A DNA stretch of 64,000 nucleotides. Origin: Fragilariopsis cylindrus CCMP1102. Taxonomy: Eukaryota > Bacillariophyta > Bacillariophyceae > Bacillariales > Bacillariaceae. Made by a program: the position numbers and the translations under genes. The notes below the pieces were generated by a model. It saw nothing but the letters and a program-made list of their open reading frames with translations. It did not search any database and was not told the origin of the DNA. Position 1 is the stretch's first letter. Every line of letters begins with the position of its first letter. Shown one piece after another: positions 1 through 64,000 of this stretch. The stretch covers positions 186,001 to 250,000 of the forward strand of contig FMBT01000303.1 in the NCBI GenBank assembly GCA_900095095.1, read 5' to 3'.

Positions 1-1170
1 TGATACCATGCAAGTCATAACAATCAGTAGGTGCTGATGTGACAGGGGCTTTGGTGGGCTCTGGAGTCACTGGTGCTGCAGTTGGTTCAAGACTCTCGCA
101 AATTGGTTCACAAGGTAGCTACAAGGGATTTCAGTTATTAAGAAAAACAAACACAGTGAATTATAAGTTTCTGATCAAATGGAGACAAAGACAATCAAAG
201 CTCTTCATCATAACAACTATCTTACCTCAAAGTAGTATGCAACTACACTCTCCTCATCACTATCTGGTGGTCTGCACTCTTCACATTCTTCAAGTGTCAA
301 CTCATCATCAAAGTAAACAAATATACTAACATCAGTCCAACCATCATAACATTCCAGGTCTTTTGTCAAAGTGTCTTCATACGAAAAGTCTGGGACAGCT
401 TCACAGACACTTTCATGTGAGTTAGAATGGTAATGGATGAAAAATGTCAGGTTGGCATCTTCAGACCAAAGTTGAGAAATTTCTATATAAGTTAAAACAT
501 AAAAGAAAGAGATTTGTTAGTTAAGATACAATCTTTGTTCAAAGAATGCCACAAATGCAAGAGAAGTGGGAGAGTTTGAGTTTACTTACCAATAGTAACA
601 TTTGTATTTGCACCATTGATAATCTTGACTGCATCTTCAGGAATTGGTTCTTCAGATCCTATTTGGTTGATAATATCCTCTTCAGTGATACCATGCAAGT
701 CATAACAATCAGTAGGTGCTGATGTGACAGGGGCTTTGGTGGGCTCTGGAGTCACTGGTGCTGCAGTTGGTTCAAGACTCTCGCAAATTGGTTCACAAGG
801 TAGCTACAAGGGATTTCAGTTATTAAGAAAAACAAACACAGTGAATTATAAGTTTCTGATCAAATGGAGACAAAGACAATCAAAGCTCTTCATCATAACA
901 ACTATCTTACCTCAAAGTAGTATGCAACTACATTCTCCTCATCACTATCTGGTGGTCTGCACTCTTCACATTCTTCAAGTGTCAACTCATCATCAAAGTA
1001 AACAAAAATACCAACATCAGTCCAACCATCATAACATTCCAGGTCTTTTGTCAAAGTGTCTTCATACGAAAAGTCTGGGACAGCTTCACAGACACTTTCA
1101 TGTGAGTTAGAATGGTAATGGATGAAGAATGTCAGGTTGGCATCTTCAGACCAAAGTTGAGAAATTTCTA
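1..1170 (-). repeat. Tandem duplication of a two-exon module, 685-bp period
   Basis: Bases 1-485 repeat as 686-1170 with only a handful of substitutions, introns included. Each unit holds one exon encoding a Cys-rich acidic segment (ISQLWSEDANLTFF to VVAYYFE) and one encoding CYDLHGITEEDIINQIG to TNVTIG. A more diverged third copy of the second exon lies at 1302-1420. The near-identity of the introns shows the duplication is recent, or kept alike by gene conversion. Confidence 0.9.
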
Positions 1171-4100
1171 TATAAGTTAAAACAAAAGTAAAGGGGTAAA
1201 TGTTGAGAAAAAGTGTAGTCGGGGCACGAACAAACTTAAAATCTGCTTTCTGAATAATAACCATATAATATGTGCGGGGACGGAAACGAAATGATACTTA
1301 CCAATGGTAACGTTTGCATTTTCACCATTAATGATCTTGACTGCATCTTTAGGAATTGGTTCTTCAGATCCTATCTGGTTGATAATATCCTCTTCCGTGA
1401 CACCATACAAGTCATAACAATTCGTCGGTTGAGCACTTTCTGTCGGACTATCACTTGGGGCGCTGCTTGGATAAACGCTTATAGAAGGACTATCGCTTGG
1501 CGTACTACTTGGTACAGGGCTTACTGTAGGAGCAATCGTAAAGGAAGGCGGAAGTTCTTGACCTGGTGATGGTGCGCGAGTTCCATCAAGACAAGATTTG
1601 ATACCACAAACTGCGCCTGGTCCTTCAAACTGAATTTCAACATATTCCACATTAGGAACATCGACCACGACATTCTGGACTTCGTTGATTGCGGGTCCGA
1701 CGGAATATTCGTAAACGACTTCGTTGGAAAATGCAAACACAGTAGCTCGAACATGAATATTGAATAATTCAAACTCGAATAATTCATCGGTAGTATCAGT
1801 AAAGTTAAATGTAATTTTTCCTCCTCCTGTATTTGCGTACGGGGTAAGGGTGTTGTTTTCTTGGATAATGAGGCATGTATCGACGTCGTCATTCACGAAT
1901 GTTGAATCGAAGTCTTCGTACAAGTCATGCAGTTGAGTGTGCATATATCGAGCAGCGTCGAGACCTGTCGTGTGGGCGTCATCGTCAGAATATGCATTCA
2001 CACGAAATCCGTCTTCCAAGAATCCATTAGGGTCAGCGAAGTACGCAGCACCTCCACCACAGTCAAAACAAGCTTCAACAAAATCGTCACCTGTTGTTAA
2101 AGTGCTTACTTCTCCATCAACTTCTGTTACAATGTCAATCAAAACCTTTCCTTGTCGAGACATAGCTAGAGGTACTCTGGCAATCCATCCGCTGTTGTCT
2201 TCAAAAGCCTCAATCGACGTTATTTCCGCCAGAACTTTTTCATTGGGCGTCAAAATCGACACACTTGAATCACCCGTTACGGTGTGATCATCGTCAAGTT
2301 TCAATGTAACTACCCATTCCGAAGCATCAGTAGCCATACAGGTAAAATTCACATCCAAAGTGCCCACTACAGATCCTGATGACTGAACAAAGACAATTTC
2401 CTTGGCAAGAGTATTTCTTCATCCTCATTAACACATGACAATAAATCAGTAGGAATTCCGGATCCATCTTCGTTGAAACGAATAAATTCAGCCTCACATG
2501 TGAGTGTTGGACTTGAGCTAGGACTGACACTTGGCTCAGAACTATCAGTTGGGCTATCACTCGGGGCGCTACTGGGGTAGAACGAGCCTGATGGGCTCTC
2601 GCTTGGCAAGGTGCTCGGCGTATCACTGGGACTTGCACTTGGTGCTGAGCTTGGTGACTCAGAAGGACTGCTAGAAGGCGCTAAACTAGGCGAGGCACTT
2701 GGACCTCCACTTGGACCTTCTGAAGGTGATGCACTTGGACCTCCACTTGGACTTGCAGAAGGATCAGAACTTGGTCCTCCACTTGGACTTGCAGAAGGAT
2801 CGGAACTTGGACTTTCACTTGGTCCACCACTTGGATCCGAACTTGGTGCAGAACTTGGGTCTGTACTGGGTGACTCACTTGGATTAGAACTAGGAGCAGA
2901 ACTTGGACCAGCAGACGGGTCTGAGCTAGGTGATGAACTTGGTGCAGCAGTATCTGTTGGCGTGTCAGAAGGAGCAGAACTGGGGAAATAACTTCCACTT
3001 GGTGCTTCACTAGGTGATCCACTTGGCTCTGAGCTAGGTGATGATGAAGGCTTGCTACTTGGTGATTCAGAAGGACGGCTAGAAGGCGCTAAACTAGGCG
3101 AGGCACTTGGACCTCCACTTGGACCTTCTGAAGGTGATGCACTTGGACCTCCACTTGGACTTGCAGAAGGATCAGAACTTGGTCCTCCACTTGGACTTGC
3201 AGAAGGATCGGAACTTGGACTTTCACTTGGTCCACCACTTGGATCTGAACTTGGTGCAGAACTTGGGTCTGTACTGGGTGACTCACTTGGATTAGAACTA
3301 GGAGCAGAACTTGGACCAGCAGACGGGTCTGAGCTAGGTGATGAACTTGGTGCAGCAGTATCTGTTGGCGTGTCAGAAGGAGCAGAACTGGGGAAATAAC
3401 TTCCACTAGGTGCTTCACTAGGTGATCCACTTGGCTCTGAGCTAGGTGATGATGAAGGCTTGCTACTTGGTGATTCAGAAGGACTGCTAGAAGGCGCTAA
3501 GCTAGGTGAGGCACTTGGACCTCCACTTGGACCTTCTGAAGGTGATGCACTTGGACCTCCACTTGGACTTGCAGAAGGATCAGAACTTGGTCCTCCACTT
3601 GGACTTGCAGAAGGATCGGAACTTGGACTTTCACTTGGTCCACCACTTGGATCTGAACTTGGTGCAGAACTTGGGTCTGTACTGGGTGACTCACTTGGAT
3701 TAGAACTAGGAGCAGAACTTGGACCAGCAGACGGGTCTGAGCTAGGTGATGAACTTGGTGCAGCAGTATCTGTTGGCGTGTCAGAAGGAGCAGAACTGGG
3801 GAAATAACTTCCACTAGGTGCTTCACTAGGTGATCCACTTGGCTCTGAGCTAGGTGATGATGAAGGCTTGCTACTTGGTGATTCAGAAGGACTGCTAGAA
3901 GGCGCTAAGCTAGGTGAGGCACTTGGACCTCCACTTGGACCTTCTGAAGGTGATGCACTTGGACCTCCACTTGGAAGGATCAGAACTTGGTCCTCCACTT
4001 GGACTTGCAGAAGGATCGGAACTTGGACTTTCACTTGGTCCACCACTTGGATCTGAACTTGGTGCAGAACTTGGGTCTGTACTGGGTGACTCACTTGGAT

Positions 4101-7100
4101 TAGAACTAGGAGCAGAACTTGGACCAGCAGACGGGTCTGAGCTAGGTGATGAACTTGGTGCAGCAGTATCTGTTGGCGTGTCAGAAGGAGCAGAACTGGG
4201 GAAATAACTTCCACTAGGTGCTTCACTAGGTGATCCACTTGGCTCTGAGCTAGGTGATGATGAAGGCTTGCTACTTGGTGATTCAGAAGGACTGCTAGAA
4301 GGCGCTAAGCTAGGCGAGGCACTTGGACCTCCACTTGGACCTTCTGAAGGTGATGCACTTGGACCTCCACTTGGACTTGCAGAAGGATCAGAACTTGGTC
4401 CTCCACTTGGACTTGCAGAAGGATCGGAACTTGGACTTTCACTTGGTCCACCACTTGGATCTGAACTTGGTGCAGAACTTGGGTCTGTACTGGGTGACTC
4501 ACTTGGATTAGAACTAGGAGCAGAACTTGGACCAGATGAAGGGTCTGAGCTAGGTGCTGAACTTGGTGCAGCAGTATCTGTTGGCGTGTCAGAAGGAGCA
4601 GAACTGGGGAAATAACTTCCACTAGGTGCTTCACTAGGTGATCCACTTGGCTCTGAGCTAGGTGATGATGAAGGCTTGCTACTTGGTGATTCAGAAGGAC
4701 TGCTAGAAGGCGCTAAGCTAGGTGAGGCACTTGGACCTCCACTTGGACCTTCTGAAGGTGATGCACTTGGTCCTCCACTTGGACTTGCAGAAGGATCAGA
4801 ACTTGGTCCTCCACTTGGACTTGCAGAAGGATCGGAACTTGGTGCAGAACTTGGGTCTGTACTGGGTGACTCACTTGGATTAGAACTAGGAGCAGAACTT
4901 GGACCAGATGAAGGGTCTGAGCTTGGTGCTGAACTTGGTGCAACAGTATCTGTAGGAGTGTCAGAAGGAGCAGTACTTGGGTAGTAGCTGCTGGAAGGCG
5001 ATTCACTAGGTGATCCAGTTGGCTCTGAGCTAGGAGATGATGACGGCTTGCTACTTGGTGATTCAGAAGGACTGCTAGAAGGCGCTAAACTAGGCGAGGC
5101 ACTTGGACCTCCACTAGGACTTGCAGAAGGATCAGAACTTGGACCTCCACTTGGACTTTCACTTGGTCCACCACTTGGATCTGAACTTGGTGCAGAACTT
5201 GGGTCTGTACTGGGTGACTCACTTGGATTAGAACTAGGAGCAGAACTTGGACCAGCAGACGGGTCTAAGCTTGGTGCTAAACTTGGTGCAACACTATCTG
5301 TAGGAGCGTCAGAAGGAGCAGTACTTGGGTAGTAGCTGCTGGAAGGGGATTCACTAGGTGATCCAGTTGGCTCTGAGCTAGGTGATGATGAAGGCTTGCT
5401 ACTTGGAGATTCTGAAGGACTACTAGAAGGCGCTAAACTAGGAGATGAAGTTGGACCTCCACTTGGACCTTCTGAAGGTGATGCACTTGGACCTCCACTT
5501 GGACTTGCAGAAGGATCGGAACTTGGTCCTCCACTTGGACTTGTAGAAGGATCAGAACTTGGACTTTCACTTGGTCCACCACTTGGATCCGAACTTGGTG
5601 CAGAACTTGGGTCTGTACTGGGTGACTCACTTGGATTAGAACTAGGAGCAGAACTTGGACCAGATGAAGGGTCTGAGCTAGGTGCTGAACTTGGTGCAGC
5701 AGTATCTGTTGGAGTGTCAGAAGGAGCGGTACTTGGGTAGTAGCTGCTGGAAGGCGATTCACTAGGTGATCCAGTTGGTGCTAAGGTTGGTGATGATGAA
5801 GGCTTGCTACTTGGAGATTCTGAAGGAGTACTAGAAGGGGCTAAACTAGGAGATGAAGTTGGACCTTCGGTTGGACCTGCTGATGGAGAAGAAGTTGGAC
5901 CTCTACTTGGACTTGCAGAAGGATCAGAACTTGGACCTCCACTTGGACTTACAGAAGGATCCGAACTTGGACCTCCGCTTGGACCTGCAGAAGGACCAGA
6001 ACTTGGACTTGCAGAAGGATCAGAGCTAGGACCTTCACTTGGTCCACCACTTGGACCAGAACTTGGTGCAGAACTTGGGTCTGTACTGGGTGACTCACTT
6101 GGATTAGAACTAGGAGCAGAACTTGGACCAGATGAAGGGTCTGAGCTAGGTGCTGAACTTGGTGCGACACTATCTGTTGGCGTGTCAGAAGGAGCAGAAC
6201 TTGGGAAATAACTTCCACTCGGGGCTTCACTAGGTGATCCAGTTGGTGCTAAGGTTGGTGATGATGAAGGCTTGCTACTTGGAGATTCTGAAGGACTACT
6301 AGAAGGGGCTGAACTAGGAGATGAAGTTGGACCTTCAGTTGGACCTGCTGATGGAGAGGAAGTTGGACCTCCACTTGGACTTGCAGAAGGATCAGAACTT
6401 GGACCTCCACTTGGACTTACAGAAGGATTGGAACTTGGACCTCCACTTGGACCTGCAGAAGGATCAGAACTTGGACTTGCAGAAGGAACAGAGCTGGGAC
6501 CTTCACTTGGTCCACCACTTGGACCAGAACTTGGTGCAGAACTTGGGTCTGTACTTGGTGACTCACTTGGATTAGAACTAGGAGCAGAACTTGGACCAGA
6601 TGAAGGGTCTGAGCTAGGTGCTGAACTTGGTGCAACACTATCTGTAGGTGTGTCAGAAGGAGCAGAACTTGGGAAATAACTTCCACTTGGGGCTTCACTA
6701 GGTGATCCAGTTGGTGCTAAAGTTGGTGATGATGAAGGCTTGCTACTCGGTGATTCAGAAGGACTGCTAGAAGGCGCTAAACTAGGTGAGGCACTTGGAC
6801 CTCCACTTGGACCTTCTGAAGGTGATGCACTTGGACCTCCACTTGGACTGTCTGAAGGTGACAAACTTGGACCTCCACTAGGACTTGCAGAAGGATCGGA
6901 ACTTGGACCTCCACTTGGACCTGCAGAAGGATCAGAGCTGGGACTTTCACTTGGTCCACCACTTGGATCCGAACTTGGTGCAGAACTTGGGTCTGTACTG
7001 GGTGACTCACTTGGATTAGAACTAGGAGCAGAACTTGGACCAGCAGACGGGTCTGAGCTAGGTGATGAACTTGGTGCAACACTAACTGTAGGAGTATCAG

Positions 7101-8940
7101 AAGGAGCAGAACTGGGGTAGTAGCTGCTGGAAGGGGATTCACTAGGTGATCCACTTGGCTCTGAGCTAGGTGATGTTGAAGGCTTGCTACTTGGTGATTC
7201 AGAAGGACTGCTAGAAGGCGCTAAACTAGGCGAGGCACTTGGACCTCCACTTGGACCTTCTGAAGGTGATGCACTTGGACCTCCACTTGGACTTGCAGAA
7301 GGATCAGAACTTGGTCCTCCACTTGGACTTGCAGAACTTGGATCACTCGAAGGTGACGAAGTCGGAGGACCGGTGCTAATTTCCTCAATTGAACCGGTAG
7401 GTTCATAGGTAGATGGCGATGCTGAAGGTGACTTAGTAGGTGACTTAGTAGGTGCATCTGTAGGTGCAGCGAGTGTCGGTTGTGGCACTGGGTTCGTCTG
7501 TGGTTGTTGTGATGTCAAAGGAGTTGGAGGAATCTCAAAGGGTGGAGATGTCTCAACTGGTGCTGAATTAGGTGGAAGAGGTTGGTTGACTGGTTGATTG
7601 ATTGGTGGAGTAACCGGTTGACCTACTGGCTGTCCCGAGGGCGGAATCATTACCGGTTGACCTGCTGGAGGTACACTTATCGGTTGACCTGATGGCTCTT
7701 CCGAGGACGGTATAATTGCACTTCCTACTGACACTTCAGCCTGAACTCCGTCGGGCTGCTTAACTCTACTAGTTGTTGGACTGTCTAACTTTGGAATTTC
7801 GACTGGAGCTGGAACTGGACCTCCTACTGGCTGTCCCGAGGGCGGTATAACTGCACTTCCTACTGCACCTTTAGCCTTAACTCCAACTTTAGCCTTAGAT
7901 CCAGTTGTTGGACTGTCTAACTTTGGAATTTGGACTGGAGCTGGAACTGGACCTGCAGTTGGACCTCCACTTGGACTTGCTGACGGCGAGGGACTTGGAG
8001 CAACACTCTCTGCGGGATTTTTGTACTCAAGTCCAGGAGGACCTTCCCACGGAGCTGTACCACCAACAGTCGGTTCTTCGCTTGGACTTCCACTTGGATC
8101 CTCGAACACAGCGCTAGGCTTAGGAGTTGGAGTTGTGGGCGTGCCATCTCCGTCTTGATACCCTTCTGGGTATATAACAGGAGATGCCGAGGGCTCCAAA
8201 CTCACAGAAGGCATCGAAGATTCGCACCACTTCCCGCGAACATTGAACTGTTCATCACCCGCGGAACCAGCTGTTTTAAAACTGTCATGGTTACCGTAAC
8301 ACATGTACCTGGTGGGGGAGAAAGAAGCGGTCGCACCGCTTGGAGCCGATGGTGGTTGGGTCATAAAACTATGATTGGTATTGGGAGTTGGCGCCGGCGC
8401 TTCGGCGTCATCCTCGGAATCATCACTTGAACTCTTACTCTGGGACACCTGTGAAATACCAGGAAGCGCATTGCCGGTAAGGGTACGTAACTTTCGACAG
8501 TCTGGATCGTCGGGGTCATCGAAACACTTAGAAGGAATCGACTTGAACGAGGCCCGATTTTTCTTCAACAAAAGCGCACTGTTGGCATTGGAACCGGACG
8601 AGATATTGGGATTTTGTTTAGGAGCACGGGGATTGAAAACGGGAGAACAATATTTGACCTTGGCAGGATCACTGTAATCACAGAGCCTAACTTGATTGAT
8701 TTTGGCAGGGTCTACGTTCTGACCAAAGTAACGATAAAACCATGCCGTTTTCCTTTCCATCGTAATTTCCAAGGAGCGCAAAAATCCAATAACTCCTTGA
8801 CCTAGATCCGTATCAGGAACGAACACGCCATTGACGGACTCGGGCTTGATAGAACACAATAAAAGGGCGAGCACCGAAATGACACTAATCGCTCGGTACA
8901 TTCCCAACTTGTTGTCTACAACATTTGGGAAAAACTTCAT
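1..8940 (-). CDS. Secreted Pro-Ser (PSxP) repeat protein, C-terminus beyond the left edge
   Basis: This is a very large extracellular or cell-wall-type protein of the kind common in diatoms; its precise function is unknown. Translation starts at 8940 with a hydrophobic signal peptide (about residues 14-38, VISVLALLLC core). A Cys-containing N-terminal region and Pro-rich linkers (IPPSGQPVGQPV type) follow. About 4.7 kb then encodes PSxx tetrapeptides (PSSDPSASPSGGPS). After the repeats come a folded-looking region (2367-1560, FNFTDTTDELFEFEL, GPGAVCGIKSCLDG) and Cys/acidic modules. Exons by splice signals: 8940-1302, 1167-911, 803-590, 482-226, 118-<1. Introns carry GTAAGT/GTAAGA donors and TAG acceptors and keep phase. 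Two breaks occur. Eight bases are missing at 3974/3975 relative to the other repeat copies, and one A is missing in the minus-strand AAA at 2414-2416; restoring it reads EENTLAKEIVFVQ. Both look like assembly errors, but a truncated allele ending at 3910 is possible. Adhesion or frustule association is a guess. Confidence 0.8.
2640..7340 (-). repeat. PSxP minisatellite with 12-bp unit and about 408-bp higher-order repeat
   Basis: The basic unit is 12 bp, encoding Pro-Ser-x-x. It is organised into higher-order units whose equivalent points fall at 3052, 3460, 3868, 4268, 4676, 5048, 5396, 5804, 6272, 6740 and 7184. Spacings are 408, 408, 400, 408, 372, 348, 408, 468, 468 and 444 bp. All are multiples of 12 except the 400, which contains the 8-nt deletion at 3974/3975. 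The left-most units are almost identical, so recent expansion is at the 3' end of the gene. All six frames are open in places, and the antisense Leu/Gly-rich frames are not genes. Confidence 0.95.
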
Positions 8941-10113
8941 CTTCGATATTTCTTTCTTATTTCTTTTTTTTTTCTTTTTCTTTTCTTTTTTAAATAACTG
9001 ACTAACTAACTAACTAACTTTGATAATAGACTTCTGGTGAGTGTTTCTGCACAAACTTTTTAATTTTTTTATGTGTTGTATGATGTTTCAATTCGATGTG
9101 TAATGCAAAAACTGAGACGGTAGAATGTGCTAAGAAAGTAACAGGAGCGAACGAACATTAATCGACAAGATGTGCAATAATAAGCAAATAAATAAGCAAT
9201 ACATACCTCTGAGTCGAGTCATTTAAAATATGTAGGAGAACGTCACAAAATATTGGTAGCTGTAAAACACCTACATTTTATTTAACAATTTTAAAAAATT
9301 ACGCAAAACATATATGAATAAAGACTTCTCATCAGGGTCATCGGGTCGTGGAAATGTCGTGGGTCTATATAATATATTGTGGTGAATTAGTGTCACGCTA
9401 AAACACAAATGTTAATTTGTTTCGTATATTTTAAGTACCTTTAGTACTACATGTATATTCATGAGTCTCCTCTTGCGTGCACATACTTTGTCGACTCAAA
9501 TTTTTGTAATCGTACATTAGTCATGAATTTTCAACACATATGACATTGCGTAAGGCATAGTTGTTTGATAGTCATAAATAATGGTCCCTGCAGATTTGTG
9601 CCTTCAGTATCATTAGATGATATGCCGGTTAGTACGATAAAATAACACGTAGTATTTGGTTGTAACTTGGATATGCGCACAAAAGTCAGAACCAGCAGCC
9701 AAAAAAGCAAAACCAGTCGGAATTCACCAACAAAAATTCCTTTTTCCCCGCCAACTTTAGAGTTCATTCACGACTTATTTTCACCAGTTAATCGTGGCTC
9801 AATCAAACGTGCCCTTAATTAAATGTTCTTGAAAAAGCACTAAGAAGTTCACTTCTTCTACACGAAAAGAAAATGCCCCTAATTAAATGTTTCTGAAAAA
9901 GCACTAGGAATTTCACTGCTTCTACACGAAAAGAAAATGCCTCTAATTAAATGTTTCTGAAATAGCACTAACAATTTCAATAGCACTAACAATTTCATTT
10001 CTACTAGACGTAATAATGAAAAAGCACCCTATTGAACTGCTCAAATAAGCAAAAATTACTGTCTAGATGTACAACAAATATTCATTTAAATTAATCACAG
10101 TTACTTTTATGAG
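8941..10113. other. Intergenic, no gene seen
   Basis: AT-rich spacer upstream of the Pro-Ser protein. Directly 5' of its start codon (minus strand) is a purine-rich tract and an ACTA microsatellite (about 9000-9019). No conserved reading frame is seen; the 78-aa minus frame at 9531-9767 has no recognisable features. Confidence 0.6.
9811..10020 (+). repeat. 64-bp tandem repeat, three copies
   Basis: Copies start at 9811, 9875 and 9939 and share the core TAATTAAATGTTTCTGAAA and the tail CTACACGAAAAGAAAATG. The third copy is degenerate and carries its own internal duplication of AATAGCACTAACAATTTC. Confidence 0.85.
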
Positions 10114-10591
10114 CTACTTTTTGGTCAAATCGACAGGATCAGAATTAGAATCGCCGCTGATCAAATCAACCATATCAGGGGGAGCCCTTGGTCTTGCCGT
10201 GCGATTTGGATTTGGGTGTGAGATCTGTTGGGGGGTGATTGCATTTGTGTTGGTGTTAGGTCGTGCGATTGTACCGAGTGCTGCTGCCGTTCTTGCACAA
10301 ATAGGCGTATAACACCTAACGCAAAAAGAAGGAGAGGTGCAACATCGCACACGTGCAGCCCAGGCTGATCCCTGGGCCTCTCCAGCACTACTACCCGATG
10401 CTTGGAATTGGAATGAGGACGATGAGGATGAGGATGAGGATGAGGATGACGATGACGATGACGATGACGACGACGATGAGTACCTTCTGGCTACAGCTGT
10501 CCTGGCTCTCATTCCTGGACTTCTGTCCCATATTTCCTGTTCTGCCTCCGTTTTTTTTTTGGGCGTGGATTTTCGAGCAGTCTTATTTTAA
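10114..10591 (-). pseudogene. Serine-run protein fragment, possible relic of the neighbouring large-ORF family
   Basis: The minus frame opens after a stop near 10592, passes through TARKSTPKKKTEAEQE, then a run of about 20 serines. It ends with MVDLISGDSNSDPVDLTKK and a stop at 10114. No ATG precedes the TARKS stretch; the first is at 10512. Basic TARK and VDLT-type motifs also occur in the two large genes at 12.0-22.4 kb, so this may be a broken N-terminal piece of the same family. The serine run is a TCG repeat, which opens several frames by chance, so coding status is doubtful. Confidence 0.3.
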
Positions 10592-12017
10592 TTATTAAGT
10601 TAAAAAAAGAAATGGAAACAAATAGATAATTATGTTAGTTACGAATTGGTATTGGTTCGTGGTTCGTTATGGTTTATTCAATTGAATATATTTCCATGGT
10701 TTTTTTTCATTTTGTACTTACTTCTTTTGTTCGTGCCATAATATAGTAGTTCCTTCTGGTCGAATTACAGGATCAATTACTGGATGTATTATTGGATGTA
10801 TGTAAGATACTGTGGATGGATTACTGGATGGATTATTGGATGGATCACTTGGTGCTTGCTTGAATCGTTGACGCGTATCGTTGACACGTTCACTTGGAGG
10901 TAGTATTAGGAATATTCGTAAGATACGTCGCACCTCGTCGGAATGATCGGAAGATACTTAATATATCTGGATTGGATGGCACGTTCTGAAGCTCCGTGAT
11001 ATTTTTGAATTAGCTTGATCTTGTACTTGAATTTCAACAACACTGGTCTTGTCCTTTTATTTATCTTAAATAGCACGTGGATATGGTCTTTATGGTGTAT
11101 ATATCGATGCTTAGGCTATCGATTTTGGTTTACGATATATCGTATTTTCGATATCGTATTTTCGATATCGTATTTTCGATGCGTATGCTATCGATTCGGT
11201 TTATCAGTGCGTATGCTGCTGTAATCCGTTCTTGAACCTGGTGCTTATGCTGCCTGGTTAAAAATCTAAATATCACTGCACGAATCACTGGATGACTTAC
11301 TGGATGACCTATTGGTTGAATTTCTTGAATTGTCGACACGTTGTACGAAATGTACTTCGTTTAATATGATAATTGACCTGTTTCAATTCGAGAGATGCAG
11401 CTGGATTGTTTCGAAGTAGACAAAATCACCAACCAATAACTAGTACTTTGTTAGTATAAATGAAATTGAGGACTTCGAATCAATACAACAACACTTCCTT
11501 TTTCGCAATCGAGCGTTGTGTCGCTTTTTTCTTCACTTGTATCGTAAATAGAAATACGATATTACCGTGTTGGCGAGGTTGATATATGATAGTACCGTGT
11601 TTAGGCGAGTTCTGCGATCGACTGGAGTGAATATTTATTCGTTACACACGCCGTGCGTGCGCTCTAACTAACTAACTCGCATATTCGGTACTGTAAATTC
11701 CATCGTTTTTTCGCTGTATTTCAGTTGAGTTCCACTGAACACCGTGCGTGCGCTCTAAGTCTAACTCGATACAAGCGAGGAATGAGATAGCCACTTAGCA
11801 AAAAAAGCGATGATACATCCAGTAATTCATTCAATGATTCATCCGGTAACACACCGAAAAACAGCGAGTGATTGATTACGGTACACGCGATATAGTGAAG
11901 TGAACACCCATTATATTATTCCTTCTTTCATTTACACGCAAAATTTACACCGATTGATTAACCTTTTGGGTTCTGTTTCACACTCTCATAATTTACATTT
12001 ACTGTACAATCAACACA
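10592..12017. other. Intergenic with short minisatellites and Pro-Ser-like relics
   Basis: 10718-10933 (minus) reads QAPSDPSNNPSSNPST followed by HPIIHPVIDPVI, a fragment of a PSxP-type 12-bp repeat without a complete gene. Similar GGATG/ACTGG repeats occur at 11280-11320 and, on the plus strand, at 11812-11860. Near 11130-11180 there is a 14-bp repeat (GATATCGTATTTTC, three copies). The element CCGTGCGTGCGCTCTAA occurs twice, near 11650 and 11742. The last stretch before 12018 is presumably the promoter and 5' leader of the next gene. Confidence 0.6.
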
Positions 12018-15000
12018 ATGTTAAGGAAACAACAACCCAAGCACTCTAAGTCTAGATCAAGATCTCAGCGTCAATCTCTGGGTCGTCAACGTCGAAGTAC
12101 CGCTCGTTCTTTGAATGGGATGCCTACTTCGGATTCGACTGCCCCAGAATTGCGCGACGATACTCGGTATCACCTTGACCATGCGATGTTACCTCCTACT
12201 ACCCCCCCTCTGGTACTCCTCATTACCGCCGTACTCCCTATCACCGTCAAAACCACCCATCTATTTCCAGTCGCCACCGAGACATCAAACAAGCCCTTCT
12301 TCCGATCGATTCTAACTCTGTCAACAATCCTGATTTACTGTTGTACCAGCGCCACAATATCCAACCCACCATTCAACAACGTGATGAACAGAATAATGAT
12401 ATGTCTTTCTACGATACATCGTATGCTGGGTCTTCAATCTCATCCAATTCAATTTTTACTTCCTCACCGGAACTTCACCCTGCCCGCCGCAACCGGCACC
12501 TACCCAGACAAGACCTTATTGATTCATTACCACCATTCCACCAAATTGGTCAATCTTATATTGGTTCTCCTATTTCCACTTCAACTCAATCCCATGGTGT
12601 TGCTCGCCGCAAACCTCCACCAGTCCAGTCACCTGCTGCTGCTCGCGGTAGATCTACCACCAGTCAAGACTTTGATTTTACCCGCCGTAAATCTCAACCA
12701 GCTCTGCCACCTACTGCTGCTGCTGCTCGCCGTGCTAACCGTAAATCACCACCACTTTCCTCTCCTACCTCTAGACGTACGGTTCGTAAACTCGGTAGAG
12801 AGGACTGTCCTACAATCAGTCGCAACAATGATGAATATTTCAATGATATTGATCATGATGACCATGGTGATGACGATGCTGATGCTGATGATGACGACGA
12901 CAACGCTGGATCGATGCCCGACTTGCAAGAAAGATCGCCATATGATAGCAGCGACAGTGAGGATGATGATGAGGATGATGATGACGGATCGATGCCCGAC
13001 TTGCAAGAAAGATCGCCATATTGTGGCGACAGTGAGGATGACGATGACAACGCACCCGATGATTTTTCCGGTGGTTCGACTGGTGATTTTTCATGTGATT
13101 TGTCAGGCAATTCGACTGGCGATTTTTCATGTGATTCGGCTGGTGATTTTTCATGTGATTTGTCTGGTGCACCTCCCCGCAAAAAATCCACACTTCAACC
13201 ACCTGTTCCTACTTCCGCCCGCCGCCGTACATCTACCGCTACTACACTCCTTGGTTCAAGACGCCGTAAATCTACACCACCTGTTCCTACTTCCGCCCGC
13301 CGCCGTACATCTACCGCTACTACACTCCTTGGTTCCAGTCGCCGTAAATCTACACCACCACCTGTTCCTACTTCTGGTCGCCGTACATCTACCAGATCTA
13401 CTTCAAGTACAGTCTTTGGTTCAAGTCACCGTAAATCTCCACCACTATCTGTTCCTGCTTCCGCTCGCCGCCGTACATCTACCGCAAGTATTGTCCTTGA
13501 TGCAAGTCGCCGTAAATCTCCACCGCTTTCTGGTCCTACTTCCACTCGCCGTACATCTACCGCAAGTATTGTCCTTGGTGCAAGTCGCCGTAAATCTCCT
13601 CCACTATCTGGTCCTATATCAGATGATTTTCTAGATGATTGTTCTGGTCATTCGGAGGATGATTCATCGGGTGATTCGAATGGTGATGCCGAATGCTATA
13701 GTACCGAAGACGGTGAAATTGTTGATTTGACCTCCTCTCGTCGCCGCCCAAAACTCAAGTCTCAGTCTCGTTTCATTTCCCTTGTTCCCGGTGCAGGTGC
13801 TCGTGTTGGTGGTAGTGGTGTTGCACGCTCTAATGAATCCACGGCTGACTCGGATTACAACAACAATTCAAGCATGGATGGGTCCGAGGATGATTACCTT
13901 GATGAAGATTTATACGATGACGAGTCGGTGGTTGTAGTAGAGTCGGGTTCAGGTGATGATGGTTTTGACGATGGAGTTTCAGAAGTTCACCGTGCTGATG
14001 CTGCTTTCTGGAGTTCTGCGAACTGTCCCAAAGGTCTTTACCTGGTGGCTCATACAGAAGATGAGGCTCATGTTATTGAAGATCGCCAAGCAGGTCAAGT
14101 GTATGCCTTCAAACAACTTACCACCATCGACCATCTACAAGTTCGTCAAGAAAAGTTGGGTTCGTTTCTTCGTACAACGTTAGCTCCAGATGTCCCAGTC
14201 CATTTCTACCGCAATCATCGCAACCATACAAATTCATTTTGTGCTGTGATGAATGAAAAGCAATCTGTCGCATCTGTAATTGATTCATTGGATTTTGTCA
14301 CCATGCACAAACATGTATCTGCAGTAAATCCCAAGGATGTGCATGGATGTACCAGGCAAAAGGATCAAACACGAGTCTCGTACGGGTACGCGACCAATAC
14401 ATGTATGCGTCGTGATGAATCCGGCTCCTCCGTTCCTAACCTTCTTAAAGGAACCAGTTCCATCTTTTCACAACATATATTTGAGGGTCTGTCGTCAATC
14501 TTTGATTTGCCCGACCTGCCCTCCTGGGCCTGTTACGAAGCTGATCCACTGCGTCAGGAATACGCTCAGGCAATTGCCAAGAACAATAAGATTGAAGGAG
14601 CAACTATTCACCAGTCCTCCCCCAAGAACCCATGTGCTTCCCATAGGGATGGAAACAATCCTGATTGCACTGATGAAGATCAATTGTCGTTGGTTGTTGG
14701 CGCTTCGAAATGGGTGAAAGGTGTCCGTGTGGGTGCAACTGGTTATTTTCGCAAAAGTATTTCTGATGCAATTATTCGAAAGGCGAAAAATGCTCCCATG
14801 CTAGATGAATTGCTCCAAGTCTACTCGCAGTTTCCGGACGATCGCAAGCACATGGATCCGGAAACGTTAGCTTTATACACCGAAAAAGGCAATGTTATTG
14901 ACAAGCATCATGTTTCTGTTCCGTGTAACCTTAATCCCCTAGGTAAGTTTGCATCCTTGTTCTTGTTTTCCAAAGAAACAGCTATCTGTTGTACTCACCC

Positions 15001-16123
15001 CTCCTTCATTGCTGCTCCTCCCTCATATTATATTGTTGATCTAATTTTTGCACCTTGGTTAGGTTTTCAATCTTTATTTGTGCATTCTACGTGCCGTATT
15101 GTTGACAAGTTTCGATTTACACTGCCCATGATCCTCAGTTCTCTAATCTGTATGGACGTTGTTCCGAACTGTGCTTATTTTTACGACCTGGCGGTGGATG
15201 ACCTTGTTCGCGGGAGAATTCAATTTGAAGGTGATCCTTGGTTGATTGGTCGATTTATCGCATTGAATATGCTTCGTTTACGCAATCGCTTCTTTGCCAG
15301 GAACACTTCGCCGGGCGGGAAGAGCAAGAAAATTGCCCTATATCGGTACAACTGCTACAAGGGATTTGAAACAGAATCCGATATCCCCAATGAGTCTGAC
15401 TGGATTGATAGGACTCTGAAAAAACTAGCTGTGATAATGGGGATCTGGATTCTTGCTCCTGCGAAACCTAATTTGGCCTCGATTAGTGGTGTATACGAGT
15501 CTTGCTCCAAACTTTATCAGGATACAACATATGGTTTGGGTCATCTGCAAGCAAAACATCAGTTTGCTGTACTGTCATATTTTGGTTGTCTTCCTGATTG
15601 GATTCGCGACTATGCTCCCATCAGTGGTCGTGTGTTGGGTTTCTTCCAGAAACGCTACCCCGAACTCAAGTGGAGTAAGGAACCCGGTCGATGCACCATG
15701 ACTACAATTCAAACCTTCTTTGAGCATCGTATTCGCGAATGGTGGACGTATTCTACATTGGAGAATGTAATGTGCAAGGTCTACCGTATACTTTCTCCAA
15801 AAGGTTCCGATTCCCATTTTGTGGATGTCCATAGAGTGGATGAGGTCCTACTTGTGCAGGGACAATCCTCACTGTCAATTTCGTTTCCAGATGGAGAATT
15901 GCTTCCTCTGGATTCCAATTACTTGTGCAACGAATGGGAATTGGTAGATGGGATGTACGTAGCACCTTCCGACATTGCCAACCAGATTTTCGCCAACTCA
16001 CTTTGGACCACCACTTCGAAGTTTCCCTCTTTGGGTGAATTGTTGGTTGATGATGTAGCCGATCGTATTATGGCCGCCTTTCCGTTGATTCAAAAAAAGT
16101 CGAGCCTTGCCTTTTCCTTTTAA
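12018..16123 (+). CDS. Large protein of unknown function, partner gene of a candidate tyrosine-recombinase element
   Basis: About 1,328 aa if read as one gene. It starts at 12018 (MLRKQQPKHSKSRSRSQRQ). The frame must shift once in the C7 run at 12202-12208; one added C joins MLPPTTP to SGTPHYRRTPYHRQ. A 120-nt intron (14943-15062, GTAAGT...TTAG) gives NPLGFQSLFVHS and, being a multiple of three, leaves the frame open if retained. The N-terminal third is basic and disordered. It has the signature RRTVRKLGREDCPTI, acidic runs, the repeat GSMPDLQERSPY, and six Arg-rich RRKSTPPVPTSARRRTST repeats. A SUMO-interaction-like EIVDLTSS follows near 13720. The C-terminal two thirds look folded: CASHRDGNN near residue 873, GYFRKSISD about 40 residues later, then GLGHLQAKHQFAV and LPDWIRDYA. 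I do not recognise this fold. His-x-Asp plus a downstream Arg could suggest a 2OG-oxygenase-like core, which is speculative. Confidence 0.7.
14943..15062 (+). other. Probable 120-nt intron in the large unknown gene
   Basis: Donor G|GTAAGT at 14943 and acceptor TTAG at 15061-15062, interrupting a codon for Gly. The intervening segment translates to an out-of-character hydrophobic stretch (SLFLFSKETAICC). Removing it joins NLNPL to GFQSLFVHS in frame. The length is typical of introns elsewhere in this window. Confidence 0.65.
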
Positions 16124-16260
16124 AAGGAGGAACTCACGAACCAATGTTTCCTTTATGTATTTATGTTATATACAATTTATGCTCCTAACTGTTAATAAAG
16201 TAATATTTACTACAAATCTGTTCTTTACATGTAGATAGGTTTTCTCCTCCGTATATACTC

Positions 16261-16405
16261 CATTGTGCAATTCTCTTGATCTTCTTGCTAGTACTTACTG
16301 CATTGTGCAATTTTCTTCATCTCCTTGCTGGTACTGCTGTGTCTAGAAATGCATTGTGCAATTTTCTTCATCTCCTCCTTGCTGGTACTGCTGTGCCTAG
16401 AAATG
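16261..16405 (+). repeat. About 52-bp tandem repeat, three copies
   Basis: Units start at 16261, 16301 and 16352 with the core CATTGTGCAATTTTCTTCAT and a tail GCTGGTACTGCTGTG. The first copy is shortened. Confidence 0.85.
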
Positions 16406-16439
16406 TCCATTGTCAATAATTCCCTGTTGGTATCGTAGA

Positions 16440-16657
16440 AGAGGGGCAATGCAATGGAATGGATGGTTCTATACTTTGTATGTGCCTTTCTCACTGTGCA
16501 TTGAGAGTTATAAAATAATGGGTTGTTGCTCCACCACTAATACGGAGAAGAGGTGCCATGCAATGGAATGGATGGTTCTAAACTTAGTATGTGCCTTTCT
16601 CACTGTGCATCGAAAGTTATAAAATAATGGGTTGTTGCTCCACCACTAATACTTGAT
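16440..16657 (+). repeat. 109-bp direct tandem repeat, two copies
   Basis: The segment beginning ATGCAATGGAATGGATGG at 16449 recurs at 16558 with few substitutions. It ends in GGGTTGTTGCTCCACCAC followed by TAATAC. A weaker third trace (ATGGATAGCACTATACTTGG) follows near 16687. Confidence 0.85.
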
Positions 16658-17178
16658 GAAGACATTTTTCATAATGGGTACTATTGCATGGATAGCACTA
16701 TACTTGGTATCTGCCGTCCCAACCCTGCATCGACAGTCAAAGCGTAAAGCCTATTGACATGCTCTTAACATTAATCGTATCCTTATCCCCCGTTTTCCTA
16801 AAGAATGATTCTAATATGCACATATTGGGCCACGTACCTATACCGTTTCTCGTAATAGTAGGTAATTTTGAATTTATGGCGACTGGTGGCGAATGCACGA
16901 GGGAATTGTAACGGCGGGTGCAGGTTTGTCTTGTTTATAAAAAAAACGGGGTCCCATGGGATTCAGATGTCATGACAACCACATGTAGGTGGAAAACAAA
17001 CACCGAACCGAAATTCTATGATCGTGATCGTGCCTTCAACTTGTAACAAAATAACGATGGCAACGTTGGGCATCAAGCAAGAGGAGGATTCTTCGCTATA
17101 CTATAGCTATTTGTAGTGGTAGGATTTATATTTGTTAAAACTATTACCTATTATTTATATACGTAAGACTAAATTACG

Positions 17179-17730
17179 GTGTATGAGCCGAATACTGCGT
17201 TTCTGGTTTCATCAGGCAACTCGCTCATCTCAGTTTCGAATTTAACACTAACGTGCGCTTGCTGTGGGAAAACTTGCTCTTCGTATGTCGGGGTGTATAA
17301 ACATAGCCATAAATGCACAAAAATCCACCCACACGAAAAGATGGTTGGAAACAGGAAAACGGCACCTAAACCGATTGAAACCGAAACCACTCGGAAGGAG
17401 GATGGTCCACAACCAGCAAAAATAAGTCCACAAGGCGATACACCAAATTGGATGGAAGAGGGATTGAATTACATGGGATCAAAGAACACCGAGGGTGTAA
17501 TAGAATCACAAGATATCATTGGTACAGGAGAAAACAACCACATACACAAAGAAATGTCAGCAGACACGAGACCGGAGCACGACATACACACCACATCCAA
17601 TACACCAATGAGGGAAAGGTGCATTAAAAAAAAACGCGAAGTAGAGAAACGTGAGGTTAGAAATCCAGTGCAAACGAGGAGCCGGGCAAAGGTGGTAACA
17701 AGTACCGATCCTGTTATCGGATACGTGTAG
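17179..17730 (+). CDS. Small zinc-finger protein between the two large convergent genes
   Basis: A 183-aa frame from ATG 17183 or the near-start at 17179. Residues about 27-47 form CACCGKTCSSYVGVYKHSHK-C. This is a CxxCGxxCxSxxGxxxHxxxC finger of the type found in transposon and retroelement proteins. The rest is hydrophilic with a basic tail (KKKREVEKREVRNPVQTRSR) that could bind nucleic acid or localise to the nucleus. It ends 72 bp before the 3' end of the opposing recombinase gene. Its placement inside the candidate element suggests an accessory DNA-binding protein, which is inference. The finger could also be a relic of an unrelated transposon. Confidence 0.55.
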   Translation: MYEPNTAFLVSSGNSLISVSNLTLTCACCGKTCSSYVGVYKHSHKCTKIHPHEKMVGNRKTAPKPIETETTRKEDGPQPAKISPQGDTPNWMEEGLNYMGSKNTEGVIESQDIIGTGENNHIHKEMSADTRPEHDIHTTSNTPMRERCIKKKREVEKREVRNPVQTRSRAKVVTSTDPVIGYV

Positions 17731-17802
17731 AAAATTCTAGAACTAGGTATTTTAAACAATAAAGGAAAACTTAAAAAACGTAAATATCTTTTTATCAGTA
17801 AG

Positions 17803-20800
17803 TTAAAGTACGGGCATATTATTTTTTTTTTTTTTTTTTGACTTTGCCTTTTTGGTAGAGGGTGGTGGGGTCGTCCATACGGCGGCACATTTTTTGGCGA
17901 TACACGGGCACAATGGCTTCTGTTCGATTTTGTTCTTACCAAATTCCCAAGAAGGGTGAGCAACAAAGAACTTGTCAGCATCACCATCGTGGCAATTAAA
18001 GAGGCACGTAGCAAAGTAAATTAATTGACAACGATGTTGACGATGAAAGCGGAGAAAGCCAAGTTTCGGTTCAATATCTTTGCCTAAATCGAAGTCGGAG
18101 CATGTATTAAATGACCAACCATTAAAGTCGAGATTGTGACTGTGAACGGTGAGAGAGGCACTTTCGTGATATAGGCGGTAGGTGGCGTATACTAGGTGTT
18201 GTCCTTTAAGCTTGAAGAAATCCTTGCGAATATTCTCTTCTGCTTTCAACCTGTAGTAAATTTTTTCAGATTTGAGGAACCGGTGTGGCTCGAGGAAAAG
18301 GAATTGGTCGACCGGCTGGTTAGGATTGGAAGAAATCAGATCACCCATGGAGGCTGAATCTAACACATCGGTTTTTGTGATAATAGAAACATTGGCGGGC
18401 ATTTCGTGGATGTGGTTGTACTTGTACCGTGGAGCAACCCCGGAAGCTTCATAATCTTGATCAATACATTTAAATATATCCAATCGTTGAGCAGCCGTCA
18501 TGGAAATGGCTAGGAGTTTCTGTTCCAGGGTGGATTGGGACTCTTTGGTGAAACGCCTCAGGTAGGATTTTTGGAGGAGAAAGTGGGCATTTCGGTAATT
18601 GGGATCTGTTGATGAAACACGAAGCATATCTTCGACGAAATATCTCGCAATATCTTGAATGTTGTGACTGTTCGAGAGACGGGGACTACCTATGAGATTG
18701 TATACTCTTTGCAGGGTGCTTTTGGAACCTTTGCAGAGGTTAGTGGTAAATGGATAGATAGCTAATGCCTTCCGGAGCTTAGATTCCCTAACCATTAATT
18801 CGCGATAATGGCATGCGTCACCCCGGTATTTTTCTGATACATTTTGAGAATTGTGACGAGCAGCTTCCTTCACGCGATCCGGGTCGCCTCCCCCCAAAAC
18901 ACCAAACATGTAATAAGTGTGGCGACCGACATGCGACCCAATGCTAATTTCTTTAATGCCCGGTAAAGGATCGTGACTAGCAAAGAATATTTCTTTCAGC
19001 CACTTTGTGTAATAACCTTTTGTGGCTTCTTCTATATCTAACAGCCGCTTTTCCAGTCTTTTTTTTTTGAGGGATGTATACTCGGCAGAATCATTAGTGG
19101 AAAATGTGATCGGATTTTCCGCAATTTTTTGGGTAAGCCTAGCAGCAAGAGGAATAGTGAAAAGTTTTTCATCGTTGAATTCATGGGGTGGATGCATGGG
19201 TGAACCAGATTCTGGATCGACGTCGTACCCGTCTGGGTTGGGCTGGTCAATGTTGGCTTCGTAACGGTGTACATGAATATAGACGAGAAGGTGACGCATG
19301 TAACATAATTTTGGGAAATTGTCTTTCCACTCGACGTTGTACAAAGTGGGCTTTAACTCCCCTTTCTCCCAAACCTCCTTGGGAAGGGATTGTATTCCAA
19401 GTAGTTCCGACTGCCTCATAGCCCACAAATGACGATTGAATTCACCCATGTTCGAGTTGACAAGTCCACAACCACGATTGGCTAATGTAAAAGATTGGAT
19501 GAGCATGAGGAAATACGTAAAATCTAATTTTTCAAATTTTTTAGCCTCAACTAATTTATGTATCGACAGCATCTCTGGTGGAATAAAGGCATCTCGTTGT
19601 TTTGGTATGATTCCAGATTTCTTGGCAAAATTACGCATATCAGCCTTGGCCAGTCGGATGTCGGGTGAATGACAAGGATTCCCGGTAGAAAAGAAACGGG
19701 AACTCGCCGATCCGCAACCATAAATCGTGTGATGAGTGCATTTTGGAATTACGCCGTCGGCTTTTTCTGCCGTGTATTTAATTAACTGTTGCCTGCATTC
19801 ATGACAGAATTTATCAAATGGACCCACAAGACCATGTGACTGATGCAGGATGGTAAGGGGACTAAAAGTGTGTTTCATATTATCTAACGATTGACATCCC
19901 CCTTGTGCATGAATATGCGTGCCAAAAACATCACGAAGTGGAACTTTTTCTACGTCAAAATCCGCAAACATCGGTGTGCCAGGTGGGGACATCTTGTGCC
20001 GAATGTATTGTCGAATAGTAACGGGGTCCATGGGGGGACAATGTTTGGGAGGGGTTTCCAACATAATCAACATGGATTCATAGTCACCAATGATTGCGCA
20101 GAAAACATACAAATGTCGGATAATACCTTCCATCAAGTTTGCCGCTCGAGGCCCAACTCTGCCTCCAAATCGAGCCGAACCTGCTCCGGACATGTACGTC
20201 GGACCTTGGGATAAATTTTGCGCATGGTACTCTTCGATGGACTCGGCATGGGATTCATTGAACAACCGGGAGGCACGTGATCCGGAATCACAAATGGATG
20301 CAAACTGTATATAATGCCCACCGTGTTTACGTAATCGACTAATAACCTCGGGAAGTATATCTAGGTTAAGTGAAAGTGCCAATTCAAGGATTTTATCAAC
20401 GGAGTGTGACAAGTATGTGTTTTGGATGACTTTTTTCTCTTTCTTGTGGTTAGAATATAGTGAATGTGGATAATCTGGGAGGAGGTCAAAAACGGATTTA
20501 GATTTAGATTTTTGAGCGGTGGCGGTAGTCGTACTCGAATCAGTTGTCGTGGGCGCTGTTGTGCGAACTCCAACTGGGGAAATGAGGGCACTTCCTCGGC
20601 TCAAGTGGTTTCGTGGATTAAGGCGACCGGGTCTGCTAACACGAGTACCTGAACCACCGTCTGTAGTATTATTTAGAGCAGCAACTATACGCGTTTCAGC
20701 CTGTTCCATTTCGGTCGGTTGACGGATAGCGGTGTTTTGAAGTACACCCAAAGCAATTGAAGAATTGGGTGGCGAATTGGCTGACTTGTCCGGCGGTTGG

Positions 20801-22395
20801 CAAAAAAAACAAATCATCCCAGTTCCGTCGTGACTTGGACCGTCACCGTTGCCTGAGCACAAAGCGCCATGGAATGGACCTTTGCATTCCGTGCAATGAT
20901 GTTGTATCGCGCCTCTGATTGTTCCACCAATCGTACAATACTCAAGAGCACAGCATTTAGGCAACTCGGGTGAAGAATCTGGTAAAGAATCGGGTGAAGA
21001 ATTGGGTGAAGAATTGGGTGAAGAATTGGGTGAAGAATCGGGAGAAGACTCGGGAGAAGACTCGGGTGGAGACTTGGGTGGAGAATCGGGTGAAGAATCG
21101 GGTGAAGAATCGGGTGAAGAATCAGGTGGAGACTCGTTGCTTTGCGCCTCGAAGCGAGCAATACCACGGATTACCTCTGCACGGTTCCATGATACGCTGA
21201 AGATGGAAGGTGATGACATTTGAATAAAAAAATCATCAGCGTCAACGGCATATTCACCATCCACGTCATCCCCCTTATCAACGAAGGGAAGAACTCTACC
21301 TACACTATTGCAAGGCCCAAGAACATCTCTACCAACAAAACGGTGGGGTGTGGTACCTCCGCCACCACGTAATCGGAGAACCGCGGCTGGAACACACGGT
21401 ATACCATCTTCTTCATTTTCACCATCCTCATTGTCGATATCATGATCATCCTCAAAATCACTGTCGCTGTCGCTTGGGCAGGAATATCTACAACTCAAGT
21501 CGGGACACGATCCATCGTCGTCATCATCCTCGCTGTCGCTGCTATCATATGGCGATCTTTCTTGCAAGCCGGGCATCGATCCATCGTCGTCATCATCCTC
21601 GCTGTCGCTGCTATCATATGGCAAAAATCTCCCTGGCAAGCCGGGCATCGATCCATCATCATCATCATCATCATCATCATCTTCATCTTCATCTTCATCT
21701 TCGTCTTCATCCTCATCATCACCACCATGGTCATCTTCATCACCATCAGCTTCATAATCGTCAACATCTTCGTCGTCTGCGTCATCATCGTCATCATCAT
21801 CTTCATCTTCATCATCTTCATCGTCAAAAACATTAAAACATTCATCTTTCTTGCGACAGATTGTAGGACCGCCTTCTTTACCGAGTTTACGCGCCGTACG
21901 TCTAGAATAACTGCGTGTAACTCTTTTAGTTTTTTTATCTTCTCTAATACATAGAATAATAGATTTGGTGGGTGGAACTACTTGTGTATCAGATGATTTC
22001 GTTTCAGTTGTTTCCACTCTAATACCATCATTAGACATTTCCACGTCTTCCATATATGGGGTCGTGGGCAGAATAGGCTGTTGCTTGGGACGAATCATTT
22101 GTGTTTTTGGTTCGAACACGTTAGCAAAAACTTGTGGTTCGGAAACGATCATTGTCTTATTCATCGGGTGAATCTGCGTGTCTGCGACATGCATCGATGG
22201 TGCGGCATTTGATGGTGCGTGAAAGATAGTGCGGGGGGGACAGGCATCCGTGCCCCCCAAACGAGGGTAGTTCCGAGCATTTAACACTAAAAGAGGTGGA
22301 GACGGTGTGTGTTTTCGTTTACCTTTTGGAATGCAGAGTTTGAATCCAATATTATCTAGCTTGGGCCAACTGAAAGGAGTACTTTGGAAAACCAT
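17803..22395 (-). CDS. Giant tyrosine recombinase with PHD-like zinc finger (Crypton-like)
   Basis: About 1,530 aa if translation starts at ATG 22395 (MVFQSTPFSWPKLDN). The frame is open to 22671, but that upstream part looks non-coding and contains a TATA-like tract. Order of regions: basic signature RRTARKLGKEGGPTI (about residue 180), long Asp/Glu tract, Ser/Asp repeats, Pro-Ser-Asp repeats (PDSSPDSSP). A Cys/His finger follows at about 480-527 (CC..C, C-x2-C, HxxxC, CFFC). Then come a helical core-binding-like segment and the catalytic domain. Catalytic residues as in the phage-integrase/tyrosine recombinase superfamily: Arg in LANRGCGLV (about 972), HVGRHT (HxxR, about 1153), RHNS (about 1180) and nucleophile Tyr in SEKYRGD (about 1187). 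A Lys-rich tail ends the protein. The coding frame is intact. Predicted role is DNA strand exchange for a transposon; the closest known class is Crypton. Confidence 0.78.
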   Translation of the reverse strand: MVFQSTPFSWPKLDNIGFKLCIPKGKRKHTPSPPLLVLNARNYPRLGGTDACPPRTIFHAPSNAAPSMHVADTQIHPMNKTMIVSEPQVFANVFEPKTQMIRPKQQPILPTTPYMEDVEMSNDGIRVETTETKSSDTQVVPPTKSIILCIREDKKTKRVTRSYSRRTARKLGKEGGPTICRKKDECFNVFDDEDDEDEDDDDDDDADDEDVDDYEADGDEDDHGGDDEDEDEDEDEDEDDDDDDDDDGSMPGLPGRFLPYDSSDSEDDDDDGSMPGLQERSPYDSSDSEDDDDDGSCPDLSCRYSCPSDSDSDFEDDHDIDNEDGENEEDGIPCVPAAVLRLRGGGGTTPHRFVGRDVLGPCNSVGRVLPFVDKGDDVDGEYAVDADDFFIQMSSPSIFSVSWNRAEVIRGIARFEAQSNESPPDSSPDSSPDSSPDSPPKSPPESSPESSPDSSPNSSPNSSPNSSPDSLPDSSPELPKCCALEYCTIGGTIRGAIQHHCTECKGPFHGALCSGNGDGPSHDGTGMICFFCQPPDKSANSPPNSSIALGVLQNTAIRQPTEMEQAETRIVAALNNTTDGGSGTRVSRPGRLNPRNHLSRGSALISPVGVRTTAPTTTDSSTTTATAQKSKSKSVFDLLPDYPHSLYSNHKKEKKVIQNTYLSHSVDKILELALSLNLDILPEVISRLRKHGGHYIQFASICDSGSRASRLFNESHAESIEEYHAQNLSQGPTYMSGAGSARFGGRVGPRAANLMEGIIRHLYVFCAIIGDYESMLIMLETPPKHCPPMDPVTIRQYIRHKMSPPGTPMFADFDVEKVPLRDVFGTHIHAQGGCQSLDNMKHTFSPLTILHQSHGLVGPFDKFCHECRQQLIKYTAEKADGVIPKCTHHTIYGCGSASSRFFSTGNPCHSPDIRLAKADMRNFAKKSGIIPKQRDAFIPPEMLSIHKLVEAKKFEKLDFTYFLMLIQSFTLANRGCGLVNSNMGEFNRHLWAMRQSELLGIQSLPKEVWEKGELKPTLYNVEWKDNFPKLCYMRHLLVYIHVHRYEANIDQPNPDGYDVDPESGSPMHPPHEFNDEKLFTIPLAARLTQKIAENPITFSTNDSAEYTSLKKKRLEKRLLDIEEATKGYYTKWLKEIFFASHDPLPGIKEISIGSHVGRHTYYMFGVLGGGDPDRVKEAARHNSQNVSEKYRGDACHYRELMVRESKLRKALAIYPFTTNLCKGSKSTLQRVYNLIGSPRLSNSHNIQDIARYFVEDMLRVSSTDPNYRNAHFLLQKSYLRRFTKESQSTLEQKLLAISMTAAQRLDIFKCIDQDYEASGVAPRYKYNHIHEMPANVSIITKTDVLDSASMGDLISSNPNQPVDQFLFLEPHRFLKSEKIYYRLKAEENIRKDFFKLKGQHLVYATYRLYHESASLTVHSHNLDFNGWSFNTCSDFDLGKDIEPKLGFLRFHRQHRCQLIYFATCLFNCHDGDADKFFVAHPSWEFGKNKIEQKPLCPCIAKKCAAVWTTPPPSTKKAKSKKKKKNNMPVL

Positions 22396-22460
22396 TGTGT
22401 ACGGGAAGCAAAAACAGTTGGGGTGAATGGATTTGGGACTTCGGAAAGATGAAAATATTT

Positions 22461-22468
22461 TTTTATAA
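22461..22468 (-). promoter_or_regulatory. TATA-like box for the recombinase gene
   Basis: On the minus strand the sequence reads TTATAAAA about 65 bases before ATG 22395. This supports that start over the upstream open codons to 22671. No experimental or comparative support is available. Confidence 0.3.
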
Positions 22469-22671
22469 GAAGTATAAAAAAGGAGGATATGGCACCACAG
22501 GACATGTAATTTTTTTGTGAAATTTGAGGTTTTGCGTGAAATAGGTGTGAAGACTATGGGAAAAACAGAACAACCGACTAAGCATGTGTTTGAAAATTTG
22601 GATTTTTTAGGCGGGATAGACATTTGGCTAGAAAGCCAGCTGATCAAGCAGTTTTGGCGCCACAGCCACAC

Positions 22672-23552
22672 TCCTTAGCCGATTTTTCTTTAAAAAAGAA
22701 AAATGATTTCTTTTTTTTTATCTTTCTCATATCGTAGTCGTAAAGAGAAATAACACGCACACTTTCACACTCTCACACTCAAACATGGGACATCGTAAAT
22801 CAACGAGTTAAGAAAGTTAAATTTTTATATTTTAGTGTGTTACTTCTTACAGAACAAATAGCTCAATCAAACCTCTACAAGACGACACAGCACGTGTCAT
22901 GTATAGTAAATGGGTCTTTATTTTTCTATGATTTCTGACTTTCAGGGGAGCTAAAAAATAGTCATCAAATAAATCATGATCATACTCAGTCCATTCTCAT
23001 AGTGCATACAATAATAAGAAGAAGATAGTCATTGTAGATATGGTCTTGTTTTATGAGGTAAAGAAGAAGAATAAGAATAGGAATAAGATCATGTTAGTAA
23101 CTGTGACAAATCTAGTAAAGTGGCGTAGATTTTGTACAACAGGTTGTCAGTAGGGTATGCAATATTCTGTGTAAATGTGTCTAGCTACCTAAGTTCACTA
23201 GACTGAAGACTTCTAAGCAATTAATAAGGTATATAAATAGTATTATTAGAAGTGTGAGCTTAGTTGCTCTCTAAGATAGGCTATATCTACTCATATGGTC
23301 TGTCCTTGGTGGTCATTCCATAGTGACACATGTCCTAAGCCTACACTTCCCCACACTTGCAGAATCTAGACCATCAAAATAGTGTTTTGATGTAGACTAT
23401 AATAGTGAGACCAGTGGGTTAGATCTATAAGTGGAGACAGACACATATATAACTTGTTATTTGAAGCTGCCTCGCTACTACTCACCGTCTTAGAAAGACT
23501 AGTAAGTCAACAGTCGACCCGCCTATAATTATTCTATAGTATTGATACATAA
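22672..23552. other. Intergenic, transposon-flank sequence
   Basis: AT-rich and non-coding. Bases 23446-23525 (AACTTGTTATTT ... CTTAGAAAGAC ... AGTCAACAGTCGACCC) resemble 28720-28805 inside another insertion. This part is therefore probably the end of a retroelement (LTR or 3' UTR) belonging to the neighbouring relic. Confidence 0.5.
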
Positions 23553-26500
23553 TTAAGTAGGGACAGCACCAAATCTAGCATCAATGGACTGATTCAGCAC
23601 ATCTAATACCGGTTGTACTCTGTTAGTTGATCTCTTTTTCCCCAATTTTGTAAACATCCTAGTGAGTATATTTTTTACTACCTTAGTTTTCTTCTGAATT
23701 GCTGGCGGCGCCTGACTGGTTGACCGTTTTGTATTGGTTCTAGAGAATACATTGGTCAGTGGGTTGTTAAACATTCTCTTTGGGAGGCCATGTTTCCTTG
23801 TGTTTACATGCCTAGTCACCTTTGTCTTTGCCGGCCTATCAGCCGTGTAGTGCCTCCAAATTAGCATGCTTCTTTTCTGCGCCATCTCTTTGACCATCTT
23901 CATGCTATGATCTATGATGACTGGTCTCCACCTTGTTATCCATTTCTTGAGTTGCTGATTTGTTGCCTCCAGTCTTATTTCCAGTGTTTCATTAAAGATC
24001 TTTATCTCATCTTCCGGTAATACCATTTCTCTCAGTGTATATAAGTGTGTTATTTTCTTTGTGAGGGAGTCATATTCTGCTACTATTCTTCCTCCTACAA
24101 CCAGTGTGTTCCAATCGATGCACTTGTCTTTCCACATCTCCTTTATAAAGGGGACTATTGCCTGGAAGAAGGAGTGAAATGCTTCTGTTTTGTTCTTCCT
24201 TTTACCTTTGTTTGTTTCCTTATCCCTTTTCCTATTCCTCATTTTCTCTGCGTGTAATCTTGGATGCTTCAATCGTACTCTGTTAACATAAGCTCTCTGA
24301 TATATCCTCCACACTGCTTCGTGAATTTTCCTCTTAGCAGATTGTCCCAACCTATCAACAGTTGTTCATCAATGAGTAGTCATATCGTTCCATTCCTTTC
24401 TGACCTCTTATTCTGAACATTGTATTGGTCATGCACTCTCCCAAGAAGTAGGCCATGATCCCCTCCTGCAGTATGTCACATATTTTCCCATCTACTGTCA
24501 GCCTTCTTAGTGTCTTTATCTGATTTATGATACTTCGTCTGTGTGCCTTCCTTTTTCCACAAGTAATATGTGATTGTCATCTTCTACTGGTTGCCAACAT
24601 GATGCACACCTCTTGTCATGAGACTGATCTCTTTGGTGCACCCTATTCCCTGTTGGCAGTTTCCCACTGCAAAATTTGTGCATCCATTGTATTCCATTCT
24701 TCACAATGTACTTTTTGTATACCGGCCTGAGTATGTCCCAATCCACTGTGTCAAAGATGGTGTTGCTCCATCCAAACTTGTCAAAGTAGTACTTCTTTAG
24801 CTGCGGTACTGATAGTATCTCGCTGATGGACTGCTTGAGATCCCTTGTTATAGTTCTCTCCTTAAGATGGTACTGGACTACTGTGTCCGGGTCCATGAGA
24901 ACTTTTGGCTTTTCTTGTAATCTCTTCAAACCTACTGTAGCTTATTCATCTGCCTCAGAGTTCAGATATGCATCCAATGGCATTTCTGTTGTATCATCAT
25001 AGACCTTATCATCCTGATGACTTTCACCCGGATTGATTTTTGGGTATGTTGGAAACCATTGTAAAGCTCAATGTAATGCTGATAGTACGTCCCATTTGGA
25101 GTGGAGGACTGTCTTCAATGGCGCTGTGGGATAATCGCTGTATGCCTCTAGTTTCTACATCATGCTCAGGCTGTCTGTGTAGAATTGGAATTCCCCTTTT
25201 GCCTTCTCAGTGTATGAAAGAATGTCATCGTACTGTATCAACTTCGTAATCAGCCTTACTGCTGCAAGGAATGCACATATTTCCAACCTAAATGACAGTG
25301 GATCGTGTCCTACTGGTTGTCCATAGCAAGTTAGTAGTATCGTTCCTTCTGTATCAGCCAATACAAAACCCAAAGATCTCTTGTATGGTATGGTACTTCC
25401 GTCTGTGGCAATAAGAATTTTCCCTGCAGTCTTCAACTGTTCATATATTTGGATCGGTACTGTGTGGAAATCTACCTGTATGTAGTAGTGTGATATGTGT
25501 TCCGGTTGTTGCAATAGGGCCGATAGAAAGTTTGTTGGTGTTGCCTTCTGTTTGACTTCACCTGTATCGAGAACCTGATAGAAAAGAAATCCTCCATCCG
25601 TCCGTCGCAGCAAAGACATCAACTGGGACTGTGTCCTCCAGCAATCTATTTACGTTGTCATGCTGTACAAAATCAAATGTCTCACTGCCTACTCCTTGAT
25701 GGCAATCAAAGCTAAATACTCCCTGTGTATGCCAATTTTTCCTGTAACTCCTATATAATACATTTTTGTTGTTTGAATAATAAAATGGCCACAGCCTCTC
25801 CGAGTCAATTGCTTGTACTAACCAGTCACCCAATGGCAATCGTAATCTTACTCATTTCCCCGTTGCTTTGACTTTGTCTATTCCTGTTGTGCATATATGT
25901 TGTACATCGGGTCTATTGAAGCTGAACATAGTGTCCTGAGAAACTTCCTCCATATACCCCATGTTGCTTCATTCAGACGCTGTTGCTTGATTTCTGAAAG
26001 TCTCGAGCTACTCTGTTGGATACTGCGTTGCCCTTTGTGTACATTAGGTATAATGAATGTCCCATCTGCTGTACATAGGTCTGAAATTCTTTTCACATGA
26101 AGATAGCTTTTACACCAGTACAATTTTCTAATTTCCATGTTTGTATAATGCTTTAGGTGTTCCATCTGCAATGATGTCGCCTGTGACGGCGTCATCATTG
26201 CATCCATTATATGTTCATCTCCACTTCTTTCCACCACTGGATGTGGCACACATGCTATCTCCAGACTGCCATCTGTTTTTGCCAAGAAACGTCCCATGTT
26301 AGCGTAGTAGTACCCCTCCAGATGAGGCGCTCTTCCCTTTGGGTATTGTAGTAGTGGCAGGGAAATTACAGATGCATGTTGAAACCATCGAAGAAATACT
26401 GTTGCTATGTCCTTGCCATACCCTGGTGTTCTCATCTGACGAATTAGGTTTTCCACTGATGATATTCCTTGTTCACTGTGCAGATCTTGACAGCCGATGC

Positions 26501-27577
26501 CTCCGTAGGATCAAGTGCCAAAGACTAATGAGTGATCATGAGTGCGAATGATGCCTATCTTATTTAACAATGCTGGTATGTATTTTTGTTGAAGTCCATG
26601 CAGTTGCGATGGACTCATGACACATACTAAGTGGGTATCCTATGCTACTTTGAAAGACTCCCGTGTAATGCACCCAGGCACAGCGTGGTGACATTGCGGA
26701 GCATGCCAATTTTCTTACCAAGACTTTGGATCTCTTTGTAAGGTCCCTATGTTGATGACGTTGGTTTTGGCTGATTCCCTGTTTTGTTCCCAGGAAGCTG
26801 TACTACATTGAAAATGGAGATATGGGTTTGAGTACCACATCCTTTTTGTTGAGCCTGTCTTGTACAATGATTTCAATATCCGGATCTGCAGGTGCAACAA
26901 CCGGCCCTCCGGTCTCCATACCATTTTCTCGTGTCCAAAGTTGATGTATCCTATCATTTCGTCTACATTCTCTGATATTAAATCGCTTGACATCCATAGG
27001 TTGTTACTTCGCAGATAGTTTAATAAGCTGTTCCGCAACTCTAACTCGTTGTATTGCATTGTTGCTTTGATGAAATTTCTGTACGTTGTAGATCCTTTGT
27101 TTTCATATACCTCAAGGAAATCTTTGAAGGCTGCTTCAGTTTGTGGATATTCTTGAATAGTCGTAGAGGGTTTTGGTTGCGGAAACATGTTGTTATTCGT
27201 TGGGTGGAATGTAATACCTGGTGACTTTATCATCGTCTGTGTCAATGCTGCTTGGAACTCTGCGTCTGGGTCTTTGTTTGTTATTGTCTTTGGGTTGAAA
27301 CTGATTCAGTTGATGCTACGTTGTTGTTGTCCTTTGGTTTCTTCTTGCCTGGTCTTGTTGTTGTCCATCCTTCTTCATCGGTGTTGTTGTCATGGCAATT
27401 ATCGGTATGTTGTGATACAGATTTTGCTAAAATCATTTCTCCATCATTTTTCCTCGGATTTTCATTCTTTTTGTAGCTTGAATTGGTTCCTACAGATAAT
27501 TCGTTGACTATGCTATCAATACTGTCAAAATTCCATCCTGCTTGAATAGTATTTGACATGATTACCATGGTCGACAC
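23553..27577 (-). pseudogene. Decayed retroelement polyprotein with RNase H
   Basis: Consecutive minus-strand pieces of one polyprotein in broken frames. 27577-27281 and 27245-26715 are the N-terminal parts. 26456-25878 carries the LYWCKSYLHVKRISDL region common to algal reverse-transcriptase-like proteins. 25622-25155 is an RNase H domain (IATDGS, GFVLAD, LEICAFLAAVRL, FYTDS). 24929-24525 has WMHKFCSGKLPTG and CASCWQPVEDDNHI. 24350-23553 is the basic C-terminus. Stops and shifts separate the pieces, and no intact reverse transcriptase palm (xxDD) could be seen, so the element is dead. Family assignment is from remembered motif similarity only. Confidence 0.65.
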
Positions 27578-28315
27578 CTCAATTTGAAGGTTGACAAAAT
27601 ATTTCTACGTAGGTTCTTACGTAGATTTAGTACTAGTTGTTTTAGTAGATGTGTAACAAAGGCGCGTGTTTTAATTTATTTCAAACAAAAAGAGTAAGAA
27701 GCAGTCCAAATAAAGGGATGACAAACAATCATGTATTAACAAGTGCACCCAAGAATTGTAAAACATGGAATATAAGGGAAGGTTGGGTAGAAAACTGTAA
27801 GAATCCATATCAACAGGTTCGTTACGTTGCAGCACCGTTTGTGCAGGACAGACTTGACAGTTCTGTTCCTGTGATCCAGGAACATTATATTGTGCATCAT
27901 GCCATGTGTTACACGTTCATCATGTCTTATCAGGTGGCTGTTCTTATGAAAAGCATCTGCGCACCAAAAAAAGACAATTAAACATGGGAAATTAACTATT
28001 TTTTTCTATGTATGATTGCAACATAATCATGTTCTACTCTAATTTAGCTAAAGGTAACTGATATAGATCTTTTTAGAATTGAATGTAGTCTAGTAGTTGT
28101 CTTTGATTGGAAGCTGGGTCTCTTTTGCTTGTCAACTTGTCACCTCAATACACACACTCATTGAATTTAATGAGTGTCACTTTTCCAGTTTTGGGGTGTA
28201 CTTCATACTACAGTAGTAACACATCAACCACAATACCATTGAATTCAATGAAAGGGGGTTTGATAAACTACATACAAAGAGCTCTTTAACCATTGTGCAG
28301 TGTTTTAGGTGACGT
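27578..28315. other. Intergenic with palindromic motifs
   Basis: No supported gene; the 110-aa frame at 27649-27981 has no recognisable features. Contains TACTACAGTAGTA at 28206-28218 and palindromes of the form CATTGAATT(C/T)AATG near 28150 and 28237, with a further copy near 28352. Confidence 0.5.
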
Positions 28316-28582
28316 CTAAGTAGCTATGGCAAAGTAACGAAGATCAAAAGTCATTGAATTCAATGACCCCCCTGCCCCCCCCCCCCCCCTGGCAGGCAGT
28401 ATAATAAAGTGCTTCACTTCTACATGTTGCGTTCTTCTTGTTGGTTGTTGTGCATTAGCTAATCTAACTGCACCTTGATTATCAGCTAAAAATTGGTGAT
28501 CAGTTGGTGCATCCATAATAATGCCAATTTCTTCTAACATCCGTCTTAAGTATAAAGCTGCTTTACCAGCATCTACCATGTT

Positions 28583-29205
28583 TAACAGACGGTAGGTGTA
28601 CCGGCTTCTGATTATCTCATATAAGTTACTATATCACCACATATGTTCGCGCTAGGATTTAGTGAAAGATCAGAAAAATTGCGCTGAAGCTAGTTTTTCT
28701 TATTCGTTATCCTACAATCTCATTATATAACTTGTTATTTAATAGCTGCCGCTTTGCTCCTCAACTTCTTAGAAAGACAGAAGAGTCAGCAGTCAACCCA
28801 CCAAACAATCTCATTACACGTGTAAACATATGAAAAATTGCGCAAAATGCTGCAAGTTTTAAAAACCCTGTTGACGCGCCGGGCAAGACAATTGTTCATA
28901 TTCTTACACGTGTAGTAAAAAAGAGGAATGTAGGATAAGGATTGAGTTGGTTGAGTTGAATAATTTTTTCCACTAAATCTGCGAAAACATAATTTCGAAC
29001 GTATGTGTCACGCGCATGTGCGCATGATATCAACTACGACTCTGGATAATAGTGTCTCACTAGTGACTCAAATTGGGTTTCATATACAAGATATCAACAT
29101 TATGTGTGATACATATGATACTCGAAACATTACAAATAGCTTGTACCAATAATTTCTACTTTAGTTAAACATATTTGACTATTTACTGCTTGTAATGCTC
29201 TATTA
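28583..29205. mobile_element. 623-bp insertion with 5-bp target duplication, possibly a solo LTR
   Basis: Inserted into the RNase H part of the copia relic. ATGTT at 28578-28582 is repeated at 29206-29210. Deleting the insert plus one copy joins TEAEFTN to MVDAGKAALYL in frame. The ends are TAACAGACGG and GCTCTATTA, a weak inverted pair, and there is no coding frame. A 5-bp duplication fits an LTR element. About 80 bp (28720-28805) resemble 23446-23525, so this family has another copy in the window. Confidence 0.75.
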
Positions 29206-29659
29206 ATGTTGGTGAATTCAGCTTCAGTTGAGCTTTGCGCTATAGTTGGTTGTAGTCTTGTTTGATAACAGACTGCTGCTCCTGCTAACATCATAACAAT
29301 ATCTTTCAATGGCCTTCTTTCCGTACGGTCTGAGGCCCAGGTGGTGTTGCATGATTCTGTAATTTCTAATGCTTTCCATTGCTAATCAAATTCTAGGGTT
29401 GGTTCTAATCCAATAGGTAGATTGATACGCGGTTGTGGCCTCCAGTATATTAGTCCATCCTTCTTTGTTGCATTCAGATAAGCAAAGACTTGCCTGACTG
29501 CTTCATAATGAATTTGAGCTGGATGGTGTGAGTGTTGACTTAATGTTATTACTACAATTGAAATATGGACTCAACATACAGTTAGTGCATAAATTAATCC
29601 ACCAATTGTTTGTCTATAACTAAATCTCATTCTTGTTTCCAATTCCTTCTGTCCTTTAA

Positions 29660-30250
29660 CAGGATTCAAGCTATGGCTCGGGGTGCCGAGCCACTTTTGG
29701 GGGTGTATTTTTCAGGGGGACATTTCTCCCTCAAAAATCGGGCCTATACCCCCCTATTGAGACACAGCGCGTCTCCGAATTAGGGCACGTGTCTTTTTAT
29801 ATACTCAATAGGAGTCCCGTTTGCTTTGTATGGGCCGCACCTACAGCGTAATACGGGGCAATAATAATAAATCGGAAGAGCCAAAGGGGAAAATTCGCGG
29901 TTAGCGCTAAGTATCGCGTTAAATGTGTGCCTGCGCGATAATTTTATTTTTTAAATACTCAAATTATTTGAACACCACAATAATTTTATTTTTTAAATAC
30001 TCAAATTATTTGAACACCACTACGAATCAAATAACTACTGTTGTGGTGGAGATGGAAACATCACACTGAGCTTGTTAGACAGACCTTGGTTCGATCCTTA
30101 CATGCGTCGAATATATATCGATTTCTGCTACTATTTATATTATTATCAGCTTCCAAAGTTTTTCATTTTTTTTTTTTTTTTTAGATGGAAATTATCGCGT
30201 GTTTTTTACTAGTAAAAATACGCCCAAAATTCCTTATAGCTTGAATCCTG
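29660..30250. mobile_element. 591-bp non-autonomous DNA transposon (MITE) flanked by TTAA
   Basis: Perfect terminal inverted repeats CAGGATTCAAGCTAT / ATAGCTTGAATCCTG, flanked by TTAA at 29656-29659 and 30251-30254. Removing the element and one TTAA restores copia codons RGPESI-KGQKELETRM. TTAA is the piggyBac-type target; because the flank is palindromic, a TA or TAA duplication cannot be excluded. Inside are a subterminal hairpin (GGCTCGGGGTGCCGAGCC), a 41-bp tandem duplication (29939-30021) and a T run near 30163-30180. It has no coding capacity. Confidence 0.85.
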
Positions 30251-31520
30251 TTAATTGATTCTGGACCTCTACTTGTTTGAATATCTGCTTGGTACTTCTA
30301 ATCGCTTTTCCTTGGTGTTGGTGGAGACCTAATCTTCAAATTGTCCCAACCATGGTGAGACACAATCTTTTCAATGTAGGTTGCATAGTGAACGTGGCTG
30401 TAATATCTTGTTTGTTCCACATTGACACCATTAAATTTATTAATTGTTCCTAATTGATTCACAATGGATTGGTCATCCGGTCTTGTAATTGTTTTCCTAT
30501 TCGGTCACACTCCTTTGAGTCCTTGTACGCAACTAGAAAATCATCTACTTGTTGAAGGATCAGAGTAAGATTATCGTCTTCATCTCTTTTGTAATAGAAA
30601 CAAGGTTCATGTACCGTTGCTGTGAATCCTAGTTCATCTGTAATCATCTTCGAGATGTACTTGTCCCAAAGTCAAGGTGATTCCAGATGTCCTTGTATAG
30701 TGCTTTCTTAACTGGTATAACATAGCCTTCAGGGATTGGGTCGTTTCCTAGATGCTCCTCCCACCACTGTCAAGACTGGTCGTCCGGTTTCATAAAGAAT
30801 GGAGATGTTGGTGCCAGTGCTTCTGCAACAGCATTACCTACATCATATCCTTTACAGATTAGATTCATTGCTGCTGAAATTGCCCATGTCAGTCGGTGTA
30901 CTGGCTGTTCAACACATGCTGCATATGTTTCAGCCAGTGTAATTGCTGCTCCATATTGAGAGCCTCCATTACATGTACCTCTAGATTTCTGTATTGTATC
31001 ACCTGTTAATGGATCCTCTTTGTTCACAGCTCCAAACATACCAACCTTTGCATACCGGTCCAATTGCTTCCACTCTGATTTCAAAAAATCATCCCATTCT
31101 GGAGTTAGCTTGAGTTTATTCCTTTTCGTAAGATTGATCTTCACCTTTTCTTTAATTGAGTTGACTGAATCTATCTGTTGCGACCAGTCCATCTTATCAA
31201 CCCATGTGTCCTCTTCATCGTTGATGCTGTTAAGTTATGAAAAACTGTTACATTAAAACATTTAGGCGCCGAAATAATATTTTTTTCGTTTTCAACGACT
31301 GGAAAATTGTCCCTGAAAAAAAGTTGAAAGTCATGATACGTAACCTTCCTGTTGTCTACAATCATTCTCAATGGATCATTGAATTTGAATTCAGAGTGAC
31401 AACAATGCATCAACATAGTACCGGTATCTAATAACAACCGAATCAATACCACCACCACTAACCAAAAAGGAAGATAATCAACGAATCGCCACCACAGTAG
31501 CTAACTCCCATGCTTGCAAT

Positions 31521-33021
31521 ATGTCCCGCCAACGGCGATTGTCGTCTGCCATTTTAATTACAATCTTCTTTCTCTGCAATTATACATATTTGATGAAATC
31601 TTTCACATCTGTTGAATTCGGCGTTGACTTATCTATCTTACCATCATTACTAAAAACGACGACGACGAAAACTACTACTAAAACTATAGCGACCGATTAT
31701 CATTATTCCCGAAATACAAACATAAGGAACGAAACTACTTCTTCCGAGGAGGCGATAAGTACTTCAAACATACTACAGGAAAAATTTCTAGGCAACAAAT
31801 CGTCATCTTCAAGAGTCGGATTCCACATCTTTCGGCGACCAGAAGTAACGGATAGCATTATTATCTTAGGCGAGCGTCATAGTGGTACAACTTTCTTCAC
31901 GAAATACTTGCAAGATTGCTTCCCAAATGTCACCGTAAAAGATACTTTAATTAATAACAAACATTGGCTTCAACCCGACCCCGAACGGGTTGAGTATCTA
32001 TTGAATGTTGTTAATTCCGAGTCCGAAGCCGACGACGAGACGGAACTATCATCGTGGCGGGAAATTGTCAAAAATGGGATATCAAATAAGAATCAAAAGA
32101 GCAACCATCTCAGGAAATATTATTTTGAGAATTCTTTGGTCATCGCACTATTGAGAAATCCTTACGATTGGTAAGAAATAAAGTACGCACTTGTATGTGC
32201 GATGTTGAGTGCAGTGGAAGACCAAGTACTTTTTATGTTGCTCGTACGACCAATAATTCTAACTGAATTTCTTCTACTGTGTGTGTGCGTGTGTGTGTCT
32301 GGTCCTATCTTGGTCTTGTGTCTAAAACCAAATATATTTTATTCTTGAAAGGGTCGAAGCTATGAGACGCAAACCCTGGCATTGGCCAGAACATATCTCT
32401 CTCTTTCCCTTGCCTGCACAAAATTCTTCTATCAAGTTACAGAATATTGGAAGTGGTGGCTCTTCCATTCAGAAATCTTTCGTAGGTCATACATTACTTG
32501 ACTGGAAAGAATTTGTGGATCGTCCGTTGTACTTGAGAGGATACGATGAAAAGCAAGACGATACTCGTAGAGTCTGCCAAAAGGGATACCCACCAAATAC
32601 AACTTCTCCATGTCAACGCAACGCGAGGTACGCACCGAACCAACTTAAGGTAATTCCCGAAATTTTTCTCCGTCATTTACAATTTGGGATGAATGACCCT
32701 ATATACGAAAAAAATCAGGACGGAGAACCATTTCAAAATCTGTTGCAGTTGAGAGCTATGAAGTTGAAAAATTTACTCAGTATTCCGGAACGATGGGAAT
32801 TGGCAGGTATTGGATTTATTCAGTACGATAATTTACTTGGAGATCGTTTGAAATCGCTCGTGGAACAGATCGGCAGAATTATAGGAATCGTCGATGAATG
32901 TCGTGTCCTTCCACACTTTGAGAAAAAACCGTACAACATTTCCGTCGAATTTACAGATTGGATAACAAAATCAGCACAGTGGGATACAGAAAAATTGATT
33001 GGTTATCATCCTTTTGTCTAA
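31521..33021 (+). CDS. Golgi-type sulfotransferase, two exons
   Basis: A 439-aa type II membrane protein. It has a short cytosolic basic end (MSRQRRL), one membrane anchor (about residues 9-27), then a lumenal catalytic domain. The PAPS 5'-phosphosulfate-binding loop is visible as ILGERHSGTTFF (about residue 115) and the 3'-phosphate-binding region as ALLRNPYDWVEAM (about 208-221). Exons 31521-32170 and 32352-33021; the 181-nt intron has GTAAGA and AAAG ends and splits the Trp codon. The family transfers sulfate from PAPS to glycans or proteins; the substrate here is unknown. This protein family is frequent in diatoms, in keeping with sulfated cell-wall polysaccharides. The frame is intact. 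Confidence 0.85.
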
Positions 33022-33910
33022 GAATGTTGTACAACGTATCATGTCAATCATATCCATTGTTTTGGTTCTATATCTCTTCCTGTATCTTGCTCTTTATCAG
33101 TGCTATTTGAAGATAGGATATTAAAATGAGCCTATTAATGTTCTAAAATATTTATCTCATGTATACTACTACCATCTGAAAAAGCTACATGCATCTTCAC
33201 GGTATCAGCATCTCGTTTTTGGGTGATGCATAGAAACAAACCAGCATTTTTAGAAGACATTATTATACTGTATTTTGCGTCAATCCTGAGCTTCAAAGTA
33301 GCACCTACTGAAGTACAGTAGATGATAGCCGAAGCTAAATATGTTCGAACATGCGTTAACCCACAAATTAAACAACATTCGAGAACATATTCAATGTACC
33401 GTACTCTACTATTACTAATTCTTGTAGCACGAATTAGTAGAGGACAAAATGAGCAAGAATCATTATTTAAAATATGATAAAAAATTCCGGAGTACGTTAA
33501 ATTTTACGTGTTTTGTACTATATCATTATTTCTTTTGCGTGTGATCCATGTTAAATGTTTAATGTTGGTGATTTTGAGTTTCGTCATTTTCTCACAATTA
33601 TTTATTACATACACTGAATCCCCCGCCCCCCGCCCCCCCCAAAATGAAATGAACAAATCATAAAATTGTCGGGAAATCTTGTCTCTACTATAACCAAAAG
33701 AAAATACGACAAGAATAGAGAACGAGAGAGTGAGAGTGTGAGAGAGAGAGTGTGCATCTTGTCTCTACTACTACCAAAAGAAAACACGACAAGAACAGAG
33801 AGCGAGCGAGCGAGCGAGAGAGAGAGAGTGTGTGTGTGCTTGTTTGTGTGTGAGACAAAATATTATATATTCTTCCAGATAATTAAGACGATCAATCAAT
33901 CAATCAATCA
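33022..33910. other. Intergenic / promoter of the carrier gene
   Basis: No gene. Contains a C-rich run near 33620-33640 (CCCCCGCCCCCCGCCCCCCCC), the 80-bp tandem repeat annotated separately, a TATA-like ATTATATATT near 33862, and an AATC microsatellite immediately before ATG 33911. Confidence 0.6.
33676..33835 (+). repeat. 80-bp tandem repeat, two copies, with GA/GC microsatellite
   Basis: The unit begins ATCTTGTCTCTACTA at 33676 and 33756, followed by ACCAAAAGAAAA and a GAGA/GCGA run. It lies in the 5' flank of the mitochondrial carrier gene. Confidence 0.85.
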
Positions 33911-35049
33911 ATGGAACATCAAAACCCTCAACGACGGCATACACGTGCGGATGCAGCAGTCGATATGTCTCGACGTATGATTTGCGGTGGTCTCGCTGGT
34001 TGTATTGCCAAGACGGCCACGAATCCGCTAGAAAGAATTAAGATGTTAAGTCAAACAGGAGAACATGGGTCGAAACATCATTCCGTACTGTCATTGTATC
34101 GGAACATAATTAAAAATGAGGGCTTCATAGGAGGATTATGGGCAGGGAACGGAGTGAATTTACTACGGATATTTCCCGCCAAGGCGATAGTTTTTGCTAC
34201 CAATGACATGTACCAGGATTTTTTTCGACGATTAATCTCAACGACACCATCACAAGACAACAATAACAAAACGACACAGAAACTACCTAGCACTCTCTCC
34301 TTCTTGTCGGGAGGACTCGCCGGGATGACAGCATCGGCATGCACATATCCCTTAGACTTTGCTCGTGGGCGAATAAGCGGGAAATTAGCAACCCTTTCTA
34401 GTGATGGGGCAGTAAAAAAGGAATATAAGGGTATAGTATCTACGATCTTATTGACAGTCAAGGAAGAAGGCCCTAGAGCTCTATATAAAGGTGTGACACC
34501 AACATTGATCGGAGCACTTCCATATGAGGGTATTAAATTTGGAACAGTGGGTATGTTAGATACGCTCTTTCCTCCTTCTTCATCGTCGTTGTCACCTCCC
34601 TTCCGGAAAATGATCTTTGGTGGTATGGGCGGTGTAGCAGCGGGAATGATCACATATCCCAACGATACGGTACGGCGGCTCATGCAACTCCAAGGAAGTC
34701 GAGGGACTGAAACTTCTTACAGTGGATACTGGGATTGCGTACGAAAGACGTACCGAGCCGAAGGCCTGTCTCGATTCTATCGAGGTGCTACCATCAACAT
34801 ATTACGGATGGCACCAAATTCTGCTAGTAAGTTTATTGTTATTGTTATTGTCATTGATACCATTTTGATTTTCACTTAAAAGCAACAACAAAACTCATAA
34901 CAAGATTCATATTCAATACTGATACTAACACTAATAATAACCCTACTTCTTTCCTTCCCCCCGTTTCTTCTCCCGCATAAATACAAACAATACGAATAGT
35001 CCAATTCGGTTCGTACGAAATTCTAAAGCAATGGACAAGTGAATTGTAG
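33911..35049 (+). CDS. Mitochondrial carrier (SLC25) family protein, two exons
   Basis: Inner-membrane transporter of the three-repeat SLC25 fold, about 321 aa after splicing. The three signature loops are visible: NPLERIK (about residue 38), YPLDFAR (about 148) and YPNDTVRR (about 250). Each repeat also carries a glycine-rich helix (GGLAGCIAK, GGLAGMTAS, GGMGGVAAG). Exons 33911-34826 and 35000-35049; the 173-nt intron (GTAAGT...ATAG) restores the typical ending PNSAIQFGSYEILKQW. An alternative in-frame start is ATG 33965. The layout resembles the ATP-Mg/Pi, CoA and adenine-nucleotide carrier group, but the substrate cannot be fixed from motifs alone. It converges on adenosine kinase. Confidence 0.88.
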
Positions 35050-35728
35050 ACGGATCGAACGAATCTGCAAACAAACGTCCACGCTGGACGAATTTAAAAG
35101 AAAAACCCACATCGAATTGCGGAAGCTAAATGAATGTTTGAAGTTTTGGAAAAATCTTACTTTTAGTATAAATTATAAAACACGTATCATAGATCCAGTT
35201 GGTTTTGTATTCCGTAAATTGTAGTTATTGCGAGGAATTATACCTTGAATTCATTATCCCATTTATCTTTTTTAAACTATTCTTATTTACAGCAAATAAC
35301 ATTTCATTGTGGAAGTTATGGTGCAAGACACTCTCCCTTTAATTCAGTATACTGATGATTTAACATACTACAGTAGTAGCTGTCATATCTCATAGCGTCG
35401 CAGTAATAGAAGTGTTGCTTTTCTACTGTGAGGTATAACACAAATATTCATTTTTATGGAACAAATACTGTCCCACGTACTACAAAGAAATCGACACAAA
35501 ATTGAGAATGTGAATGAGATACAGTAACAACTGTTAATTTAACTCGATCATTGAGATGATATGTTGGATGATGTAAAGTTAAGTTGATTTTTAGGTATGG
35601 GGTCTGCCAATACAATGTACTACTGTAACCTCAGAGAAGAGAGATGAAAGCTCCAATCTGCTGTTATGATGTTTAGAAGAGACAATACGGTTATCTAAAT
35701 TATTATATTACAAATAAAAATTTAATCT
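35050..35728. other. Convergent 3' intergenic spacer
   Basis: No gene seen. Contains one copy of TACTACAGTAGTA at 35366-35378. The 3' ends of the carrier (plus) and adenosine kinase (minus) genes meet here. Confidence 0.6.
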
Positions 35729-36972
35729 TTACTCAGCAGAATAATCACATGCTTTGTCAAATTGGGTTCCAGATGTTTGGATGATGTACTTAGCAGCCCA
35801 ATTTCCAGCCTTGACACATGCATCTAACTCTTTTCCGGTGGCTAATTGAGAGAGGAATCCACCAACAAAGGCATCACCGGCACCATTGGTATCAACAAGA
35901 AGATCTTTTGAAAGTGGAACAACTGCATGTACAGTGACCTTTCCGTTGCACGCAACAATGGTCGATTCTGAACCTTGAGTAAAAACGACTGTCCGAGGCT
36001 TTGAATTATTCTTTTTTGGTAGGGCTGCTACTGCTAGGGCAATCTCCTTGATATCTGTACCCAAATTGTGTTTTTTACCATATGCAGCTGCTTCACTTTC
36101 ATTTCCGAACAAATAATCGGCGTATGGCATAGCAGTGTCCATCTGATCACCAAAGAAATCAACTATGAATGGTGCAGATAAATTAAGACAGAATGTTTGT
36201 TATTAGCAGCAGCATGTTCTGCAACCTCAACCAAAGATGGGAGAGAAACGGTTAGAAAAAATCCGGCACAGTAATAAATTTTGGCAAGGTCGATAATTTT
36301 CTTTGCCTCCTCAGTTTGCAAGTGCGTTGGTTTGAAGTTGTTTGCAGCATCTAAGTTGGTGACTAGAGATCGTTCTCCATCCTTGATCAGAGCAGCACAA
36401 GTTCCAGTGGGTGTCTCAGTATCCTTCATGTAGTGAACATAAACACCGTCAGCAGAAGCACACTTTTCCAATGTTTTACCGTTTTCGTCATCTCCAACAC
36501 ATCCCATAAATGCAGTATGTTTGGGTTGTTTAGCACTCATCATCCATTGTGCGACTCGAATGGTGTTTTGTGTTGCACCTCCAGCAATGTATTTAGGATC
36601 GTAACTATCAATCAGTTCCTTGAAAAGAGGTTGGTGTTTTTCTTCTGCTAGGATCGCAGAGTTCATTTCCACGCCGTATTTGTCAAGAAGATCTTGACCA
36701 ACCGTAGCCGAAATATCGAGCAATGGGTTACCCATACCCATAATGGAACCAGATTCTGATGGGCAAATTAAAATACATGGAGAAAGTGAATAATTTATAT
36801 AAGATGATGAGATTCGATTCCAGTTCGATTATATCAAACCCAATCAAGATACCATTTTTTGTACGACGTAAACAAATAATCAAATCCTCACTGATAGGAT
36901 AAGATTTTCGTTCGATTATTTACAAATCTTATCGAGATGTCAATTGTTGTACGTACCAATAGGAGAGGACAT
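35729..36972 (-). CDS. ADK: Adenosine kinase (pfkB family), two exons
   Basis: Phosphorylates adenosine to AMP in the purine salvage and methyl cycle. About 347 aa, the usual length. Exon 1 is 36972-36957 (MSSPI-E), then a 201-nt intron (GTACGT...CAG) and exon 2 from 36755 (SGSIMGMGNPLLDIS). Visible features: the substrate-side GNPLLD and GGATQNT; the pfkB signature around DTNGAGDAFVGGF with the catalytic Asp of GAGD; and the C-terminal AGNWAAKYIIQTSG. One base is missing at 36192-36193 (minus-strand CATTCTGTC should be CATTTCTGTC). Restoring it reads NNKHFCLNLSAPFIVDFFGDQ as expected. Because the rest is perfectly conserved, a sequencing error is far likelier than a pseudogene. Confidence 0.92.
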
Positions 36973-38365
36973 GTTGAATGATTTTGTATAAGATATATTG
37001 TTTTAAGCTAGCTAGTATATAGATTTATGTGGTAATCTATTGCAATGAATGTCCAATGCAGATGACGAAAATACAATTACAAATCGGATCTTTGAGAACC
37101 AAGAGCTGGACGTACGATGTACGCCATTTGACGGGGAGAAAAGTACGGAATGGCGTTGCGCGTACAATTTTGTACTGCACGTGCTTTAAGGGGGAGGGAA
37201 GAATTTATGGGCTTGTGACTAAAAAATTGATCCTATTACAGTTCATAATAATCTCCTGGTTTTACGTGCAAATAGGCGATAAAATAATAATTTACAGTAT
37301 GAAGAAAAGAGTACTGTTTTGGGTGTCTAATAAATCGAAGATCAAAGTGTTAAACTTGTTTGTAATGTCTCAATATGTTCTATTATATATACAAGGAAGA
37401 AGATAATGTACTTGCTCTGGTTTCAGGACTGCACTGGCATTGATTTATTAGAGACCAGATTATTTGTAAAAATTGAGATTAACACACGAAAAGCACAAAA
37501 TCATGACAAACATACTACCTACTCACCGGTAAATTTTAAAGGTGTAGAACAAGGAAAAGTTCTACTTTAAACACTTCATCTTGTTCAAATTTCAGCAAGC
37601 TTTCCATCTATATTTGTAGTTTGTTAAGAAACCTTATATTTATAGTTTTACATAATTAATATTTATGCTGGAAAACATGTTGAACACACCCAATACACTG
37701 TGACAGCTGGATTTTAAACACATTTCCTTCATTGATTTTAATTTTCATTGAAAGAAGTTATTCTGCTCCCACATATTTTAATTTGGCAACGAGAGAGAGA
37801 GAGAGAGAGCCTGCTGCTTTTTAAATGTTCATTAGCATGTTCTGTTGCCATGCCATGTAGGCAGGAATCATTCAAAAAGGCATATTCCTTTGTTTCATCA
37901 GAAAAGTGCTGCTAGGGCGGGGGATAAACACAACAATAATTTCTCGAAAGATCAACCTGAAGATTTGTTGAGGTTAGAGGAAATCTATCTATCATGAGGT
38001 TATAGTCATATATATACATATATATACATACATATATATATTTATTGAGGATGCTTTGAAAAAAGTTCTCAATTGTTGATTCAACTCTGTAGCATCAGTA
38101 CTCTAACTATGTTTACTTTCTAGGCTACCCCCATCAGCACATCTAGCAGCTTTATTCAAGGAAAGATAATTGCTTATTGAAAATTTATACTTGAATCTGA
38201 CATTTTTTCCAAACTCTTTTGATCATGAATCCTAGTTAGCTAGAAGTAGAATATTGAACTTTGTTGAACTTAACGTATTGCATGTATATGCGCTTTTTTA
38301 GATAATTTGTTTTTCTTTATACTTCTTTATAAAATGACAACTGCAGAATTAATGATTTTGTGTTT
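36973..38365. other. Intergenic, microsatellites only
   Basis: No supported gene; the 125-aa frame at 37029-37406 lacks recognisable features. Contains a GA run at about 37790-37808 and a TATATACA microsatellite at about 38008-38042. The right part is the 3' flank of clpP. Confidence 0.6.
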
Positions 38366-39544
38366 CTACAATTGAGTATCAGTATCCTTATTGTATTCCA
38401 ATACTCGGTCAACTAAACCATATTCTTCTGCCTCGTAGGCACTTAAAAAGTTATCACGGTCTAAATCCTTAATGATAGTATCTGTGGTTTGTCCTGTCAT
38501 CATGGAATACATTTTCACAAGATTGTCACGGATTTTCATAATTTGTGCCGCCTCAACTTTGATATCTTCCGCTTGACCTTGTGCACCACCCATAGGTTGA
38601 TGAATCATAGTCCGAGATGATGGTAATGCTAATCGTTTTCCTTTACTACCAGCTGCTAAGATAAAACTAGCCATACTAGCTGCTAATCCTAAGTTGATAG
38701 TAATAACCTCCGATTTGATATGTTGCATACAATCGATGATAGCCAAACCTGAAATGACAGAACCTCCTGGTGAATTGATGTACAGGTAGATAGGTTTAGA
38801 TGAATCTTCGGAATCTAAATATAACATAACACCAATAACTTGATTCGATAATTCATCATCAATTTCTGCACCCAAAAAGATGATCCGTTCACGGTACAAA
38901 CGATTGTAGATATCAACCCAATCAGCCTGTTGTGATCCCGGAACACGATACGCAACCTTCGGAACACCGATGGGCATCATTGTTACACTAGCAGCACCCG
39001 ACGACATCTTTTTGTTGTTATGACGAGAACCGAATACTTGTGACGCAACTACATTTTTCGACATAGGACTAATCACTCCATGGTTACGTGGAACGAAGGA
39101 TGGTGCTACGATAAGATTTTGTGTGTGTATTAAATTGTTTCACAACGGATACAGTAACAGTATACGTAATATACAGTTAATAGACGATGTTGTTGTTGTT
39201 GTTGATACAATTTGTATTACGGTTAATATAAATAATTGTTGAAAGAGAGAGGGGGGGGGGGGAGAAAACATAGTAAGTATTACGCATACCAAACGTTAAA
39301 ACAACGATTCGAAAGAATTTTTATTCGATGATAGTTCCAAAAGAAAACAATACAAGATCAGTTCTTTGTTGTTGTTGTTGTTGTTGAAGCCGTCGTCACG
39401 ACAGGCAATATGAAAATTAGGTGTTGTGTCATCATAATAACAATCAAAGATTTTTTTTTTTGGCTTCGAGACAAGATACATACCGTACGAAAATACAGTT
39501 TGGACAACTGCAAAGATTCCCAAGAGATAACAGTAGGAGTGCAT
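38366..39544 (-). CDS. clpP: Plastid-targeted ClpP protease subunit, two exons
   Basis: Proteolytic subunit of the Clp protease. The mature domain carries a full catalytic triad: Ser164 (GLAASMAS), His189 (RTMIHQP) and Asp238 (DRDNF), so it is an active ClpP rather than ClpR. Exon 2 is 39105-38366. A separate short exon (39544-39484) encodes [20 protein letters not shown], a signal peptide. Joining it across a 378-nt intron (GTATGT...GTAG) gives [12 protein letters not shown], a fair match to the ASAFAP plastid-entry motif with Tyr at +1. Total 266 aa. The intron holds CAA repeats and a G12 run. Without exon 1 the protein would have no targeting signal. Confidence 0.88.
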
Positions 39545-42500
39545 CGTTGTGTTACTATTGAAGCTTTTTAGAATTGATTTGTAGTGACACGAAATATTGA
39601 GGATTGATCGATATGTTTATCTAACAATTTGCAGTTAGTTAGTCCTCTGTTGTCAAATAATTCATGTTCATCATCGTCGGCAAGATTAATTCTCGCTGAG
39701 TGAGTCTACGTGATCATAGGTAGAGAGAGAAAGTTACAGTTCCACGTGTCTGTTCTTGTCCGCTATACCCGGGATTGACAGTTTTGGACTGAAACACATT
39801 TGTTACATCAAACGCTACCACCGCACCGCCACCACCACCAACAAGCGTCCATTAACATTAGTCAAGGGACAGGATCTTTTTTTATTTTACTCCCTTTTCT
39901 ACATCTACCACAGAAGATATGCTCTAAGCGTCTTTTATCTCCTTTCAATCCGCCGCATACATCATGTAACAACATTATGAGAGGATTCCGCATTCCCTCC
40001 CTAGCATTAGAAACTTGCCATCTCAACCAGGGCCAAATTACAAGCACCACAATAGATATATCTGTTGAAGCATTAGTTAAAACCAAGAACTATTAAACAA
40101 ATAAGGGGTGATGGTACTAGTGTGGGCTTGGCTGGTGCAGGTCCAGTATGATGGATATAGCAAGAAGCATCAACTTGACACAAAAAACACAAACATCATT
40201 AATATAATTGGAATGATGTGATGATGGTGATCAAGAGGCAGCAGCAGCAGCATTTTTACATGAAAAGGGATTAGCAACAACAGATAAGAAATCATCACAT
40301 GTAGTAGCAAAAACGTAATATAGCTGTTGTTGGGTAGGATAGTGATGGATGGCAACAACAAAGCTGCTATGGTCAAAGTTAATTGTGAAACTGACTTTGT
40401 CTTGTCTACTGTAAATTGCACATGTGTGATATATATGGTGCATAAACTACTGCATCTATTGATACAACAAGTGCTGAAGAATTTATAACCAAGGAAGTGA
40501 ATAACTTGAAACTACTTGATAGATGACTGTGTCAAAAATTGGTTGTGAACATATTAAAAAATCTACCAGGTGGTTACAGGGGGGGGGGGGGGGGGGAGCA
40601 CTGTTCTTGTTAGCAGATAATTTTATACACTAATTTATGTTTATTTCCTTTGCATTTCCATTCATCTACATCCAATAAATGGATTAGAACTGATACATTA
40701 AATATGTGGATTCACAGATAATTACTTAGAGATAGCAGCAGAGTAGAGGGTTCACCATTTGCCTAAGTACCAAAGGTAATGATTTGTGAATGCATTGTAC
40801 ATATGCTGAGATTGTACAAAAATCTATTGCACAGAGTAGAGTAGCACCAAGTAAATTTGGCCTAGCATCCTGAGGTGCAGTATGGCATGCTTGCCTGGGG
40901 GGGGGGGGGGTGTTCCCCCCCCCATGATGAATTGATAAAGAACAGGAACAACATGCAGCTTGCAGTAAACAATGCACAATTATTTGAACATCCTCCAAAT
41001 ATAAATAATAATCACAATTCATAATAGTTTGCATTTCACATTATTTGAATTCTAAAGTAAGTGTACCGTTAGGAAAAAGATGTAACAATCCACAAGACTT
41101 TACTAACTTTTTCCTGCCGCGTGCAACCGCGTGTTGCCATCTGTGAACGCGCTTTTAGAAAAAAAAATAACAGCGGAAAATGCTCTCATTATTATAAAAA
41201 ATAAAATAATTGGCATGAAATAATGACATAATGTATTTGGTCACCGGATCATCAATTTTCCATCTTACAAGACAGTACAAATATCTACATGCATCTATGT
41301 TCAATGAACAAGACACGTGTGTTGATTGTATACTTCCAGTAATTGATGTAGTTAGAGCAAATTTTGTGGTGACCATGAGAGGAGAATTTTGGAACGAAAA
41401 TAGATAGATCCATATATGCGCGCTGTCGGATCCGCTAACTCCATTGGATCCGTTTCTTGGAAGAATCACTTGGTTGGTATCTTCTTTGAGTGGTATGATG
41501 TCCTCCTACCTATTTCTTTCATTGGATAGGTCCAGTTATTGATGTAGTTAGAGAAAATTTGGAAATTACCATGGAAAATAAATTTGAAATAATATGGGTT
41601 GGGATCATGTCATAAAAATAGCAGTACTACAGTACTACAGATGTAGTACCAAAAATTAAATGATGTTAACATGAAATACATGTACTAGAGACCTTATTGG
41701 AGCTATATGATGGTTGATACTTTCCATAATGGTCTTTGAATGATGTGAATTGACCTTAGTATAACATGGAGTATGGTCAATAAATTGCAATGTAAATGAT
41801 AATACTACAGTAGTAATTTTTGATGCAAATTATTTTTAGTTTCATGCGCGAAGAAAATCAAAAAATAGGGCGGCGGCAGGAAAAAGTTAAGAATTTGCTA
41901 CCGTACTGTAGAAAAAATATCAAAAGATTTATACGCTCGTGATGTAGCGACCATAAAGGGCCTACATAATAATATCAAATAATAATACTAACGTACTGTA
42001 TTACTGCTAGTAGTAAGCGAGCGTATTGGACCTCAAAGTGGGCTTATGTGCAAAAAAGTAATACTAAGTAATTCATCAGCGTTTATCTCTAGATCAAAGT
42101 GAAAAATCTCAGCGCTGCCGTTCGTGCTATGACTCACTCTCCACGCTTTTATGGTGTTAATTTTTCATCCGATACAGTAGCCCCCTGCGCGTTTGCCGTT
42201 ATTGCACGGAGGAAGTAAATTACTTCAAGTTTGTACAGTACTGTACAGTGTATTGATTGAGGAATTAAAACCTGCCCATTTCCTGGTCCAGCATTCAGAT
42301 CGCTCACTAGTTCGCTTTATTGGTATTGCTCATGTGAACCAGCATTCAAGGAACACGGATAAATCAATCATCATCTAAGATATATCTACTACCCATCACA
42401 AATAATAAAATAAGACAACAGGGTAGACGTTCAATTGCTTTTTGTTGTCACATATAAATACCGTCGTAGGAGTTACTGTGCGTTTGCAGGAGCGAAGAAG

Positions 42501-42696
42501 GATAAATTGTTTTTAAAATCGTTAAGAAGAGAAAAGGCGCTTTAACCTTTGCCGTTGATCGGCTTGAGCAGGAATCGATTAAGGAGGTCTTTTTATTTAT
42601 TCTATTCTATTATATTATAAAATTCATTGCTGTCTTAAAATTTCGTGATTCACTTTTGTTTCAGTCAGCATAAGCAGCAGAGTTTCAATCATCATA
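39545..42696. other. Long intergenic region, no gene seen
   Basis: 3.1 kb without a convincing coding frame. It holds long G and C runs (G18 at 40579-40596; G14 then C9 at 40897-40923), a TIR-bounded element (41104-41889), and a copy of TACTACAGTAGTA (41803-41815). The last 300 bp are probably the promoter and leader of the poly(A) polymerase gene; a TTTCAG at about 42659-42664 could be the acceptor of a leader intron. Confidence 0.55.
41104..41889. mobile_element. Candidate 786-bp MITE with 17-bp terminal inverted repeats
   Basis: TAACTTTTTCCTGCCGC at 41104-41120 is exactly inverted at 41873-41889. A TA duplication at the ends is possible (CTAAC...GTTAAG). Inside is an imperfect direct repeat (ATTGATGTAGTTAGAG near 41341 and 41534). 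There is no coding frame. Unlike the 29.7-kb element, there is no interrupted gene to prove insertion. Confidence 0.5.
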
Positions 42697-45600
42697 ATGG
42701 ATCGTAGTATTATTCAAGACCAGCAGACAGGTGCAGCAACGCATGTCGTCCCCGCTCATCAACACGAGCAACATCAACATCAGCATCAGCAACAGGACCT
42801 CAGGAAGCTACAACCACAACTACAACCACAGCAACAGCAACAGCAACAGCAACCGTATCAGCGACAAGATCCTCGGAAGCTTCATCAACAGCGCCCCCAC
42901 AACCAGCAGCAGCAGCAGCAGCAGAGCCATCTAAGGGATCCCAGAAAGCAGAGTCATCAACAACGTCAGCATAGTAACGATTTATCCATCCATCAACATC
43001 AGCATCAGCATCGACAACAACAGGACTTAAGGAATCAACAACAACAACAACAACAACAGCCTCAGACACAACAACAACAGCAGCAGCCACAGCAGCAGCC
43101 ACAGCCACAAGACCCCCGAAAACAACTGCAGCAGCGACAAGATCCCCGGAAACAGGACCTCCGGCGACAAAATTATCAACATAGCAATAATAACAATATG
43201 AAGAATAGCGACGATTCTGTTTCAACAACTAGTAGCGCTAGTGGTGACGGGTATCACAACAACAACAATAATAACAATAACAATAATAACAATAACAATA
43301 CCAACAACACGTTTCGACCCCCAAATCCACATCATCCTCATCGTCGATCGTCGTATAATAATCCTCCCAATCGTCGTCCCAATAACAATAACAACGGTAA
43401 CGGTAACAATGGTAACAACGGTAACAACGGTAACACTATGATTGATAGTAACAGTAAAAAACACTATCGCCAGAACCAGAACTATGGGCCTTCGTTCTAC
43501 AACAATAATAATCGAAAGAACAACTACAGTCCCATTCCTAGTCCTAAGAATAGTCCTAAGAATAGTCCTAAGTGTAGCCCCAAGTACAGTCCTAAGAATA
43601 GTCCCAAGTACAGTCCCAAGTACAGTCCCAATAATATGAACAGAGTCAATAATCATAATCACAATCCCAATCATCATGATGATCGTCGCCATGCTTCCTA
43701 TACAAGTTCTCGGGGGGAGCGGTATAATCATAATCATAATGGGAATCATAATCGTTATCAGGATGAGAAAGATGCTCGTGAAGTTAGTTCAGTACAACTT
43801 AATACGTATATAAGACAACGTGGATGGTCATTACCAGATTACGATGAGAATAATAGTGTAATTGTTGGGGGAGGTGTCGTAGTAGAACGAGAAAGTGAAA
43901 CGATACGGAAGCGTTCATTAGCTTTATTAGAAACTACACTTTGTCGATGGGCTGCTTCTATCGAAATCGAAAAGAACAATGAAATTAAGACAAAAACCAT
44001 CGCTACTACTGCTACTGCTGCTGCTACTACTACTACTACTACTACTACAAGTATTGATGATATTAGTAACAACGACAGTAGGCAACGACCTCGAGGTACG
44101 TATCATTTTTTAATGTTTTAATTCCCTTAAAACGCTACTTGCAGTATCATATTTAAAAAAATAATTCCGTGGATTTCTCTCACAATCTCTGTGTACTTCC
44201 ACTTTTCTTTACCACAAAACAATACGCACACACCATATATTGACAGTGACTCTTATTACATTCGGTAGTTATCGATTGGGTGCATACCGGCCGGATGCCG
44301 ATGTTGATTTACTTGCCTTATGTCCACCCTCCTGCACTCGTGATGATTTCTTTACGAGACTTGTGTCGTTAATGGAAGAGGAACCATCCATCTGTGATAT
44401 CCATCCAATTGCATCCGCTTACACTCCCGTACTCAAATTTACAATTAATTCGATCAACTTTGATATGTTATTTGGACGTGTCTACGGAGATACAAATATT
44501 GATAAACTAGTGCAGTACCAAAAACAGCAGCAGCAGCAACGAATGCGAATAAAATCACCACCCTCTCCTCCTGATAATGTGGCTAATGATAATGCTAATG
44601 CTAATGCTAATGATAATGATAATGATATTGATAATGATACTAACAATGACGGTGCTAGCATATCTTATAGTAGAGGATCGTGTGATGAACTAAACAAGGA
44701 ATCAACAGCAAACGAAGGTACAAACGATGACGACTACAGCTACATTAACAACGAGCACGAGCACGAGTTTCCTATCGAAGCTTCATTTCTCATGGGGATG
44801 GATGATTCTGAAGTTCGTAGCGCTAATGGGGTACGTGTGACGCAATACATAATGAATTGCGTTCCCAATCAGGATCGATTCCGGCTTGTACTTTGTGCTG
44901 TCAAGGAATGGGCAAGCGCGCACGGGATATATTCGAACGTATTAGGCTTTTTGGGTGGTGTTAATTGGGCAATCATGGTCGCACATGTATGTAGACAATA
45001 TCCTAACTACGGTCCATCATCATTGTTACGAACCTTCTTTCAAACTTATGCTACCTGGCGTTGGCCGAACCCAGTCCAGCTAGTCGCACCATCATCAACA
45101 GAGACAACTATGACTAATGCACCATCGATGATCGGAGGAGGAATGAAACCCTGGGATCCTCAAACGAATCCTCGAGATGCTCACCACGTGATGCCAATCA
45201 TCACCCCAGTCTTTCCAAGAAGTAGGTCCAAATAAACAAACAAATAATCAACATGGAAAAATGTCTTAGATTCGATGTCTCTTCTAAGAATAAGAATGAT
45301 GCATTCTATTTCATTTCTGCGTTTCTTCTTCGCACTATTATTTGCTCACTATAACATGTATACTTTTGTTTACTTTTACTTTTTTCCCTGACTGTATAGT
45401 GAACTCGGCCTACAACGTCGGAATTTCGCAACAACGTCGTATTCAAGAGGAATTAACCCGAGCCGCCTTCACTACTCAAGACGAATTTAACTGGAAATCA
45501 TTGTACAATCGAAGCGACTTTTTCAATAGACACGCCAATTTTTTACAGATTACTATCCGGGCCGGTAACAACCCTGACGAGTTTACGAAATGGTTGCGAC

Positions 45601-46568
45601 TTTGCGAGTCGCGATTGCGGATTCTCGTTTGTGCCCTTGAATGTCCTGAAATGTCAGTTTGGCCATTTGCTCAGATAATGAAACGGGACTACACGCTATC
45701 AGATACTGCTACTAATAATGATTCGTCATCGATGAAGAGCAGTAGCGGCGCCGTTACCAAAAATGACGACCAAAATGATGTTCTTCGTCTGCCCGAGGCA
45801 TTATTCTTCATTGGATTGAGGTTTGCACGAAACGTTGACTCTATCGACCTGAAACAGCACACATCCGATTTCTTGATAAACCAGATCAATTCATGGGAAG
45901 GTAGAAAGCCTGGCATGGACTTCATGATAAAGCACGTGTTACAACAAGATTTGCCGCATGATATGATCAACGATTATCTTACTAAGGGGCAGAGTGATAC
46001 TGACCTGCACCAGATATCGATGCCTTCTACGCTTCCTTTTGCGAAGGATACGACCACCAAAATGAGACCACAACCAACAAAAATAACCACGGAAGTACTA
46101 TCCTCAGGTGTTTGTGGGTCGACGAACGATGACATGATGGGGGGGACGAGGATGGTTTCATCCAGTAATGATGTCTCATTTTCTAAAAATAATAATTCTA
46201 CGAACGAGTCACTGCGACAACAACAACAGAAAGAGGGGACACATGCACTACTGGAAGGAATAGAAATCAGGAGTAGACCGGATTCTCCCATGAAGAATTT
46301 TGTTATATTAGAAGGTGTTCCTTCGCCACAGGCTAATAACAAGAAAGGGCAAATAGAACAGTCGGACGATGTCAATAGTAAAATCAATCAAGAGCAACTT
46401 TATAATTTTCTAACGGGCAAGACTGATGATTTACCACCATGTGTTGGTTCCAACGACGAAGGCACCCAGTCAACTGATCAATCGTCGATAATATCGCCGA
46501 TTCATAAAAAACAGCGGAACCGTCCACGGTCAGGAACGGAAGATTCCGAATGGGAAGTGAGCGGATAG
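42697..46568 (+). CDS. PAP: Poly(A) polymerase with a giant Gln/Asn-rich N-terminal extension, three exons
   Basis: Adds poly(A) tails to nuclear pre-mRNA. 1,180 aa. Exons 42697-44095, 44247-45221 and 45400-46568, with introns of 151 and 178 nt (GTACGT...ACAG; GTAGGT...ATAG). The first 466 residues are low complexity: Gln/His runs interleaved with D(P/L)RK motifs, Asn runs, and SPKNSPKYSPK repeats. The nucleotidyltransferase begins at FGSYRLGAYRPDADVD (two Asp of the triad), then AYTPVLKF and INFDMLFG (third Asp). The central domain has CAVKEWA and GVNWAIMVA; MPIITPVFPRMNSAYNVG crosses intron 2. The RNA-binding domain follows (FFNRHANFLQITI, WLRLCESRLR). The C-terminus is Ser-rich. The extension is far longer than in animal, fungal or plant enzymes as I know them, while the catalytic part looks complete. 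The frame is intact. Confidence 0.9.
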
Positions 46569-46813
46569 AATGAACGAATTGCATGCTATTATAAAAAACA
46601 TATAATAAATCTATAGAAAGCGACGAAATAAGATTATTCAAGCTAACGAAACTAGCTAGCAATTTTTTAAATATCATCACATTGATGGATAATTGAATAA
46701 AAATACTTTCATTGAATATCGAAGGATTCATCGTCCAAATTTTAGTAATATTAGAATATATCAGAAAGAAAGAAGAAACTCTCCAAAAATTTCAGGTTTT
46801 TTAAGTTTAGTTT

Positions 46814-49094
46814 TTAATCGACTCGAAGGTGCGACACAGACAAAATTTCCACTGGATTTCTACTTTCAAGAAGCGACGATCGTAGATCATGTAGAATTTC
46901 CTGTCCCCTGATAACCTGCCCAAAGCATTCAACGTCGTCGTCATCGGTGGGCGATAGGAACAAATTTAATCCAGGTCCACGATGAGCAAAGCCAAAAGAA
47001 TATGGCCCGCAGTGTGTGTTGTCAGACGTGAAGGTTTCTTGAAAGCCAAGGGCGGATCCATCCGGCATGCCCTATCGAGAAGTCAATTAAAAAAGATAAT
47101 GTTGCGAAGCAATGCGAAGCAAAAGATAGTCAAAAGATGAGACAAAAAAGATAGAGAGAGAAATGACAAAAGACACATAGTAAAATCTTACCAATGGCTT
47201 TAACTTCTGTTCGAGTGCCATACCATCAGCGTTGCTGCCAATTTGAAAGCCACCGTCTCGAGCTGACAAGAAAGCGGCGCCATCATTATATAACTTGGAT
47301 TCAACGAGTGTGAGGAATGTGTATATAGAATGCGGAAGCACTTTCCGAGAAGGAATTTCGATAACGAAAAACAATTGTGGCGTTTCTATTGTCATTTGAT
47401 TAATAACAAATTTGACGTAGTATGGTCCCTTTCCAAACCTACAGAAATAAGAAATCATAAGTTTTTGTATCAAAAAATGTAAAGTCAGTTTGTGAGTGTG
47501 AGTGCAACCTGTTCAAAAACATCAAGCATTTCAGTCGAATTTAATTTAATCCTCGCATTCAGGCCTACTTGTACTAATGTATTAATGTATTTTACGTACA
47601 GTTGACGACACATCACATTATCTCGCTGCTGGACGTGGTTTATCATTATTTCACCTGTAGATCTCATGTCCGACTGGAAAAGATCCGATTTTAGAACATT
47701 AATTTCGTTTACAAATTCCGACAACTGTGAATTGAGTTGTTCAACTTCCATCGTCTTTGTCTGAAGTGTATCTCGGGTGGCTGTTAAATCCGATTCGAAT
47801 CTCATAGTTCTTTTTCTTTCCAATTCTTGTTGCCTTGTCAATTCTGATTCAAGATCCATCACTTCATTCATCTTTTCGTGAATCAGCTCTAAAGACTCGG
47901 TCTGATCCGATTTGAGATTTTCGATTTCAACTATTTTATTGTTGATCCAAACTTGTGATTCTTCAAGTTCTGCTTTAAGTCCTTCAATTTCATTCCTGAT
48001 AGCCTTTGTTGATTCATTGTCGTTCTGATCATCGGCATCATCACGGTTATTAATTTCATCTACTTTTCCATACATGAATTCTTCTGCCTCGGCATGATCA
48101 ATCTTTTGAGTTTCAATATCATTCATCATACCTTTTATCACTTCTTGAGATTCAGATAGATTCAATTTCAGTTCATCGACTTCCTTCATCTTTCCCCTCA
48201 CTAAGTCCAACATTCCATTTCGCCAATTCTCTAATTTTAATTCAAGGACCTTCTTTTCCTCATTAAGTTCGTCGACTTGATTCTTTAGGTTTTGGATTTC
48301 ATTTATCTTCTCCTTCAATAAATTTAGCATTCCAGTCCGAAGGTTAAACATTTTTTCTTCAAGATTTCCTTTCTCGTTTCTAAATACGGAAAGTTCTTTA
48401 TCTTTTTGCTCCATCTGTATTTGCATATTTTCTAAGGAATGTTTCATATCCGCTACTTCAACTTCTAGTTGAGTCTTTCGTTGATAGAGGGTTTTGATGT
48501 TTTCATCACGTCGGAGAGTTCGAAATTTCTTTGTTCGACATGTGCTGAAAAATCCTGTTTTTGGTCCGCGTTGACTTCCTTCATCTTCATTAATTCCGAG
48601 TCGATTCCGATTTTAATTTGGTAATTTCTTTCCATTTCTTCCTGAATCGAAGACAAATCACGTGCCTGTTGTTCTAATCGTTGTTGGTCCTGTTGAGCCT
48701 GCGCTTGCAGACCGTTCAGTTGATCCACTTTTTCTTGGTGTTGACTATCCAGCGATCGTTGAGTTTCAGTGAGACCATGCCAGCTTTTATATTGCGCCTC
48801 CAGACGACCACGCAGTTCTGACAATTCTCCCTGCCGCCCAAAATCGGTGTCAATACATTGTTGTAGTTCCCTATCAGCCTCGATATACCGATCACGGATC
48901 ACAGCTAATGTCCTGTTATGAGTTTGTTCTGTTCGGTATATCCTATCCACATAACGATGATGAAGTGAGAAATGAAAGGTACCAAATCCTCCTATCACAC
49001 CCAATCCGATCAACACCATTGATGTCAATAATGTATCATTGAGTAAAGACGACGACGGTGTCAAAACTTTCGCAGACACGTCCTCCTCACTCAT
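46814..49094 (-). CDS. Membrane-anchored coiled-coil protein with cyclophilin-like C-terminal domain
   Basis: About 696 aa over three exons: 49094-47509, 47438-47192 and 47071-46814 (introns 70 and 120 nt). One transmembrane segment lies at about residues 22-42 (LLTSMVLIGLGVIGGFGTF). It is followed by roughly 450 residues of heptad-rich coiled coil, then a peptidyl-prolyl-isomerase-like beta-barrel (GPYYVKF, HSIYTFLTLVE, GYSFGFAH-type PYSFGFAHRGPG, NLFLSP, CFGQVIRG). The usual catalytic Arg and active-site residues of cyclophilins are not evident, so enzyme activity is doubtful. Two shifts: one A missing in the run at 48500-48503 (restores DVMKNIKTLYQRK), and a probable extra T in T5 at 47515-47519 before the first intron (restores VLNRFGKGPYY). 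The second is less certain. Diverges from the Rab escort gene. Confidence 0.75.
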
Positions 49095-49566
49095 CTTTTA
49101 GGTAGCTTTTCGTTGTAAGAAATTATCGAAGCCCACGTTTTATTACTATTTGTTGACTAATGCGTTCGAGAGTTATGTCGTCTTATTATTGTTGTAACGC
49201 TTATTGACGCTATCTATCTTTATATTTGCAAGAAAGACTTTTTGTTGGAAATAAGATCGTTGGTGTCTTCGAGTCTGTCCATCGCTATTTTTAGATTTAA
49301 TAGTGAGTCGTGCTATATTCAATATGGTGAATTGAATACAAATTGAAACTGCATTTGACATAAAATAAATTAGGAAGTACAGTAGGAAGTTAACATCCGG
49401 TATGATAGATGTAGCTTTCATAAGAGGAAAGAAATATAGATATTGAAAATACCACGCGAATAATTTTTCTATGTCTGTATTGGAAATGAATGATATGGTT
49501 GCCCAAAGATAATGGAGTCTTGACGAACGACGAACACGTCGACGGTTGTCGCCGAAGACGAAGTCG
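49095..49566. other. Divergent promoter region
   Basis: 472 bp shared by the minus-strand coiled-coil gene and the plus-strand Rab escort gene. AT-rich, with no gene and no clear regulatory motif. Confidence 0.5.
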
Positions 49567-52153
49567 ATGTTGGAACAAGATCAAAAAATGCTCCAAAAAC
49601 TTGATGAAGAAGGCCTGTTAGAAGAATATGACATCGTCATTTGGGTACGGGGCTGGTCCAATCGATTGTAGCAAGCGCCTTGGCTCGTGCTGGTAAATCC
49701 ATATTGCATTGCGACGGAAATGATTATTACGGAGAAATGGATGCAGTCTGGACGATGTCCATGATTCAAGAGTTTCTGGACAAAGAAGAAGAAGAAAAAA
49801 AGATCAAGAATACAAATAATGATGATAGAAGTATCGACGTTCATGCTCATGTTGATATAGGTAGTCACGATGACGATGATGATGGTACGAGTAACGTTTC
49901 TTTGATACCCGATGGAGGCAAATCATCATCATTTCAATGGCATTATCCTTACTGCTCCTCCTCTAAATCAGAGAACGATTCTTTTTATTTGGGAATCCGA
50001 GTTGGAAGTGAAGTAAAAACGCCACATGGCAACGGCGTCGTTCGTTCGATTCGGCGTCATTCCGATAGTAGTAGTAGTAGTAGTAGTAGTTGTAATACCA
50101 ATAATATCATTAGTACAGACGATATAATAGGCCACAACAATGTAGCACTTGAAATCGAATTGAATAAATGGAAACTGACGAATGACCAATCACCGATCAT
50201 TTACGTAAGAATTCCAGAATTTCCCAGGAAGAATAACACAAACGACAAGGAAGAGGACGACGACGACGACGACGACGACGACGGAGACATTGACGCTGTG
50301 TTATTGGAAGATATTCTATTACGGACGAAAGATATTCGGTCCATTCAATCCATCGAAAGAGAAAATATCTTGAAGCAGGGTAGACGGAGTTTGGCATTCG
50401 ATGCCACACCATCCTTTGTGCTGGCCAATGGCTTGGCCGTGCAGAGTATGTTGGCAAGTGGCGTAGCCGACTATTTAGAATTCAAACCGGTGGATGGCTT
50501 GTATTGGTTGGAACAAAGAAATAATTGTCACAAAAAAAGAAATAACAGTAACAGCAACAACAAAGAAGTAGAAACGAACGACGAAACTGCCTTCGAACTT
50601 TCCCGCGTTCCCTGCTCCAAGAATGATATTTTTAGCACTAAATTGTTAGCACCCATGGAGAAGCGACGATTTATGAAATTCATACAACTTTCTATGGATT
50701 ATGCTACAAAAATTGCTGCGGAAGAGGAATTACGCAATAACGAAGAAAATGACAACGACAACAACAATAATAACAACGACGATGACGATGACGATGACGA
50801 CCATCGTCAAGATAAAGAATTGGATGGAAACGAGGTTAAATCGCTCAATGAACGGCATTTGAACCAGGGTCGCTCTTTAGCACGGCCACAAAATAAGATG
50901 GTGGATACGGGGGAATTAAAACTGTTGCAGGAGGCTATCCAAAACGAATCAATGACCTTTGATGATTTTTTGATGCAAAAATATAAGCTCTCGGATAAAT
51001 TACGTAACATCATACGGTACGCGTTAGCATTGGAAACAAATGCATCCGATAGTTCGAATAGTTTATCACAGGGTATGAAAACGCTGCAAAAACACTTGCA
51101 GGCTCTTGGTCGTTACGGAACAACAGCTTTTCTAGTACCTATGTACGGGAGTGGTGAATTATCGCAGGCGTTTTGTCGATCGGCTGCTGTGTTCGGCGCC
51201 ACATACTTACTACGAAGGAGGCCTCTTGCCATAAAAGTTGGAAAGTGTGACGATGACGATGATGACGGCAACGGCGTTGAAGGTACAACTGATAACGAAA
51301 AAAACCACAACAGTAAGACGAAGAATAAAAAAATTGTCAAGGGAATCGTCCTGTCTCAAGATACCTTAGACAATAGCTCTCCTGACGAGGGTTTCCAACA
51401 GCAGCGAATATGCAAGACGCCCAAAACCATCAAATGCTCACATGTAGTATTACCTGTTAACACCATGGGTAGCAAATATTTCGAGGAAGGCGGTCGCTTG
51501 TCTCCAATTCGACGTATCGTTAGAAGAATAAGTGTACTGAGTGGTAAGGTTATTCCATCTGACAGTGGCGAACAGCGCCATGTAATTTTTATTCCTCCGG
51601 ACGACACTATAGGTAATATCCATGCCATTCACGGTGTCTTATTGGATAACTCTGTATCTGTTGCTCCTAGAGGATGTACTCTATTCCATCTAACTACAAC
51701 AGTAACGGATTGGGTTAGTGAAAACGACGAAATTAAAACGGAAGCGGGAAGAAACCACGACGATCCTTCTGCAATACTTGAACGTGCCCAGGCTTCAGTT
51801 TTGAAATCGAAATTAACAACTGCTTCGTCGCAAAAATCCCCATCGAACTATATCACGTTTCATTTAGTCATGAGTGTCCACAATTGGACGAAACAGAAAT
51901 GATTCATCACCCGGATGGTATACACTTCTGCAAACACACAGGACAAGAATTGACTGCGGATGTTGCATTTGAGCAGGCACAAAAGATATTTTCATCTATT
52001 TGTCCAGGAGCAAAATTTATGGGACTATCCATTGCTATCGATGAGGTAATCCGTGATCGTGCCGAGGAAAAAGGGTACGATGATGACGAGAAAAATATGC
52101 TAGAAAGCGCAGTCGGTATGATTGAAGATAACACTATCAGCACTGCAATTTGA
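49567..52153 (+). CDS. Rab escort protein (REP/GDI family)
   Basis: Presents newly made Rab GTPases to geranylgeranyl transferase and delivers them to membranes. 862 aa when read as one gene. It starts at 49567 (MLEQDQKMLQKLDEEGLLEE). The dinucleotide-fold start is DIVILGTGLVQS followed by GKSILHCDGNDYYGE. Later come FDATPSFVLANG, YLEFKPVDG, and the REP/GDI hallmark ALGRYGTTAFLVPMYGSGE with FGATYLLRR. The C-terminal piece is HECPQLDETEMIHHPDG. Two single-base gaps break the frame: TTT at 49640-49642 (should be TTTT, giving IVILGTG) and near TTT 51863-51865. It is longer than the animal REPs because of Asp/Asn-rich inserts (near 49800, 50245, 50750, 51255). Gaps at homopolymers inside conserved motifs suggest sequencing error. 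Confidence 0.88.
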
Positions 52154-53006
52154 ATAATAATAATATACCAGTCAAAAGTTTTCATTTCTTAATAAGTAGC
52201 CATTTGGACATACATTGCACTATAGATTATTTTTACAATTATAGTGTAATTCTGTGACACTCTCCAGCTTGAACCAGCACTACTACTGGTTGTTAATGCT
52301 GGTTGTTAAAGTGCTAGTGCTCCTATTTACTAGTAGGGCTAGTGAATGATAAACCCAATTATGTGACCAGTCCCCTGGGCCTGCAGTTCAAAACTAGGAC
52401 TTTGATTTACAATGTACATGCATAGTGGTTAGGCAGTTGTATCTTTGTCTTATGGTGGGATAGCAGGTGCAAATTTTGTGAAGTAATTACCCAGATTGAC
52501 AGGTTCTTTTTCACTAGTCACATGCTACATATACTATGATATATATGTGGGTGTGTGCATGTGATTGTCTCTTTTGTCTGCATACAATTATTGCAGTACA
52601 ATAATTATTGTATGTTTTTTCTCTTCACCCCCCAATTTGAAATGTTGCCTTAATTCTTAAATTCCCCTTCCCCTCCCCCTCCGTCCAAGATAGAACAGGA
52701 AAAAAAAGAGAATGAAAATAAATTTAGAATGTCAAATTATTAAATGGTATTCAGTATGCTAAACAAAAATCAATAGTACATGCCAACAAGCCGACACACA
52801 ACGAAGCAACAAACCGCAGTCACAGATACTGTTCGGAGATATATAATCGATCAACGGGTCTAATTTGGGAATTGATGATGTCATCGTAAATATTCGACGT
52901 ATAAACTAATTGTTATTTCAGAAATTCGAATTTTTAGTGGAAAACACACACGGTAGAATAATATCGGATTTATTACTCTTTAACGTGTATCGTGTACCGT
53001 TTCGCA
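52154..53006. other. Intergenic, no gene seen
   Basis: AT-rich spacer with a pyrimidine-rich stretch near 52620-52690. Presumably includes the promoter of the DONSON-like gene. No recognised motif. Confidence 0.55.
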
Positions 53007-55808
53007 ATGGCGAACGACGGCGATGACAATGACAATGAGAACACCATAAGAAAAGTGCCACCACCAGAAGCATTCCAAATAAAAGAAGAGTTACAGTTCC
53101 CTCGTCATACGCAACAAAGTGAAGTAGAACCAGAATCATCGTCAAATACGAATACAAACACGATGGCGATTCCACAACAGCATCGTCCTTCCTTATTGTT
53201 ACGACGCCAGTCTTCTTTATTTTCGCAACTTCCTGTTCGAAACAAAAGTCGACTCTTCGATCTTGGCGAAAACAACAACAACAACAACAACAACAACATC
53301 GCCGCGGAAACGGCGATGACGAACTTTTCCCAACCCACTTGGTTGCAAGAAGATCATCAATCGACTTTGCTCGGAGACGGCAGTAGCTCCCAGCTTTTTC
53401 CATCTGAGGATGGTTCAGAATCTCATTCTTCTGCTATACAAGTACGACGACGTCAGTCACAATCACAATCACAACAACAAAAACAGCAGGGAAAATCGTC
53501 GTTGTTTGGTGCCGTTATGAGGAAATTCGGTTCCAGTATTCCGTCATCACCTTTTGGCAAAGGGTCCAATCACAACCGTGACGACAACGTTGACGATACT
53601 TCAGCTGGTGGTGGTGGTGGTGGTGGTGGTATTAGTAATCTCCTTACAAGTCCTTCAGGGAAATCCATAATGAATATTGTGAATCGCTTCAATAGTCCCT
53701 TCAAATTCCAATCTCCGGGATTGAAATCCAACAACAAGAAAAGACACAGTAGACGACTTTGGGGCGATGACACAGAAAAGAGTCCCTTGATGGACAAGGA
53801 CGATGGCAGTGCTTTTTCTACTCCGTCTCCTAGTTCTAAAAAACGTAGACGATTCGAACACATGGCTGATGATGAGGATGAGGGTAGTAATATCCAACGT
53901 AGCAACCTTCTGTTTCCAGACCACGACGATTCGCGGTCGAGCCTCTTTGGGAATGAGGTGGGGGGTGACCATCACTGGCGAGAAGCTCCTATCGTGGACG
54001 TAGGCGATAATGATTCGACTATGGGTATGATGACTACGATCGAAACGCGAATGGAGATTCTAGACTGGTCGCTTCCAACTAAGGTGCGAATAGAAGTCCA
54101 TGGTGTTAGGGACACATTTTGGGCAAGAGGTATGTTGCGTGATAGCGATAAGGCGCTTACGTATTGGGAATACAGAAGCAATGTCAAATACAATGATACT
54201 GACAGTATTACGGCATCAACTGGCACTCAAAAATCATCTGGACTACTGCGAAGGAGTATCAGTACTAATGGTCTTCAACAAAAAAACATCGGGAAGAAAA
54301 CGATGAGCCGTCAAAATTCGTTCCAAGGAATCGCTGGTATCAACGATAACAAGAATACCAACAGTACTGTTACTGCAGATCTTGCTAAGTTTTTAATCCA
54401 GTCTGTCCGTGGCCCTTGTGCGAAGTATTCACGGAAACGGGCAATGGAAGAGGACTGGGAACAAAATATGATAACGACACCAGACGATAACAAAGAACGA
54501 TCACAAAGACAATGGCAACAATCTATGCGCTCCATTTTTTCAAATTATTGTCATCGTTTGGATCTTTTGGCACGACAAGGAGACACACCGTGTCCAACAA
54601 TGAATTGTTCCACAAATGCTATAATTTTGAATTCGTATTTTTACTGCTTAGGTCAGGATCACTCTGTGCTTTTTCGTTTCGTTTTGAGTAGTGACGGTGA
54701 CGATGGCAACAACAAAATAGATGATGTGATCCCCGTTGTCTTGGTCTCAAGTACCAGTGATAGATTTCGGGAGCAGCTGGAACAACACGGAATGGATATG
54801 AACGATAGGAGCTTCCAACTTTTGGAATCTATTGAAGAGCGAGAGGCAAGAGAAAGAGCAAGAATTATTGCAGCTGCAGCTGCTGCGAAGAAAAGCAAAA
54901 TGATGAAGGCGCTACTAAGTCCGGGTGTCAAGGCTGATTTGGAAGCCCTTCGAAGGGCTCAAGCATTTGGTGAACAGGCCGGGGCTGATGTCATGGTCAA
55001 AGTTAAAAAATCGATCCAACAAGAAGAAGACGAACTAAACAAACATAAACTTCCAAAAGCTGTACGTATTTCTGGATGGGACAATGTCTCATTATTTTTC
55101 GAAGTATACCTGAACAAATACGGAGACGTTATGGAGAGTAATACTAATAACAATAACAATGATAATATTGCGAACGGTCGTATCGATGGAAACGGCACTT
55201 CAAGATCAAATAGAACGCTGCCTTTATTGATTTGTGGAAATGATCTTGGCCCTTTCGAACACGCTTCAATGAAACGACTTCGTTTATTTCCCGTTGAAAA
55301 AGAAACAGAGTCCGATAACAACGGGAGTACAGTCGCAGCATCGGAACAGAATTTACAAGAGGAAACAACCAGTAGCAACTCTATTGATATATGTGGCATA
55401 CTGTTGCCGTGTGCGATTCGGAAGTTGTTGTTAGTTGCAAGAAATCGAATCTTGGAAGAACATAAGTCTTCAATTTCGGTATCTGACAAGTCTAGCTCAG
55501 TCCAGGATGAGAAGAAAGATAGAGGTTCACCGCAAGATTCTTCTCGATACGTGGTGTTACATTCCATGCGACCAAACAAGCCACTTTCGAAATCTCTGAT
55601 GGTAGGGTTGAATGGATCTTTGGTGTTCAACCAAGGAAGGAAGAAGAAGAAGAAGAACTCAACAAGAGACGTGACCGATGACAATGGTAGTGTCTTTGAG
55701 TGTCCAAATGGAAAGGTAGTCTCCATGGCTGTTTGGGATACTTCTCGGGAGGAAGTAGCAGCGTGCAAACTGGATGATGCTTTCCCAGATAATTGGTTTA
55801 AAAAATAA
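53007..55808 (+). CDS. DONSON: DONSON-like replication protein
   Basis: 933 aa, single exon, starting at ATG 53007 (MANDGDDNDNEN). The first 345 residues are disordered (poly-Asn, poly-Gly, SSLF repeats such as SLFSQLP, SLFGAVM, SSLFGNE, and a basic SSKKRRR possible nuclear signal). The conserved half begins with MEILDWSLPTKVRIEVH (about 348) and ALTYWEYRS (about 382). It then has FSNYCHRLDLLARQGDTPCP, YFYCLGQDHSVLFRF, VVLVSSTSDRFREQLEQHGM and ICGILLPCAIRKLLL. The order W..K.. / ALTYW / bar-like YF(Y)..Q..VLFR / ST.. LRE.....G matches animal and plant DONSON, a factor for CMG helicase assembly and fork protection. Assignment rests on recalled motif order, so moderate confidence. The frame is intact. 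Confidence 0.65.
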   Translation: MANDGDDNDNENTIRKVPPPEAFQIKEELQFPRHTQQSEVEPESSSNTNTNTMAIPQQHRPSLLLRRQSSLFSQLPVRNKSRLFDLGENNNNNNNNNIAAETAMTNFSQPTWLQEDHQSTLLGDGSSSQLFPSEDGSESHSSAIQVRRRQSQSQSQQQKQQGKSSLFGAVMRKFGSSIPSSPFGKGSNHNRDDNVDDTSAGGGGGGGGISNLLTSPSGKSIMNIVNRFNSPFKFQSPGLKSNNKKRHSRRLWGDDTEKSPLMDKDDGSAFSTPSPSSKKRRRFEHMADDEDEGSNIQRSNLLFPDHDDSRSSLFGNEVGGDHHWREAPIVDVGDNDSTMGMMTTIETRMEILDWSLPTKVRIEVHGVRDTFWARGMLRDSDKALTYWEYRSNVKYNDTDSITASTGTQKSSGLLRRSISTNGLQQKNIGKKTMSRQNSFQGIAGINDNKNTNSTVTADLAKFLIQSVRGPCAKYSRKRAMEEDWEQNMITTPDDNKERSQRQWQQSMRSIFSNYCHRLDLLARQGDTPCPTMNCSTNAIILNSYFYCLGQDHSVLFRFVLSSDGDDGNNKIDDVIPVVLVSSTSDRFREQLEQHGMDMNDRSFQLLESIEEREARERARIIAAAAAAKKSKMMKALLSPGVKADLEALRRAQAFGEQAGADVMVKVKKSIQQEEDELNKHKLPKAVRISGWDNVSLFFEVYLNKYGDVMESNTNNNNNDNIANGRIDGNGTSRSNRTLPLLICGNDLGPFEHASMKRLRLFPVEKETESDNNGSTVAASEQNLQEETTSSNSIDICGILLPCAIRKLLLVARNRILEEHKSSISVSDKSSSVQDEKKDRGSPQDSSRYVVLHSMRPNKPLSKSLMVGLNGSLVFNQGRKKKKKNSTRDVTDDNGSVFECPNGKVVSMAVWDTSREEVAACKLDDAFPDNWFKK

Positions 55809-56159
55809 TTACTGTAGCTTGTTTTTTGACAGAACATAAATAGAGATGACAACTATGATAGTAATACTAGTAAGATGTCTAATGATGTTCCCTTATGATC
55901 CAATATTCTTCTATAATAGGAATTTAGCGTTGTTATAACACTTCAAGGTATTCAATAATGACAAAAAAAAATTGAAATTAAAATTGTAGAGAAGGTTCAA
56001 ATTTACTCGTCTGTTCTTGGTCAGTCGTGATGAGAAAATACTAACATTGAACATTGACACAAAACATCATAAAACATCACATATTTTATCCTTACAGTAT
56101 TCAGTGTTAGAGACAAACGACCGAATCGAAGGTACAAGAAGCAGAACTGCCGACAAACC
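55809..56159. other. Intergenic, no gene seen
   Basis: 351 bp AT-rich spacer between two plus-strand genes; likely holds the 3' end of the DONSON-like gene and the SET gene promoter. Confidence 0.5.
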
Positions 56160-57560
56160 ATGATCATGGTCACGATATGTTTGCTATGCTTTTTCCTTTT
56201 ATTTTTGAGCCAACTTGCGACGATAACTGCATTCGTTGTTGATGTACCAAGTACGAGACTTATAAGAGAACAAAGAATCACAAACCATCATCATCATCAT
56301 CATCATCATCGTTTTTCTCTTTCTTCAGCACCGTCACAGGGATTTGGAGGAACGGCATCATCATCGTCATCAACTTCGGGGAAGAAGAAAAAAAATACAA
56401 AGAAAAAGTACAATTCGAAATCACAATCATACTACCCCGATGTATCGGGAACTACAAAATTGTTATTAGAATGGCTAGACGAAGAAGAAGTAGAGGGACT
56501 GGAAAGTGTAGAAATTGGTTTTAGGAAAAAAGAAGAAGCTGGGGATGGTTTACTACGTGGTGTATTTGCTAAACGTGACATTCAGGCTGGAGAATATATA
56601 ATGGCTGTACCGTTTGTATCAACCCTGCTTGTAGATGAATCTTTTGAGGTATCATCATCAGATAATGAGAAAAGTAGTGGCGATAGCGGAAGGGACAATT
56701 CTAACCGTCGAACAGGGGAACCAATAGTTGGATTAAGATTCTGGCAAAAATTTCTCAACAAGTCCGACGACAAGAAAGAAGAAAAATATGAAGCCTATTT
56801 GGATTGTATACCATTGACATCTGATGATCCTAACTTTGATAGCACTCCTGATTTTTGGTCAGAAAAGGAAATACAACAATTGGAAGTTCCGATTGTAGTT
56901 GAAAATATGTTGTCACGAAAACATGCAATCGCCGGATTGGTAGAAACACCGCAACAAAGCAATGTCAATGGCAACGACGACAACGTCGACGACGACGACA
57001 ACGGCGACGTTCCAACTTCAATTTCTACACTTCAACAAGCCTGTTGGATCATGCAGTCACGAGGGTTTTCAACATACAAAAAAGCGATAGATTTAGATGG
57101 TAATATTGGGTTGCTATCAAGAGTAGTACTAATTCCATTCATAGATATGTTAAACCATGCATCTCGTACACAATCAAATGCAGAAATACAAGTCATCGAA
57201 ACAAAGGAATATGATGAATCATTTTACGCGTTGGTTGCAAATCAACACATTCCAAAAAGAACAGAAATTAAAGTCAATTATGGTACAGGAGAAGAAACTT
57301 CATTCGAATTATTTTGTAGATATGGTTTTTTCGCACCAACAGACGACGATGAATTCTTTCTTGAGAATCAGGAAAAGGAAAGAGCTGCATTAGAGATGTT
57401 ACTACTACCAGAAGGTAACACGACGACGTCGCCATGGAGTACAAGTTTAAAGGATGATCAAGATATGATAGGTACTAAAATTGGTAGAACAGAACCGATG
57501 CATTCGATCTTATCTCTTCGAATATACGCCAAAAAATTACTCCTCTCATCATCGAAATAA
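56160..57560 (+). CDS. Plastid-targeted SET-domain protein lysine methyltransferase (Rubisco LSMT-like)
   Basis: 466 aa, single exon. The N-terminus is a strong signal peptide (MIMVTICLLCFFLLFLSQL) ending ATITA-FVVDVP, which fits the diatom ASAF plastid motif with Phe at +1. A His/Ser/Lys-rich transit-like stretch follows. The split SET domain is seen from GLLRGVFAKRDIQAGEYIM (about 130) through VVLIPFIDMLNHAS (about 321) to KVNYGTGEETSFELFCRYGF (about 369). These are the AdoMet- and lysine-channel motifs of the LSMT/SETD3 group. The substrate is unknown; Rubisco, aldolase or ribosomal proteins are the precedents. An acidic insert (NGNDDNVDDDDNGD) separates the two halves. The usual C-terminal substrate-binding domain is short here. 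The frame is intact. Confidence 0.82.
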   Translation: MIMVTICLLCFFLLFLSQLATITAFVVDVPSTRLIREQRITNHHHHHHHHRFSLSSAPSQGFGGTASSSSSTSGKKKKNTKKKYNSKSQSYYPDVSGTTKLLLEWLDEEEVEGLESVEIGFRKKEEAGDGLLRGVFAKRDIQAGEYIMAVPFVSTLLVDESFEVSSSDNEKSSGDSGRDNSNRRTGEPIVGLRFWQKFLNKSDDKKEEKYEAYLDCIPLTSDDPNFDSTPDFWSEKEIQQLEVPIVVENMLSRKHAIAGLVETPQQSNVNGNDDNVDDDDNGDVPTSISTLQQACWIMQSRGFSTYKKAIDLDGNIGLLSRVVLIPFIDMLNHASRTQSNAEIQVIETKEYDESFYALVANQHIPKRTEIKVNYGTGEETSFELFCRYGFFAPTDDDEFFLENQEKERAALEMLLLPEGNTTTSPWSTSLKDDQDMIGTKIGRTEPMHSILSLRIYAKKLLLSSSK

Positions 57561-58856
57561 CTTAACTTACATGTCTTCTAACATTTTAAACAAATTTAAA
57601 AACGAATAAACCAATAATCTTCCATTGTGGTATCCTACTGCATTATTAATCTAGTAGATTCTATAGATCTTGAACTTTCAAATGGATGAGATAGGCATGT
57701 CACTTTTAATATTTCTAATGTCAGTACTACAATAGTAGAAAAATGATTCCAGCAGGAATAGCCTTCTTATGATTATATTAACTGATGATTGGTGATGCTG
57801 TTGCTGCTGGTCTTTGTGTGTTGGTGGTCTTAACAGCAACAATCACCTCAGTAATCATTTTTTCTATCAGCTGGATATATCAAATAATTGGGAAAGTTTT
57901 CCTCTTTTCCTCCCTGGTATGTTGGATGTTTTTTCATATAGTAGGATCAGAACTATATACAGTATGCGCTCGATAGAATACACATAAGAAATACAGCTCT
58001 ATAAGAAATACACCAGATCGGTTTACACGTGATTCAACTGTAGTGGTCCTGTGTAGTGACTGACTCAATGACACGATAAACTCATTGGAATTACCCAACC
58101 TGCCGTATGTGAAATCATAAGAAACACACTCCATAAAAAACACAAGTCGAAAATGGAGTGTATTCTTATCGAGCATACTGTACTACTACTTCAACATACG
58201 ACCTCAACATATCAAATTATGGCGCGAAGAGCACAGTTAGTGACAACGTGTGAAATTTGGAGCGAGCCAGGCAATGCTCCACATTTAAAAATCTCGCGTG
58301 CTTTTTCCGCACCTCTAAGATGCTAATATTGAGGAGTTACGGTAACTAAACAACGTTATTAGATATAACGGGTACAAGTATGTAAAAGTGATTCTTTACT
58401 CACAACACAACCTTTATTTGTTGAACAAATAAGATAAGAAAGACAAAAAACTCTCTTTATTATTCTATCGAGCAAGGTACGCAAGACCAACGATCATTCC
58501 CTAAAAGTGTGAAATGAACTATAAACCCTCGTCTTAAGATATATATAGCTTAAAAAAAAAACCCACAGTCCTCCTCGTTGAATGTATGAACGAATGCGAA
58601 CACGAACGAACGATTTCTTAATTTTAGTGTCATTTTGCCGCCAAGAGGATACCTTGTTTACAACGATTTGATTTCGCGTACAATTATATTGAGTGCATTT
58701 TACCACGACGATTCCTTTACCTTACCACTGTTTATTTTATCTATCTCATCGCTATTTGGGAAACACTTGTAAAAACAGGAAATATCTTTTGATATTTAAT
58801 TTATACTTACAGGACGTCGAGTCGAAAGAAAAAGCAAAAATAAATAAAATAAAATT
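57561..58856. other. Intergenic, includes RPA1 promoter
   Basis: No gene. Near 58200-58340 there are GGCGCGAAG and other CG-rich words in an AT-rich background. At 58634-58641 there is an exact E2F-type motif. A degenerate form of the TACTACAGTAGTA palindrome occurs near 57724 (TACTACAATAGTAG). Confidence 0.5.
58634..58641 (+). promoter_or_regulatory. E2F-type motif upstream of RPA1
   Basis: TTTGCCGC matches TTTSSCGC exactly, about 215 bp before ATG 58857. A near match (CTTCGCGCC on the minus strand) lies near 58225. RPA genes are E2F targets in plants and animals. Relevance here is inferred, and an 8-bp match may be chance. Confidence 0.3.
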
Positions 58857-60847
58857 ATGTCAGCACAATCCTTAACTCAAGATGCTGTTCGTACCCTCAT
58901 TGGTTCGAATGAGGGGCATCAGGATTCGTCCTTTTCTCCTGTATGTCAAATTATTAATATCAAAAATGTTACAAATAAGAATGATGGTAATGATCGTTAT
59001 CGTATTATTTTAAGTGATGGAGTACATTACATTCAGGGTATGGTCGCTACTCAATTAAAACATTTAATGATCGATGGTAGTGTGAAGACTCATAATATTA
59101 TTCGTATCAATGAATATATGGTCAATACCGTACAGGCGAAAAAGATTTGTATTATACTAAATTTAGATGTTATTGATACTAGTCCCAGTGAAAAAATCGG
59201 CGAACCTGTGATATTGAAAAGGTTGGTGCAATAAACTTAATGGCAAATAGTAGTAACAATAATTCGTCATCGAGCACAGCATCTGCTGCTCCGATGTACA
59301 ATCGTACTAATAATAGCAACGCATACAGTGGTAATAATAACAACAACAACAACAACAACAATGGAGGAAGTCCTCCAATGAAAAGTGGTAATCCTTATTC
59401 AAGTCCTGCTAATAAGAATCCGTATAGTAGTGGTCAATCACCATACGGTGGTGGTGGAAATGCTCCCATCGTTCAACAACAAGGAGGTGGTGGTGGTGGT
59501 GGTGGTGGTGGTAGTGGTCCACGGATTACACCAATCTCTCAACTTAATATGTATCAGAATCGTTTTACTATTAAGGCACGTGTTACATCCAAGGGGGATA
59601 TCAAAACTTGGTCGAATGCAAAGGGTGAAGGTTGTTTATTATCAATGGAGGTATTAGATGCAAGTGGGTCCGATATCCGTATAACAATGTTTAAGGAGGC
59701 TGTTGAAAAATGGAATCCATATTTTCACCTTGGTGAGGTTTATACTATTACCGGTGGTCGTCTTAAGGTTGCTAATATGCAATACAATACATGTAAATCA
59801 CAATTTGAAATGACAATTGATGTCAATACTGAAATTGCCAAGGTGGAAGATTCAAATGAAATTAAAACACAAATGTTTGAATTTATTAAGATTGGTAGCT
59901 TAGAAGAAAAGGAAGAAAAATCATATGTTGATATTATTGGTATCGTCCAAGAAGTTGGTGAGGTACAAACTTTGACGAGTAAACGTACCGGAAATGAATT
60001 AGTCAAATCGGATGTCACATTAATTGATGATACTGGTGTACAGGTCCGTTTAACCCTATGGGGTACTACCGCATCAAGTGCAAAGGAAAAACTCGCAGGA
60101 GAACCGGTCGTTGCATTCCGTCGGGCACGTGTTAGTGATTACGGTGGTAAGACATTAAGTGGTGGAGATGTCTTCGTCGAACCGGACGTACCTGAAACAG
60201 AAGATATCCGCCGTTGGTGGAAGTCTCAGGGTAGTCGTAGTGCTCCTGTCAAGTCTCTTTCATCAAGTGGTGGCGCGGGAGGTAAAATGGATAGTTTCAA
60301 TGATCGTAAGACTATTGCTGATATCAAGAATCAACATTTGGGTCAAAATAATGAAAAGGGTGATTATTTAACATTCAAGGCTCATTTTACATTCCTAAAG
60401 AAGGACAAGGAGGGTGGTGCATGGTATACAGCATGTCCCAACAAGGAAGATCCATGCCGTAATCGGTGCAAAATCAACCAGTCCACCGATGGAAGTTACG
60501 CATGTGATCGTTGTCATGGCAATTTTCCTACTTGTGACCGTAAATGGATCTTTTCTGGTACTGTTGCAGATGGGATGGCATCAACATGGGTTAGTGTCTT
60601 TGATGAACAGGGTCAGCAACTATTGGGAACAACAGCCAATGCGATGTTTGAACAATATGAATCGAATCAAGATGAGTACGATGCAACATTTGCTAGGGGT
60701 GCCTTTACTGAATGGGTGTTCAAATGTCGTGTCAAGCAGGAAATGGTCAACGACGAACCACGTATTAAAACTCAAGTCGTTAGGATGGAACCCGTCAATT
60801 ACGTTACCGAATGCAGGGATATGATTGCTGCATTAGAACGAATGTAA
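58857..60847 (+). CDS. RPA1: Replication protein A large subunit (RPA70)
   Basis: Binds single-stranded DNA in replication, repair and recombination. 663 aa when read through one shift. N-terminal OB fold (about 1-120, DRYRIILSDGVHYIQGMVA). Linker rich in Asn and Gly (GNNNNNNNNNNGG, a Gly run near 59485). DBD-A (ITPISQLNMYQNRFTIKAR, about 223; GEGCLLSMEVLD; GEVYTITGGRLKVANMQYN). DBD-B (YVDIIGIVQEVGEVQTLTSK, about 355; VRLTLWG). DBD-C with the zinc ribbon YTACPN..C, ACDRC and the ending KTQVVRMEPVNY. One A is missing in the AAAA at 59217-59220; with it the junction reads ILKKVGAINLMANSS, the expected linker. Without it there would be a 125-aa and a 535-aa fragment. Essential function argues for sequencing error. 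Confidence 0.93.
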
Positions 60848-61640
60848 GAAAGAAGAAGAAGAAGAAGAAAAAATGAGTAAAGATGGAATAAGAGAATAAA
60901 AAGAGAAATATTAGTAGTAGTAGGTATATAGTGACGACCGGGATTTTGATTGGTTGTTTTGCTCTCATCTATCAAGACATAGGGGATCAAGTTTGTAGGT
61001 TACTTGCTTGAGCACAGGAGAGAGATAATAATATGTATACGATAACTAACTACTACATACAATTAATATACATTAATACTAATAATAATACATAAAATAA
61101 TAATAATTAAAAAATGATTGATCGATCTATTTTTCTTTTTTTACTATACAATTTTTCCTGTACTGGAAATAAATGAATACATACCTCACTTTAATCGTTT
61201 TGTATTATTATATTTAGTGAAAGGTTGTACAATTGTATTGATTGTTGACGGTATGGCTGTGTGTGCTTATAACTTTTAATACACAATACAAAAGAAGTAG
61301 TAGCTAGAATTTTATAAGGCGCCAAACACGACTGATTTTGAGCTAGATTAGTTTCTTTTTAAAACTAACTGCAGAAGGCCAGAAAAGGAATGAGAATAAA
61401 AATTGGCGCGAAGTTTAGTCCGCGCACGCCATTTTTTAATGATCAAACACAAAAAGCAATCTCAATATATAACCGTATTTCGTATTTGTCAACGACGCAA
61501 ACCAACCAAGAACAACGAGAAGAAGGAATCAATCGAACATCATTAACACAAGAATTACAGTTATAATTATAAAGAAAGTCACCTAACACAACCTTGTTTA
61601 CGCAGTCATCCACCAAGACTAGAACTGATAGAAAAACAAA
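60848..61640. other. Intergenic, promoter of the last gene
   Basis: No gene. AT-rich, with the E2F-type site annotated below and a second GGCGCG word near 61405 in an otherwise CG-poor spacer. Confidence 0.5.
61319..61326 (-). promoter_or_regulatory. E2F-type motif upstream of the last gene
   Basis: GCGCCAAA on the plus strand is TTTGGCGC on the minus, an exact E2F consensus, about 315 bp before ATG 61641. ATTGGCGCG near 61404 is a near match. Confidence 0.3.
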
Positions 61641-64000
61641 ATGAAAAGCGAAGAAACTGCATGGCATGACACAAGTAGCTGCAGCAGCAGCGACGATAAC
61701 GACGACGATGATGACGACGACTACGTTGACGTCTTCGAAGGCAAACGCAACGCGAACCACCGTAGTAAACCAGTACTGCGGTTACAACGATTCAGTCATT
61801 CTCCCACAAAGGTAAGATCAAAGAAAGAGTATTCCAAGAAGAAAACGACAAAAGCAATCACATCTACTACGACAAAAACAATTACAACTACCCAAAATAA
61901 AACAATAAATCGTCGAAGGCAAAAAAGAATCCAATCGCCACCATCGCAACAGCTACAACAAAGTAGGCAACGACAGCGACGAAGAACGACTACTAACGGT
62001 AACCTCAGCGATACTAGTAACAGTAATAGTAGTAATAGTAGCAGCAGTGATGATGATGAGATTTCCTTCCAAAAGTCACGATTATCAGTCAATAATCAGG
62101 GCGGTAAGAAGAGAATAACAGCCATCGATAGCAAGAAAAACAATTTCGATAGTGATAATGATAGTGATGATACAGCAGAACTGCTAAGAAATTTGCCTAG
62201 AAATCACCTCCAGCGAAAGATGATAACATGAATATGACCAGCAGTAGTTCTCCTCCGTTGGTTAGGTGCTTCTCCCCGAAGAAACTATCAAGGAACAACA
62301 ACGATATTACAATATCATCATTGCTAGCGTCGAATAATGGCCTATGTGCAGATAGCGTTGAAGCTGCCGTCGATGATGACGATGATGACAAAAGCTCAGT
62401 TGACAATATGATGGAACGGACCAGGCAACTTCCTATGGAACGTGGTTGTCATAAACTCGAACGGAATAACAATGATATAGTGAACGGAATACCTTGTAGT
62501 AGTAAAGATAATTATTCGCAGCAAAAACCAAAAGGTACTCTGAGTCAGTGCTCACTAAAGGATTGTCACACCTCATCTGAGGAACACACTTCCAATAAGC
62601 AATCGCCCCATGACGACACTCCTATTCAATTTCTACTGCCTCCACAATCTTCGTCTTCAGAAGAATCGGGATCAGATGACGATAATGACACCGATGAAGA
62701 TCGAGGAGATGAGGAGGAGGAAAAAAAGGAAGAAGAAATGGACTCGAATACGGAGTATATCTCCCAAACTAATGACCTCATTGAAGGAAGTTATCTGAAT
62801 GGCGAAATACGAAATCCATATGCGAAAACTACGACAACGACTCATCATTCTCGGCGTATGACAAAGAATACTCGAGATTCATTCGGTGGTACTATGACAA
62901 ATGGCAATCTTCTCTCCACGGACGATTTTACCGTCGCGAAACAAAAAAGCAACACTCAAAATCAACACCGATCTTATCAACAACATCAAGAAGGATCACT
63001 ACATACAAAATCAAACGAAGAATTGTTCCATGAATCTTTCTTAGATGGAGAAATCAATAACGATATAGTCAATACCAGAAGGAAGGACGATGTGCCTTCT
63101 CATCAATCTGGAATTAATAATAATACATCCGAGCCACAGTACAACAAATACAGAGAAAATGAACAGCCACAACAACGAATTGATCAATATAATCGAATAG
63201 AACCGTTCGAGGCGGCCTTCGTCGACCACCATGCTTCTTCTTCTACAAATGCTGCTAGTTCTGATTTTCGTCATCCACCGCCGCAGGAATCCTCCGATCA
63301 ACGATGTGACGATGCTAGAACTAATAAAAAATCATTTGGTGAAATATTCTTCGACGGACATCCTCCTCCTACTAGTCAAGATGATGTCACAAAACATACA
63401 AATGATATGCAACAACCATTACCACAAGAGTATATCGATTTAGTCAATTCCGACAGTGAAGGAGAGAACCAACACAATCGTCACAATAACCATCAGGAGC
63501 ATACATCAGCACGGGTCTTTCACGACAATACTGATGCTAGTAGTAGTGCACAATGGGGTCGACAATCGCCAGCGAGGAGCCCAAAGTTCAACATTGCTGC
63601 TAGAGGCTTTATTCACAACAAACCACGGGCTACCTTCACTGATAACCCAAATAGTACAAGGAGAAGCGATAATCATAGATCTCACGATGATGACATTTAT
63701 TTCGAAAAAAATGATCGAGCAAGTATGCTCCCCGCACCGAGGAGAGTAACACAATATCATGCTAACCAACTTCGACGGCAAGAATTCCAGCAACAGCAAC
63801 AATCGAATCCCACCCAACAACACACTGCAGCTATTGGTAGCATACCACGCCCATGGCCACCAAGCGTCGGCCGGACAACGCGAAGGTTGAGGGATGCTAC
63901 TGCAAGTAATGTTTCATTGGCTGCCAATGTTGTATCAAATAAAAATCGCAATCCTACATCCCGATTGCCCACCCCAAGCACTACTTCTGTGATTCAACCG
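61641..64000 (+). CDS. Large disordered Ser/Asn/Gln-rich protein, 3' end beyond the window
   Basis: The frame starts at ATG 61641 (MKSEETAWHDTSS). It stays open to the right edge once a single A is added to the AAA at 62201-62203; the junction then reads LPRKSPPAKDDNM. At least 787 residues. No known domain is seen. There are acidic runs (DDNDDDDDDDY, DEEEEKKEEE), basic patches (RRRQKRIQSPP), Ser/Asn runs, and recurring short motifs ending in FDG or LDG-E (SFLDGEI, SYLNGEI, IFFDGHPP). EYIDLVNSDSEGE resembles a SUMO-interaction-type sequence. The composition suggests a nuclear scaffold or regulator. An intact donor-like GTAAGA at 61812 raises the chance of an intron, but the frame reads through. 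Function unknown. Confidence 0.65.

Follow-up and report, generated by a model that had tools for sequence, protein, structure and literature searches.

A deleted copy of a candidate multi-gene tyrosine-recombinase transposon in Fragilariopsis cylindrus

Introduction

In the window, the 64,000-nucleotide stretch of Fragilariopsis cylindrus DNA analysed here, two large genes converge on a zinc-finger gene. The original prediction read this arrangement as a possible new tyrosine-recombinase element, perhaps recently active. The locus raises three questions: whether the minus-strand gene encodes a tyrosine recombinase, whether its neighbours belong to the same unit, and whether that unit is mobile.

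The minus-strand gene

The recombinase gene (17803-22671, minus strand) is open from 22671 to 17803, with its first ATG at 22395. It is 1622 amino acids long as a stop-free frame and 1530 amino acids long counted from that ATG, so the frame is uninterrupted as predicted. From base composition alone, the probability of such an opening by chance is approximately 10^-40. The catalytic stretch (18826-19485, minus strand) runs from the arginine of LANRGCG to Y1282 in EKY and is placed by the motif, the alignment to a relative at the C299 locus, a 17-sequence model and a profile-profile comparison. Residues 1247-1282, HVGRHTYYMFGVLGGGDPDRVKEAARHNSQNVSEKY, are a form of tyrosine-recombinase box II and include H1247, R1250, H1273 and Y1282, with spacings of 26 and 9. 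Upstream of box II there is an R at LANRGCG and a K at WKDN. The spacings are those of XerD, whose R148, K172, H244, R247, H270 and Y279 were checked on its gene. This exact pattern of H, R, H and Y occurs somewhere in 44 of 20,000 shuffles of the window protein. The window recombinase and its relative at C299 are 34% identical, with R, K, HxxR, H and Y aligned in register. Motif, spacing and 17-sequence model thus bear out the R, HxxR, H, Y set that was predicted for this gene. The set does not lie at the end of the protein, as had been claimed, since about 340 residues are C-terminal to the catalytic tyrosine.

Strength of the recombinase assignment

The 17-sequence model is made of bacterial and phage recombinases in which R, H, R, H or W, and Y are aligned in 17 of 17 sequences and K in 12 of 17. 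The window recombinase scores 7.3 bits against this model (core 8.8) with its box aligned, and none of 1000 shuffles scores as high. It tops the 32 targets, apart from the same ORF re-entered as a control. The C299 relative scores -1.6 bits, a value that 272 of 1000 shuffles equal or exceed, and its best alignment is still at the same box. A third locus, C89, has a gene in the same position that scores 3.7 bits (3 of 1000 shuffles); the match is at residues 573-614, away from the R/H/Y motif. This gene contains the motifs GGRGAE, HSAKK, W and Y and appears recombinase-like by motif only.

In the profile-profile comparison, the window recombinase is aligned at the box with a local score of 25.4, against a best score of 19.8 in 200 column shuffles. 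For this positive comparison, hhalign's own probability is 9.6% (E=0.0033), and the global setting returns nothing. A profile comparison with five recombinases is not significant. The PHROG_216 integrase matches the window recombinase with E=0.11 when the 935-residue C-terminal part is used, 0.024 with 261 residues and 0.0028 with 76 residues around the box. The fair value is 0.11 because shorter cuts lift the significance by choice. The PHROG scan of the C299 and C89 boxes gives no integrase match.

The Pfam search that the original prediction proposed, together with NCBIfam, gives no recombinase or integrase match for the window or C299 proteins. The identification therefore rests on the motif together with weak-to-moderate profile evidence. 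A few weak matches of these two proteins to other families in the Pfam, NCBIfam and PDB scans (E of 0.16 or above) are taken as chance. By sequence, the PDB contains no match to the recombinase pair or to the plus-strand gene, and the C89 gene has matches there only with E of 0.41 and above. AlphaFold2 on the two-row recombinase alignment has a mean pLDDT of 29.1 with no residue at 50 or above, which is no evidence on the fold. The R, K, HxxR, H/W and Y that characterize the tyrosine recombinase superfamily are present in order and at the usual spacing in the window and C299 proteins, which are putative members on this basis.

In the genome, nine loci exceed the PF00589 (phage integrase) cut-off, and the genes in the recombinase position of the window, C299 and C89 are not among them. 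These nine loci are on C60, C81, C635, C306, C523, C166, C532, C341 and C774; a tenth, on C648, is below the cut-off.

Composition of the window recombinase gene

The window recombinase gene is mosaic in make-up. Its residues 688-1597 and the C299 protein align at 31% identity (E=1e-129). Upstream of this core, a zinc-finger-like segment (residues 570-631; 20779-20964, minus strand) is 69% identical to a protein at C66:85853-88195. An N-terminal acidic block (21513-21906, minus strand) is common to the recombinase and the plus-strand gene in both inverted DNA matches and protein comparison. Positions 12770-12905 pair with 21771-21906 (80%) and positions 12890-12977 with 21513-21600 (90%), which agrees with the N-terminal signature originally described for the two genes. 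More overlapping inverted pairs between the plus-strand gene and the N-terminal DNA of the recombinase are 71-93% identical, and recombinase residues 245-280 resemble the plus-strand protein at 50%. The recombinase ORF also encodes LRLRGG at 21361-21378 (minus strand), the C-terminal sequence of ubiquitin.

The first ATG lies within a segment (22306-22731, minus strand) that is repeated at C44, where 22312-22731 matches C44:31999-32419 with 99% DNA identity. Over its first 122 codons, the ORF matches the C44 segment at 95% amino acid and 99% DNA identity, and these codons may not belong to the original coding sequence. At C44:31999-32419, the 420-bp segment has the nine bases TAGTCTAGA on both sides; they adjoin one edge and lie about 30 bases away from the other, which gives the segment the look of a recent insertion there.

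In genome searches, the recombinase core has one relative, the C299 protein (approximately 34%), and the C299 protein finds the window alone. The C89 gene finds only itself.

The plus-strand gene

The plus-strand gene, GG (12018-16123, plus strand), is real, spliced and, in the window copy, frameshifted. Its intron (14943-15062) has GT and AG in five of five aligned copies and is 120, 123 and 121 bases long in the three copies measured. Near 12210, one base is missing relative to both other whole copies. The gene shifts frame by one base at this point, so the ORF at 12018-13634 is partly a frame artefact. The large plus-strand gene that was predicted therefore exists, but its reading frame was partly wrong.

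In the conserved part of GG (674-675 codons, Nei-Gojobori), dN/dS is 0.196 between the window and C89, 0.242 between the window and C299, and 0.137 between C89 and C299. The corresponding dS values are 0.242, 0.181 and 0.139. Judged by these ratios, purifying selection appears to have acted on GG over much of the period since the copies diverged. Such constraint fits an active element family and a host gene family equally well. A 2-oxoglutarate dioxygenase function for GG is no more than an idea. Its H-x-D and RKSI residues, found in six of six rows covering that part, resemble those of this family, and there is no Pfam or structural support.

The outer, upstream region of GG (9716-12017) contains pieces that blastn finds in common with C299, C89, C649 and C311. 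It includes 64-nt repeats at 9810-9979 and an ORF at 10114-10512 (minus strand). Residues 76-130 of this ORF match C299 at 84%; no match to it is listed in C89, C649 or the C311 stretch compared.

Copies of GG elsewhere in the genome

A DNA search of the genome with 12018-22395 finds whole GG copies at C299:165243-170232 and C89:380886-386127, with piecewise identities of 82-90%. Whole copies are few, with three GG loci including the window, at 82-89% DNA identity. The flanks of the three loci differ from one another where compared. Between the window and 30 kb each of C299 and C89, blastn matches over 70 bp are confined to window positions 9716-21906; the homology runs across GG and then upstream in pieces to 9716. 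The search that was originally proposed for finding copies and ends has thus yielded the copies but not the ends. A single copy per genome had been named as evidence against a mobile element, and this is not what is seen: the genome contains GG copies with different flanks.

When the conserved GG part is used as a protein query, the genome gives 10 matches on 7 contigs. These are the three whole copies, relatives on C649 and C311 at 41-47%, and weak matches on C636 and C531 at 26-27%. Pieces of the GG start are present on C175, C464 and C242. The C649 and C311 loci are highly similar to each other and perhaps represent a single event. At both, a gene that is transposase-like by eye (C649:46319-47998 and C311:127095-129846) converges on the GG relative at a distance of about 100 bp. 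No Pfam model matches this gene.

A fuller block at C299 and C89

The C299 and C89 loci share one order. GG is followed by a second gene and a tandem array of approximately 185-bp units; after these come a small gene, a zinc-finger gene and, convergent with the latter, a gene in the recombinase position. Counted in codons from stop to stop, at C299 and C89 respectively, the second gene has 506 and 636, the small gene 360 and 302, and the recombinase-position gene 1054 and 732. The array has 8.7 units at C299 and 10.7 at C89. Apart from the array, the block has five genes in C89 and six in C299. Between the recombinase-position ORF and the farthest sequence in common with the window, it is 18.6 kb long at C299 (154194-172775) and 17.7 kb at C89 (371041-388700). 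The window copy (9716-22671) is 13.0 kb long.

The neighbouring genes of C89 and C299 are related to one another. In one-to-one BLASTP comparisons, which are not genome-wide, the zinc-finger genes match with E=1.6e-9, the small genes with 3e-12, and the second genes with 7e-41 over 142 positions at the N-terminus. In a whole-genome search, the C89 zinc finger finds that of C299 at 4e-5, among nine matches on five contigs; the C89 small gene finds only itself. In C89, the second gene has a C-terminal part that belongs to a family whose relatives at other loci adjoin a repeat. The DNA of the arrays is approximately 70-78% identical. In a search that skips very common words, the array query matches the C299 and C89 loci, together with a single 80-bp piece at C652 and two 38-bp pieces that fall beyond the array.

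The recombinase-position genes differ in this respect. In pairwise BLASTP, those of C299 and C89 do not align, and those of the window and C299 are 31-34% identical. In all three loci, this gene is convergent with the zinc-finger gene and ends approximately 70-150 bp from its stop.

This shared position bears on the reading that GG is part of a different element, mobilized by some other enzyme (for instance the product of the convergent gene at C649 and C311), with the recombinase as a neighbour or nested insertion. The GG relatives at those two loci (41-47%) lie about 100 bp from that transposase-like gene, the upstream region of GG is partly common to both at 82%, and the recombinase searches have no match on either contig. 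However, all three whole GG loci have a recombinase-position gene that keeps its location and orientation next to a homologous zinc-finger gene, and the C649/C311 gene lacks a Pfam match. We regard a separate GG element as quite unlikely.

The deletion in the window copy

The zinc-finger gene of the window (17179-17730, plus strand) matches the C89 copy (E=6e-60) and the C299 copy (E=1e-5) in pairwise blastp. The frame lies where the original prediction put it, between the two large genes, but is truncated on its 5' side. Downstream of GG, the window tracks C89 to approximately 17228 and then runs on inside the zinc-finger gene. The junction of these two sequences (17228-17236) is located by blastn and by alignment to the copies. 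Just to its left there is a 133-nt dispersed repeat (17096-17228), found in the DNA search of the genome. Missing from the window are the second gene, the array, the small gene and the 5' portion of the zinc-finger gene; this last portion is present in C89 and C193. Judged by this comparison, the window copy looks like a defective, internally deleted derivative of a larger multi-gene block. Nothing shows the recent activity that was proposed for it: the one relative of the recombinase core found in the genome is approximately 34% identical.

Ends and surrounding repeats

The outer-flank comparison, TATGG motifs and a repeat search give no convincing ends, terminal repeats or target duplications, nor an empty site in this genome. 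TATGG occurs 0 to 6 times per flank in six flanks, and does not locate the ends. Positions 9797-9808 and 22861-22872 form a 12-base direct repeat (E=0.038) that is likely due to chance. It is set aside as an element boundary because C89 shares window sequence further to the left (9716-9799).

These results enter into a host-gene reading, under which a gene cluster around GG has spread by segmental duplication and the recombinase-like genes are domesticated DNA-binding proteins. Such a cluster would accord with the finding of only three whole copies, with the constraint on GG and with the failure to find ends, and Crypton recombinases are described as having been domesticated repeatedly (PMC3212892). 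It accords less well with the different flanks where these are compared, with the full R-K-H-R-H-Y set retained by the window recombinase and with a recombinase-position gene that changes while its neighbours stay. On this evidence a host cluster is unlikely.

Several repeats surround the locus. Long, regular tandem arrays occupy 2650-7954, where a 408-bp unit with 98% matches is present at 2650-4842 and the other units are 348-468 bp. The repeat at 23445-26585 is multi-copy: it starts sharply at 23445, is present on many contigs and contains a frame that looks RNase H-like by eye, with no Pfam match. Between 26908 and 29983 there are several blocks of approximately 290-690 bp that are also found on other contigs, where some pairs keep their order.

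If the neighbours were there by chance, a standard Crypton or DIRS/Ngaro retroelement would explain the tyrosine-recombinase box, and the RNase H-like repeat adjoins the recombinase gene from 23445. We find this very unlikely, since that repeat begins sharply and matches many other contigs, the two fuller copies are multi-gene and in the same order, and the nine PF00589 loci of the genome exclude these genes.

A remnant of an integrated Polinton-like DNA virus is less credible again. The size of approximately 13-19 kb and the tyrosine recombinase are compatible with it, and such viruses are described as able to carry a recombinase of this kind (PMC12220804). Among the element proteins scanned, however, Pfam matches no capsid, packaging ATPase or polymerase family; the recombinase pair, the C89 gene, GG exon 2 and the C311 gene have no relatives in the viral contigs scanned; and GG has an intron. 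A protein search of phage records and an Rfam search at gathering scores over 9000-24000 give nothing useful.

Discussion

On balance, and with modest confidence, we read the window as a defective copy of a modular, multi-gene family of tyrosine-recombinase DNA transposons of approximately 13-19 kb. The original prediction placed a tyrosine recombinase and a large partner gene in one element; this is still the best reading of the locus, but the unit is larger than the convergent pair. The changing genes in the recombinase position beside the same companions suggest a jumping element with an exchangeable mobility gene.

From one end, the fuller unit would consist of a small divergent ORF (in the window and C299 only), GG, the second gene, the 185-bp array, the small gene, the zinc-finger gene and the facing recombinase gene. 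The recombinase would excise and insert the element by tyrosine-recombinase strand exchange at short recombination sites. The zinc-finger protein, whose gene is adjacent to that of the recombinase in three of three loci, may bind the element ends and guide the recombinase. GG would be a nuclear protein with an accessory role, conserved between copies. As for the recombinase module, it may have been exchanged, or may have diverged much faster than the rest of the block. The finding holds up and is of more interest than a gene pair alone, but the window copy is damaged. The gene order, the differing flanks, the constraint on GG and the box of the window recombinase are shown; mobility of the family, its mechanism, the roles of GG and the zinc finger, and the exchange are what we infer.

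Comparison with known systems

Most descriptions of tyrosine-recombinase DNA transposons in eukaryotes concern small Cryptons or fungal Starships. The block resembles CryptonS, known from oomycetes and a diatom, in its R-H-R-Y tyrosine recombinase and in that no reverse transcriptase was found in it. It differs in having five or six genes and an internal tandem array, where CryptonS is defined by a recombinase alone or with one C48 peptidase gene; the Pfam scans of the block proteins match no C48 peptidase. The window and C299 recombinases are also longer than 1000 amino acids and have extra cysteine-rich segments. CryptonS elements are described as having direct repeats of 5-6 bp at their termini, TATGG in most cases; one additional protein is described for some of them (PMC3212892).

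The DIRS and Ngaro retroelements encode a tyrosine recombinase, and this is their likeness to it. They differ from the block in that its scanned proteins have no reverse transcriptase or RNase H Pfam match; the neighbouring RNase H-like repeat is independent. For the brown alga Ectocarpus, one paper lists DIRS tyrosine-recombinase retrotransposons, and the word Crypton is absent from its main text (PMC12477816).

Searches of open PubMed Central papers found no element with a multi-gene body and an exchangeable recombinase. A parallel is with Starships, which are large multi-gene units with a tyrosine recombinase, the DUF3435 captain. Near-identical Starship cargo is reported with different captain families, and captain swapping is raised there as a question (PMC12134995). 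Different captains on like cargo resemble the changing recombinase of the block. Within Pfam, the C-terminal part of the window recombinase, the C299 recombinase and the C89 gene match neither DUF3435 (PF11917) nor any other family up to E 10, in a search whose HMMER filters drop most matches above 0.1. The block is at the lower end of the Starship size range, its accessory genes are conserved between copies and are not variable cargo, and its host is not a fungus. A Starship has its captain at one end and is flanked by direct repeats; the recombinase-position gene is the last gene on its side common to the copies of the block, whose ends are not located.

Tentatively, and with more doubt than confidence, we suggest that a conserved body of GG, array, small genes and zinc finger has been reused outside fungi, in an alga, with different, even non-homologous, recombinases, and that GG also serves another transposition chemistry. 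This would be an independent parallel to captain swapping in Starships. If so, large recombinase-driven elements would seem to have arisen outside fungi as well, and the family would allow a test of whether targeting depends on the recombinase alone, with the body carried along as passive cargo.
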